Part shown: positions 1 to 64,000 of the stretch, in pieces
Layout of the letters: each line of letters begins with the position of its first letter
How positions within the stretch are numbered: position 1 is the first letter of the stretch
NCBI RefSeq assembly: GCF_032854445.1
Contig: NC_088297.1
Location: forward strand, 8,419,375-8,483,374
Source: Liolophura sinensis
Taxonomy: Eukaryota; Mollusca; Polyplacophora; Chitonida; Chitonidae
DNA: 64,000 bases
Direction of reading: 5' to 3'
The notes under the pieces: generated by a model
Databases searched by the model: none
Told to the model about the DNA's origin: nothing
Seen by the model: the letters and a program-made list of their open reading frames with translations, nothing else
Program-made: the position numbers and the translations under genes

Positions 1-354
1 ATGAGCATTTTAGTGTTTATACTGTGAAGGTCCAGGGTTGAATACAGGGTAATGGTGTCTGGTCCCAAAATAGAAAAATGGTCAAACGATTTTGTGGCAA
101 AATCAAGTCATTTTTATTAACGCTGTACTTCAAGATTGGCCTTTATCATAAGATATAATTTATTAATATATAAATATTTATCGATAAAGTTATATATACA
201 TTTCTTGATATATTATTTTTAAAATATGAGGGTTTTCGAGTCTTAACTGTTTTTGGTTATTCTAATCTGGTTTTAAACATGTCCAAACATTTGTTTCATT
301 TTTGATGTTCTCACCTCCATATCAGAAACCTCAACTGCCTCGTGTTTTCACCTT

Positions 355-421
355 GCTCTCGCCACGATATGGCTGAAATATTGCCCTGGCGATAATAAGT
401 GGCGTTAAACCATAACCATTC
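355..421 (+). mobile_element. SINE family D tail fragment
   Basis: ATATGGCTGAAATATTGCC, then GGCGTTAAACCATAACC and a CATTCATTCA tail. This is the standard 3' end of a widespread molluscan SINE type. No tRNA-like head is visible. Confidence 0.6.
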
Positions 422-1337
422 ATTCATTCAACAATACCCAGAGTCTTTTACTACTGAGGCCGTCAACAGCAGGATCATCAGAGAAGCAAAACATTCTTTG
501 TGTTTCGAGTGGCAGCCGTGTTGACGTGAAAGTCACATTTGTGTACACACGCGCAGTGCGACCAGTTCGGTGTATTGCTTGGCAACATGTCTTGTGCGCA
601 TGTGCATCTATTAAGCACTGGTGTTTTACATCATACGGAATCAGCAATAAGAACCAAGTAAATTCTATCCGAATATTAGCTTTTCTACCAAAAAATGCTG
701 CCTTGTGTTTGCCTTGAAGTCAGCTGACGTTTGTAATCTCATTTGTAACGACCAGTATTGCATTAAACTGCATGAACTTTACGGTTACAAAATCGCAAAA
801 GATGGTGAAGAGTTACCTCCCTTGCAGTGGTTTGTTGATTTGAGCTAGTGATTTTTAGGTAATATGAGTGTTAACGGCCTTTATTTAGTATAAAAACACA
901 ACAGTATTGCTGGATTGTCATGTACAGAGGGACAATTTTAATTCAAAAGGCTCAGTATATTAGCTTCAAACAAACTCGGTATGAATTTGTGCCTGTATTT
1001 ACCACTGACTTACCAACATGGAAGCAAGCATAGCCTCTGATCTTTAAGCAATGTTTATTTAAGGTGTATGGGACCTAGGATTAACAAAAAAAAAAAAAAC
1101 AAATCATTGGCTGATAATGTTTATCATGATCTGGGATTTATTTGCAAACAATGCACTATAAAGGCTCAAGCAATTCACCTCCAAAGCCTTTAAAATTTGT
1201 TTTATTAAATTAAGGCAAGACACCCATTAACCATTTTGTGGTGTATGGGTTTCCATGGTTTCAAGTAATTATTGCGAAGGAAAACTCCCAAGTAATCAGT
1301 CAGATTATAACAACATCCTTGCTATATGGTGTGAATG

Positions 1338-1438
1338 GTCCCCTGGGCTCTGTCCGGTGTCCACCCACCATAATGCTGGCTGCCATCGTGTAAGTGAAAT
1401 ATTAATGAGTACAGCGTAAAACACCAATCATAGAAATA
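1338..1438 (+). mobile_element. SINE family A, 3' fragment
   Basis: Retains the GGGCTCTG, CCACCATAATGCTGGC and AGTACAGCGTAAAACACC blocks and a short A-rich tail. Lies in the AK2 intron. Confidence 0.75.
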
Positions 1439-1679
1439 AATATGGTGTGAATATCATTAATATATTCCTTTCATAATATGTGCACAGAAACAGATTAAAA
1501 CTGGCTAAATGCATTTTAGAGCATCAAGAAAATACAGCAGCTGAGAGTCGCAGGCCCCCAGACCCCCGGCTATTTTTGATCAGAATTTCTAAACAATCAA
1601 ATAAGGCCTGGATCCAACCCTGAGGTCATTAGGTCATTTTTTTTTTTACAATTCCAAGCTAAAACTTCATACAATTTTA

Positions 1680-1856
1680 CATGCTGGCTTCTTCTCCAGC
1701 CGTACGTGGGAAGGTCTGCCAGCAATCTGCGGATAGTCGTGGGTTTTCCCTGGGCTCTGCCCGGTTTCCTCCCACCATAATGCTGGCCGCCATCGTATAA
1801 GTGAAATATTCATGAGTACGGCATAAAACATCAATCAAATAAATAAATAAACTTAT
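1680..1856 (+). mobile_element. SINE family A, 3' two thirds
   Basis: Starts at ATGCTGGCTTC and runs through CGTACGTGGGAAGGTCTGCC to AAATAAATAAA. The tRNA-like head is missing. Confidence 0.82.
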
Positions 1857-1931
1857 ACATTTATATTTATAAAATTATAAAATAAATATAATAAACTTAA
1901 ACTTATACTTGAATATGTCATTGAAACATAA

Positions 1932-2219
<288 letters not shown>

Positions 2220-2881
2220 GAGAAAATGTTGTCATTATTAGAGTAGATATTTTATGGGTGGTTTTTCTGTTTTAAGGAAGTACCATTCTTTTAGCCAATT
2301 GGACACAACCAGACTGAAGTGGAAATCGTAATGAAATTTTAACCTGAGTGATAGCCTTTCACCCCTTTATGTAATGAATAGGTCTCTCACAGATGTAGAA
2401 AGGAAGAAGATCTGGGCTTGTCCCACTATTATAGAAGAGGGTTGTGCATACTGTATATCATAAGGTGTAAACTAAATAAGTACATGGGAGATTTTAGTGG
2501 TTGCATTGTAAATATATGTAAATTAATCAAGAATATATATGCTGAAAATACTGGAAATCATTTGCACTCAATGCAAGCTATCTCACTAGGCAGATTGATC
2601 TGTTTTATGTACATTCGTCAGTGTGGGGCTTTGTTTTTTTTTTTTTTTACCCCGAGGCTACAAAAGAAGCAGCAAAATTGTTTTCCAGTATGTAGAACTG
2701 TGTGAACCTTTAGCCGATTCAGTGCAAAGCCCATCAATTAAGATGAACTTGGCATGCCATTTTAAAATTCTGAAAATGTATTGGTGTGCTGAGGATAGTG
2801 TTTGCTTCAAAATCCAACCTAGGTTTACACATGTCCAATCCAGACTGGCTGCCTCTGTCAGAATTATTTCTATAAAATTCC

Positions 2882-2887
2882 AATAAA
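2882..2887 (+). promoter_or_regulatory. Candidate polyadenylation signal for AK2
   Basis: An AATAAA hexamer lies about 660 bp after the AK2 stop, on the same strand, in otherwise repeat-poor DNA. Position and strand fit a 3' UTR end, but AATAAA is common in this AT-rich sequence and no cDNA supports it. Confidence 0.35.
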
Positions 2888-3124
2888 ACGTGCCCTTTAC
2901 TGTATATGTAAATGTAGCAACAAGCTCTGGTTAAATTCCACAGATCTCATATTTATATTCATGTATTTAACCTATCTGACGATCACGGCTTATGATCTTT
3001 TTACCACGGACATGCTTCTTAAACTGCCGGCAAGATCATGGAAAGTGTAGTTCATGATGTACAGTTTATGCTGTTGGCAATGTTGTGATCTAATGTGATC
3101 TTTTATCAGGCATTATTTAGATCA

Positions 3125-3352
3125 AGGGTGGACCCAGGAGCCTCTCACCAATGCGGTCGCTGTGAGTTCAAGTCCAGCTCATGCTGGCTTCCTCTCCGGC
3201 CGTAAGTGGGAAGGTCTGTCAGCAACCTGCGGATGGTCGTGGGTTTCCCCCAGGCTCTGCCTGGTTTCCACCCACCATAATGCTGGCCGCCGTCGTATAA
3301 GTGAAATATTCTTGAGTACGGCGTAAAACACCAATCAAATAAATAAACAAAT
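3125..3352 (+). mobile_element. SINE family A, nearly complete
   Basis: Runs from GACCCAGGAGCCTCTCACC with the B-box-like GAGTTCAAGTCC to GTACGGCGTAAAACACC and AAATAAATAAA. Only the first part of the tRNA head is lost. Confidence 0.88.
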
Positions 3353-4011
3353 AGATCAAGAGTGGAATGTCTTCAATACGAATGTATATGTGCTGATCCA
3401 AATAATGTTCTAATCTTAGGAACTAACACATATTAATTATCCTGGTAGAACTGAAGCCATGACTAAGTCAGACTAATTTCTTTTTTTCTCTTCTAATTTA
3501 ATGCATTTAAATGAACCGCATTTCATATTACTCCTTGTTAAGATTAGCATTTATTTTTTCATTGTGTGATTTACTGTTGAAATTTTGATTTTGGTGCAAA
3601 CCTTTTTTTTTTTTTTTTTGTCTATTAGTTCTTACAAAAGCATTATCCTCTGTGCCATTTGCATATTGGACTCTGAGAAAAATTTCCATGAGCACAGCAT
3701 TTGTCAGTCCTCGTTTCTAATGCTGGTTGTTGTATTGAATTTATCTTTTAGGAGATCATTGGAAGTATTAAATTTACAGTAAATTATTTTGAAATCAAAA
3801 GTTAAAGTGAAAAAAAGTACATATATGTACGACAGATGTTGGTGGGTGAATTGTTAGACATGATAATAAATAAATCCATACATGACAGTTGTATGCTGGA
3901 GTTGAGCCCTGAATAAAATGCCCCAAAATTTTATTTGGTTTTTTTTTGTTTTGGAGTCTGTGGCTTAGCGATGTACAGTGAACAGTTACTCAGGATAAAT
4001 CATCAGTATTA

Positions 4012-4140
4012 CACCACATCAGACAAAATACTCGGGTTTTTATTGGACGGCAGCAGCCAGATGTATTAGAGTCATACAATCAAGGTCATGTGTCCGATGA
4101 CGAGGTTGTCTCCCTTTATTTGGTTGTGAAAACAGTCACA
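4012..4140 (+). repeat. Dispersed repeat E, copy 1
   Basis: Shares ACCACATCAGACAAAATACT, CATGTGTCCG and GAGGTTGTCTCCCTTT with 30413-30560, in the same order. Confidence 0.55.
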
Positions 4141-4587
4141 TTACTGAAGCCCTTTGCCTACATGTCATTCTTCGGTGGTGCTGAATTGATGAGTCTTTTG
4201 CGAGGGGATAAATTTGTCAACAGGGTGCGTTAATATATGGTGTCAGCAACCGTTGTATTGGCATGCGAGAATGATTGACAGCACACGAATGTATTACCAT
4301 TGCCTGGCACTGAGTAACCATGTGACAAATGAAGCATTTACACCGTGCTTTGAAACAGGGTGATCCCCAATGCTCCAAGCAGTGCTTAGCTTGGCCTGAT
4401 AGAATACGGGCCCACATCAAAGCCCTGAGCTTGTTACTCATAGCATTCGATTTGCCTGCATTGAGACAAGCCAAGGGTTTCAATTCAGAGTCCATGCATA
4501 CACAGAACTTCAGTTGGTGTCAAACAACAATCAAAAATATTTGTGCCATAAGCCCATGGGACTTGTTTTTCAATTTCTAGGGCACAT

Positions 4588-4921
4588 GACCGGCCCCAAC
4601 AGCACAGTTGGTAGAGTGTCCGATTCGTGAGTGGTAGATCCAGGCTCAGTCCTGGGTCGAGTCACACCCAAGACCTTAAAAAGAGGAAGTTATAACTTCC
4701 TCGCTGAAGGGGATAATGCATCGACCAGTTGACCTGTATCCGGGCAGGGTGGCTTACTTGCCTTCGGTAAGCCGTCTCAAGTGAAGCAGCACTAGATAAA
4801 AGAGCAGTGTAAATCCGTCCTGCAACAAGGAGGCACATTATATGCACTCTAAGGATTCCTTTGTCGTCACGACTGAAAAATTGTGAGGTAAAACATTAAA
4901 CACCAAGCACTCACTCACTCT
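4588..4921 (+). mobile_element. SINE family B, full length
   Basis: tRNA-like head ATAGCACAGTTGG type (here AACAGCACAGTTGGTAGAG), a self-complementary GAGGAAGTTATAACTTCCTC, then GCAACAAGGAGGCACATTA and a CACTCACTCACTC tail. Confidence 0.88.
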
Positions 4922-4984
4922 AAGACACATGAAGAGTGGGCTCAACCCTGTCCATAGACAGGTAATGCGTGGATTCCCCGGCTC

Positions 4985-5370
4985 GCTGGTGACATGAGCG
5001 TTGGTGACGTGTAGGTTTTGGTGGACGTGGAGCACTGGTGACCGTGGAGCGTTGGTGATGTGGAGCGTTGGAGATGTGGAGCGCTGGTGCAGGGAGCTCT
5101 GGTGACGTGGAGAGTTGGAGACGTGGAATGTTGGTGATGTGGAGCGTTGATGATGTGGGAGTACTGGTGACGTGGAGCATTGGTGATGTGGAGCACTGGT
5201 GCTGGTGACGTGGAGAGTTGGAGACGTGGAATGTGGTGATGTGGAGCGTTGATGATGTGGAGTACTGGTGACGTGGAGCATTGGTGATGTGGAGCACTGG
5301 TGCTGGTGACGTGGAGCGCTGGTGACGTGGAGCGTTGGAGACGTGGAGCACTGGTCACATGGAGCGTTCA
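4985..5370 (+). repeat. 15-16 bp minisatellite
   Basis: Imperfect repeats of GGTGACGTGGAGCGTTG-like units between AK2 and EIF2B4. A composite block of roughly 105 bp (GAGAGTTGGAGACGTGGAAT and following) occurs twice, near 5110 and 5214. Three overlapping minus-strand frames rich in S, T, P, H and R come from this repeat and are not genes. Confidence 0.9.
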
Positions 5371-5439
5371 ATGACGCTACTTGTCTCCCACCAATTTGGT
5401 GTTCATGAGTGTATGGTCTGTATGCTACATATGGCGACA

Positions 5440-5670
5440 GCCTCCGCAGTGCAATGACCCAGGAGTCTCTCACCAATGCGATCGCAGTGATTTCAAGTTC
5501 AGCTCATGCTGGCTTTCTCTCCAGCTGTACGTGGGAAGGTCTGGAAGAAACCTGCAGATGGTTGTGGGATTCCCTGATCTCTGCCCGGTTTCCTCCCACC
5601 ATAAATGTTAGCTGTCACATAGGTGAAGTATTCTTGAGTATGGCATGAAACACCAATCAAACTAATAAAT
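5440..5670 (+). mobile_element. SINE family A, nearly complete
   Basis: Head remnant with AATGACCCAGGAGTCTCTCA, body TACGTGGGAAGGTCTGG, tail GAGTATGGCATGAAACACC. Confidence 0.85.
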
Positions 5671-5816
5671 CATACATGATATAGCTCATCACTAACTAAA
5701 GGTCGTTTGTGAACCCTTGGCAACATGGTTTCCTTCGGCTATGTACGGTGACCAGTCATATATGTGAACCTTTTGTGTGTGTGTGGCATTAAAAACAAAC
5801 AAATTAAAGAAAAACC

Positions 5817-6091
5817 AGTGAGTGAGTGCTTGAGGTTTAACGTCGTGCTTAACTATTTTTAAGTCCCTTAGGGTGCATGTACGTGTAATGTGCCTCCTTG
5901 TTGCAGGACGAATTTCCATCGTTCTGATACGGGTCAATCAGTCACTGCACTATGCCCTTAATGCTGAACGCCAAGGTGAAGAAGCTACAACTTCATCCTT
6001 TAAAGACTAAGGTGTGACCCTACCCAGGATTGATCCTGGATCTACCGTTTCCGAAGCGGACGCTCTAGCAACCATGCTATAGGGGCCGGTC
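5817..6091 (-). mobile_element. SINE family B
   Basis: Starts with the complementary tail GTGAGTGAGTGC and ends in a head of the GGGGCCGGT type. The middle GCGGCTTACTTGCC and CAGCACTAG segment is deleted. Confidence 0.85.
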
Positions 6092-6453
6092 GAGAAAACC
6101 AGCATGTACAACATACATCTATGTTGCCTACATGTACTATGTCATTTATCAGCAAAAACTGGATGTAGAATCTTTCATAACAAGAGTTGCCTGGCTGTGA
6201 ACTGTCAACAGGGAATGAGATTAAAAGAACAAACCATTTGTCAAGATCTGACAGTGATAGTGTATTAGAAAAACCCATTAACATGATCGCCAAAACCCTA
6301 AAAGTTTAACGTGGCCATTTGAATACTCTAAGCTGAGCTACGTGGTGAAAGGCTGGTGCACGTACAGTAGTTTAGTTTAGTTAGGGAACTCATATCTGCA
6401 TCTAATTGACCAATGCTGTTTAAGAAAAAAAATTTTTGACCATGGTGACCATT

Positions 6454-6742
6454 GAATGAGTGAGTGAGCACTTGAGGTTTAAGGTCGTACTTAACAATTT
6501 TTCAGTCATATGATGACGAGGGAATCCTTAGAGTGCATGTAAGATGCCTCCTTCTTGCAGGACGGATTTTCCACCGCTCTTTCATCTAGTGCTGCTTCAC
6601 TGAGACGACTTACCGAAGGTAAGCCTGAACCATTATACTGGTAAAACTTCCTCTTACAATTCTTATTATTCTTGACTCAGGATTGACCCTTGATCTACCG
6701 CTCCCAAAGTGGACGCTCTACCAACTGCGCTACCAGGGCAGG
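6454..6742 (-). mobile_element. SINE family B
   Basis: Complementary GAGTGAGTGAGC tail, GATGCCTCCTTCTTGCAGGA, and a head with GCTCTACCAACTGCGCTA. The GAAGTTGTAACTTC block is shortened. Confidence 0.85.
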
Positions 6743-7011
6743 TGGTGACCATTGAAAGAAAAGAAACACATTTATACAACCTACACCTTAAATGGAAGAG
6801 CCATACTTTTGGTAAAATAAAAGATCTCAATTTTCTGACAATAGTGCTTGTTATTGAGTATTTAATAGTTAAACATTGAAGGCTTAAAAGTGCTTAGCTT
6901 TGCCCATTAGCTCCTCTGAGCATGGAATTCCAGAAAACACATTGGCAGCCTACAGCCATGCATGTAGGCCTGATGGGGCTTTCTAGTACATCACAAACTC
7001 TTCCTTTTTAT

Positions 7012-7247
7012 TTAATGATTTATTTATTCGATTGGTGTTTTACCCCGTACTCAATAATATTTCACTTATATGACGGCAGTCAGCATTATGGTGGGAGGAA
7101 ACCAAGCACAGCCCAGGGGAAACCCACAACCATCCGCAGGTTGCAGGCAGACCATCCGATGTATGACCAGAGAGGAAGCCAGCATGAGCTGGATTGAACT
7201 CACAGCGGCTGCATTGGTGAGTGGTTCCTGGGTCATTACTAGTGTGC
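7012..7247 (-). mobile_element. SINE family A
   Basis: TTTATTCGATTGGTGTTTTA tail, GCAGTCAGCATTATGGTGGG body and CTCACAGCGGCTGCATTGG head remnant. Close to the EIF2B4 3' end. Confidence 0.87.
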
Positions 7248-7394
7248 CAACCAACTCTTTCTTTTCAGAGCAGGCTTTCAAAGTTTCACAGACCTTAAAA
7301 TCCACCATTATCATGAGATATGTACGTATTTAGGGGAGACTAGAAATGCACATTAATCGTATCGTAGGAATAAAATCTTAAGCACAGTGACATC

Positions 7395-7640
7395 ACAAGA
7401 ATAATCAGGAAACGAGGCTTTTCATTGGACAAGCCTAAAATATGGCGGGACTTTCAATGTGCCTCGAATCTGTGGATGAAAATGACGATATTTAAATCTA
7501 TTTTTCTCTCTTATGAAATCTTTAAAAACAAACAAATAAAAAACAAAAAAGTAGAATTCCACTCAGTTTGTATAGCTCTTTCATTTATGGTACAGGGGTT
7601 ATATATCTGTTCTTTCTTTCAACCTTTATCATAAAGAAAG
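7395..7640 (+). repeat. Dispersed repeat F, copy 1
   Basis: About 240 bp similar to 16740-16965: shared TTTATTGGACACGCCTAAA-type, CAACGTGCCTC, TCTTATGAAA and GTATAGCTCTTTCATTTA blocks in the same order. No coding content; it looks like a nonautonomous element. Confidence 0.7.
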
Positions 7641-7803
7641 CGTAAAAACCAGTCAAAACCCCAAACCCAAACCCCAAACCCAAAACCCCAAAGCATGAAT
7701 GTTGTACATGAAAATGCATGTGGTTTTGATCAGATCAAGAGCCGTCTTCATTTTAAATACAGTACAACGCAAATCTTTCCATCTCAACGACAACTGGAGT
7801 CTT

Positions 7804-8011
7804 TCATATTTCGTTCGTCTCCAAGTGCTTGACCCTGAGCACAACAGGCACAGACGTGCACGGAATCATGCCGATCTCTGTGATCACCATGGAGATGAAC
7901 TCTGGCGGGGTGACATCGTAGACCAGGTTCAGAAGGCTAAGGGACTGATAGTCCCGCCAATCCATCAGGTAAGGTTCCTTCTTGCCTATTTCACCAGATC
8001 ATCCGGATCAC
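7804..8011 (-). other. EIF2B4: EIF2B4 last coding exon with apparent 1-nt deletion
   Basis: The previous exon ends in phase 1 (NEL plus one base). Using the strong T-rich CACCTAG acceptor just above 8011, this exon reads GDPDDL and then meets TAG a few codons later. The next frame resumes [13 protein letters not shown] and continues through [11 protein letters not shown] to the natural C-terminus [13 protein letters not shown] and a TGA at 7804-7806. The exon is 208 nt, one short of a phase-consistent length. One extra G in the CTGGTG stretch near 7990-7996 would join the two parts with the spacing of the human protein (DDL, about 10 residues, then W). Either a sequencing or assembly slip or a real frameshift is possible. 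Confidence 0.8.
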
Positions 8012-11000
8012 CTAGGTGAAGAAAAAAACAGCAATGGTGGTGAAATGAAAATCCCAAGTCATCCTTGGGAGATCAACAAAGGGGCCTTATTTATTTATCT
8101 GATTGGTGTTTTACGCCATACTCAAGAACATGTGACTTACATGTATATGATGGCAGCCAGCGTTATGGCATGAGGAAACAAGGTGCTTTTAACAAACATT
8201 AAACAAAACCTGTGTACATCTGTCAGACGAAGAAATAAATAATAAATAATAAAACTATCATCACTGTTTATATAGGAGGGTCAGTGATCCAGGCACAACC
8301 AAGGGAGATAACTCTTACCTAGTTCATTACAGACAAATGAGTCTGTCTGCACTCTCTTGCAGAACTTGTAAGTCTCGCAGCAAACAAGTACTGGCACGCT
8401 GAATGACTTGGCGATCAGCGCAATCATGGAACTTCCCACACGTGACATCACAAACCCGTTAGCCAGGAGACCATGCGCTCCAAGCAGGACTTTAGTGGCC
8501 TGAAGATAGAAACACAAACATTAATTTATTATTGATCAATTTGATAGTTACGTACTGATTTAGACTTTAGACATGCGTGTAATTGTACGTGGGTTCAGTT
8601 ATAATAATGAAGAGTGAGTGAGTGAGTGAGTGAGTGAGTGCTTGGGGTTTAACGTCGTACTGAACAATTTTTCAGTCATATGACAATGAAGGAATCCTTA
8701 GTGTGCATGTGATGTGCCTCCTTGTTGCAGGACGGATTTCCACCGCTCTTTTATTTAGTGCTGCTTCGCTGAGACGCCTTACCGAATGCAAGTAAGCCGC
8801 CCTGCCCGAGCCATTATACTGATACGGGTCAACCAGTCGTTGCACTATCCACTTCATGCTGATCCCACCAACTGGGTTGAAAGCTCATGGACATTTGCAT
8901 GGTTGTGCCTCCACTTTACATGAACCGGATTCTTGCTCAGCACCATTTTTAAGAATTTGTCACTTGTATGATGGTGGCCAGTTTTATGGGTGGTGGGGGA
9001 GTGGGTGGTGGGGGAGTGGGTGGTGGGGGAGTGGGTGGCGGGTGGGGGTGGTTGTAGAAGCAGAGTGCCCACCGTAGACAACTCACAATTCTCTGATGTG
9101 CTTTCCCACTTGCCACGTATGTGCACTTTTTTCTTGTCAAAATCAAGTGGTGTTTAACAGACTCTCCAGTGTTTCAGCCATATCAAGTTGAGAAAATGTT
9201 AGATGTACTAGATTTTAATTGAACTACATTATTATTTGATTTAACCTGATGCTGGTTTGAACAGCATGATGTCATGTCTTAGAGCACTGTATACATGTAC
9301 TTATATATGTACTTATATAATACATCTTGAAAACGACATGAAATACCAACTGAATAAGTAAATAAATAAATATATATCCCACAAAAAGTAAAATGGACAG
9401 AAAAGTTTTAACATGGAAAATTGACCTTGATGCCCAGTAATAAAATTGGTTCTGATTTAAGATCAAGTAATCCAGATCATTCTGAACCAAGAACCTTACA
9501 ATTTAGCCAGTATTTTTAAAACACTAATATTTTGGAGCTGGAATACTGTAGCTCTTTAAGGACAACAATATATCACTGTTTACCAAACTAAAACCAGTCC
9601 TTCCCCATCTCACCTCTTTTATGATGTATTGTAGTTGCCTAAAAAGGGGGTTTTTGGCCCCCCGAAAATGATCTTTCTTATTATATCAAGTTATCTGTAT
9701 ATACCAGGAATATCTCAAATAACTGATTTCAGCAAATATCAGTCCTGTGCTATTTATAGTGTTAAAATGATTCTAATGTCTTAAAAAGTGTAACGACTTT
9801 TAGCCAATTTTGAACAGTAGTATATGTACACTACAGGCCATCATTTGGCTGTTTTTTTGTACAAAGTAATTAGTAATGGCTATTTTAAAATAACAGTAAA
9901 AATTTAGTTGGATTTCCACTTATTAATGTTTTTGCCAAAAGTCTCCAGTATAGCCTCTCTTACAAGAATATTTTTCTGTCTACAGAAACTAGCACCAGTC
10001 ACTCTTCATCTCACCTCTTTCATGATATAAGAAGCGGCCGTGATAAGGACATATGTACAGGGAATTCCAGCCTGAACCAGACGACGCAGCATCTCCTTAC
10101 CTACAGGCAAATAAATAACACGGCAATTCTGATCAAACACATATCTGGCGGTTTGGACAGATAAAAAAAATATATTGCTGTTTTCCGCAACAGCATTTCT
10201 TAATATTACATACAATATAGCATTGTTAAATATTATTTTAACACATTAAGCCCAATAAAAATGAATTTCTGAAATTTATGAAATATTGGTTGCCATGGTA
10301 ACCACCAAATAAGACAAAGTTCTAAGAGGCCAGGACCCATATATACACATACATGTACCTATCCAAATACATTTTCTGATAATCCTCTAGATTTACCTTC
10401 ATGTCGAGGTCTCCCGTCCACCACAATGACTCTGAACTTTTTCCCACGGCTATGAGCATCACACAGCACTTTTCTGATTAGCGAGGAACTGACAGAAAAA
10501 AAAAGCACGCAAAAAATCTTGACACAGTATACTGACAATAGACAATGATGGCCCACCTGGACACAGGATACTGACAATAGACAATGATGGCCCACCTGGA
10601 CACAGTATACTGACAATAGACAATGATTGCCCACCTGGACACAGTATAATGAAAATAGACAATCATGGCCCACCTGGACACAGTATACTGAAAATAGACA
10701 ATGATGGCCCACCTGGTCACAGTATACTGACAATAGACAATGATGGCCCACCTGGACACAGTATAATGAAAATAGACAATGATGGCCCACCTGGTCACAG
10801 TATACTGACAATAGACAATGATGGCCCACCTGGACACAGTATAATGACAATAGACAATAATGGCCCACTTGGTCACAGGGTACTGACAATAGACAATGAT
10901 GGCCCACCTGGACACAGTATAATGACAATAGACAATGATGGCCCACTTGGTCACAGGGTACTGACAATAGACAATGATGGCCCACCTGGACACAGTATAC

Positions 11001-14000
11001 TGACAATAGACAATCATGGCCCACCTGGACACAGTATAATGACAATAGACAATGATGGTCCACTTGGTCACAGGGTACTGACAATAGACAATGATGGCCC
11101 ACCTGGACACAGTATACTGACAATAGACAATGATGGCCCACCTAGTCACAGTATACTGACAACAGACAATGATGGCCCACCTGGACACAGTATACTGACA
11201 ACAGACAATGATGGCCCACCTGGTCACAGTATACTGACAATAGACAATGATGGCCCACCTGGTCACAGTATACTGACAATAGACAATGATGGCCCACCTG
11301 GTCACAGTATACTGACAATAGACAATGATGACCCACCTGGTCACAGTATACTGACAATAGACAATGATGGCCCATCTGGTCACAGTATACTGACAATAGA
11401 CAAATGATGGCCCACCTGATCACAGTATAATGACAATAGACAATGATGGCCCATCTGGTCACAGTATACTGACAATAGACAAATGATGGCCCATCTGGTC
11501 ACAGTATACTGACAATAGACAATGATGGCCCATCTGGTCACAGGATACTGAGAATAGACAATGATGGCCCACCTGGACACAGTATACTGACAATAGACAA
11601 TGATGGTCCACTTGGTCACAGGGTACTGACAATAAACAATGATGGCCCACCTGGTCACAGTATACTGACAATAGACAATGATGGCCCATCTGGTCACAGG
11701 ATACTGACAATAGACAATGATGACCCACCTGGACACAGTATACTGACAATAGACAATGATGGCCCACCTGGTCACAGGATACTGACAATAGACAATGATG
11801 GCCCACCTGGACACAGTATACTGAAAATAGACAATGATGGCCCACCTGGACACAGTATACTGACAATAGACAATGATGGCCCACCTGGACACAGTATACT
11901 GACAACAGACAACAATGGCCCACCTGGACACAGTATACTGACAAAAGACAACGATGACCCACCTGGTCACAGTATACTGACAATAGACAATGATGACCCA
12001 CCTGGTCACAGTATACTGACAATAGACAATGATGGCCCATCTGGTCACAGTATACTGACAATAGACAAATGATGGCCCATCTGGTCACAGTATACTGACA
12101 ATAGACAATCATGGCCCATCTGGTCACAGGATACTGACAATAGACAATGATTGTTTGCATAGTCAGACCCTCTAATTAGTCACCATCCACAGTGAATCTA
12201 ACAAAGTCTAACTTTTGTTTGCATAGTCAGACCCTCTAATTAGTCACCATCCACAGTGAACCTAACAAAGTCTAACTTTTGTTTGCATAGTCAGACCCTC
12301 TAATTAGTCAGCATTCACAGTGAACCTAACAAAGTCTAACTTTTGTTTGCATAGTCAGACCCTCTAATTAGTCACCATCCACAGTGAGCCTAATAAAGTC
12401 TAACTTTTGTTTGCATAGACAGACCCTCTAATTAGTCACCATCCACAGTGAACCTAACAAAGTCTAACTTTTGTTTGCATAGTCAGGCCCTCTAATTAGT
12501 CACCATCCACAGTGAGCCTAAGAAAGTCTAACTTTTGTTTGCATAGTCAGGCCCTCTAATTTGTCAGCATCCACAGTGAACCTAACAAAGTCTAACTTTT
12601 GTTTGCATAGTCAGACCCTCTAATTAGTCAGCATTCACAGTGAACCTAACAAAGTCTAACTTTTGTTTGCATAGTCAGACCCTCTAATTAGTCACCATCC
12701 ACAGTGAGCCTAATAAAGTCTAACTTTTTTTTGCATAGTCAGGCCCTCGAATTAGTCACCATCCACAGTGGACCTAACAAAGTCTAACTTTTGTTTGCAT
12801 AGTCAGACCCTCTAATTAGTCACCATCCACAGTGAACCTAACAAAGTCTAACTTTTGTTTGCATAGTCAAACCCTCTAATTAGTCACCATCCACAGTGAG
12901 CCTAACAAAGTCTAACTTTTGTTTGCATAGTCAGGCCCTCTAATTTGTCAGCATCCACAGTGAACCTAACAAAGTCTAACTTTTGTTTGCATAGTCAGAT
13001 CCTCTAATTAGTCACCATCCACAGTGAACCTAACAAAGTCTAACTTTTGTTTGCATAGTCAGACCCTTTAATTAATCACCATCCACAGTGAACCTAACAA
13101 AGGCTTGCATTGTCAGACCCTCTAATTAGTCACCATCCACAGTGAACCTAACAAAGTCTAACTTTTGTTTGCATAGTCAGACCCTCTAATTAGTCACCAT
13201 CCACAGTGGACCTAACAAAGTCTAACTTTTGTTTGCATAGTCAGACCCTCTAATTAGTCACCATCCACAGTGAACCTAACAAAGTCTAACTTTTGTTTGC
13301 ATAGTCAGACCCTCTAATTAGTCACCATCCACAGTGGACCTAACAAAGTCTAACTTTTGTTTGCATAGTCAGACCCTCTAATTAGTCACCACCCACAGTG
13401 AGCCTAAAAAAGTCTAACTTTTGTTTGCATAGTCAGACCCTCTAATTAGTCAGCATTCACAGTGAATCTAACAAAGTCTAACATTTGTTTGCATAGTCAG
13501 ACCCTTTAATTAATCACCATCCACAGTGAACCTAACAAAGGCTTGCATAGTCAGACCCTCTAATTAGTCACCATCCACAGTGAACCTAACAAAGTCTAAC
13601 TTTTGTTTGCATAGTCAAACCCTCTAATTAGTCACCATCCACAGTGGACCTAACAAAGTCTAACTTTTGTTTGCATAGTCAGACCCTCTAATTAGTCACC
13701 ATCCACAGAGAACCTAACAAAGTCTAACTTTTGTTTGTATAGTCAGACCCTCTAATTTGTCACCATCCACAGTGAACTTAACAGTCTAAATTTTGCTTGC
13801 ATAGTCAGACCCTCTAATTAGTCACCATCCACAGTGAACCTAACAAAGTCTAACTTTTGTTTGCATAGTCAGACCCTCTAATTAGTCACCATCCACAGTG
13901 GGCCTAACAAAGTCTAACTTTTGTTTCCATAGTCAGACCCTTTAATTAATCAGCATCCACAGTGCAGAAAAAAACATCAATGATTACAAAAATCCACTGA

Positions 14001-17000
14001 CTTCTACTACTTTATTTTGCCTCACAATCTTACCATGCATACACAACGATGACGTCATCGTCAGCAATTTTTGATGATGCGAATTCAGAAATGGCAACAC
14101 CTGCCAGTTTTATCTTCTCCACGTAGTAGTTATCGATGTGATCCTTGATGATCTCCTTGGCCCTCATATCAGACATGTCCCCCGGGATGTTGGTGATATG
14201 CCACTTGATGAACTTAATCGCGTTCCCCATGCTCACCGATAATGGTCGACACTGGGTCAGAAAACTGAAAACAGATCAATGAATCAACTATATTTTTCGT
14301 AAAAAAAAAAAAAAACAACACACAAGCATAACAGTAAATATGAAACATAAATCATGGCTTTTATAATTTCTGTTTCTTGTGCTGTTTTGGTGGACATTTT
14401 GACAATAAATAAAGCAATAAAACAACAACTAACTGATTTTTTTCTTATAAGACAATTTCAAAGAAAACACTTGTACATAGGTAAATATCAGACAGGATTC
14501 CTGGCATTTGAAATTTGACAACAGTAAGCAACACAAGGATCCCTAATCTCAACTCTGCCACAGAACGTCCAGCACAAAATCAACATACCCTGTTCCTCAA
14601 CCTCTTCACATATTAAAGAGCGATTTTTAGTGCAATTTATGCCCATTTTCTATTTCATTTTGGAGACAAAATGAAATTGGATGTGTTGGCCAATTTCAGG
14701 GATTCACTTTCAGGGAAAAAAGTATAATTTTTTCAGTCTACAAGGAATAATGCCTTCAGAATATGCTTGAATAAGCAATACCCTGAAACATGCGGAAAGG
14801 CTAAAGAGTTACAGTACATATATGTAAATACAGAACAAAAAACAAATAGTCTGACATTGTCTGTATACATGTAGTTTGATTTAGTCTGTCCACTAATATG
14901 TTTTTAAAGCTTACCTGATGTATGGTTTAATTTTGGCTTCCAAATCTCGGGACAGTTCCTTATGGGGTGGGGTGGTGTAATCTCCAATCACCTGTGATAA
15001 CAACAACAACCACCTTTTCTTGTCACCCGTTTTGCATTTCAGATAACCCTACAGTTTACTTGTTTTCTTGTGTGATGCTTTAGGGCACTTTCAACATTGT
15101 ACATCAGTCATGATCTTCTGTCCCAACCAGTCAAAGACCATTTTCCGCAAGTTAGATGCCTTGTTTTCTGAGATTTAACAGCAGAATTTTACTTAGCACT
15201 GCCACTTAAAGTAAAATATGGTACCATAACTACATGTATCTGTAGTTTTATACTACAACATCTAAGCACCAGACCGGCCCGGATAGCACAGTTGGTAGAG
15301 CATCCGCTTCGGGAGCAGTAGATCCAGGATCAATCCTTGGTCAATCCTAGGACTTTAAAAGAGGAAGTTGTAACTTCCTTGCTTGGCATTCAGCATGAAG
15401 GGGATAGTGCAACGACTGGTTGACCCGTATCAGTATAATGGCTCGGGCGGGGCAGCTTATTTGCCTTCGGTTAGTCGTCTCTGTGACGCATGAGATGAAG
15501 GAGCGGTGGAAATCCTCCTTGCAAAAAGGAGGCACATTATGTACACCCTAAGGATGCCTTTGTCATCGTATGACTGAAAAATTGTTGAGTACTACGTTAA
15601 ACCCCAAGCACTCACTCACTCTAAGCACCAGCACTTCTTGGAATCAGTTACATGTGCAAAATCAAAATAAACAATGATTTTTACCTCTTTCAGTCTCCAT
15701 GTATTTCACAAATTTAACGATAATAAAGTTCCAAACCTTTTTCAAGGCAGCAAGTAGTCCTATACACCTGGCATTGGAGCCACAAATGATTCCCTCTGCA
15801 TACTGTAAACCAAGTTTGACAATAGCTGGGTGTATTCCAGAACTGGAAAACCTGCAGCAGAAATGTAGCACATGTAAACCAAGTTTGACAACAGCTGGGT
15901 GTATTCCAGAACTGGAAAACCTGCAGAGGAAATGTAGCACATGTAAACCCAGTCTGACAACCAGCTGGGTGTATTCCAGAACTGGAAAGGAACTGCAGAG
16001 GAAAGGTAGTCCATGTAAACCCAGTTTGACAATAGCTGGGTGTATTCCAGAACTGGAAAACCTGTAGAGGAAAAGTTATATATGTAAACCCAGTTTGACA
16101 ATAGCTGGGTGTATTCCAGAGCTGGAAAACCTGCAGAGGAAAAGTAGTACGTGTAAACCCAGTTTGACAATAGCTAGGTGTATTCCAGAACTGGATAACC
16201 TGCAGAGGAAAAGTTGTACATGTAAACCAAGTTTGACAATAGCTGGGTGTATTCCAGAACTGGACAACCTGCAGAGGAAAAGTTGTCCCTGTAAACCAAG
16301 TTTGACAATAGCTAGGTGTATTCCAGAACTGGATAACCTGCAGAGGAAAAGTTGTACATGTAAACCCAGTTTGACAATAGCTGGGTGTATTCCAGAAGTG
16401 GAAAACCTGCGGAGGAAAAGTAGTCCATGTAAAACCTTGTTTTCTAACTAGGCCAGATACCATCTAAGCCAATTATAGATTCACATTTCCGTGAATCAAG
16501 AATATTTCACTTATATGACAGCAGCCAGCATTATGGCGGGTGGAAACCGGGCACAGCCCGGGGGAAACTCACAACCATCCGCAGGTTGATGCCAGACCTT
16601 CCCACTTACGGCTGGAGAGGACGCCAGTATGAGCTGGACTTGAACTCACAGCGACCACATTGGTGAGAGACTCCTGGGTCATTACGCTGCTCTAGCGCGC
16701 TAACCAACTAAGCCACGGAGGCCTCCAGAAGACACAATGAATATTCAAGAGGAGGAGGATTTTTATTGGACACGCCTAAACCATGGCATGGTTTTCAACG
16801 TGCCTCAAATCGGATGATTTTGCATAAAACAACAATGTTCAAAATCGTATTTCTCTTAAGAAAACTTAAGAAAATCAAATTGCAGTCTGTATAGCTCTTT
16901 CATTTAAAGTATAGGTTGTATATATATCTGTGTTCTTTTCTTTTAATCTTGGTGTTTCAAGTAATCTGCTAGCGCCAGCGTATGAAAGTCAAAATGTTAT

Positions 17001-19973
17001 TTTCTGTGAATCATATATTTTCTCTCCTCCCCTTATCATAAATTGCCAACGATCTGTATCTTAATTTTACTGCCTTCATACCACGGAAATTGTAGTACTT
17101 TCTGTGGTAACGTCTTATACTGTGTCAACACAAACTTACGTTAACTGTCTTGTCAGTGAGGCTTCTCTCTCGTACTGGTGAAGATGGTTGAAAAGCCTCA
17201 CTTTCCGCTGGGCCACCGTTCTCACTGGCACTTGTTGTTTTTCAAACTTTTTCACAATCTTCTTCCGTGTTCCCTCTACATCGGCCTTTAGGTTGTCGGG
17301 TACACGAGGCACATCTTTCTTGTCTGGATATCAGGAAAGCAATCTCATGAATCAGAAGCATTTGCAAAATTCTGGACTTTCATAAGCTTTATAAACTGAG
17401 ATTATCAATCCAACAATTAAAAATCCACCCCCATTTTTCTTTAAATACATATTATCCAAATTTATTTATTTATTTATGTCTTTTGTATTTGACACTATAT
17501 TGTTTTCAATTAATGCCTTCCATTAATCCCAAAGGATCCCATTAGATTTCAGTGCTTCAATATGGTCATATTTAAGATGTTATTTATTTATTTGATTCGT
17601 GTTTTATGACATATTCAAGAATATTTCACTAATTCGACGACGGCCAGCATGATGGTGGGGGGAAAGCGGGCACAGCCTGGGGGAAACCCATGACCATCTG
17701 CAAGTTGCTGGCAGACCTTCCCACTTATAGCCAGAGAGGAAGCCAGCATGAGTTGGACTTGAACTCACAGCAACCGCATTGGTGAGAGGCTCCTGGGTCA
17801 TTACGCTGCACTGGTGCGCTAACCAACTCAGCCATGGAGGCCCCTTTTAAGATGTTATGATTTCTGGATACCTGTCCAAGGTGAAACCCTTAAATTAGGA
17901 TTCACATTAGAAACAAATTTAAAATTTACAAAATGGCTGCACTGGTACAATTGTTTAGGTGCCGTGACTAAAAGGTGATGCATCCATGCACCCTTACTTT
18001 TGAAACATGCCTACCCACCTTGTGGTCATTTTTGAAACACTGTGGAAAGTAGTTGAAGAATAAAGAGCGCGTATACCCTAAACAACCACAACAGTGCATT
18101 TCAGAGGCATATCAATGTCACAACATATTATTTTTGATGATGAAATTTACAATTTTCCAACATGTTCCAAGCAAACATAAGAAAAAAACCCTTCTAAAAT
18201 CAACAGGACTCTCAGAATCAGGGAAAATGGGCAAGTTAGCCATAGGTGTCATTTAGGGTAATGCTAGAAATGACATTCCTTACTTGATGGAGTGTTGGTG
18301 GCACCAACAGACCCTGACTCAGCCTTCTTCTTCTCCTTAGCTGCCCTCTGAGCCTCCTAGAGAAAGTACACACACAAAATAAATCATTCACATAACACTA
18401 TGTACACTGTAGGTCACCTGCAGTTGAGATTTATTCAAGTGACACCTTTGTGCTTGATTTTGATTGGTTAATCCAACTTATAGAGTCACTTAAGACTTTC
18501 CTGTTTAATTTCTTAACAAAAACACTTGACTGTTGGCATTTAAGTATCATTTCAGGCATTTAAGTATCATTTCAGGCCTTAACGTGGTTCTGGAAGTGCA
18601 TTTATACAGGCCAAACTTAAGCTGAATTAAAGTACTTTGAATGAAACCACAATATGTGAGAGAGCATTTCATTTTCTGTCACTGGCTCATTCACTGATTA
18701 ATTGACTGATACCATAAATGATACATTTGTGGCCGGATGCTGAGGTACCGATATAGTTGTACATTTTAAAGTCTTGCGTATGAAAAGGTACATATTAAAC
18801 GTACTGTGTACACTGCACAAGCTGATGTAGTGCAAGAGCTTTGCGAGTTCCAGTAAAAAGTCATTGCAAGGTCGTACAGGTGGATGTGTTAGCTAAGATT
18901 TATTGGCTTCTAAGAAATTTTGAAGGGGAAGTGATAAATCATGTCAGTAGTATGAAGTAATGTTGGATGAACTTTTTTGTGGCCCCACGCTGATTAACGT
19001 GTACATTTTTATCATGGGGACATAAGGTTAAGTGATTGATTGTGGTTAATCGTTAAACCTTTTTTTTATTCAATATGCAAGTTTACTCTTAGGCCTAGTT
19101 AAAACCGAAGACCTTTCGCAAGTTAATGATGCCATTTACCACCTAAGATGTTCGGATATGCACACCACAACGATGTAAGAAAAACACTTGATTGTGCAAA
19201 CACCAGCCACAAACGATTTGTTCATTTGACTGGAGTTTTTACAAAGTAGAGATAACACATATATTCATGATCAGAACTTTGAATGAATGAATGATTATGG
19301 TTCAATGCCACAATGGCAATATTTTGACCATATCATGCCGAGTCAGAAATCTGAACATCTAAATGTACGTTATCATCACCTGCTTTGCTCGTCTTTCTGC
19401 TTTAAGTTCAGCTTTGCTCTTCCCGGAGGGCTCCCCAGTTACAGCTTGACCTTCACCTTTCTTCTGACCTTGCTCCCCTTTGACCTTTGCTGCCCCTTGA
19501 GGTTTTTCTGGACCTTTAAGTTCCTCTTGGCCTTTAGCATGAGCCACATTGGTTCCTTCACCTTGTCTTGTTTTATTAGCAGAAGTAAGTTTATCATTTC
19601 TTAATTTTTCATTGCATGCCTCCGAACTACCCAAAACACCTGTCGATTCCTTCATGCTTTCGTTTGGTGATTTAACATTTGTCACCTTTTCTGTTGATTT
19701 CTTGGGACTTGGCTCTGTTACTTTGTCACCAACTGGAACTTCCTCTTTTGAAGATGTCAACTGTTTACTGTCTTTAACTCTACTGACTTCCCCATGACCA
19801 ACAAGATTTTCCAGTTGTGGCTGATCTTTCTGGTCAGTTTTCTGCTTGGGAGAATTTTTCTTCCTGTGTCGTCTTTTCCCACTACCAGGGGTATGACCTG
19901 CGACACCCCCTAGTGTCTTCCCAGGGGTTGAAGGAGTGCTCCCCACTGGAGCACCAGAGCCTGGGCTTGCCAT
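7804..19973 (-). CDS. EIF2B4: Translation initiation factor eIF2B subunit delta, 10 coding exons
   Basis: Delta subunit of eIF2B, the cytosolic guanine-nucleotide exchange factor for eIF2 and sensor of eIF2-alpha phosphorylation. Coding exons in transcript order (minus strand): 19380-19973, 18284-18356, 17140-17323, 15737-15851, 14915-14991, 14034-14264, 10397-10488, 10015-10100, 8319-8499, 7804-8011. All junctions are GT-AG and phases agree until the last exon. The first about 200 residues are low-complexity K/S/P/E, with [14 protein letters not shown] as in animal deltas. The eIF2B alpha/beta/delta regulatory fold follows: [61 protein letters not shown] and [11 protein letters not shown] near the C-terminus. 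Expected length is about 613 aa (human 523; the difference is the N-terminal tail). The ATG at 19973 is the first after an in-frame TAA, and exon 1 follows a T-rich TATAG acceptor near 20026, so a 5' noncoding exon probably exists. The last exon is one base out of frame (separate entry). Confidence 0.96.
8085..8176 (-). mobile_element. SINE family A, tail fragment
   Basis: TATTTATCTGATTGGTGTTT and CCATACTCAAGAA followed by GATGGCAGCCAGCGTTATGG. Located in the last EIF2B4 intron. Confidence 0.78.
8612..8862 (-). mobile_element. SINE family B, 3' part
   Basis: Expanded GAGT tail (seven units), GTTTAACGTCGTACTG, GTGCCTCCTTGTTGCAGGA and GCACTATCCACTTCATGCTG. Truncated before the tRNA head, in the EIF2B4 intron 8500-10014. 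Confidence 0.85.
8990..9045 (+). repeat. 15-bp GT-rich minisatellite
   Basis: About 3.5 copies of GGTGGTGGGGGAGTG. It sits where a SINE-like fragment (TATGATGGTGGCCAGTTTTA) reads into its GGTGGG segment, so the repeat probably grew from that segment. Confidence 0.8.
10523..12150 (+). repeat. 39-bp minisatellite, about 42 copies
   Basis: Head-to-tail units with GACAATAGACAATGATGGCC followed by CACCTGGTCACAGTATA and variants. It occupies the 3' half of the EIF2B4 intron 10489-14033 and ends about 35 bp from the real acceptor at 10489. On the gene strand each unit contains TTGTCTATTGTCAG, which looks like a weak 3' splice site, and CCAG|GTGGGC, which resembles a donor. Period 39 leaves frames open on both strands; those ORFs are not genes. 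Confidence 0.95.
12151..13965 (+). repeat. 64-bp satellite, about 28 copies
   Basis: Units carry TTTGCATAGTCAGACCCTC, TAATTAGTCACCATCCACAG and CCTAACAAAGTCTAAC. It directly abuts the 39-bp array and ends about 70 bp before the donor of the exon at 14034-14264, so the two arrays fill almost the whole intron. Shortened units with AAAGGCTTGCAT recur near 13100 and 13540, indicating block duplication. The period is not a multiple of three and the units contain stops. Confidence 0.95.
15272..15622 (+). mobile_element. SINE family B, full length
   Basis: GATAGCACAGTTGGTAGAGC head (A-box-like), GGATCAATCC (B-box-like), GAGGAAGTTGTAACTTCC palindrome and CACTCACTCACTC tail. Inserted in the EIF2B4 intron between exons 15737 and 14991, antisense to the gene. 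Confidence 0.9.
15737..15851 (-). other. EIF2B4: EIF2B4 exon 4, source of a 69-bp tandem array
   Basis: This 115-bp exon encodes [20 protein letters not shown] through [15 protein letters not shown], the first helices of the eIF2B regulatory domain. Its acceptor is CTGCAG just above 15851 and its donor is AAG|GTTTGG at 15736. The acceptor, polypyrimidine tract and first about 45 bp of the exon recur in the adjacent array up to about 16440. The copy with its boundary at 15920 lies exactly 69 bp away. If that acceptor were used, the exon would gain 23 in-frame codons without a stop. Confidence 0.88.
15806..16440 (-). repeat. 69-bp minisatellite, 9 copies, acceptor-plus-exon derived
   Basis: Unit starts on the plus strand fall at about 15871, 15940, 16012, 16081, 16150, 16219, 16288, 16357 and 16426: period 69, one unit of 72. 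On the gene strand each unit holds a pyrimidine tract, CTGCAG or CTGTAG-like 3' splice site, and the first about 45 bp of EIF2B4 exon 4 ([15 protein letters not shown]). The innermost copy is the real exon start. The 72-bp unit contains +1 and +2 insertions that break the exon frame, and a later unit has a stop after GLHI. Confidence 0.95.
16497..16723 (-). mobile_element. SINE family A, head-complete but tail-truncated
   Basis: Starts inside AAGAATATTTCACTTATATG and runs to AACCAACTAAGCCACGGAGG, the complement of the tRNA-like head. The AAATAAATAAA tail is absent. Confidence 0.87.
16740..16965 (+). repeat. Dispersed repeat F, copy 2
   Basis: Second copy of the element at 7395-7640, directly adjoining a family A SINE. 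Shares TTTATTGGACACGCC, TTTCAACGTGCCTCAAATC and GTATAGCTCTTTCATTTA. Confidence 0.7.
17582..17844 (-). mobile_element. SINE family A, full length
   Basis: TATTTATTTGATTCGTGTTT tail through GCCAGCATGATGGTGGGG to CAACTCAGCCATGGAGGCC head. In the EIF2B4 intron between exons 2 and 3. Confidence 0.9.
19273..19345 (-). mobile_element. SINE family D tail fragment
   Basis: The reverse strand reads ATATGGTCAAAATATTGCC and then CATTGAACCATAATC plus CATTCATTCATT, the same tail type as at 355-421. It lies in EIF2B4 intron 1, next to the exon 1 donor. Confidence 0.6.
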
Positions 19974-22900
19974 ATTACGCCTTTCTTTAAAGCTATCTTT
20001 CAGTCTCTTCACACTTTAGAAGTACACTATAAAAAAAAAAGAAACAATTAAAAGGGTGAATACATACTTGTACTTCTAAATATTCTGCTAAAGAAGAAAG
20101 AAAAAACACAACATTGACACAAGAATTCCACAAATTTACAATAGCTAGTGTTCAATATCCCACTAAAAGTTGATGTCATCTTACACTAAGGCTCTTCAAT
20201 GTGCTAATCTGACCGGTTTACCCAAAAGAGTAAAATCCATCTTGTTTCAAGAGCATACAATGTCTGATATACATTAAAACAAAATGATGGAAACATCCTA
20301 AATTGTAGTCCAGATTTTCTAACAAGCACATATTAGTCAGAAGTCAGAGATATTATAAGATTCTGTATGAAGCATCTGATGTAAGCAGTCCATGCACACA
20401 ATGGCTGGTACACAGTTTATTAAAAGTGAAAGCATGAACAGAGATGCAGTGTCAAAGACTTTGTCAAAATATTGTTTAAAATGGTCTTTAGCAGGTAAAG
20501 ACCTAACTGTGGATGAGGACAGGGGGCCTATGTACATGTAACTGACTGTAAGTAGCTGAAAAAAAAAGATAAGGCAGGTAAGTCAAAGTTCATTAAATTA
20601 AACTTTTAGGTCTATTGTCAACAAGTTCTATTATTTACCTGCCTCAACATCTGGGGCACGAAAAAAAAAACAGAAATTGTTAAAAATAGACCTCAATGTT
20701 TAATTTAACTGAATTACGTGATTTAGTCTTAGTAACAATGTTTATCTAAATGCATTGACTTCTGGCTAGAACTGCAGTTAGGTTCCCCAGTATCTCGCAA
20801 TTAGTTCTAGTCAGGAAATTCGGGCTACTTGAACTACACTAGTGATCATACAGCTTCAGCTGAAATGTAAGACGTTTCATCTGCATGTGCCAACGACATC
20901 CGTCCTCAGAATTGAAAGTTCTCTCCTTATTTCACAGGAACAAAAGAGCGCCTAACACATATACCTTCGCAAAAGTGAGGTTCACAGTGATTAGCGATGA
21001 ATGAAAAACATGATGAAACATGATAATTGCGTGCCCAATTTCGGTGACGAAATCCGGGCACCCAGTAAACCTCAAGACTGTCAAATATTATGTATATCTA
21101 AACTTACTTTTATGCCTTCTCATTCCACAATCACTTTTTTTTTCTAGGTGTGTAGTCGGGCGGGTTTTAAATATACTTTATAAATAACCGCTATGAATAG
21201 CACAAGATCGCGAAACTAAAGGTCAATCTGTGTTGATATCAACGCATGCTGCAACAACATGGAAGCCTGTGATTCTCCGCACACTGGGATTGTTGCCATC
21301 CAGTCTCCGAATGGCGGAGAATGGCCACAAAACGCAAACTCCTCCCACTGATACGTTCCATCCAAAGTGTTGCTCGGTAGATTTAGATACCAACTTGATG
21401 ATGCGGAAATATGCAAATCATCCCCATATATTTTGGCTCTTGTTTTTCTTGCATATGGACTTCAAGTATTGAACCTCGAAGAATGGAAATTTGCATGTAG
21501 GCCAACATTACGGTCTGTTTTCAACAATTTCTGCAAGATACTTACCTGAGGCAGGTAAATATCAGAAATTATAGAAAAGACCTCAACGTTTAATTGAAAT
21601 GGACTATATGTGGACATAACGTTGTAGTATGTATACAGGCTCTACCTGTTCACATATATTCTGTGTGCTCCTAGGCCCAGTCATAACAAATTATCCTAGC
21701 AAATGAAGATGTTAATTATCACCACCGTAACGAGGGAGACACCAGATGTTGATTTTTTTTATTTATTGATTTATTTTTTTTAAGAGATTAGCCGGGTCAA
21801 TCACATCAGTCATACTCAGTGCTGCATACAGAACATAATACACGCCGACACTGACAGGTGCTCCCTCACTGGTACGTCATTCTGTTGACACCAGATTGAG
21901 GCCCTCAACCAAGCCCAGTTCATGTCATTTCTAATACTTTACTCTGCACGTATTGTCAATCTTGGCCCTCCTGATATAGCGTTAAATCACAATTATGGGA
22001 ACGGCCACAGCTTTGGTGGACCACATTCTACAGCCTACGGGTACATGGGGTACACGGATCAAGCCTACATCAAGTGATCATCCTACCTGGATTGATCATG
22101 ATCATTGATCATCATCCTCCCCTCCCCCACCCCCACACACACCCTATACAAAGATGATGAATGGCCGATTCATGGGTTCAGCTGATTCAAATAATTTTGA
22201 ACTTTGTGAAAAGAACTTTCTCTCCTATTGCGAACTTCATGTATTTCTACCTAATAACTCTATACTTCACTGACATACTGCCTATAAACTACAGTGAAGT
22301 CCATCCTATTTATTTAGAATGAAACTTCAGGTTTAGGCTGTTTATTACTTTCACATAAAATGTAATAAACATGTATGTCAAAAAAAATTACATTATGAAC
22401 AAAGTAGGACAGCTTAGAGCCAAATGGGAAAACTTCCAGTCTTGAAAGATCTTGAACGCCATGCTACATTGCTTAGTAACGCACAGAGTGCAGTTCCATT
22501 AGGCGGTTTTAAAGCTATACATACGAAACAAGCTGAACAAAATGAGGTAAAAATTTAATTTTATAACATGTTTAATGTCATCAGTCATCAACCGATTTTC
22601 CACATTTGTTTAATACATATTTAAGGATAGGTCAATATCAAATTAACATATCGTACAAACAATGACCTTTGTGACCCCCTTATTCTAAATTTATCAGCCA
22701 ATGGTATTTCATCTCTTACAATGAATTATGAATATTTCATATATTATTCTATATCCAATCAGGCTTTTTTATACATATAAGACTGGAGGATACAGAAAAC
22801 AGGTGTATTTGTCAAATGAATTCTTTCCTAGAAAACAACACTTGAAGTTTAATTCATACAATATCAAAAATCATGGAAAACAACAAACAAACTAAAAAAA

Positions 22901-23242
22901 ATAAAAACAAAATGGCAAACGCAATGTGAAATGGGCCTTGACAGTGATGTTTCCTGGATATGAAGTTTAAGTGGAAAAATACACAAATCTTGACAGAACA
23001 TGATGTCTTAAAAATAGTCTAAAATATATAAGAACACGAGTTAAGTTATTACAAAAACCTTCCATTCTTTATTTAGACAAAACTTGGAAGGTTTTAAATT
23101 TTCAAAATTCGGAATAGTAATGTGTGAAATTAGTCTTTATATTGAAAAATTACATACGTGTAAACATCAATGTACAAATGTATTGGTATGTCACCAAATC
23201 AAAGGAAATGAGTCTGCCATATGATGCTGCATATGGAACACT

Positions 23243-23377
23243 TTATTTATTTGTTTGAATGGTGTTTCACGCCGTACTCAAAGGAGCCCAGTGGGAACCA
23301 ACAACCATCTGCAGGTTGCTGACAGACCTTCCCACATACATGTATGATCAGAGAGGAGACCAGCATGAGCTGGACTA
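23243..23377 (-). mobile_element. SINE family A with internal deletion
   Basis: Tail GTTTCACGCCGTACTCAA jumps directly to the AGCCCAGTGGGAACCAACAA body, losing the CCAGCATTATGGTGGG block. Confidence 0.75.
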
Positions 23378-23719
23378 TTTTTTCTTGGTGGGACGTTACT
23401 GGAATTGACAGTATTTAACATCACAAAAAAGTCTGACATATACTGTACACAATCAAATTTTCAAAACATTCATAGATGTTAAAATTTAAAGCTCTAACTT
23501 TAATTACAAAATCAGAAATCCTCTGGAAATCATAATTTGGTGCATGGTCCTCTTTTTTATGGTCTCATACTTAGACAAATTCTAACACAGACCACTGTGC
23601 ATGGGGCGAAGAGGAAGCTAGGGAATGCCTCCTTCATGTCTACTGGGTTGACAAAATGACATATCACATTTTAGTCCTAACTGACATGCCAGTCAAATGT
23701 ACGAACATGCATTATCCTG

Positions 23720-23870
23720 CCTCCACCCCTGGGCGGAACCCCCGAACATCCACAGTTTGCAGGCAGACTTTCCCACATACGGCTGGACTTCAACTCACAG
23801 CGACCGCATTGCTGGAGGGCTCCTGGATCATTGCGCCTTGCTGGTGTGCTGACACCCCTTGGCCTCAGAG
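23720..23870 (-). mobile_element. SINE family A, 5' two thirds
   Basis: GGCGGAACCCCCGAACATCC, AGACTTTCCCACATACGGC, ACTCACAGCGACCGCATTG and a degraded tRNA-like head. Confidence 0.75.
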
Positions 23871-24335
23871 GTCGATGTCTTTTGAAAATTGTATGATAAC
23901 TTCGCGTGGAAATGAATTACAACATTCACAGCATGCACAGCATTTGCAAAAATCATGTCGTCCATCAAACATAGTTCACTTCACAAAAAATTTACCGTAA
24001 GAATATCGTCTCCATGTATTATAATCACATATACAAACATCTCAATGCCTTCAATTACAGAATTTACACTGATTTGTCCACAACTTAATTAACTCAAATT
24101 AATTAAGTACCTCACATGTTATGACATCATCACGAGAACTTGGAACACACAGAGATAACAATGTTTGAATACAGCCTCTCTAAATATGTTGCTGTTTTCA
24201 ACAATTTCTTAAATATGCAGTGCAAACATTTTCACAAATTATTGTTAAATTGATGAAAGAAATTGATAATTGTTAAACAGCAAAGAGAATAATTTATGGG
24301 ACAAATAGCACAAGGGATACTGAAAACCTGAACTG

Positions 24336-24550
24336 TAATTCTTCAACCTTTTAGTGTGTTTGCAAGGTGTTCAAGTGTAATTTGAAGACATTTTTCTGTG
24401 TAGATTGATAAAGTTACACTATTTGTGAAGCCCTGAAACTGGCCAATCCAACCATCGTAGTTTTGTCTAGAAATTCTAATTACAAATGTGCATAATATGC
24501 GCTGAAAGTTGTTCTTTCATATACAAAAAGGTTGAGGAATTAGGGTAGAT
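24336..24550 (+). mobile_element. MITE-like element G, copy 1
   Basis: About 210 bp bounded by TAATTCTTCAACCTTTT and its near-perfect complement AAAAGGTTGAGGAATTA. Shares TTGCAAGGTGTT, GTGAAGCCCTGAAA and GGCCAATCCAA with copies at 29648 and 42475. No ORF; a TA target is possible because TA ends both termini. Confidence 0.75.
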
Positions 24551-24837
24551 CAACGGAATGAGAAAATACTGTGAACATCAATGAAAAGAAAGTCTGATAA
24601 CTGAATTAGACAAATCTGGGATAACTACTGTGAAGCAAATGGCTGGAAGCTCTGGTGTTAATCAGTGTCCGAGATTCTTTTTGTTCTCGTACTTGACAAC
24701 TGAGTGACTGAAATTCATCATACATTTTTGGTTGTTAAACTTAACAGTACATGTATCAAGAGGTGGTAAGTCCCGAACTCAAACTAGAAGCTCAAAAGAC
24801 ACACTGGATTGTTTTTCTGGGAACATCTGCCTTTCTG

Positions 24838-24918
24838 GGAACGTGGACACCGGGCAGACCCCGGGGGAAACCCATGACCATCCGCAGGTTACTGGCAGAC
24901 CTTCCCATGTACAGCCGG
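24838..24918 (-). mobile_element. SINE family A, middle fragment
   Basis: GGGGGAAACCCATGACCATC and CCGCAGGTTACTGGCAGACC only. Confidence 0.7.
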
Positions 24919-25595
24919 AGAAAAATGGGAAGGTATAAGAAAATCAGCAAAATTAGACAATACTTTGAGAACCATGCCTGATAACTAGTAACAGGGCAAT
25001 CTCCAGAATTTTGTGTTCAACTTGCAAGGTATTTAGACACTACATACATGTTCACCACTATCTGACAATGTGTGCAATAAAGGCAAGTAGGCCAAGTAAA
25101 TTGGTAAATGATAGGGTGTCTGAGGTTTCAAATGAAAATATTATTCTGAAACTTATTTGCTGCTAAAAAAGACTAGATTTTCTTTTTTCTCCTGTAAAAG
25201 TGTCTTTCCATGAATCCCAACAGACTCTCCTTTACGGTGAATGGATTATGCTGCATTCCACAGATGCATACAGCAGATAACGTTTTCAGTTGCACTCTTT
25301 CCACCGCATAATGTCACTGGATCCAAAATGATTTGAACATTTTCGTTTTTTTCACATCAAGTCTAGGAGATAAACCTGATGAATTCTGGCAGCCTTTCAG
25401 GAGATGCTTCTTACAAAACTGTACCAATATGCAACTATTTTCAGATGGATAACATGACTGCTGAGTTCCAAGGAATCAATAAATCAAGGATTTTTTTTCC
25501 TTTCTACTGTTTCTATAGTTTCTACAGAAAAGACTACATACCAGACTAGGGCAGGGTATACTGTATATCTCCATCACTGTACTGAGCCATTAATA

Positions 25596-25601
25596 TTTAT
25601 T
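25596..25601 (-). promoter_or_regulatory. Candidate polyadenylation signal for GTF3C2
   Basis: AATAAA on the minus strand about 270 bp after the GTF3C2 stop codon. Support is position and strand only. Confidence 0.25.
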
Positions 25602-25869
25602 TAACAGAAATCAGCTTGTTTCCCTGAAAAGACTCAGTCTATTGTTACAAACTCAGTGAAAAACCAAGTGTGTATACAAATGAGGTTGTCTGGCATGCCT
25701 GGTACAGTAAATCACTCCTTGAATTCAAACCCCTTACCGCAAGGACACCAAGAAAGTCACTGACCTCTTGAACACCTGGTACACGTACATACATTTGTTC
25801 ACAATCACATGCCAATGAAGAACGACATCAGTTCCGATTGTGACCTTGAGCTTCCATTCTAGACCTCGA

Positions 25870-28800
25870 TCACGACATGCTGGGTAGCACAGTCTCTGAC
25901 AGGCCCGGTGACAACAAGGCTGCGTCCTGTAAGATCGTGCGCGCTTCGTTGGTGATGAAGCCACTGACATTGCTGAACCTGACGATGCCCGCCTGACCCC
26001 CGGTCATCACCCAGGTACAGCTGGCAGCGTTTGGGTTGCAGCTCACCTGTAACATATCAAACAAGAAACAGGTCAAGTACTGACTTATTTATCTGACTGG
26101 TATCTATTTATTGACTATATATATATGGTATATCTTTATTTCACTGGTATATCTTTATTTCACTGGTTTATCTTTATTTCACTGGTATTTCCTTATTTCA
26201 TAAGTATGTCTTTATTTCACTGGCATTTATTTAATTGGTATTCATTTTATTGGATTTTTTCATTTATTTAATTGCAATTTCTTTTTTTATTTATCCTATA
26301 TCTTACACCTTTTCACATAACTACGGGGAATGGAACTTTGAGTGCCGTTCATTCATCTCAACTTACTGATTAAAGCACTGATTTATGTTTTGCTGTGTTT
26401 GGTAACATCAGGGGTTCGCAAAAAAACAAACTTTTTCACTTTAGCTAGAGAAATGTTCTGAAATATATGCTTAAAACAACATGCCAAAAGTTTGAGGAAA
26501 TATAGTATTGATTTATTTATTGATTTATGCCTCATGGGCCAGAGCACATTAGAGCACCTGGCCATCAATGTCTAGATTTTGTATAACATCCACATTTACA
26601 GCGGATACAACCCTATGAGTGTCCATCAATCCGCATTTAAAGTGATAGCGCCTGCTTGTAATACCTGTAGGAGGAGTGTTTGTTAGAAACACAACCAAAA
26701 ACATTCTGTACATGATTGCAGTTTCAAAGTTTTACAATCTTTCTGAAGTAACTCCTTCTATCATCAGGTGAGTGGCAACTGCATGGTGCATGATATGAAG
26801 GGCTCTATATAAAGTATATTTTTATGATCACTCTATGATAATCATGTATCAATGCACTGTTGTTAATAAATTTTCATGTGTATAAAATCTTACTTTGTAT
26901 ATACTCCTTTATAGTTTGTAAAAAAAAAACAGAGCTTTTATGTACAGGGTGATTTTTTGTCATATGTTTGTATCTATCTATTTATTTATTTTTTTTTTTT
27001 TATTGAACTGGTGTTTTAGGCCATACTCAAGAATATTTCACTGATAGGACAGTGACCAGCATTGTGGTGGGAGGGAACTGGGCAGAGCCTGCAGGGAAAC
27101 CCATGGCCATCCGTAGACTGCTGGCAGACCTTCCCACGTACGGCTAGAAACGAAGCCAGCAAGAGCTGGGCCAGTATGATCTCACAGCGAAAGTGTTGGT
27201 GGGAAGCTCCGGAGTCTAAGCACCGTGCCGACCCGCTAACCCCCATATTGTTTCTAGCACACATTATGAAACCCATCCATAAAGGTATCTACTTGTATGA
27301 GGAGTTTTTTGGATGGGTGATTTTCTCTGCTTGGTTTGGAAATAGAAAATGCAACACGTGAACAGTCGTAACTCATGTCAAAGACATTTCGACTCAATAT
27401 TTCCATCAGAACATTAGGACGTACTCAACGTAACTCAATAGTACTACATTTCATGGAAAAAAGTTAAGCATTATGTCTGCAATTTGTGGCTTGATATTTA
27501 GTTCGCCTAATGATGGCAAAAAACAATTACCGAATCATTGGTATAACGAGTCAAAATGAGTCTTTCTGTTATAGGGAGTTACACTTCTTGTGTATTCCAT
27601 TTAACTACTAATCAATGGAACACAAGGTTTCCAGAAATGTTGGGTTGAACATACAGAATAGATGGCAGGCAGCGGGAATATCTGGTGGTCATCGTCGGGA
27701 AGCGTGTCCTGTAAAGCGCTGGAGAACAAACGTTCATCACTCAGTACGCCATGGGAGACCTACAACAACAACACAAACAGTATTACATCTACATGTCACT
27801 GACAATTTATTTATTCATTACAGTGGTGTTTTCTGTAAAGCTGTGGAAGCTGGATTGATCTCAACGGCCAAACACTAGTCACAGTGACAACTGTAGACTG
27901 TACAGCCAGCTTGTCCCGACATAGGCCTACCTATATTAAGACAGTGTTGGTAAGTGGTGCTAAGGCAGGGCTTGAAATTAGCACTGGTCCATGGACAACA
28001 GATTGTTGGTTGAAAATGTATGGTTTTTATCAGCACTGGTCTGGCTGGTCTGAGTTTTATCAATATTTAAAAATGTGACAGTACAAATGTACTCATACTT
28101 ACAAATAAAAAATAATCTAAAACATATGGCCCTACAAGATGCTAGAAATTTAAACTGAAAACAAGTTAGAGCAGCTTGTGGGGGTTGGTGGGTGGGATGT
28201 GCGGGGAGGTGGTAAACTTCCAAGGAACTTCCCACCAATGCAAGTGCAAGTCAAGCTTCCTCTATGGCCCCAAGCACTCACTCACTCTATGGCCATAAGT
28301 GGGACGGTCTGCCAGGTCACCATAATGCTGGCCGGCATCGCATAAGTGAAATATTCTTGAGTAGTGTGCAAAACACCGATCAAATAAATAAATTTACCTA
28401 CATTTAACTGCAAATACCAACCAGGGCCAATAGATCTCAAGACGACACTGGCACTACTGCCCAGTAACTCTGAAGACAATTTCTACATGTATGGCATGCA
28501 AGGAAAAAAAAAAAAAACTAGCGCTTCACAAGCTTCTGCTCAAATCCCATCTGACATTCATCCATACCTGTAACGTGGAGTTATCCTTGAAATGTAAACA
28601 GCAGCTGTCTTTCACTTCATCAAACTTTAACCTCAATGGCTGCACTTTGGCCACAGGTTTGCCTTTCTTTGTACTGGTCACAGTGGAGCTCTTTGGTTTG
28701 GCAGGCGTCAGGAAGTCATCAACAGACTTATCCAGCTCGCTCTGGTTGGTTATTTCCTTGACAACCGGAATCTTCCTGTTATCTGCATCAAACTCTGGTA

Positions 28801-31800
28801 CAAGCTCGTACAGGAACTACCGAAAGTGAAAGTGAAAGTGATACATTCATTAATATATTGACTGGCTAAGTGAAAACAATGTCTTTCTAACATTTTGGGT
28901 TTCAAGACAGTTTCAACACTAGAGTGGTTTTGCCAGGCCACCTATGCATGGATACATACAACATACATGAACTTGTAACCACTGGCATTCACACAAGAAG
29001 AAAAATTCAGTCTTTCTGTTATATGTAATAATTTACTGAGATATACACTGCAGGTGACACTTTGATTATTTGGAAAATTTTGCCTTTTGGTCATTTTTTT
29101 TTTTTCAATTAAAAGTCTGACTTCATGTTACTAATAAGCAAAACAGCAGCAATGGTATGATAAAAGTCGTCTTACAATTCGTGAATTAAATCTACCTCGA
29201 TATTTTAGAATCAGCTCTGATGTGTACTTACTACCAGTATCCCATAAGCGTACGTACAAGTTACACAGCAAAGGCTCTCTATAGCGTCAGGTATATTTAT
29301 CACAACGATTTATTTCATTTCAACCATATTAATTTTTTTTTTTTTTTCAAATTCTTCTTGGCTAATTAGAATATCTGTTCTCCAAACAATTATATAAATG
29401 TTTTTCTGGGAATGGATTTTACACAATCATATTCTGATACCGGTTGAGACCTCTTCTGAACTGGAGCCGCCAATCTCACACCTCTTGTCGTCGCCAACTC
29501 ATGAAAATTGTCTAAGCCACTAGGTCAGTGGGTCTTTTGTGAATCCAAAGAATTACAGTACTTATATTAACATGTACTCTTCATAATTTCAGTCACAGCT
29601 AACTTTTCACAGTCTCCTAATATGAACAAAAAATCTGCCTGTAATGTAATTCTGCAAAAATTTTCACATGTTTGCAATGTGTTATTTCATGACTACTCAG
29701 AAGGCATTATTCTGTTTAGAGTGATAAAAATTACACTTTTAGTGAAGCCCTGAAAATGGCCAATCCAATGAATGTAGTTTTGTTTGCAAAATCAATTTTA
29801 AAAAGTGTACAAATTGCACTGGAAGTTTTTCTTTCACATGTGAAAAGGTTGAATTGAGAAATTAGGGTAATTAACATTAATCAAATCTGTGAAATCATTT
29901 CCAAACAACTTGTGACAGCCGATTACAGGTTCTCATGTCAGAGCACAAAGAAAAGTATGGAGACAAGACATCAAACAGTTTCCTGACCCAGAACTCACAG
30001 ATATACAGTAAGAGTACATATAAGTTTCCTCACATAAATTGTCAAGCAGTTCACTTCAAATCTCACGCTCGACTGACTTCTTCAGGTCACTCCACAACTC
30101 TTTTTACTATTTTTAGTGTGAATACGCCGCAAAATGTAGTTCCTTATTTAATACACGGATCAAGATGATCCGTGTTATCATACAAATGACTTACAAAAAG
30201 TCGCTTTTTGTGGTACTTTTTCTTCACGGTGCTCGAGGAGTCATCCAGTTTGTCCCCCAGCACCATGCCCATGTTGTTCCCTGTGAAGGCCGTGTGCAGG
30301 AAGTTGGACACGCAGATAGTCTGTTCATATGAAAAGAAAACACATGATCACACAATACTACATAGCAATATCTGACACAAAAACTCAAGTGATAACGTAC
30401 ATATGGAAACATACCCCACATCAGACAAAATACTTGACTTTCCGTTGATTTGTAATGGCCACATAGGGAACGTGTATTTTTTCATGTCCTGCAGCCCATA
30501 CCAGCATATGTGTCTGCCGACTAGGTTATCTCCCTTTGTTGTCAGTCACGCTGTGGGTACTCAATGACACAATACGAAAATCTACGATTTGTCGGAACAG
30601 GGTCAAACAGACCAGATGCCGAATATAATTCAGCGTCTCTCTGACCTCAACATATCATTTTCTCCAGTGACGTTGCAGTGCTTGTGTACTTTATGGGTAC
30701 ACATACATGTACACCAATTGTGTTATGATAAATGAAACACTGGAAAAGTTCATAGCTTTGAACTGTTTTGTTTATGTATAGGCAGAGTTTTACAAGTTAC
30801 TCATCACAGCTCACCCATATACAGCCAGGAGCCCCAGGCATCACCACCTTTCTCTGGTCCCCTTTCTTTGATGCACCATCTAAGCTCAGAATACGACTGT
30901 TCGTATACCTGAGGAAAAAATGGTTGTGCACCTAATGAGTAACTTACAAAAGCTGATCAATAAACAGAGAATATAAGAAGGTGCATGTAACTGTGACAGA
31001 GTAAGTTACAATAGCTGATCATAACAGAGTAACTTATGAGAAGGTGTATGTAACTGTGACAGAGTAAGTTACAATAGCTGATCATAACAGAGTAACTTAT
31101 GAGAAGGTGTATGTAACTGTGACAGAGTAAGTTACAAATGCTGATCATAACAGAGTAACTTATGAGAAGGTGCATGTAACTGTGACAGAGTAAGTTACAA
31201 TAGCTGTTCATAACAGAGTAACTTATGAGAAGGTGCATGTAACTGTGACAGAGTAAGTTACAACAGCTGATCATAACAGAGCAACTTATGAGAAGATGCA
31301 GGTAAATGTGACAGAGAAACTTACAATAAAACAATTACCACACAGTACATGTGCAACTTTTGCTGTGTTTCCATGGAAATGCACTTGACCGTTAATTCTT
31401 CTGAGAATGGGAATATAGTATAGGCTGGAGTGTTTATACTCAGAGCGAATGAAAAATGTCTCCTTTTTAATGCATTGACAAGGATTTATTGGATTGTTGG
31501 TTGCAGTGTTGGGTGGATTTTCGGTGGAGTGTAATCGCAGTTGTCAATGCACAGATCGTGGAAAGACTGTAGAGAATGTGTCAAATAACTACGTGAAGTA
31601 ACGCAAATGCAATCACATGTACCTGGAAACACAGTCTTTGGAGAAACTGACCACATAAGAGACTACTGTAACTTACGAGAAGCTGTCATCCTGGACACAC
31701 AGTGGCTCGCTCCAGACCTGCGACCAGCTAAGCCCCGTGATAGGGGTGCAAAATTCACGCACCACAGGGTCACTTGTGTCCCGGATGTCCCAAATTGCAA

Positions 31801-34800
31801 ACCACTTGTCCCGGCTGCCAGTAGAGAAGAAACCTGCTTGCGTCGGCGACCATTCGCAGGCTGATACCTTGAGGGAATGGGCGATGAATGTGTGGAACGG
31901 GAAGATTTCTACGTGACCCGTGAAGTCCCCCAGGGTCAGCAGGGTAGACTGGTTGTTCAGGTCAAAGATACACACATGACCTGCAAAAATATTAATTATT
32001 TATTTCATTGCTGCTTAATGCACTGCTCACAAATTTGCACTTATAATAACATAATGGCAGTCAGTTTTATGGGTGGGAGAACCTGGAGAGCCAGAGTAAT
32101 CCACCACCCTACTGACAAACTTTCCAACATGTGGATTCAGGCAGTCCCCGGTTCTTTGTTCTAAAATACAGGTAGAGTAACTAATTATGAACAGATGATA
32201 TTTTCCATGACTTTTTACTTTTTTTACTTCCCCCAGCAGGATATCACCCTACCTCTCAATCAAACTTCAAAACACCTTTCTAAGATCAATAAAAAAAAAA
32301 ATCGCCACTAGCAAAATGTGTAGCTTGGTGTAATCTTGGGACAAACTGTTAGGTCAATAACAGCAAGTCTGAAAGCCATACTGTTTCTAGTGCTGCCCAA
32401 CTAAACCCCCATGTGGAAGACACCTACAGATCTACATGGGACACCAATGCTAGTCAGTGATTACAGGTGGGTTCTACCTGACCCCTGTCATTACCTGTCC
32501 CGTAGCCAGCCAGTATAAGGCTCCTGTCTCCGGTTGTCTCCCAGTCCACACACATACAGCAGCCATGGGACGGGTCTGAAACACACAACACTACTACTGT
32601 ATTCTATATCCTTCCCTTGAGTCAGACAGAACTTGAGGATGTTCCAAAAATTTAACAGCTGAGCTTGACAATCAGTAACTGGATTACCGAGCTCTCTTCA
32701 ATAAGCTGTGCAAAGTGGTATTAAGCCATTACAATCAATTCATTAAGCTGAGCACTTCACGTCATTGTAATCTGCATATGCAGACACACGCTGGCCGTGA
32801 GTTTCATGGGTGGATTTAACCCAAGTATCTGGCATAAACCACTCACCTCTGGCAAGTTTAAACCTTTCCACATATACATAATATAGATACATGAACAGAT
32901 ATACAAAGGTGAACAAGAAGACAAACAACTTCCTACACCATCTGGAGATTGTGAAGTCATAGCAACTTACCATCCTCATTGAAGGTGGAGATGAGGGTAA
33001 ATATTGGAGGAGGTTTGACTACAATCCTCTCTGATGTCCCAGCTTCTTCTTGTAAAGCCCTGGGGTCGGGGACACTGTCCAAATCATAGAAACGATGTTC
33101 AATATGTTTGCTCTGACTGGCAAATACATGCATGTATACACTAATATTGATGCATTTAATACTTTTCTGGCACTGGACTGTAAGAGTTCTTAACATTGGC
33201 ACATCTTGATGAGTGTGTATGTGAAATTCTTGTAAGGTCCTCTGATGTTGACAGCCAGCCATTTTCAGCATTCTGATATTATTCCACTGATGCACCACTG
33301 GAAGGCTCAAGAGAATCATTAATAAGCTTCATATCGTGATTGTGTAGCTTGAACGGAACGTATCACTTAGCATCCCCTCACTGAAGCAGAGTAGCTGTTA
33401 CATGCATTTGAAAACTTGCACAAAACTGTTACAGCACGCACGGACAGGATTGGTTTTCTCCCTCACCTGAATATCCTCACAGTTCCATCCGTACAAGCCA
33501 AGGCCAGTAGTCCTAGCCGAGGTAACAGTTCCTTGCCCTGGAAAGGAGCACAAAATGTGATTACCTGATTGGGCTTAACTCCCTACTCCGGAATTTTTCA
33601 CTTATACAAAGGAATTGTTCTTTGGTAGGTAACAGAATGTCTTTTCCACATTTAATGCACAAACATTCAAGAGGATCTGAATGTCACATTGATGTATTGC
33701 AAATAATCTCCAATAAACTTCATTTATTTACTTATCTGAGAAAGGTATTTTATATTGTACTGAAGAATATTTCACTTACCTGCCAGACAAATAATGGTTA
33801 CTTACCTGATGGTCGACACTGCTGGGTGGTTTCCTGTCACAGCCAGCAGGACACCAGGACATATCATACACACAACCGTAATCATGAGCCAGCCCCAGTG
33901 TGAACTCCGGGTTAATGGTTGGGCTGAAAAAATGATTGAATTTTATTGAATGACACCTAGAGAGGTAGACTAATCCACTGATTACAATTAATATATTTCC
34001 TTCTTGAAGATATTGTGTTGGAAATACCAGTGAGGTGTTTGATTATTTATTTATTTAACTGGGGGTTTCATTGTACTTGTGATGTGCTTGAGACTGCATG
34101 CGCCTTGATTTGTTAATGTTCCCAAAATGAGGCACATTATAAAACACGAATTTCCATTTCCATGCAACTTAATTTTTAACGTTTAAAAACTAGAAGGCAC
34201 CCTACTACACAGAAAGGGATGGAGTACACTGCATTTCTGTTCTTCTATTGATGGTGAAGAATGGCTTAAAAAATTCCTAGATTCGGATTCCGACCTGAAT
34301 GGGCACCAAAATTTAATACATTCGTTCTTTAATAACACAAAATTTAACCTAAATGCCTGAATAATATTTTTTCCCTAACTGTTGCTGACAGGCAGTTCAA
34401 AACATAAATGCAAATAAAAACATAACCTCCTAGGTCAAAAAACAAACATGACAAGCCTACAAGCATATTAGAGGTGAAAACTATATTAAGCTTTGGTACA
34501 TTCTAATCTACAAACACAAACTTACACAAGGTACCAGTCTTACCTATCAATATTCAGGAAGCCACAGTCCCATATTTGGATGAGGCCCCGCCCACTGAAC
34601 ACTTCCATGCTGCCATGCTCTTCCTCCATCGTCCTGTGACAGCTGACAGTGGCATACTGCACATGAGGGCTGTCAGGTGGAACAGGGCACCAAGCTGTTG
34701 CCCACACGGGCCCGCCGGCAAAAAACCCTCCATGGGCAGTCCGCTCAAATTTCCTCAGATTGGCACGGCAGCCTTCGGAGGACTTGAGATTGATGAGTGA

Positions 34801-37800
34801 GAATCGCACCTGGACGCTCTCTTTGCTGACTGGGTAGTAGAACTCGCAGTCTTCCTGGGTTAATCTGTAACCATGGGGACAAGGACACATATAAATGCAA
34901 ATGCAATAGCAGGGAATGGCTGAGGATAAGTGATTAAGGTGCTTGATTTACAGTGGCTATCAGGCATAAATAAGATATTGACCCATGGGTAGAGAAGTCA
35001 CTTACAATGATTAAGATGGCTCTTAATAATCGGGCCTTGATGACAATAGGGCCGCACAGAATTACCTCCCTTGAGGTTACTCTCCAGTTTTAAAGGTGCA
35101 GAAATTGGCTAATGGAAAGTTTGTGTAGTTGAAACAGCATAAGATAGTTGAAGTTGAGTTAAATTTATAAACTTATTCGGAAAGGCCAGGACATATTTTT
35201 TAATCCATTCAGAGGTAATTTTAAAATCCTGGCTGTAAATACTAGACAGCTTTGACGAGCTCATAAGTTGAAAGACATGGATTTCATTTGAGATCTCTTT
35301 GCGACTTTTAAAGGTTGATATCAGATTGTTTGCATATTTTGTTGCCAGTTAGAAAATATTTGTCAGTGTCATCACATAACTACAAAATGCAGGCGCGGTC
35401 CCACTTCTCGTAGTTTCACGCCACCAAAACTAATTTCGCCTTACGTCACAGTCGCTGTCATGTAACAAGGGAGGTAATTCAGAGCAGGCCTATTAGCGAT
35501 CAGCGTCGCTCATGTGGGTGTTTGCTGAGCGTAACATTTGCTGAAGACCACATTTCTTTGACTGATATGGTGTACACATACGACACAACTGGGAAGTTTT
35601 ATCAGTAATTGACAAGGGCGACTGGTTTTAACCCAGGCACCGCAGTTCTTATCAGAAAACAACCAGCTTTGGCTAAGATACTCATGAACTTGCCCAAATG
35701 TAACATTACTTGAAAACTGCATACTGTGTACGTGAGCCAGAAATAATTTGCCTAACGTCAGTGGTTTATTCTAGGCACTTCATATTACTACTGCAAATAA
35801 TGTACTGTCTACCCTGTTACTACTGCAAATAATGTACTGTCTACCCTGTTACTACTGCAAATAATGTACTGTCTACCCTGTTAGTACTGCAAATAATGTA
35901 CTGTCTACCCTGTTACTACGGCCAATAATGTACTGTCTACCCTGTTACTACTGCCAATAATGTACTGTCTACCCTGTTACTACTGCAAATAATGTACTGT
36001 CTACCCTGTTACTACTGCCAATAATGTACTGTCTACCCTGTTACTACTGCAAATAATGTACTGTCTACCCTGTTACTACTGCCAATAATGTACTGTCTAC
36101 CCTGTTACTACAGCCAATAATGTACTGTCTACCCTGTTACTACTGCCAATAATGTACTGTCTACCCTGTTACTACAGCCAATAATGTACTGTCTACCCAA
36201 TAACAATACAATAATGTACTGTCTACCCTGTTACTACTGCCAATAATTACTGTCTACCCTGTTACTACTGCAAATAATGTACTGTCTACCCTGTTACTAC
36301 TGCCAATAATGTACTGTCTACCCTGTTACTACTGCAAATAATGTACTGTCTACCCTGTTACTACTGCCAATAATGTACTGTCTACCCTGTTACTACTGCA
36401 AATAATGTACTGTCTACCCTGTTACTACTGCAAATAATGTACTGTCTACCCTGTTACTACCGACAATAATGTACTGTCTACCCTGTTACTACTGCAAATA
36501 ATGTACTGTCTACCCTGTTACTACCGCCAATAATGTCCTGTCTACCCTGTTACTACTGCAAATAATGTACAGTCTACCCTGTTACTACTGCCAATAATGT
36601 ACTGTCTACCCTGTTACTACTGCAAATAATGTACTGTCTACCCTGTTACTACTGCAAATAATGTACTGTCTACCCTGTTACTACCGACAATAATGTACTG
36701 TCTACCCTGTTACTACCGACAATAATGTACTGTCTACCCTGTTACTACTGCAAATAATGTACTGTCTACCCTGTTACTACTGCCAATAATGTACTGTCTA
36801 CCCTGTTACTACTGCCAATAATGTACCGTCTACCCTGTTACTACTGCAAATAATGTACTGTCTACCCTGTTACTACCGCCAATAATGTACTGTCTACCCT
36901 GTTACTACTGCCAATAATGTATTGTCTACCCTGCTACTACCGCCAATAATTACTGTTTACCCTGTTACTACAGCCAATAATGTACTGTCTACCCAATAAC
37001 AATACAATAATGTACTGTCTACCCTGTTACTACCGCCAATAATGTACTGTCTACCCTGTTACTACCGCCAATAATGTACAGTCTACCCTGTTATTACCAC
37101 CAATAATGCACTGTCTACCCTGTTACTACCGCCAATAATGTACTGTCTACCCTGTTACTACCGCCAATGATGTCCTGTCTACCCTGTTACTACTGCCAAT
37201 AATGTACTGTCTACCCTGTTACTACCGCCAATAATGTACAGTCTACCCTGTTATTACCACCAGTAATGCACTGTCTACCCTGTTACTACCGACAATAATG
37301 TACTGTCTACCCTGTTACTACAGCCAATAATGTACTGTCTACCCTGTTACTACAGCCAATAATGTACTGTCTACCCAATAACAATACAATAATGTACTGT
37401 CTACCCTGTTACTACTGCCAATAATGTACTGTCTACCCTGTTACTACCGCCAATAATGTACAGTCTACCCTGTTATTACCACCAGTAATGCACTGTCTAC
37501 CCTGTTACTACCGCCAATAATGTACTGTTTACCCTGTTACTACCGCCAATAATGTCCTGTCTACCCTGTTACTACTGCCAATAATGTACTGTCTACCCTG
37601 TTACTACTGCCAATAATGTACTGTCTACCCTGTTACTACCGCCAATAATGTACTGTCTACCCTGTTATTTCCACCAGTAATGTACTGTCTACCCTGTTAT
37701 TACCACCAGTAATGTACAGTCTACCCTGTTATTACCACCAATAATGTACTGTCTACCCTGTTATTACCACCAGTAATGTACAGTCTACCCTGTTACTACC

Positions 37801-40800
37801 GCCAATAATGTACTGTCTACCCTGTTATTACCACCAGTAATGTACTGTCTACCCTGTTATTACCACCAATAAGGTACTGTCTACCCTGTTATTACCACCA
37901 GTAATGTACTGTCTACCCTGTTATTACCACCAATAATGTACTGTCTACCCTGTTATTACCACCAGTAATGTACTGTCTACCCTGTTACTACCACCAATAA
38001 TGTACTGTCTACCCTGTTATTACCACCAATAATGTACTGTCTACCCTGTTATTACCACCAGTAATGTACTGTCTACCCTGTTACTACCGACAATAATGTA
38101 CTGTCTACCCTGTTATTACCACCAGTAATGCACTGTCTACCCTGCTACTACCGCCATTATCTACCATTATCTACCATTATCTACCATTATCGTACTGAAA
38201 TCAAATATTTGATCGAGATGTCAGCCACTGTGGTTAACAAAAAAAGGCCTTAGTCGTGCCACGGAAGCCTGCTACATGACCGCTTTAAGAGCTGACAGTG
38301 AAAAAGTCTAAGTGAGCTGTGATACAAGGCAGGATAATAATTTGTGCAACCATTTTTTTTGATGCGGGGGGACGGGGGGCGCTGGTAGGAAATACCTGAA
38401 TATCGCGTTAAGGAACTATGGAGAAAAGCTGAACTGTGACGGTCCAGACCACTTGATCAGCTCAGATAGGAAGATCAAAAATAGAACAAAAAGAAAGAGA
38501 CCAGTTTACCTTTCAGACCAATCAATTTTTCTGGGGAAGAGGTCTGGAAAAACAGAGTTCTCCCACAGGGATGTGTGCCAATTCCAGACGGGTTCAAAGA
38601 AGTCCTGTTCATCTGGGACGTTCCAGGTGTCGTTCAGTCTGTAGCCGCGGTAATTTCCAGGTCTGCGAGGAGTTGCTATCAAAAAAACAAAGATTATGAG
38701 AAACCAGACAGCTCACCCGTGATGCCTTCAGTTTATATAACAGCTTGTTTCATGAAGATATGGTGAAAACTGATAACAAAACATAGAACCTGAGAAGTGA
38801 ATGTGAACACAGCAAGTCCAAAATATGGTAGTGTTTGCCAAAACAGAAAAGGTTACTTCTTAATGATGTGCAAAAAATGTAAATATCTCTGGTTATTCAA
38901 AATGAGTAAATCTCCAAATCCTGTTCATCATTCCCAGTAAGTTTCATAAATTTGATGTGAAAACCGTTGGAATATCTGACCCAAGCGTAAAATCTTTCCG
39001 TGGCCAACAAAACTGAACAGTACTGGCTACGATAAAATGGCATAGTCAAAAACCTGATAATTTGATTAAAAATACAAATATTCCCCAGTATTTAAAATCC
39101 TTTACTTCATGAAGTCTTCAAAGCAAGTCCATCGTCCCCACCAAATTTCAGCAAGATGGTGTAAAACCTGTGGCAACAGCTGACCCAAACAAAAACACCC
39201 TTCCCTGGCCTACTATAGTACTGGCTGGAATAAAATTGCTAGGTCCTAAACCTGATAAACTGAATAAAAATGTATACATCCCTAATTTATAATCAAAATG
39301 CGAAAATGTCCAAATCATGTTCAGCATTCCTACCAAGTTTCAAAGGGTGATGTGAAAACTGTGAGACTAGCAGACCCAAACATAAAACCTTACTCAACTG
39401 ACCCAAACAAAAAAGCTTACTCAACTGACCCAAACAAAAAAAGCTTACTCAACTGACCCAAACAAAAAAGCTTACTCAACTGACCCAAACAAAAAAAGCT
39501 TACTCAACTGACCCAAACAAAAAAGCTTACTCAAATGACCCAAAGAAAAAAGCTTACAAAGACACTGACACCGACATCAACACCGACACCGACGCCACCT
39601 TCCCTCCACACTCACAATACCTTGCCTTACTTCGTAATGGCAAGCTAAAAATGATTGGATGGTTTGTGTGGGATTGAACATATATTCAGATCCACTGGTA
39701 AGTTACACGAAATACACAGGTATGCATAACTCTGAAAAATGAGAGATTCATTTTGACTCAATATTTCAGCATTTTATTTTGCATACAGCATGTTGTGCTG
39801 CCTCACTGGAATATCATGCTGACAGTGGTGTACAAACAAATACACACACCACCCTCATCAAAACAGACTTAGTGTGATGCCGTTCGTGTACACAAATGTA
39901 CACGTTCATCAAATAACACACACATCTGTACACAAACGTAACTTAGATTTGATAGCAAGGCTACCAAAGAGCTTGCCGTAGTGCTTAATTCATGAATCTG
40001 GTAGCTCCTACATATAATTTACGATAATTTATTTGCACACAGAGCATGGGTCAATGCGCTCAACTCAATACAGGCAGTACTTTCTGAGATACCACCTTTA
40101 CTATTTACTTTAACATTGATTCTAATACATCAAGTCATGAGTTTTGTATTAATTTATTTATTTATTTGATTGGTGTTTTACGCCATATTTATGGATATTC
40201 CTCTTATATGATGGCAGCCAGCATTATGGTGGAAGGATACCAGGCAGAGCCCGGTGGAAAACCCGCTACCATCCGCAGGTTGCTGACAGACCTTCCCAGG
40301 TAGGGCCAGAGAAAAAGCCAGCATGAGCTGGACTTGAACTCACAGCGACCACAATGGTGAGAGGCTCCTGGGTCATTACGCTGTGCTATCATGAATTTTG
40401 TTAATTTACAGTAATTAATATGCACACAGCACGTCAAGAATGAAACACTGTTCTCCACTTACTGTGCTCTAATTCTGCTTAAAAAAAATGGAGCTTAACT
40501 CATGCAGTGCTTTTTAAGATACCACCCACAACATAGAAATAGCTATTTCAAACGTTGCTTTCCTCTTTACATGCCCTTTGCAGATTTTCTAAGAAAAAAA
40601 AAAAACAACCACAAACTTTTCTTCGCAGGCTGTCTCACACTTTTGTCGAGTTGGCTTTCGTCACCAGACTGGTCGCTAAGGACAGCTTCATCATCAGATC
40701 CTTTTGACTTCTGAAATCAAAAGTTCACAGGTATGACGTGGCAGACTTAAAAGCTGAAAAATGGAAAAGAATTTAATACAGTACAGCACAGTATGAAGAA

Positions 40801-43800
40801 TACGGCGCTATTAGAGACCTTGTGAAGCAGAATCACATCTACCAAGGATAACCCTATGCCTCAGTGGGTCTGTAGAGTGTTTCATACCACTCTAGGAGAG
40901 TTGACACTGATCCCACAGTCAACACTGGAAAACAACGTTGAGGAAATATGTAACTTTTACACCAAGAAAAAAATAGAAAATTTACAAGAAAGTTTTGCAA
41001 AAAATTAGGAGCATTTTATAGAATAGAAAGCAGACAAATGCCTAAACACTACATGTATACTGTATAATGGCCCCCACCACCCTTCACACCACTGATATCA
41101 CCGTTTTCACAGCATGACAAAAATTGTGACCAGAGAATCAACAACATGAATAAAGAATGTCATGGTCGTTGGGTAACAGAGAATGGAGAATACACAGACA
41201 AGAATGTAAATGATAGGGTGTGATAGACAATTGGGAACAGACAATAACATGAGGTGATAGACAAGATGAGAATATTGAATGTAATGGATATGGGATGAAG
41301 ACAATGGAGAATAAATCTCAGAGAATTGAATTTACATGAGGTGATAGATAATGAAGAATAAGCAACAAAGAATACAATGGATGTAGGGGGATATATGCAA
41401 TGGAAAATAAAATGCAAACAATATTTTAATTGACTTGGTGTGATGGCTAGACAACAGAGAATACATATATATCTAGACAAGAATATAATTGGCAAAATCT
41501 AATAGACAAAGGGGAATAATTTATTTATTTATTTGATTGGCGTTTTACTTTTACCACAGCGGTCAGCGTTATCGTGGGAGGAAACCGTGCTGAGTCTGAG
41601 GGGAACCCACAACCATCTGCAGGTTGCTGGAAGACCTTCCCACGCACGACAAGAGAGGAAGCCAGTATGAGCTGGACTTGAACTCACAGTCTACTACCGG
41701 TATTTGTACTCTCACTGATTCAAGGCCAGAGTTATTGTGGAAGCCTGCCCAAATGCATAAATACGTGATCAGCCAAACGCTGTTCCTGACAGCTTCCTAC
41801 ACACACCTTGTCTACATGTATCTAAACTACTGGTGCGCTAGCACAACGTAATGACCCAGGAGCCTCTCACCAATGTGGTCACTGAGAGTTCAATTCCACT
41901 TCATGCTGGCTTCCCTCTCCGGCCATAAGTGCAAAAGTCTGCCAGCAACCTATGGATGGTCGTTGGTCTCTGCAGAGCTCTGCCAGGTTTCCTCTTACCA
42001 TAATGCTGGCTTCCGTCGTATAAGTGAAATATTTCTGAGTACGGTGTAAAACAGTATTCAAATAAATAAATAAATAAATAAATAAATAAACTACTGGAGG
42101 CAAATGTCTCATACTAAATGTCACACATCATGTCACGAACAACATAATTTATCAACACTTACTTTTTTGGTGTCATCATCTGGTAAAGAGTCGTCTTGTA
42201 CATCTTTCAGATGTTTTATGGCTCTGAAACAGAATGGGATTCACATGTACATATTATTACACTGGTTTTTCTTGCAAACACTTTTTAACTGGTATGATGG
42301 GGACAGACTCATGAACACAGAGATACGTCTACCTCACACATTCTGATTAAAGGTTCTGGCCAAAACATCAAAACAGTATTGAAAACGTGAAAACGTGTAT
42401 ATGAGCTCGTGAAAAACTTTCTCCAAATGTTCACCTGTAGACCTCAGTATGTAATATGTAAGAAAGCATGTTTACAATTCTTCAACCATTTTGCATGTTT
42501 GTAAGGTGTTTATTCAAGCACACTGTTAAGACATTATATATGTTTAAGACATTAGCATAGACTAAAAAATTATAGCTTTTGTCAAGTCCTGAAGTGGACT
42601 GAACCCAACCAATGTAGTTACGCCCCCAAGATAAAATTTAAGATGTGCATAAATAGGACTGAAAGTGACTCTTTTATATGCAGAAGGGGGCCTCCGTGGC
42701 TCAGTTGGTTAGCGCGCTAGCGCAGCGAAACAGCCCAGTAGTCTCTCACCAATGCGGTCGCTGTGAGTTCAAGTCCAGCTCATGCTGGTTTCCTCTCCGT
42801 ACATGGGAAAGTCTTCCAGCAACCTGCAGATGGTCGTGGGTTTCTCCTGGGCTCTGTCCGGTTTCCACCCATCATAATGCTGGCCACCGTCGTATAAGTG
42901 AAATAATCTTGAGTACAGCGTAAAACACCAATCAAATAAATAAATAAATAAATTAAAATATATGCAGATAGGTTGAGGAATTAGGGTGTCTCCATTGAAT
43001 TTCACATTATGCCATGTAAAGGGTCCTCCAAGCATTGCCAATGGCTTACTTCAGTGGAGTGATACATGGACATGTTGTAGGATTTCCGTAATTCACCGTC
43101 TGAAGCAAGAATCAACAACAAAAACAACAAGAATGAGTAACACTGCTTCTGTGTGTGATGACTTCTAAACGTACACGTACTGTACTACGTCTATGTCGCA
43201 AAGCATGCTTCAAGCCTGTATGTATTTGAATTTGAATTTTTGTATTTCACCTAAAATTTGGTAAGTAAAAATGCACTTTCAAAACCACATGAAAGCCTTA
43301 AAATGATGGCTCATGATGCTACCACTTCAGTTCTTCCGATAAGAAATCAATCAAACCTTACAAAAGAAAACGCAGAGAGACTCTATAAGGTGGTTGACTC
43401 AATCAGAATCAAACAAAATGTGGGACTTGAAAAATGCTAAAGATAAAGGTAAAATACCATAGCTAACCTTTTAGCGGCATTTCTCTGTTTCCTGAATGGG
43501 GATGTCAGGTCTCCATTCTTGTCCACCATGGAAGCCTCTGACACCTGTTGGGCCACCTTTTTCTCCTTGTTCCGATGGTCTCTCATGTGAACTTTCTTCC
43601 ACTTTGCCTTCAGAGTTTGGTTACAGATCTCACAAGTGTACGTTTCATGCTGATAAATCAATAAACAAAAGTAAACATTTGTGTGTAAGGGTTTTGCTAA
43701 GGCCAATGACAGTATGCCATAGAAAGTTGTTTATTCTTGCTACAATTTAACACAATATCACCCTTAAATGACCCCAAATTTATGAGTTATGTAAATGCCA

Positions 43801-46800
43801 TAAAATATTAGTTTTGGTGCTGACACACACGTTTTTCCATCAGGATATCATAATACCATCCAAACCAGCCTTCAAGCAGTTCTCTAGAGTCATTAGAATA
43901 ATACGGTACATTCAGCAAGTAAATCATGAACAAAATTTTAGTTCATTTAATATTTCATCACTTATTATTTATTTTATTTCTTTATTTTATTGGTGTTTTA
44001 CGCTGCACTCAAGAATATTTCACTTATAAGATGGCGGCCAGCATTATGGAGGAAGAAAACTGAGCAGAGCTCGGTGGAAACCCATGACAATCCGCAGGTT
44101 GCCGGCAGGCCTTCCCACGTACGGCCAGATAGGAAGCCAGCATGAGCTGGACTTGATCTGACAGCAAACGCACTGGTGAGAGGCTACAGGATCATTATGA
44201 AGTGCTAGCGCCCTAACCTACTGTGCCACGGGGGCCCTCAATATTTCGTTACTCTTTATGTCATACTCGATTTTTTACCAGGGTATTTTCCAGGGTGGAG
44301 GTCTGACTGGAAAACAATGCTCATACTTACATGGTATATGTGACAAACAGACTTGTACACAGCCTTTCACTCCCAGAACAAACTCAAGGTACATGGCACA
44401 TTCATGTAAGACAAATGATGCGCAAGGAACTTTGTGTAAGGCCACGTGAAACCATTATACAACCAATTATTGCCACCAAAGTAATCACAAGACTGGAATT
44501 TTAGCCTGGGCCTTAAATCACATAAAAGCCTGAAGTTTCTATAAAAGCAGTCTTTACCACTCAGCCAGCCAGGGCTTTAGCATAATCTAGCAAAAGACAG
44601 TTGTACACTGTGTCAGTCACTCACCTCTCTGCCACACCACTCTATATGGTCCATGTGAGCGTGGAGGAACCTCTGTGTGTCGTCACTCACCTCTCTGCCA
44701 CACCACTCTATATGGTCCATGTAAGTGTGGAGGAACCTCTGTGTGTTGTCACTCACCTCTCTGCCACACCACTCTATATGGTCAATGTGAGCGTGGAAGA
44801 ACCTCTGTGTGTTGTCACTCACCTCTCTGCCACACCACTCTATATGGTCCATGTAAGCGTGGAGGAGCCTCTGTGTGTTGTCACTCACCTCTCTGCCACA
44901 CCACTCTATATGGTCAATGTAAGTGTGGAGGAACCTCTGTGTGTTGTCACTCACCTCTCTGCCACACCACACTATATGGTCCATGTAAGCGTGGAGGAAC
45001 CTCTGTGTGTTGTCACTCACCTCTCTGCCACACCACTCTATATGGTCCATGTAAGCCTGGAGGAACCTCTGTGTGTTGTCACTCACCTCTCTGCCACACC
45101 ACTCTATATGTTCAATGTAAGCGTGGAGGAACCTCTATATGTTGTCACTCACCTCTCTGCCACACCACTCTATATGGTCCATGTAAGCGTGGAGGAGCCT
45201 CTGTGTGTTGTCACTCACCTCTCTGCCACACCACTCTATATGTTCAATGTAAGCGTGGAGGAACCTCTGTATGTTGTCACTCACCTCTCTGCCACACCAC
45301 TCTATATGGTCCATGTAAGCGTGGAGGAGCCTCTGTGTGTTGTCACTCACCTCTCTGCCACACCACTCTATATGGTCCATGTAAGCGTGGAGGGACCTCT
45401 GTGTGTTGTCACTCACCTCTCTGCCACACCACTCTATATGGTCAATGTGAGTGTGGAGGGACCTCTGTGTGTTGTCACTCACCTCTCTGCCACACCACTC
45501 TATATGGTCCATGTGAGCGTGGAGGAACCCCTGTGTGTTGTCACTCACCTCTCTGCCACATCACTCTATATGGTCCATGTAAGCGTGGAGGAGCCTCTGT
45601 GTGTTGTCACTCACCTCTCTGCCACACCACTCTATATGGTCAATGTAAGTGTGGAGGAACCTCTGTGTGTTGTCACTCACCTCTCTGCCACACCACTCTA
45701 TATGGTCCATGTAAGTGTGGAGGAGCCTCTGTGTGTTGTCACTCACCTCTCTGCCACACCACTCTATATGGTCCATGTAAGTGTGGAGGGACCTCTGTGT
45801 GTTGTCACTCACCTCTCTGCCACACCACTCTATATGGTCAATGTAAGTGTGGAGGGACCTCTGTGTGTTGTCACTCACCTCTCTGCCACACCACTCTATA
45901 TGGTCCATGTAAGTGTGGAGGAACCTCTGTGTGTTGTCACTCACCTCTCTGCCACACCACTTTATATGTACCATGTAACCGTGGAGGAGCCTCTGTGTGT
46001 TGTCACTCACCTCTCTGCCACACCACTCTATATGGTCCATGTAACTGTGGAGGAACCTCTGTGTGTTGTCACTCACCTCTCTGCCACACCACTCTATATG
46101 GTCAATGTAAGTGTGGAGGAACCTCTGTGTGTTGTCACTCACCTCTCTGCCACACCACTCTATATCGTCAATGTAAGCGTGGAGGGACCTCTGTGTGTTG
46201 TCACTCACCTCTCTGCCACACCACTCTATATGGTCAATGTAAGTGTGGAGGAACCTCTGTGTGTTGTCACTCACCTCTCTGCCACGCCACTCTATATGGT
46301 CCATGTGAGCGTGGAAGAACCTCTGTGTGTTGTCACTCACCTCTCTGCCACACCACTCTATATGGTCCATGTAAGTGTGGAGGAACCTCTGTGTGTTGTC
46401 ACTCACCTCTCTGCCACACCACTCTATATGGTCCATGTAAGTGTGGAGGAGCCTCTGTGTGTTGTCACTCACCTCTCTGCCACACCACTCTATATGGTCC
46501 ATGTAAGCGTGGAGGAACCTCTGTGTGTTGTCACTCACCTCTCTGCCACACCACTCTATATGGTCCATGTAAGTGTGGAAGAACCTCTGTGTGTTGTCAC
46601 TCACCTCTCTGCCACACCACTCTATATGGTCCATGTAAGCGTGGAGGAACCTCTGTGTGTTGTCACTCACCTCTCTGCCACACCACTCTATATGGTCCAT
46701 GTAAGCGTGGAGGAACCTTTGTGTGTTGTCACTCACCTCTCTGCCACACCACTCTATATGGTCCATGTCAGCGTGGAGGAGCCTCTGTGTGTTGTCACTC

Positions 46801-49800
46801 ACCTCTCTGCCACACCACTCTATATGGTCCATGTAAGTGTGGAGGAGCCTCTGTGTGTTGTCACTCACCTCTCTGCCACACCACTCTATATGGTCCGTGT
46901 AAGCGTGGAGGAACCTCTGTGTGTTGTCACTCACCTCTCTGCCACACCACTCTATATCGTCAATGTAAGCGTGGAGGGACCTCTGTGTGTTGTCACTCAC
47001 CTCTCTGCCACACCACTCTATATGGTCAATATAAGTGTGGAGGAACCTCTGTGTGTTGTCACTCACCTCTCTGCCACACCACTCTATATGGTCCATGTGA
47101 GCGTGGAAGAACCTCTGTGTGTTGTCACTCACCTCTCTGCCACGCCACATATATGGTCCATGTAAGTGTGGAGGAACCTCTGTGTGTTGTCACTCACCTC
47201 TCTGCCACACCACTCTATATGGTCCATGTAAGTGTGGAGGAGCCTCTGTGTGTTGTCACTCACCTCTCTGCCACACCACTCTATATGGTCCATGTAAGCG
47301 TGGAGGAACCTCTGTGTGTTGTCACTCACCTCTCTGCCACACCACTCTATATGGTCCATGTAAGTGTGGAAGAACCTCTGTGTGTTGTCACTCACCTCTC
47401 TGCCACACCACTCTATATGGTCCATGTAAGCGTGGAGGAACCTCTGTGTGTTGTCACTCACCTCTCTGCCACACCACTCTATATGGTCCATTTAAGCGTG
47501 GAGGGACCTCTGTGTGTTGTCACTCACCTCTCTGCCACACCACTCTATATGGTCAATGTGAGCGTGGAGGAACCTCTGTGTGTTGTCACTCACCTCTCTG
47601 CCACACCACTCTATATGGTCAATGTAAGTGTGGAGGAACCTCTGTGTGTTGTCACTCACCTCTCTGCCACACCACTCTATATGGTCCATGTAAGTGTGGA
47701 GGAGCCTCTGTGTGTTGTCACTCACCTCTCTGCCACACCACTCTATATGGTCCATGTAAGTGTGGAGGGACCTCTGTGTGTTGTCACTCACCTCTCTGCC
47801 ACACCACTCTATATGGTCAATGTAAGTGTGGAGGGACCTCTGTGTGTTATCACTCACCTCTCTGCCACACCACTCTATATGGTCCATGTAAGTGTGGAGG
47901 AACCTGTGTGTGTTGTCACTCACCTCTCTGCCACACCACTCTATATCGTCAATGTAAGCGTGGAGGGACCTCTGTGTGTTGTCACTCACCTCTCTGCCAC
48001 ACCACTCTATATGGTCAATGTAAGTGTGGAGGAACCTCTGTGTGTTGTCACTCACCTCTCTGCCACACCACTCTATATGGTCCATGTGAGCGTGGAGGAA
48101 CCTCTGTGTGTTGTCACTCACCTCTCTGCCACACCACTCTATATGGTCCATGTAAGTGTGGAGGAACCTCTGTGTGTTGTCACTCACCTCTCTGCCACAC
48201 CACTCTATATGGTCCATGTGAGCGTGGAGGAACCTCTGTGTGTTGTCACTCACCTCTCTGCCACACCACTCTATATGGTCCATGTGAGCGTGGAGGGACC
48301 TCTGTGTGTTGTCACTCACCTCTCTGCCACACCACTCTATATGGTCCATGTGAACATGGACGAACCTCTGTGTGTTGTCACTCACCTCTCTGCCACACCA
48401 CTCTATATGGTCAATGTAAGTGTGGAGGAACCTCTGTGTGTTGTCACTCACCTCTCTGCCACACCACTCTATATGGTCCATGTAAGCGTGGAGGAACCTC
48501 TGTGTGTTGTCACTCACCTCTCTGCCACACCACTCTATATGTACCATGTAACCGTGGAGGAGCCTCTGTGTGTTCTCACTCACCTCTCTGCCACACCACT
48601 CTATATGGTCAATGTAAGTGTGGAGGAACCTCTGTGTGTTGTCACTCACCTCTCTGCCACACCACTCTATATGGTCCATGTGAGCGTGGAGGAACCTCTG
48701 TGTGTTGTCACTCACCTCTCTGCCACATCACTCTATATGGTCCATGTAAGTGTGGAGGAGCCTCTGTGTGTTGTCACTCACCTCTCTGCCACACCACTCT
48801 ATATGGTCCATGTAAGTGTGGAGGGACCTCTGTGTGTTGTCACTCACCTCTCTGCCACACCACTCTATATGGTCCATGTAAGTGTGGAGGAACCTCTGTG
48901 TGTTGTCACTCACCTCTCTGCCACACCACTCTATATGGTCCATGTAAGCGTGGAGGAACCTCTGTGTGTTGTCACTCACCTCTCTGCCACACCACTCTAT
49001 ATGGTCCATGTAACCGTGGAGGAACCTCTGTGTGTTGTCACTCACCTCTCTGCCACACCACTCTATATGTACCATGTAACCGTGGAGGAACCTCTGTGTG
49101 TTGTCACTCACCTCTCTGCCACACCACTTTATATGGTCCATGTGAGCGTGGAGGAACCTCTGTGTGTTGTCACTCACCTCTCTGCCACACCACTCTATAT
49201 GGTCCATGTAAGCGTGGAGGAACCTCTGTGTGTTGTCACTCACCTCTCTGCCACACCACTTTATATGGTCAATGTAAGTGTGGAGGAGCCTGTGTGTGTT
49301 GTCACTCACCTCTCTGCCACACCACTCTATATGGTCCATGTAAGCGTGGAGGAACCTCTGTGTGTTGTCACTCACCTCTCTGCCACACCACTCTATATGG
49401 TCCGTGTAAGCGTGGAAGAACCTCTGTGTGTTGTCACTCACCTCTCTGCCACACCACTCTATATGGTCAATGTAAGTGTGGAGGAACCTCTGTGTTGTCG
49501 CTCACCTCTCTGCCACACCACTCTATATGGTCCGTGTAAGCATGGAGGAACCTCTGTGTGTTGTCACTCACCTCTCTGCCACACCACTCTATATGGTCCA
49601 TGTAAGCGTGGAGGAACCTCTGTGTGTTGTCACTCACCTCTCTGCCACACCACTCTATATGGTCCATGTGAGCGTGGAGGAACCTCTGTGTGTTGTCACT
49701 CACCTCTCTGCCACACCACTCTATATGGTCCATGTAAGCGTGGAGGAATCTCTGTGTGTTGTCACAGTTTGGACATTTCAGTTTCTTCATGGCTTTCAGT

Positions 49801-52702
49801 ATCGCTCCTAATGCCCGTCTGTCTGTCCGTCCTTCTGGACAATCCTCTGTCCACTGAAACATCACAGAGGTACATACCACATTCGTATATGAACTAACCT
49901 TTCGCACATGATTAAGTTAATCACTTTTTTCAGATTCTGAGAGTCCTGCTTATCTTGGGTGTATGTTTGTAAGCTACATGTAGCACAATGTCCTATGGAA
50001 TATTTATTTATTTACTTATTTTATTGGTGTTTTACGCCGTACTCAAGAATATTTCACTTATACGACAGCGGACAGCATTCTGGTGGGATGAAACCGGGCA
50101 GAGCCCAGTGGAAACCCACGACCATCCGCAGGTTTTTGTCCAATGGAATAAGTATGTGTTTCAGCAGTAAAGGTAACATTTCATGACCTTAACTTGCCTC
50201 TAAAAGTGCACTTATTAGACATATATTGAGGGCAAATGAAAACACTGTTATATTTGACAATTACATGTATCTCTAAGGAGTGAAATATTACTAAGAACAG
50301 AGAAGTATATCCTTACAAGTTTGGGTGGTCGAAACGACTTAGATTCCAGAGGAAATGACAGAACCTTTCACGACACTGACAAAACCACTAATCTTGCTTC
50401 TGAGACGGAGAGAACTGGCTACTAGATTCAGACACACGAAGAACTCCAACCAGTACTGCATTCTTTTTGGTCACTATCTTAATTATTTATTTTTTAAGTG
50501 GGGGGGGGGGGGCATTTTTCATTTTAAAAAAATTGGTACCTAAACATACTTGTATCGAATTGTTATTTTTGAAAATTACACCATTTAACCCACTTTCCCC
50601 AGGTACCCACTGGGCAAAAACTAATCAACACATAGACTATATGATTACATGTAATGAAACATGAAACCAAATCCAAACATAATCCTCAATTTTCAATTGA
50701 GTCACACCCAAGACCTCAAATCCAAAATGAAAATAAACTCAAGAGCACCAATGCTTGGTGGGCCGCCATCATATGCTTGCTCATGTCTGACTGATTGTCA
50801 AAGAGCAAACCACACCTGACACACTGAGTTGGGAACTGAATCTGAAAATAGAAAGGACAGAAATCATGAAGTGAACAACGCCTGGAAAAAAACAACGCAA
50901 CAGAGAAACAGATTGCATTCCTTCCTCTTTATGTGTTGAGGGTATTAATACTGTGCTGAACAAGGTTTCACTTTAACTTTGTGGTTTGTGGTTTGTGGTT
51001 CAGAGTAAACCACAATTAATGCCTAGAGTAAACAGACATAATCCAGGTACCTATGAAACCATCGCCATTGTCACGATTCATGTTAATTTCATGCTTTATA
51101 TGTAATAAGAGAAAGCATATGGTAACACATGATAGCATGATACTTTCCACCTCATTACCTGTAACTTGCAAGACACAGACGAAATTTGAAATTAGATGGG
51201 GGGGGGGGGGGTCTCATTTGCAGTGTATCTCCTATTTTCCATACTTCTTCAGTTGTTAATTTTGTTAGAATCGAAACTGAAATACACTTTCACCCCTAAA
51301 CCTATGGTTACTACGATGTTTTCTCCCATAATGCAACACCAATTTTACTTTGTGTTTTACAGGCAAGCTGACACCACAAAATTCAAAAGTGGAATAAAAG
51401 TTAAACTGATAATGTTTTTTTTGCTTTGTCCTACCTTGATAATTTCATGATTTTTCTTGTTTTTCAAGGTGTTCCAGTCAAATAAATATATGTCTTCAGC
51501 AAAGAAGAGATGCTGTAACAGGACACATTTCCCACAAAATAGGCAAATCTTTAAATTTTATTACACCTTCTTCTGACATTGGAAAAAGGTTTATTCTACC
51601 TGTTAATCAACAATTTTCAATCCTCAATTTTCAATTTTCAATCGAGTCAAACTCAAGAACTTAAAAAAGGAAGTTCTAACTTCCTCACTTGGCATTCAGC
51701 ATGAACAGGATAGTGCAATGACTGTTTGACCCGTATCATTATAATGGCTCGGGCAGGGCGGCTTACTTGCCATCCGTAAGTCATCTCAGTGAAGCAGCAC
51801 TAGAAAGAGCGATGGAAATCTGCCCGCAACAAGGAGGCACATTACATGCACTCTAAGGATTCCTTCATCATCATATGACTGAAAAAATTGTTAAGTATGA
51901 CGTTAAACCCCAAGCATTCACTCCTTCATTAAATCAACAATTTAAACTGGTTCGGCCTCACCATGCCAGAAAAGTCCTCAGTAAAGGTCTTTAATACATG
52001 TACATGTCACATGTATAATCGGACAGCTGAACACATCTACATGTAGTGAAATGTGTGGCTCACCTGTGGAGTTGGAGGAGGTTTCTTTGCTCGGCCTTGC
52101 CTTTTCTTCTTTGCTGGAGTTGTTTCTTCTTCCCAGTCATCTTCACTGTTCCCAAACTTCCGCATCAGCTCATCCATCTCCATATCAACCACATGATCTC
52201 CGTAGATCGGATCGACAGAGGATCGTTTGGGCTGGCCTTGCTTCCGAGACTTTCTCCCTCTTTGTTTGCCCTCCGGTTTGGTTGTCTCCCCTGCCAGGTC
52301 CTCAGACTCATCCTGACAGGTTCCTCGCCTCTGCGGATTTCTCGACTTCCTTCGATTCCTAGTGCTTCCTCCTTCATCTGAGGAAACAGCCAAACTTTTA
52401 TCCAAAAGTTCATTTTTCTTTGTCTCTGTGCTTGTTCGTCCAGAACCGTTGCTTTCAGAAGCTTCTCCAGCGCCGCTATCCTCACCGGTTGAATTCCCAT
52501 CACCCACTTCCTGTGGAACAGACGACTTTGATCTTTTGTGTTTAACTGTTACAGGACTGGCATTGTCTACGTCTTGCACTGCTTCATTCCCGTCGTCTTT
52601 CCCTATCTCTTCCAGCACAGTTTCATCTTTATCAACATGACTAGCACTTTTTCGACCTTTCCCTCTCTTGGGAATCTGTTTTGGGGTATTAGATTCTTTC
52701 AT
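25870..52702 (-). CDS. GTF3C2: TFIIIC subunit 2 (TFIIIC110-like, WD-repeat) with N-terminal zinc fingers, 17 coding exons
   Basis: Nuclear subunit of TFIIIC, which binds internal promoters of tRNA-type genes and recruits TFIIIB and Pol III. Exons in transcript order: 52064-52702, 50749-50841, 49704-49853, 43468-43649, 42163-42223, 40617-40710, 38510-38675, 34544-34864, 33806-33923, 33467-33537, 32971-33116, 32495-32575, 31677-31980, 30815-30908, 30195-30320, 28568-28816, 25870-26046. All junctions are GT-AG, phases agree, total 3072 nt (1023 aa). Residues 1-213 are basic and acidic low complexity with AT-hook-like RGRKSRK and KKKRQGRAKK. Residues 214-330 hold three zinc fingers. The rest is a WD propeller matching vertebrate TFIIIC110: FFAGGPVWATAWCPVP, LLPRLGLLALACTDG, FIAHSLKVSACEWSP, GSRDKWFAIWDIR and, near the end, GGQAGIVRFSNVSG. 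Several introns carry large satellite arrays. I do not recall zinc fingers in the human protein. Confidence 0.93.
26976..27243 (-). mobile_element. SINE family A, nearly complete
   Basis: Begins with TCTATTTATTTATT and a T-run, then TACTCAAGAATATTTCACTG, CCAGCATTGTGGTGGGAGG and a divergent head ending GCTAACCCCC. In the GTF3C2 last intron. Confidence 0.83.
28224..28397 (+). mobile_element. SINE family A containing a family B tail fragment
   Basis: Family A blocks AACTTCCCACCAATGC and CCATAAGTGGGACGGTCTGC are separated by CCCCAAGCACTCACTCACTC, the end of family B. The copy then continues to GTGCAAAACACCGATC and AAATAAATAAA. Confidence 0.75.
29648..29872 (+). mobile_element. MITE-like element G, copy 2
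   Basis: Shares TTTGCAATGTGTT, GTGAAGCCCTGAAAATGGCC, AATGTAGTTTTG and AAAAGGTTGA with the copy at 24336. Its left inverted repeat is degraded (GTAATTCTGCAA). Confidence 0.7.
30413..30560 (+). repeat. Dispersed repeat E, copy 2
   Basis: Shares CCACATCAGACAAAATACT, CATATGTGTC and AGGTTATCTCCCTTTG with 4012-4140. In a GTF3C2 intron; no coding content. Confidence 0.55.
30957..31325 (-). repeat. 63-bp minisatellite, about 6 copies
   Basis: Tandem units in the GTF3C2 intron between exons 31677-31980 and 30815-30908, ending about 50 bp from the downstream acceptor. On the gene strand the unit contains CTTCTCATAAGTTAC, TCTGTTATG and ATCAG. This closely resembles the real donor region of exon 31677 (CTTCTC|GTAAGTTAC, then TCTCTTATG and GTCAG), with the splice-site G changed to A in the units. 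Each unit also contains a related half-repeat. Confidence 0.9.
31998..32160 (-). mobile_element. SINE-like fragment related to family A
   Basis: TTATTTATTTCATTGCTGC, CACTTATAATAACATAATGG, TCAGTTTTATGGGTGGGAGA and CCTGGAGAGCC. The block order follows family A, but the body differs and resembles 8885-8990. Probably a sister family. Confidence 0.5.
33724..33779 (-). mobile_element. SINE family A tail fragment
   Basis: TTTATTTACTTATCTGAG, then TATATTGTACTGAAGAATAT and TTCACTTA only. Adjacent to the donor of the GTF3C2 exon 33806-33923. Confidence 0.55.
35050..35481. mobile_element. MITE candidate with 15-bp terminal inverted repeats
   Basis: GAATTACCTCCCTTG near 35050 is matched by the exact complement CAAGGGAGGTAATTC ending near 35481, followed inward by GTTAC on the two sides. 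About 430 bp, noncoding, in the GTF3C2 intron. No clear target duplication was found, so two chance copies of this common motif are possible. Confidence 0.5.
35785..38155 (+). repeat. 32-bp satellite, about 74 copies
   Basis: Units of TAATGTACTGTCTACCCTGT plus TACTACTGCAAA in the GTF3C2 intron 34865-38509. Variants shift from TACTACTGC to TATTACCACCAG toward the right end, so unit types are clustered. An aberrant unit with ACCCAATAACAATACAATAA appears at 36196, 36992 and 37374, indicating block duplications. It ends in four copies of CTACCATTAT. I see no similarity to a neighbouring exon. Confidence 0.95.
39391..39556 (+). repeat. 27-bp minisatellite, about 6 copies
   Basis: Repeats of TGACCCAAACAAAAAAGCTT and ACTCAAC in the GTF3C2 intron between exons 40617 and 38675. 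Units alternate between 27 and 28 bp by one A. Confidence 0.9.
40150..40390 (-). mobile_element. SINE family A, nearly complete
   Basis: TTATTTATTTATTTGATTGG tail, CCAGCATTATGGTGGAAGG body, CTCACAGCGACCACAATGG and GGGTCATTACGCTG head. Confidence 0.88.
41518..41692 (-). mobile_element. SINE family A, truncated
   Basis: TTTATTTATTTGATTGGCG tail joined after a deletion to TCAGCGTTATCGTGGGAGG and the body up to GGACTTGAACTCACAG. Confidence 0.82.
41838..42092 (+). mobile_element. SINE family A with long AAAT tail
   Basis: Begins GCGCTAGCACAACGTAATGA, keeps CCATAATGCTGGC and ends in eight or so AAAT units. In the GTF3C2 intron. Confidence 0.88.
42475..42985 (+). mobile_element. MITE-like element G, copy 3, split by a SINE
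   Basis: Left part starts CAATTCTTCAACCATTTT and contains CAAGTCCTGAAGTGG and CAACCAATGTAGTTACG; right part resumes at ATAGGTTGAGGAATTAGGG. A family A SINE lies between, flanked by TATATGCAGA on both sides, which is its target duplication. Confidence 0.78.
42689..42955 (+). mobile_element. SINE family A, full length, best-preserved copy
   Basis: tRNA-like head CCTCCGTGGCTCAGTTGG (A box) and GAGTTCAAGTCC (B-box-like), body CCATCATAATGCTGGCC, tail CAGCGTAAAACACCAATC plus AAATAAATAAATAAA. Target duplication TATATGCAGA on both sides inside MITE G. It can serve as the family reference. Confidence 0.93.
43468..43649 (-). other. GTF3C2: GTF3C2 exon 4: third zinc finger (C2H2) and basic linker
   Basis: The exon opens after TTTATCAG with HETYTCEICNQTLK and carries C-x2-C-x11-H-x3-H (CEIC, VHMRDH), then a lysine-rich stretch. 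It ends with NAAK at AAAAG|GTTAGC and joins the exon at 42163-42223 in phase 2 to read NAAKRAIKHLKDVQ. It joins exon 3 in phase 0. Confidence 0.82.
43966..44236 (-). mobile_element. SINE family A, full length
   Basis: TTTATTTTATTGGTGTTTTA tail, GGCGGCCAGCATTATGGAGG body, head complement CTACTGTGCCACGGGGGCC. It sits about 380 bp from the 66-bp array. Confidence 0.9.
44612..49767 (-). repeat. 66-bp satellite, about 78 copies, exon-plus-donor derived
   Basis: A 5.2-kb head-to-tail array in the GTF3C2 intron after exon 3. On the gene strand each unit encodes DNTQRFLHAYMDHIEWC followed by GREVS, so it contains 51 bp of zinc-finger exon, the GRE codons and the intact GAG|GTGAGT splice donor. Unit length is 22 codons, so frames stay open for hundreds of codons on both strands. 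A 1-bp deletion near 47146 and a 2-bp deletion near 49493 shift the register. The rare unit variant with TATATCGT recurs at 46161, 46953 and 47942; the first spacing is exactly 12 units (792 bp), showing block duplication. Confidence 0.95.
49704..49853 (-). other. GTF3C2: GTF3C2 exon 3: second zinc finger (C2HC), source of the 66-bp array
   Basis: A 150-bp phase-0 exon encoding 50 residues, with a C-x2-C-x12-H-x3-C finger (CPNC, then MDHIEWC) followed by GRE. The acceptor is TTTCAG above 49853. The donor is GAG|GTGAGT at 49698-49703, nearly perfect against the U1 consensus. From the residue after the second cysteine to the donor, the exon is repeated about 78 times downstream. The exon boundary given uses the donor closest to the unique sequence. 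Confidence 0.82.
50003..50135 (-). mobile_element. SINE family A, 3' half
   Basis: TTATTGGTGTTTTACGCCGT, CGACAGCGGACAGCATTCTG and GAAACCCACGACCATCCGC; truncated there. Confidence 0.83.
50749..50841 (-). other. GTF3C2: GTF3C2 exon 2: first zinc finger (C2H2)
   Basis: This 93-bp phase-0 exon encodes CVRCGLLFDNQSDMSKHMMAAH, a C-x2-C-x12-H-x4-H finger with the usual hydrophobic positions (F and M). The acceptor is TTTTCAG above 50841 and the donor is TTG|GTGCTC below 50749, a weak donor chosen because it keeps phase 0 with both neighbours. Confidence 0.82.
51641..51930 (+). mobile_element. SINE family B, head-truncated
   Basis: Starts at GAGTCAAACTCAAGAAC, contains GAAGTTCTAACTTCCTC and GCAACAAGGAGGCACATTA, ends CCCCAAGCATTCACTCC. 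Confidence 0.87.
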
Positions 52703-53317
52703 TCTTCCTGAAGCATAGGCTTAAAAGCCACAGAATTCAACTCTCACTATTTTAGCACAATCTGTCGGTTCAAAGTCCACACATTGACATTTGGAAAACT
52801 GCAGCTTCCCCTAAACTGCACGGGATCACGGTTAGATCTGAATCACATGTACATTCACATGTGCAGTAGAGTGGTACAAATTTTATGGTCAAAATAAACG
52901 TTGATTCTTTGAAAAGATTTCTCTCTATGTTTTTTTTTAGAGTAGAAAATGACATCACATTAACACATGCAGTCCTGAGCTCTGCATAATTTAGGCCTAC
53001 TTAACTTCTGTCACATCTCTGCTGTTTCATGCACGGGAAATGCACCCCATGACCTCCTGGGCAACAAACACAAGCGAATTCATCACAGTCATATCCTGAA
53101 AACAAAACAAATTATTAGACACATTTCCATGTAAGCCCATGGGTGCAAAATTGTTATTTTATTTTATACTTTGTATTCCAAAATGTGTCAACAATCAAAA
53201 TTAGGAAAGATTTCAAAGTGTGATATCTTCATGTGTAAATCTGAAAATCATATTTTGCACATGTTACAAAGTGAAATCCAAACATAGTACTCTCAAAAAA
53301 AAATAAATAAATAAAAA

Positions 53318-53335
53318 TAATAATAATAATAATAA
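53318..53335 (+). repeat. AAT microsatellite
   Basis: Short perfect AAT run within an A-rich tract upstream of the GTF3C2 start. Confidence 0.85.
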
Positions 53336-56170
53336 AAGTTTGTAGAAAATGAAAAAAAAATTAAAATGTATTAGCTGCTCTTGATTTGTCTCTTTGTTCA
53401 ATGAATACTTTTTAATATTATGCCCTCCTGAACATTTCTGAACTTAATGTGGAAATAAATGCGAATTTTTTTTTTTAATATGGATGCATCTGTGTTACTG
53501 GTTGTAATGATTAGCAACACATGTAAAGGAAGTGTATAGGTATATGTACACTGACAGTTCAATACAGGCTCATTTTTGTCAACCTTAACATGCATTAAGG
53601 ACACATGCGACTGATTTAGGCCTACAGGTATATGGAAGATCTGCTAATTTCACTTTAAAAAGTTGCATGCATGTCTACTGTTAATTCCAAGAAGTAAATG
53701 ATCAGCAGCCTTTTTTTTATCTTTTTTTATCTATGTTATACCTTCCTTTAAGTCTACAGTGGGCACTTTATAATGTGTCTTAGTCATTTACCCTACAGAA
53801 TGATACTTCAACAATTTTGGAAAGTAATTTAGGAGTGGCCTACACAGATTGTTCATCAAAGCAATATTGATACAGTACTGGTATCGTAATCAATTAAACT
53901 TCTTACACTATATGGTATGTATATTAACATAATATGTAAAAGTGCAAGAATGATACAAAAATATTTCATTTTTAACAGCAAATAAACATATACAGCAATA
54001 ATTAGGCAAAATGTTGGTTAATCTAGTCAGTCGACATTTTTTTTTCCCTCTGATTTTTTTAACAACTGCCTACAGGTAAAATGCAGTAGGTAAGTGCATC
54101 TAATGCTTGAGATATAGCCACAGCAGGTTAAATGATGAAAGTAACAGAGAAACAACTAAACTCATATGACCAAAGACATCTGCAGACAGTTCAAACATAC
54201 GCGTTCTAAATTTCAAAACACAGCGTATTTACATAGAGAAAGATGACTTTTTGCCGAGTCATTTCTGCCTACAGACTTTATGGGGTATCTAACTGATCAG
54301 TTAGTCAGCAGAAATTTAAATTTGTTGGAGTAAAATCTCGGAAATTGCACAGCAAATGTAGTTGACTAGTTCGAGACTCGAACCCTGTGTTGCAACTTCA
54401 GCTATCGAAATCGTGGTTGGGTCTCTTCACGGCTATTTTACCAACCAGCGATAAATAGTTCATGCAAAGCGACATTTCAGTGATGAATTTAAACATCTGC
54501 TGTCCTAACTGTAACGAACGCCTGTAGAAATCTGCAGAAATGAAGGTCAAAATCCCCGTTTGATTTCTCTACCTGAGTCAGATTCGAACCGCTACTTGGA
54601 AACAGCCATTTTATCAAACCTCTCTAATAAAAGCTAAAGCCAAAATTGAAGCAAATGGTGTCTACCAGGAGCAATTTTTTCTTTCACACTTCAACATAAA
54701 CATTATTTAATTGCTTGATATTAATCAACTTTTCCAATACTGTAACATATTGTGAACATGTGTAAAAATATGCGATACAAATTTAGAGATTAACCACAAA
54801 GAAAGGCAAATATAATCGATAAGGCAGATTGCAGTGTTAATAATTAGCCTATTTTAATATACTTAAAAAGAATATTTCTTTAATCGTGGGTTTGTTTCCA
54901 CGCATGTCATTAAACAAACCTTGTGAATATCCGTAAATATGAATTACAGCTTGAAAAATGCGAAAACCATTCTCGACAAATCATGCCTTCAAGACGCCTC
55001 AAGGCTGCGGCTACAACAACAGCGTAGCGTGCGTAGGATGTTTCGCGCCAGCATTGGAAGGTGAAAGAAAGTGAATACCTTTGGAGTTTTTGAGGTCTCA
55101 AATCAAATTATGGCAACATCTAATGACTGACAGAACAAGCAGAAGACCACACTGAGGACGAGACACGTGTACCGTGTAATATTTTAGGGAAAATGTCGTG
55201 AATTCAATTGCACTCTACATGCAAGTGCATCTTTCCTGGTTATTGTCATTCCTTTTCTAGTGTTTTTAAGACCTCTAAATGGAACCAAAATGACCAAAAT
55301 CAGAAGAACGAAGTTGAATTTATACCATGGATATATGTTCTGACACATTTAAGTAAGTTTTTGTCCACATGAACTTTGTCCATTTTGTATTAGAGTAGTT
55401 TGAATGGATTCTAATATATCCCTTAACTTTGAGTTATATTAGATGACATCACTTTGAAAAGCTTTAAATAACAAAACCTTTCAACCCATGTATATTATGT
55501 AAGGTGGGCCAATATTTGTTTCTGAAAGAAAATTTTGACCGTGGTTGAGGATTAGGCCTATACCTAGGCCTATAACAAAATTATAAGTGACCAGATTGTG
55601 GCCAAGTGATTAAGGTGGATAATGTACATTCATGACATTGTTGCTAAGAAACACAAGGTTTAGGTAGATTCTCACTCGTAAATGACTTATTGTTAGTCTG
55701 TGGGACATTGGTAACAGTAAGTGGTTGATGCCGATTGTCCCTAAGTACAACACTGAAGAAGAAAAAAAAATCGCATACAGTTCTGAATAGAAAAAGATCC
55801 CATCCAAACATGTCAAGAAGTGTAACAAGAACAAAAATATGGTAACTACTGATTCTGTTTTTTTTTTTTCTATGAAGCAGTGTGAATTGTTTCAGTTTCG
55901 TTCAGGTAGATAGCGCATTGTGAAATATCCATCTACAGGCTATTTATAATTTATCTTAATTTAGAAGATGCACCAAAAATTAAAATATTGACAAATATGT
56001 TGTTTATTCCGGTTACCTACCCTACAATTTTAGTTCCTAGAAATGAGCCTAAAACCTGTCTATGGCTGTCAGAAAAATTAGAGTTTCCACTCTCATGTAA
56101 TATGGGTTGGAATTGTAGATCTGCTGATTTATGCCTCTTGTCACCCTTCGGAAAAAATCTGCTACATTTG

Positions 56171-56427
56171 GGGGGGCCTCCGTGGCTCAGTTGGTTAGCG
56201 TGCTAGTGCAGCATAATGACCCAGGAGCCTCTCAGCAGTGCAGTCGCTGTGAAGTCAAGCCCATGCTGTCTTCCTCTCCGGCTGTATGTGGGAAGGTCTG
56301 CCAGTAACCTACAGATGATTGTGGGTTTCCCCTGGGCTTTGCCCAGTTTTCTCCCACTATAATGCTGGACGCTGTCGTATAATTGAAATATTCTTGAGCA
56401 CAGCGTAAAACACCAATCAAATAAATA
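56171..56427 (+). mobile_element. SINE family A, full length
   Basis: CCTCCGTGGCTCAGTTGG head, AATGACCCAGGAGCCTCTCA, body and GCGTAAAACACCAATC tail; about 300 bp before the MED30 start codon. Confidence 0.92.
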
Positions 56428-56729
56428 TTACTTTTGGCTACCCCTAATGCATACATATATATGCTTGTGCAGGCTTTCTGACGTACTACTTAGTAATATC
56501 TTCAAACAATAGTAAATTTGAGCGCAAGAAGAGTCATCCTGATAGATTTCAGAATTTTGAAATAACATATTTAGTGATTTTGTCTTAATGTAGCTTGAGT
56601 ATGCCCAGGAATAAAGTACTTTCACAATCATATCTTATTAAAAAACTGTATTTGATTTGACTATTCATGTTGTGAGTATTCATGACATATGTCACTTATA
56701 TCTTTGGTTTCAGTTTCATTTAAACCAGC

Positions 56730-59722
56730 ATGGCATCGTTTAACCAACCCTGTTTGGTGGGTCAAGCGGCTTATACCCCTGTTCAACAACAACAGCAGCA
56801 ACAACAACAACAACAGGTGCCAGTCTCACAGCAACAGCAGGTCACCCCACAAACAGCCGGGGTAGCAGTCCAGCCTCCGGCTGGGTCTCAGCAGCCCCAG
56901 GGAACACCAGCCCCTAAGGAGCCTAATTATGCCCTACTGTGTCGGGCGGGTCAAGAATTTGTCCATGAGATTGTTAATAAGACAAATGAATTGTTCCAGG
57001 TGTTAAAAGTGATGCAGGTATGTGTGTTCAGGTGCGAAAATAACTTACCCTGATTGCCCGGGGCTACCCAAAATTCCACTGTCAGGCAACAACAACAACA
57101 ACAGTGCCCTTTGATGATGAGTGCAGTTAGAGATGCCGTGGCATAGGAATCTGACAGTAAACATTTTGTAAGAGTTTTTATTTTTTTTTGCTATCAAACA
57201 ATGACTTGACTAACTAACCTGTCCATGGAATAAAAAAGATAAGGTCTCCGGCATCTCTCGGGTATACTTGAGAGAGACAGGCTGTAGTCATAGCAACAAG
57301 TGCTCCCGGGCTGTAGGTTGTGTCATTTTTACTGGAGATACACTGAGGCACTGGGGAGATTTTGACTGATGCTTTGAGGCGGAAGGTTTGTAAGGTACAT
57401 TGTAGAGGCCTTTGGTTTATTCTGGGGCCTTCCAATTTCCTATACCAAGAAAACAGGTCACCTAAAATGTCATATAAATGAAAAATTCTTGATTATGGCA
57501 GTCAACAACAAAATTTTTTACTAAAGAGGGCTTTTAAAAAAGGTCACTTGTTTTAGTACCCAGTGTGTTTTGCTTAGTGCAGTGAAGTTTTACGCACATT
57601 TATAACTAATCAAGCTGCCGTCCCGCAATTGAAGTATTCTTGGATACAGTGTAGAATGCCAATCAAATAAATAAATAAATACATGTAAGCAATTTGTCTC
57701 TGCCTGGTTTCCTCCCACCATAATGCTGGCCGCCGTCGTATAAGTGAAATATTCTTGAGTACGGTGTAAAACACCAATCAAATCAATAAATAAATAAATA
57801 AATTTGTTTTCATGTTACTCTGTGTATTCGGCAGCTCCCCAATGGTTACACCCAGCAGACAACGCTTCCTGTGTTCAAGGAGCGGAAAGCTAAAGTGGAT
57901 GAGTTATTGCAGACGATTAACACGGCCTTTCGGAAACTGAAACTGATGTATGACACTGTGAATGAGTACACATCCTCCCTGGAAAATGGTCCCATTGAGG
58001 TGAGAGATAAGGTATTTATTGTAAAATCAAGTGGGGGTTGGGTGGGGGGTGCTCAGTGGCCTAGTGGTTAGCGTAGAACAGTAACCCAAGTACCTCCCAG
58101 TAATACGATCGCTGTGAGTTCAGGATCAGCTACCGGCCCTGATAGCGCAGTAGGAAGAGGGTCCGCTGCGGTCACACCTAAGACCTTAAAGAAGAGGAAG
58201 TTGTAGCTTCCTCTCTTGGCGTTCAGCATAAGGGGGATAGTGCAATGACTGGTTGACATGTGTCAATATAATGGCTGAGGCGGGGCAGCTTACATGCCTT
58301 CGGTAAGTCCTCTCAGTGAAGATATAAGATCTTCCTGCAAGAAGGAGGCACATTACATACACTCTAAGGATGCCTTCATCGCCATATGACTGCAAAATTG
58401 TTAAGTACGACGTTAGACCCCAAGTACTCACTCACTCACTTAAGTTCAGCTCATATGGCTTGGTCTGCCATCTGTCAGCAACCTGTAGATTGTGGGTTGT
58501 GGATTTCCCGCGGGCTCTGCTCACTTTCCTGCCACCGTAATGCTGGTGGCTGTCATATAAGTGAAATATTCTTTAAATACGGTATCAAACATCAGTGAAA
58601 TAAATAAATTATGCCAACTGGTTGTTCATGGATAACATATGCCTGTCACAATGAATGTCTTAAATGCTGAAATATTGAGATATGCGTAAAAGCACTCATA
58701 GTTTAGGCTGTTTATGATTGAATTCACCTTTAAGTGCTCAGAGCTACCCTGTAATACTTTCCATTGCATGTTTTCTCATTAGGTTAACATATTATCCTTT
58801 TATGCCTGATTTGTGCATTCTGTCTTCTACAGACCTTGATCCCCTTAGATGGAATTGAAATCGATGATCGAGGGAAAGAAACAGAAATATACAGATTTGT
58901 TTCAGAGGAGCACAAGGATGTTTATGAGGTGAGGACAGTCAGTCTTGTTCATTAGTAAATCATTAATGAGAGCATCCGCCTCATCAGGGAGAGACCCAGG
59001 ACACTCCCATGTACAGTCACGCGTCAAACCTCTTTGTCTTTCTGCACTTTTTAGTCCACCCATGGAACTGACTACCATCAGAGAAGTGAAAAAAAGCTTT
59101 GAGTTTGACGTTCAACAATAATCAAGCACTCGCAATGGTTCTGGTGCACAAACCCCTCGTTTGCACAAATCAGAGCACCCTGCGCCTCTAGAGGGCCATA
59201 AATATCTGCCCTGCCCCTCGGGGGAAGGGCTAATGAGCCCCATTAACCAGTGGCCCTTGTCTGGCCAGACTGTAATAATCTAAATAAGGCCCCAGCAGTG
59301 ATTAGTAGTTTTATAAATTCTTTGTTTGTCCATTTAGGATAATCCCCTAAAGCAGGAAACTCTTCTTATGAATACACACTTTGATCTATTGCATTTCTTT
59401 TATTTTTTTGGACTTTTTGGGCTATTATTCGCACTAAAAAAGTGCCACCCTGCCCCTTTTTGTCTGAAGTTAGGGGTCTGGCGCACCAGACAGATTTGTT
59501 AAGAATGTGGAAGAGGTTTGTGGACATCCACTCATAAACCTGACTGCTGTTTTATAGCTGAAGTCATAAACAGTTATCAAATAAATATGTGAATTTTATT
59601 TCTTCTTTCTCTTTAATTAACAGCAAGTGTGTCAAAAGAATCGTCAACTGAAGGAGGTTATTGATCAAATGAGGACAGTGATATGGGAAATCAACACCAT
59701 GATAACCATGAGGAAGTCATGA
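56730..59722 (+). CDS. MED30: Mediator of RNA polymerase II transcription subunit 30, 4 coding exons
   Basis: MED30 is a metazoan-type head-module-associated subunit of the Mediator coactivator in the nucleus. Exons: 56730-57017, 57835-57999, 58833-58928, 59624-59722, all phase 0 and GT-AG, 648 nt (215 aa; human 178). The N-terminus is low complexity with an 11-residue glutamine run from CAA/CAG codons near 56785-56815, then Q/P-rich sequence. The family core follows: ALLCRAGQEFVHEIVNKTNE, ELFQVLKVMQ, LPNG, a helix with FRKLKLMYDTVNE, then LIPLDGIE, and the C-terminal coiled coil with NRQLKEVIDQMRTVIWEIN before TGA. This parallels human LCRIGQE, LPNG, LFRKLRLVYDKCNE and MDQLRNLIWDIN. A TTTCAG acceptor at 56707-56712 just before the ATG implies an upstream noncoding exon. 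Intron 2 carries a nested SINE, and the last exon is duplicated in the 3' flank. Confidence 0.95.
57602..57802 (+). mobile_element. Two family A SINE tails in tandem
   Basis: A first tail (GAAGTATTCTTGGATACAG, AATAAATAAATAAATAC) is followed directly by a second 3' half (TTTCCTCCCACCATAATGC through GGTGTAAAACACC and AAATAAATAAA). It ends about 30 bp before the MED30 exon 2 acceptor. Confidence 0.82.
58035..58612 (+). mobile_element. SINE family A interrupted by a family B SINE
   Basis: Family A head GCTCAGTGGCCTAGTGGTTA to GTGAGTTCAGGATCAGCT ends near 58126. It resumes at AAGTTCAGCTCATATGG near 58441 and runs to the tail. The repeated (A/G)AGTTCAG...AGCT segment is consistent with a target duplication. 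Confidence 0.85.
58128..58440 (+). mobile_element. SINE family B nested in family A
   Basis: CCGGCCCTGATAGCGCAG head, GAGGAAGTTGTAGCTTCCTC, GCAAGAAGGAGGCACATTA and CACTCACTCACT tail. In MED30 intron 2. It shows that family B was still moving after this family A copy inserted. Confidence 0.88.
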
Positions 59723-60235
59723 CACAAGGAGGATAGTTGAACTAGAAAGGGGTTGATCAAATGAAGTCAGCAGTCTGGGAGATCAGCACCATGAGGAATT
59801 CATGACACAAGGAGGATAGCTAAAGGAAAGGGTTGATCAAATGAGGACGGCGGCCTGGGAGATCAACACCATGATAACCATGAGGAATTCATGATGGACA
59901 CAGGAGGATGGCTGAAGGAAGTGGTGGATCAAATGAGGACGGCGACCTGGGAGATCAACACCTTGATAACCATGAGGAATTTATGATGGACACAGGAGGA
60001 TGGCTGAAGGAAGTGGTTGATTGAATGAGGACGGCAGTCTGGGAGATCAACGACTTAATAAACATGAGGAAATCACACCAGCTGACAGAAGGATTTTGAT
60101 CCATGACAGCAATCTGTGAGATCAACACCTTGATGACCATGAAGAATTCATGATGGACACCAGGGGGATATGGACTGAAAGGAGGGGTTGATCAAAGCAG
60201 TGTAGGATGCGATCAACACTGTAAGCAGTAAAATT
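59723..60235 (+). repeat. About six decaying copies of the MED30 terminal exon
   Basis: Immediately after the MED30 stop, an 80-95 bp unit recurs about six times with increasing divergence. Each full copy has GATCAAATGAGGACGGC, then TGGGAGATCAACACC, ATGATAACCATGAGGAA and TTCATGA, matching the end of the last exon (IDQMRTVIWEINTMITM and its stop) plus the following AGGAGGAT tract. Copies begin near 59750, 59831, 59923, 60016, 60106 and 60187. Most keep an exon-like reading frame ending in a stop in the same place. They probably lie in the 3' UTR. Confidence 0.85.
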
Positions 60236-60290
60236 CATAAATTCAGTCAAATATTTTACGTGACGGCTTAATTTTTGCTTACTTCCATAA

Positions 60291-60296
60291 AATAAA
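60291..60296 (+). promoter_or_regulatory. Candidate polyadenylation signal for MED30
   Basis: First AATAAA after the duplicated terminal exons, in an AT-rich stretch on the gene strand. Position is reasonable, but the motif is frequent here. Confidence 0.3.
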
Positions 60297-60498
60297 AATT
60301 AAAACATTTTGTTCACACTCACACAGACCTACGTCTACTTTGGACTGTATGTAACACTCTTAATACATTTAAATATTTGTAGATATTATCAAATTTAGGC
60401 ACCAAATTTGAGGTCGTATCCTTTTATTTATTCAACATTTTGTAATTATTGTATGTGGTATTGGTTGATTTGCTGAGGCAGATTTAGATGGGGAATTA

Positions 60499-60499
60499 A

Positions 60500-60538
<39 letters not shown>

Positions 60539-60575
60539 TGTTATTATTATTGCTATTATTAGTAGTAGTATTAAA
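60499..60575 (+). repeat. ATT and AT microsatellites
   Basis: An ATT run, an (AT)n run, then further ATT and AGT triplets in the MED30 downstream region. Confidence 0.9.
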
Positions 60576-61024
60576 TAATGTGTGTATTTACGAGCTATTT
60601 AAGCTTACAATGCCAATTCCTTCACTTTTTGCTTCTTTATTTCTCCATGTATGATTTTACGGTCAGTCTGCCAATAATTAAATAAATTCAGATGAAATTT
60701 CAATTGTTTAATGATAAAATGTTGTGTAAATTAAGAAAATGTATTTTAGAGATGGAATTACATATTAAATTCAGAGAGGGGCAATTAATTTTTTTATTTT
60801 TCTCATTTGATTATTTATTTGCTTTATTTTACACCCTTCTCCCCAATATCTCTTATGAACGAAAGTGATCAGGTATATGGATTGAGGAAACAATAGACAT
60901 CCTCGGCGAAACAACTGCACTACAGTCAAGGATGGGGTTAAGGCGCTTGCCTTCCTATCACTACGACATCCGAGGTGAGGGTTCAAAACCGGCATGGACA
61001 AGAAAGTTGTAGATTTCCTGTGTC

Positions 61025-63360
61025 TTATAATTCGTAGGGCCTTGGTGACAATAGGCGTTCAACGGAGCTCATGTGCTCAGTCTAACGTTCGTAAGGCCTT
61101 GGTGACAATAGGCGTTCAACGGAGCTCATGTGCTCAGATTAACGTTCGTGGGGCCTTGGTGATAATAGGCGTTCAACTGAGCTCATGTGCTCAGGCTAAC
61201 GTTCGTGGGGCCTTGGTGACAATAGGCGTTCAACGGAGCTCATGTGCTCAGTCTAACATTCGTGAGGCCTTTGTGACAATAGGCGTTCAAAGGCGCTCAG
61301 GTGCCCAGTCTAACGTTGGTGGGGCTTTGGTGACAATAGGCGTTCAACGGAGCTCATGTGCTCAATCTAACGTTGGTGGGGCCTTGGTGATAGTAGGCGT
61401 TCAAAGGCACTCAGGTCCCCAGTTTAACGTTGGTGGGGCTTTGGTGACAATAGGCGATCAACGGAGCTCATGTGCTCAGTCTAACGTTCGTGGGGCTTTG
61501 GTGACAATAGGCGATCAACGAAGCTCATGTGCTCAGTCTAACATTCGTGGGGCTTTGGTGACAATAGGCGATCAACGGAGCTCATGTGCTCAGTCTAACG
61601 TTCGTGGGGCTTTGGTGACAATAGGCGATCAACGAAGGTCATGTGCTCAGTCTAACGTTGGTGGGGCCTTGGTGATAATAGGCGTTCAACGGAGCTCGTG
61701 CTCAGTTTAACGTTGGTGGGGCCTTGGTGATAATAAGCGTTCAACTGAGCTCGTGCTCAGTCTAACGTTGGTGGGGCCTTGGTGACAATAGGCTATCAAC
61801 GGAGGTCATGTGCTCAGTCTAACGTTGGTGGGGCCTTGGTGATAATAGGCGTTCAACGGAGCTCGTGCTCAGTCTAACGTTCGTGGGGTCTTGGTGACAA
61901 TAGGCGTTCAACGGAGCTCATGTGCTCAGTTTAACATTGGTGGGGCCTTGGTGATAATAGGCGTTCAACTGAGCTCATGTGCTCAGGCTAACGTTCGTGG
62001 GGCCTTGGTGACAATAGGCGTTCAACGGAGCTCATGTGCTCAGTCTAACGTTCGTGAGGCCTTGGTGACAACAGGCGTTCAAAGGCGCTCAGGTGCCCAG
62101 TCTAACGTTGGTGGGGCTTTGGTGACAATAGGCGTTCAACGGAGCTCATGTGCTCAATCTAACGTTGGTGGGGCCTTGGTGATAGTAGGCGTTCAAAGGC
62201 ACTCAGGTCTCCAGTTTAATGTTCGTGGGGCTTTGGTGACAATAGGCGATCAACGGAGCTCATGTGCTCAGTCTAACATTCGTGGGGCTTTGGTGACAAT
62301 AGGCGATCAACGGAGCTCATGTGCTCAGTCTAACATTCGTGGGGCTTTGGTGACAATAGGCGATCAACGGAGGTCATGTGCTCAGTCTAACGTTGGTCGG
62401 GCCTTGGTGACAATAGGCGATCAACGGAGGTCATGTGCTCAGTCTAACGTTGGTGGGGCCTTGGTGATAATAGGCGTTCAACGGAGCTCGTGCTCAGTGT
62501 AACGTTCGTGAGATCTTGGTGACAACAGGTGTTCAACGGAGTTCATGTGCTCAATCTAACGTTCGTGGGGCCTTGGTGATAGTAGGCGTTCAAAGGCACT
62601 CAGGTCCCCAGTTTAACGTTGGTGGGGCTTTGGTGACAATAGGCGATCAACGGAGCTCATGTGCTCAGTCTAACGTTCGTGGGGCTTTGGTGACAATAGG
62701 CGATCAACGAAGCTCATGTGCTCAGTCTAACGTTCGTGGAGCCTTGATAACAAAAGGCGTTTAACGGAGCTCATGTGCTCAGTTTAACGTTGGTGGGGCC
62801 TTGGTGATAATAGGCGTTCAACTGAGCTCATGTGCTCAGTCTAACGTTGGTGGGGCCTTGGTGACAATAGGCGATCAACGGAGGTCATGTGCTCAGTCTA
62901 ACGTTGGTGGGGCCTTGGTGATAATAGGCGTTCAACGGAGCTCATGTGCTCAGTTTAACGTTGGTGGGGCCTTGGTGATAATAGGCGTTCAACTGAGCTC
63001 ATGTGCTCAGTCTAACGTTGGTGGGGCCTTGGTGACAATAGGCGATCAACGGAGGTCATGTGCTCAGTCTAACGTTGGTGGGGCCTTGGTGATAATAGGC
63101 GTTCAACGGAGCTCGTGCTCAGTCTAACGTTCGTGGGGTCTTGGTGACAATAGGCGTTCAACGAAGCTCATGTGCTCAGTTTAACGTTGGTGGGGCCTTG
63201 GTGATAATAGGCGTTCAACGGAGCTCGTGCTCAGTGTAACGTTCGTGAGATCTTGGTGACAACAGGTGTTCAACGGAGCTCATGTGCTCAGTCTAACGTT
63301 CGTGGGGTCTTGGTGACAACAGGCGTTAAACGGAGTTCATGTGCGCAGCGTAATTTTCGT
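61025..63360 (+). repeat. 57-bp satellite, about 41 copies, with higher-order structure
   Basis: Head-to-tail units with GCCTTGGTGACAATAGGCG, TTCAACGGAGCTCATGTG and CTCAGTCTAACGTT, downstream of MED30. The 57-bp period gives a 19-residue frame (GALVTIGVQRSSCAQSNVR type). Units shortened by 2 bp (GAGCTCGTGCTCAG) close the frames, for example near 61696, 61752, 61867 and 62490. An ordered series of unit variants starting with CTCAGGCTAAC (ending 61200) repeats 792 bp later (ending 61992), which equals 14 units minus three 2-bp deletions. Confidence 0.95.
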
Positions 63361-64000
63361 TGAATACCACTTGGTTGTCACCCTAATCGTGAGCTCACAT
63401 ATCTGTTTGTTACATACACGCTGAAGAGTTCTTGTTCCAGGTATGCGCTTTAGGCGGTACTCTGGATTCCTTCACTTATAAGACTGACCTCCATTGTGTA
63501 ACTGAACAAATTGTTAAGCACATATCGCTAAACAACAATCAAGCAGATGAAAACATTACTAAGCTAATTTCCATAAAATGTTTTATTCTCTCAATTAACT
63601 CATTAGGGCAAAGAAAAGAGTAACGTGAAGTATATATCTGATTAAAGAGCATTAACTCTGTCAAGGATAGTAATTCGATTTATTTTCTTAGATTTGCTTT
63701 TCATCCCAGTAAAATACATTTTAAACGCAGGATTTTACGATGGGTTTTTCTGACCATACTATGTGAAGCCAGTGACGTCACATCAGCTTTTTGCCACTTT
63801 ACATATATGAACTGCAAGATTCCATCATTAAAAATGCATATTCATAAGGATCTATAGACCTTCATGTAGAGTCCGATGTTTTTAAACCATTTTACTCGGT
63901 GGAAGAAATCTAAATAAATAAGTCGAGCTATTTTCCTGGACAATGTTTAATAGTCTTTCAGCTGATATATACTTCATTTTAGTGTTTTCTTTGCCTTTAA
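63361..64000. other. Right end of window, no recognised feature
   Basis: AT-rich sequence after the 57-bp array. Short frames only; none resembles a known protein and no repeat family was recognised. Confidence 0.5.

Follow-up and report, generated by a model that had tools for sequence, protein, structure and literature searches.

A 66-bp minisatellite spanning a splice donor in a GTF3C2-like gene of the chiton Liolophura sinensis, most likely neutral, and similar arrays at other exon ends

The window, a stretch of 64,000 nucleotides of the Liolophura sinensis genome (NC_088297.1, forward-strand positions 8,419,375 to 8,483,374), contains on its minus strand an open reading frame with an exon matching human GTF3C2 (TFIIIC110), together with zinc-finger exons that, judged from their order and strand, would belong to the same transcript. 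The coordinates of these and other features are collected in Table 1. Exon 3, which is 150 nt long when ended at donor 1, follows the acceptor ...GATGTTTCAG/TGG (TTTCAG; a slash marks the splice junction), reads ...CPNCDNTQRFLHAYMDHIEWCGRE and holds CPNC...H...C; when it was joined to exon 4, one of the three frames was open. The C2H2 finger of exon 2 was matched by Pfam zf-C2H2 with an E value of 2.4e-5 and 25.0 bits, slightly below the cut-off of 25.2. Intron 2 is about 0.9 kb long, its 5' end near 50749 being a weakly supported exon-2 donor. A second copy or allele of the locus was not found in the assembly using the first 389 bases, both flanks and the exon protein as queries, for which the best candidates only were scored; the flanks of the array matched elsewhere over part of each flank only, as a dispersed repeat. 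Elsewhere in the region of the GTF3C2-like gene, 74 copies of a 32-bp unit were observed at 35785-38156, with an exon evident at neither edge.

Table 1. Features of the window and sampled donor arrays with an upstream protein match.
Feature	Coordinates	Strand	Basis or remarks
66-bp tandem array, 78 copies	44616-49765	minus	TRF and copy list; unit of 57 nt of exon end plus GTGAGTGAC
Exon 3, C-x2-C-x12-H-x3-C finger	49704..49853	minus	acceptor and open frame; finger spacing read off the sequence
Intron start of copy 1, GAG/GTGAGTGAC	49695..49703	minus	copy list and frame test
Copies 2-4, sole further donors preserving the open frame	49506..49694	minus	copy list and frame test
Copy 5, 2-nt deletion and internal stop	49442..49496	minus	copy list and frame test
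Intron 3, 6054 nt from donor 1	43650..49703	minus	array 5088 nt, remainder 966
Exon 4, finger-like, HETYTCEICNQTLKAKWKKVHMRDH...	43468..43649	minus	joined reading frame with exon 3
ORF with exon matching human GTF3C2 (TFIIIC110)	34540..34947	minus	PDB 8cli_C, E 1.1e-10
eIF2B-delta (EIF2B4) acceptor array, 9.1 copies of 69 bp	15804..16433	minus	3' splice site tttcctctgcag/ plus exon start
L003			upstream PDB match espin/ankyrin
L004 and L028			upstream PDB match RAPTOR
L011 and L012			upstream PDB match Mot1/BTAF1-type helicase, PDB title 'Helicase-like protein'
L021			upstream PDB match iron hydrogenase
L022			upstream PDB match annexin
L027			upstream PDB match SUFU

The array lies at the junction of exon 3 and intron 3 and was detected as one large TRF repeat of the GTF3C2-like locus (C3, 8.46 Mb, in an assembly of 609 Mb), with a period of 66, 78.1 copies, 95% matches and a score of 9243. 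The minus strand was cut at the donors of the array using the anchor GAGGTGAG[TC]G. This yielded 78 anchors with a spacing of 66, save one of 64 and one of 65; no copy was therefore skipped, and the count of about 78 tandem copies of an exon end with its donor, given in a preliminary description, was confirmed by TRF and anchors alike. Each unit consists of 57 exonic nt followed by 9 intronic nt, and the last 57 nt of exon 3 are array copy 1. As had been described, the repeat starts past the first cysteine pair, the CPNC pair of exon 3 preceding it. AGGT is present in every unit, and GAG/GTGAG is intact in all 78 copies; the full GTGAGT, previously ascribed to each unit, is found in 77, the donor of copy 4 (GTGAGC) being the sole departure. 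The array directly abuts exon 3 and takes in its donor, and its further units carry intact donors, which is the arrangement of splice-donor minisatellites of the IFI6/ABCA7 type. Among the 76 full-length copies there are 43 distinct sequences.

The same design was found at other splice sites of this genome. Sets of three AGGTRAGT motifs at minisatellite spacing were counted genome-wide, with reversed AGGTRAGT as the sole control motif. A gap of 28-57 gave 982+1187 matches versus 685+535 for the reversed motif, and a gap of 59-88 gave 1352+1695 versus 627+629; these two ranges omit 58, the usual gap of the GTF3C2-like array, and a range of 40-69, which includes it, gave 1166+1270 versus 745+578. 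Single motifs were near parity (50,973 AGGTRAGT and 47,894 reversed), and triple donor motifs were about twice as frequent as the control, these counts being of matches rather than arrays, with large arrays weighing more. For closer inspection, 30 loci (21 plus 9 new) were grouped among the first 100 matches listed for each of the gap ranges 28-57 and 59-88, all of them within the first 5.5 Mb of C1. In many of them, an open frame extends as far as the first donor, and the array begins within the last part of that frame.

Within up to 240 sense nt at the upstream array edge (180 before and up to 60 within the array), open stretches with a minimum length of 28 residues were compared with PDB. 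Eight of the 30 arrays gave a match (L003, L004, L011, L012, L021, L022, L027 and L028); this number was based on the best 60 of 127 matches listed, after which L012 and L028 were confirmed and the other 22 loci searched again, no PDB match being obtained in that second search of their upstream segments. The antisense strand of the upstream stretch gave one match in 30 (L025), and so did the downstream flank (L028, a further RAPTOR stretch), so that 8/30 stood against 2/60 (Fisher P 0.002). The entry titled 'Helicase-like protein' is one that we take to be of BTAF1 type. In the BTAF1-type and RAPTOR pairs the arrays lie about 13 and 47 kb apart and have unrelated units, and each pair probably represents two arrays within one gene. 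Pfam, applied without a control to 10 chosen segments of 10 loci, added L024 (antistasin) and L030 (prominin), which brought the loci with some protein match to 10 of 30, L008 and L023 having an open frame only. The repeat begins 12-54 nt ahead of the first exact donor in eight of these ten (L003, L004, L011, L012, L021, L027, L028 and L030).

As a further control, 14 reversed-motif arrays were grouped among the first 100 matches listed for the gap 40-69; 12 had usable flanks, giving 46 flank-strands (L031 and L033 had no flank and L041 no downstream flank). No PDB match was found in the segments of these arrays that were searched, nine segments being left out. The comparison of 8/30 sense-upstream matches with 0/12 was non-significant (P 0.08), the control arrays being few, and the control was not clean, since L040 contains 28 donor motifs. 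Were the matches per locus observed here to apply elsewhere, the genome would, very roughly and by extrapolation from one chromosome end, hold about 800 donor arrays, of which 250-300 would lie at exon ends. Two of the sampled loci had additional features. In L020 (C1:5263700-5269900) a 38-bp unit is repeated about 60 times; besides a donor motif it contains CCTTCCTTCCAG, which is rich in pyrimidines, so the units may offer both a donor and an acceptor. At L024 (C1:1307700-1312900) the units measure 81 bp; translated in one frame they give antistasin domains, with 7 stops in 571 codons, whereas a different frame is free of stops, and the repeat may be partly coding.

Mirror images of this arrangement were found at acceptors. 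The exon at the acceptor array of the window matched eIF2B-delta with an E value of 1e-17 when a second exon was included in the query and of 7e-10 alone. Genome-wide, the acceptor motif TTTTCAGG gave 288 matches versus 115 for its reverse, a comparison made without a single-motif baseline. Twenty of the 21 loci grouped among the first 100 matches listed were used as the acceptor sample, C2:3187905 being left out. No PDB match was found downstream with the pre-set segments in the 19 acceptor loci that yielded one (L063 ran to its end and gave none). At L057 the array borders the beginning of a cyclin H exon (E 0.0005), which was matched once a reading of 25 residues, recognised by eye and short of the cut-off of 26 residues, had been added. 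TTTTCAGGT also catches donors, as at L054, where a WDR61-like stretch (E 0.03) was the sole upstream match. Without database support, L061 was seen to resemble the cyclin H case.

Within the window there are nine arrays of at least 380 bp, which together occupy 15.1 of the 64 kb. One straddles a donor (that of the GTF3C2-like gene) and one other an acceptor (that of eIF2B-delta), as read from array edges that did not include those of 4987-5368 and 59661-60075 and that for some others comprised one edge only. Further large arrays were observed at 10523-12151 (39 bp x 42), 12151-13964 (64 bp x 29) and 61031-63348 (57 bp x 41), the first two adjoining head to tail at 12151. The edges that were read in these three showed no overlap with an exon. 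An eIF2B-delta stretch stops, on the minus strand, some tens of nucleotides before 13964.

The best reading of the array at exon 3, to which we assign a probability of about three in four, is that of a neutral minisatellite which was seeded across a splice junction and is tolerated through use of the exon-proximal site. It is most likely a splice-junction minisatellite of a kind known from two human genes, and one that recurs in this genome. It would have originated when a segment spanning the junction of exon 3 and intron 3 was duplicated in tandem, the probable cause being slippage between two short direct repeats, the GTGAC that stands at either edge of the array, in AACTGTGAC on the exon side and, just within the intron, in GAGTGAC. 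The array would then have grown into the intron by the exchange of one to several units per event. Between copies 36-43 and copies 48-55 no pair differs by more than one change and five of the eight pairs are identical, so several copies were duplicated together as a block.

Further growth into the intron would be nearly neutral in the animal, because each copy has the exon end and a donor and the exon-adjacent copy would still splice normally. A duplication over the junction would leave the outermost copy in place, and a choice of the donor nearest across the exon would keep the normal product at any array length. On this basis the donor of copy 1 is most likely the working 5' splice site; donors 2-4 would be used to a minor extent and in frame, and later donors rarely, with truncated products that are probably degraded. 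PMC9225289 describes a preference, among donors of like strength, for the exon-proximal one where the exon is flanked by long introns and the reverse preference where the introns are short; for this comparison, intron 3 measures 6 kb, and intron 2, with its weakly supported 5' end, about 0.9 kb. The classical intron-proximity rule, as PMC9225289 describes it, would instead favour the last donor, and would count against the exon-proximal reading. The earlier proposal that the array is tolerated because any donor works is best supported in the form of tolerance through one working donor; 'any donor' is probably too strong, given the exon-proximal preference reported in that paper.

The alternative that fares best, although we consider it rather unlikely, is that long arrays would be mildly harmful instead of neutral, as are the expanded human ABCA7 alleles with their lower expression and more frequent skipping of the next exon. 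Skipping of ABCA7 exon 19 increases with the length of its VNTR, and the 5.1-kb array falls inside the range of ABCA7 alleles given in PMC5954066, 298 to 10678 bp (both points as reported there). Nothing at the GTF3C2-like locus, however, points to skipping of exon 4.

It is improbable that the array is kept to yield selected protein length variants, in which donors 1-4 would add 0, 22, 44 or 66 residues between two fingers. The unit of 66 is divisible by three, and when donors 1-6 were frame-tested the frame stayed open through exon 4 from donors 1-4 and was stopped from donors 5 and 6. The preliminary view that distal donors would insert 22-residue repeats in frame, until a register shift or stop, is thus limited to donors 1-4: donors 5-78 would yield a truncated product because a stop sits inside copy 5 and is inherited by all later donors, which makes length variants impossible for 74 of the 78 donors. 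The frame is shifted in copies 5 (-2) and 40 (-1), and in-frame stops are present in copies 16, 35, 64 and 71. The 32 variant types in the 76 full-length copies comprise 23 nonsynonymous, 6 synonymous and 3 stop changes, where the same spectrum predicts 21.6, 8.7 and 1.7, so the copies drift like non-coding DNA. With two frameshifts, four stop-bearing copies and non-coding-like substitutions, the array has neither the open frame nor the coding constraint of a coding tandem repeat. Extra units would also lack the first cysteine pair, and the commonest donor spacing is a multiple of three in just 3 of the 12 sister exon arrays (33, 48 and 81), a set made up of ten with a PDB or Pfam match and two with an open frame only. 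Protein length variation, as suggested at first, is accordingly possible with donors 1-4 only, and the copies show no constraint at the protein level.

A U1 snRNP landing strip, retained for suppressing premature polyadenylation or for tuning gene output, is still less probable. It would draw on 78 strong donor-like sites within 5 kb, on six polyadenylation hexamers 5712-5968 nt into intron 3, downstream of the array, and on telescripting as a phenomenon described in the literature. It would also draw on the longest invariant run among the 76 full-length copies, 16 nt at unit positions 47-62, which lies on the donor (P 0.004 with uniform sites and 0.011 when base-weighted; the donor 9-mer alone gave P 0.06-0.15) and is a weak hint at donor constraint in this array, one that counts against the neutral reading. 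The class as a whole was assessed by comparing donors with their 14-nt flanks in 13 exon arrays, the GTF3C2-like one included, and in 16 others, with copies located by their flanks. Three perfect copies were removed for ascertainment, L017 and L026 were dropped for having too few copies, L022 had only 3 exact donors, and L008 and L023 were classed as exon arrays on an open frame alone. Donors were no better kept than flanks, with fewer changes in 7 of the 13 exon arrays and in 8 of the 16 others (P 0.78), so there is no sign of donor selection across the class. The GTF3C2-like array is among the seven, its donor/flank ratio of 0.24 leaning toward donor conservation; its flank mismatch is 0.8%, and it appears to differ from the class mainly by being young or freshly homogenised. 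The suggestion of a U1 sink that guards a long intron is not borne out, as the length of the intron is due to the array (5088 of 6054 nt) and donors across the class are not generally better kept than their flanks; the intron would be below 1 kb without the array and have little to protect, and acceptor arrays without an exon donor also exist.

The least credible alternative is that misassembly created the array or gave it a false length, for although a single assembly underlies it, its copies are diverse in sequence, its flanks run on into single-copy sequence in one large contig, and the same assembly holds other arrays with different units.

For the neutral splice-junction minisatellite favoured here, the surprising part is its recurrence at donors and acceptors. 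We tentatively consider, as a possibility short of an even chance, that the genome carries hundreds of minisatellites seeded at donors and acceptors which, like that of ABCA7, vary in copy number between individuals and shift splice choice or skipping, and which would make up a systematic and major cause of variable splicing in the lineage. The recurrent design offers many natural tests of the choice among near-identical splice sites, because the copies carry distinguishing variants (43 sequences in 76 at the present locus) and a cDNA read could thereby identify the donor used or at least limit the candidates. The recurrence would also show how introns can grow from exon edges with the protein unharmed, and gene finders should be prepared, in genomes of this sort, for exon ends that may recur dozens of times. 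In the open-licence literature no genome-wide survey of splice-junction minisatellites was found, and none in molluscs, which does not imply their absence from print.

Donor minisatellites are known in two human genes, IFI6 and ABCA7. According to PMC5954066, the unit of the ABCA7 intron 18 VNTR is 25 bp and the first unit begins with the canonical donor of exon 18; retention of one unit produces an extra isoform, the share of which is unchanged with VNTR length, and the gene is a reported risk locus for Alzheimer's disease. The GTF3C2-like array resembles it in being a tandem array right behind an exon that includes the donor of that exon, in having units that offer donors, and in its kilobase length. 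It differs in reaching 57 nt into the exon, whereas that of ABCA7 begins with the GT, and in the effect of unit retention, which disrupts the frame for the 25-bp unit and preserves it for the 66-bp unit. The older case is the minisatellite of IFI6 (6-16), described by Turri, Cuin and Porter (1995), in which two units further downstream are reported to act as donors (PMC4526556). The ABCA7 layout is backed by RNA, whereas the GTF3C2-like array, with its 78 copies, is known from DNA alone. An intronic minisatellite near alternative exons has been described in C. elegans (PMC4039745). In the polyubiquitin gene UBC, dual-specific AGGT sites, which serve as donor or acceptor, delimit whole ubiquitin monomers (PMC10809524); the GTF3C2-like array shares with it AGGT-type splice sites in tandem within one gene, but where UBC repeats whole monomers, the unit here is an exon fragment inside an intron.
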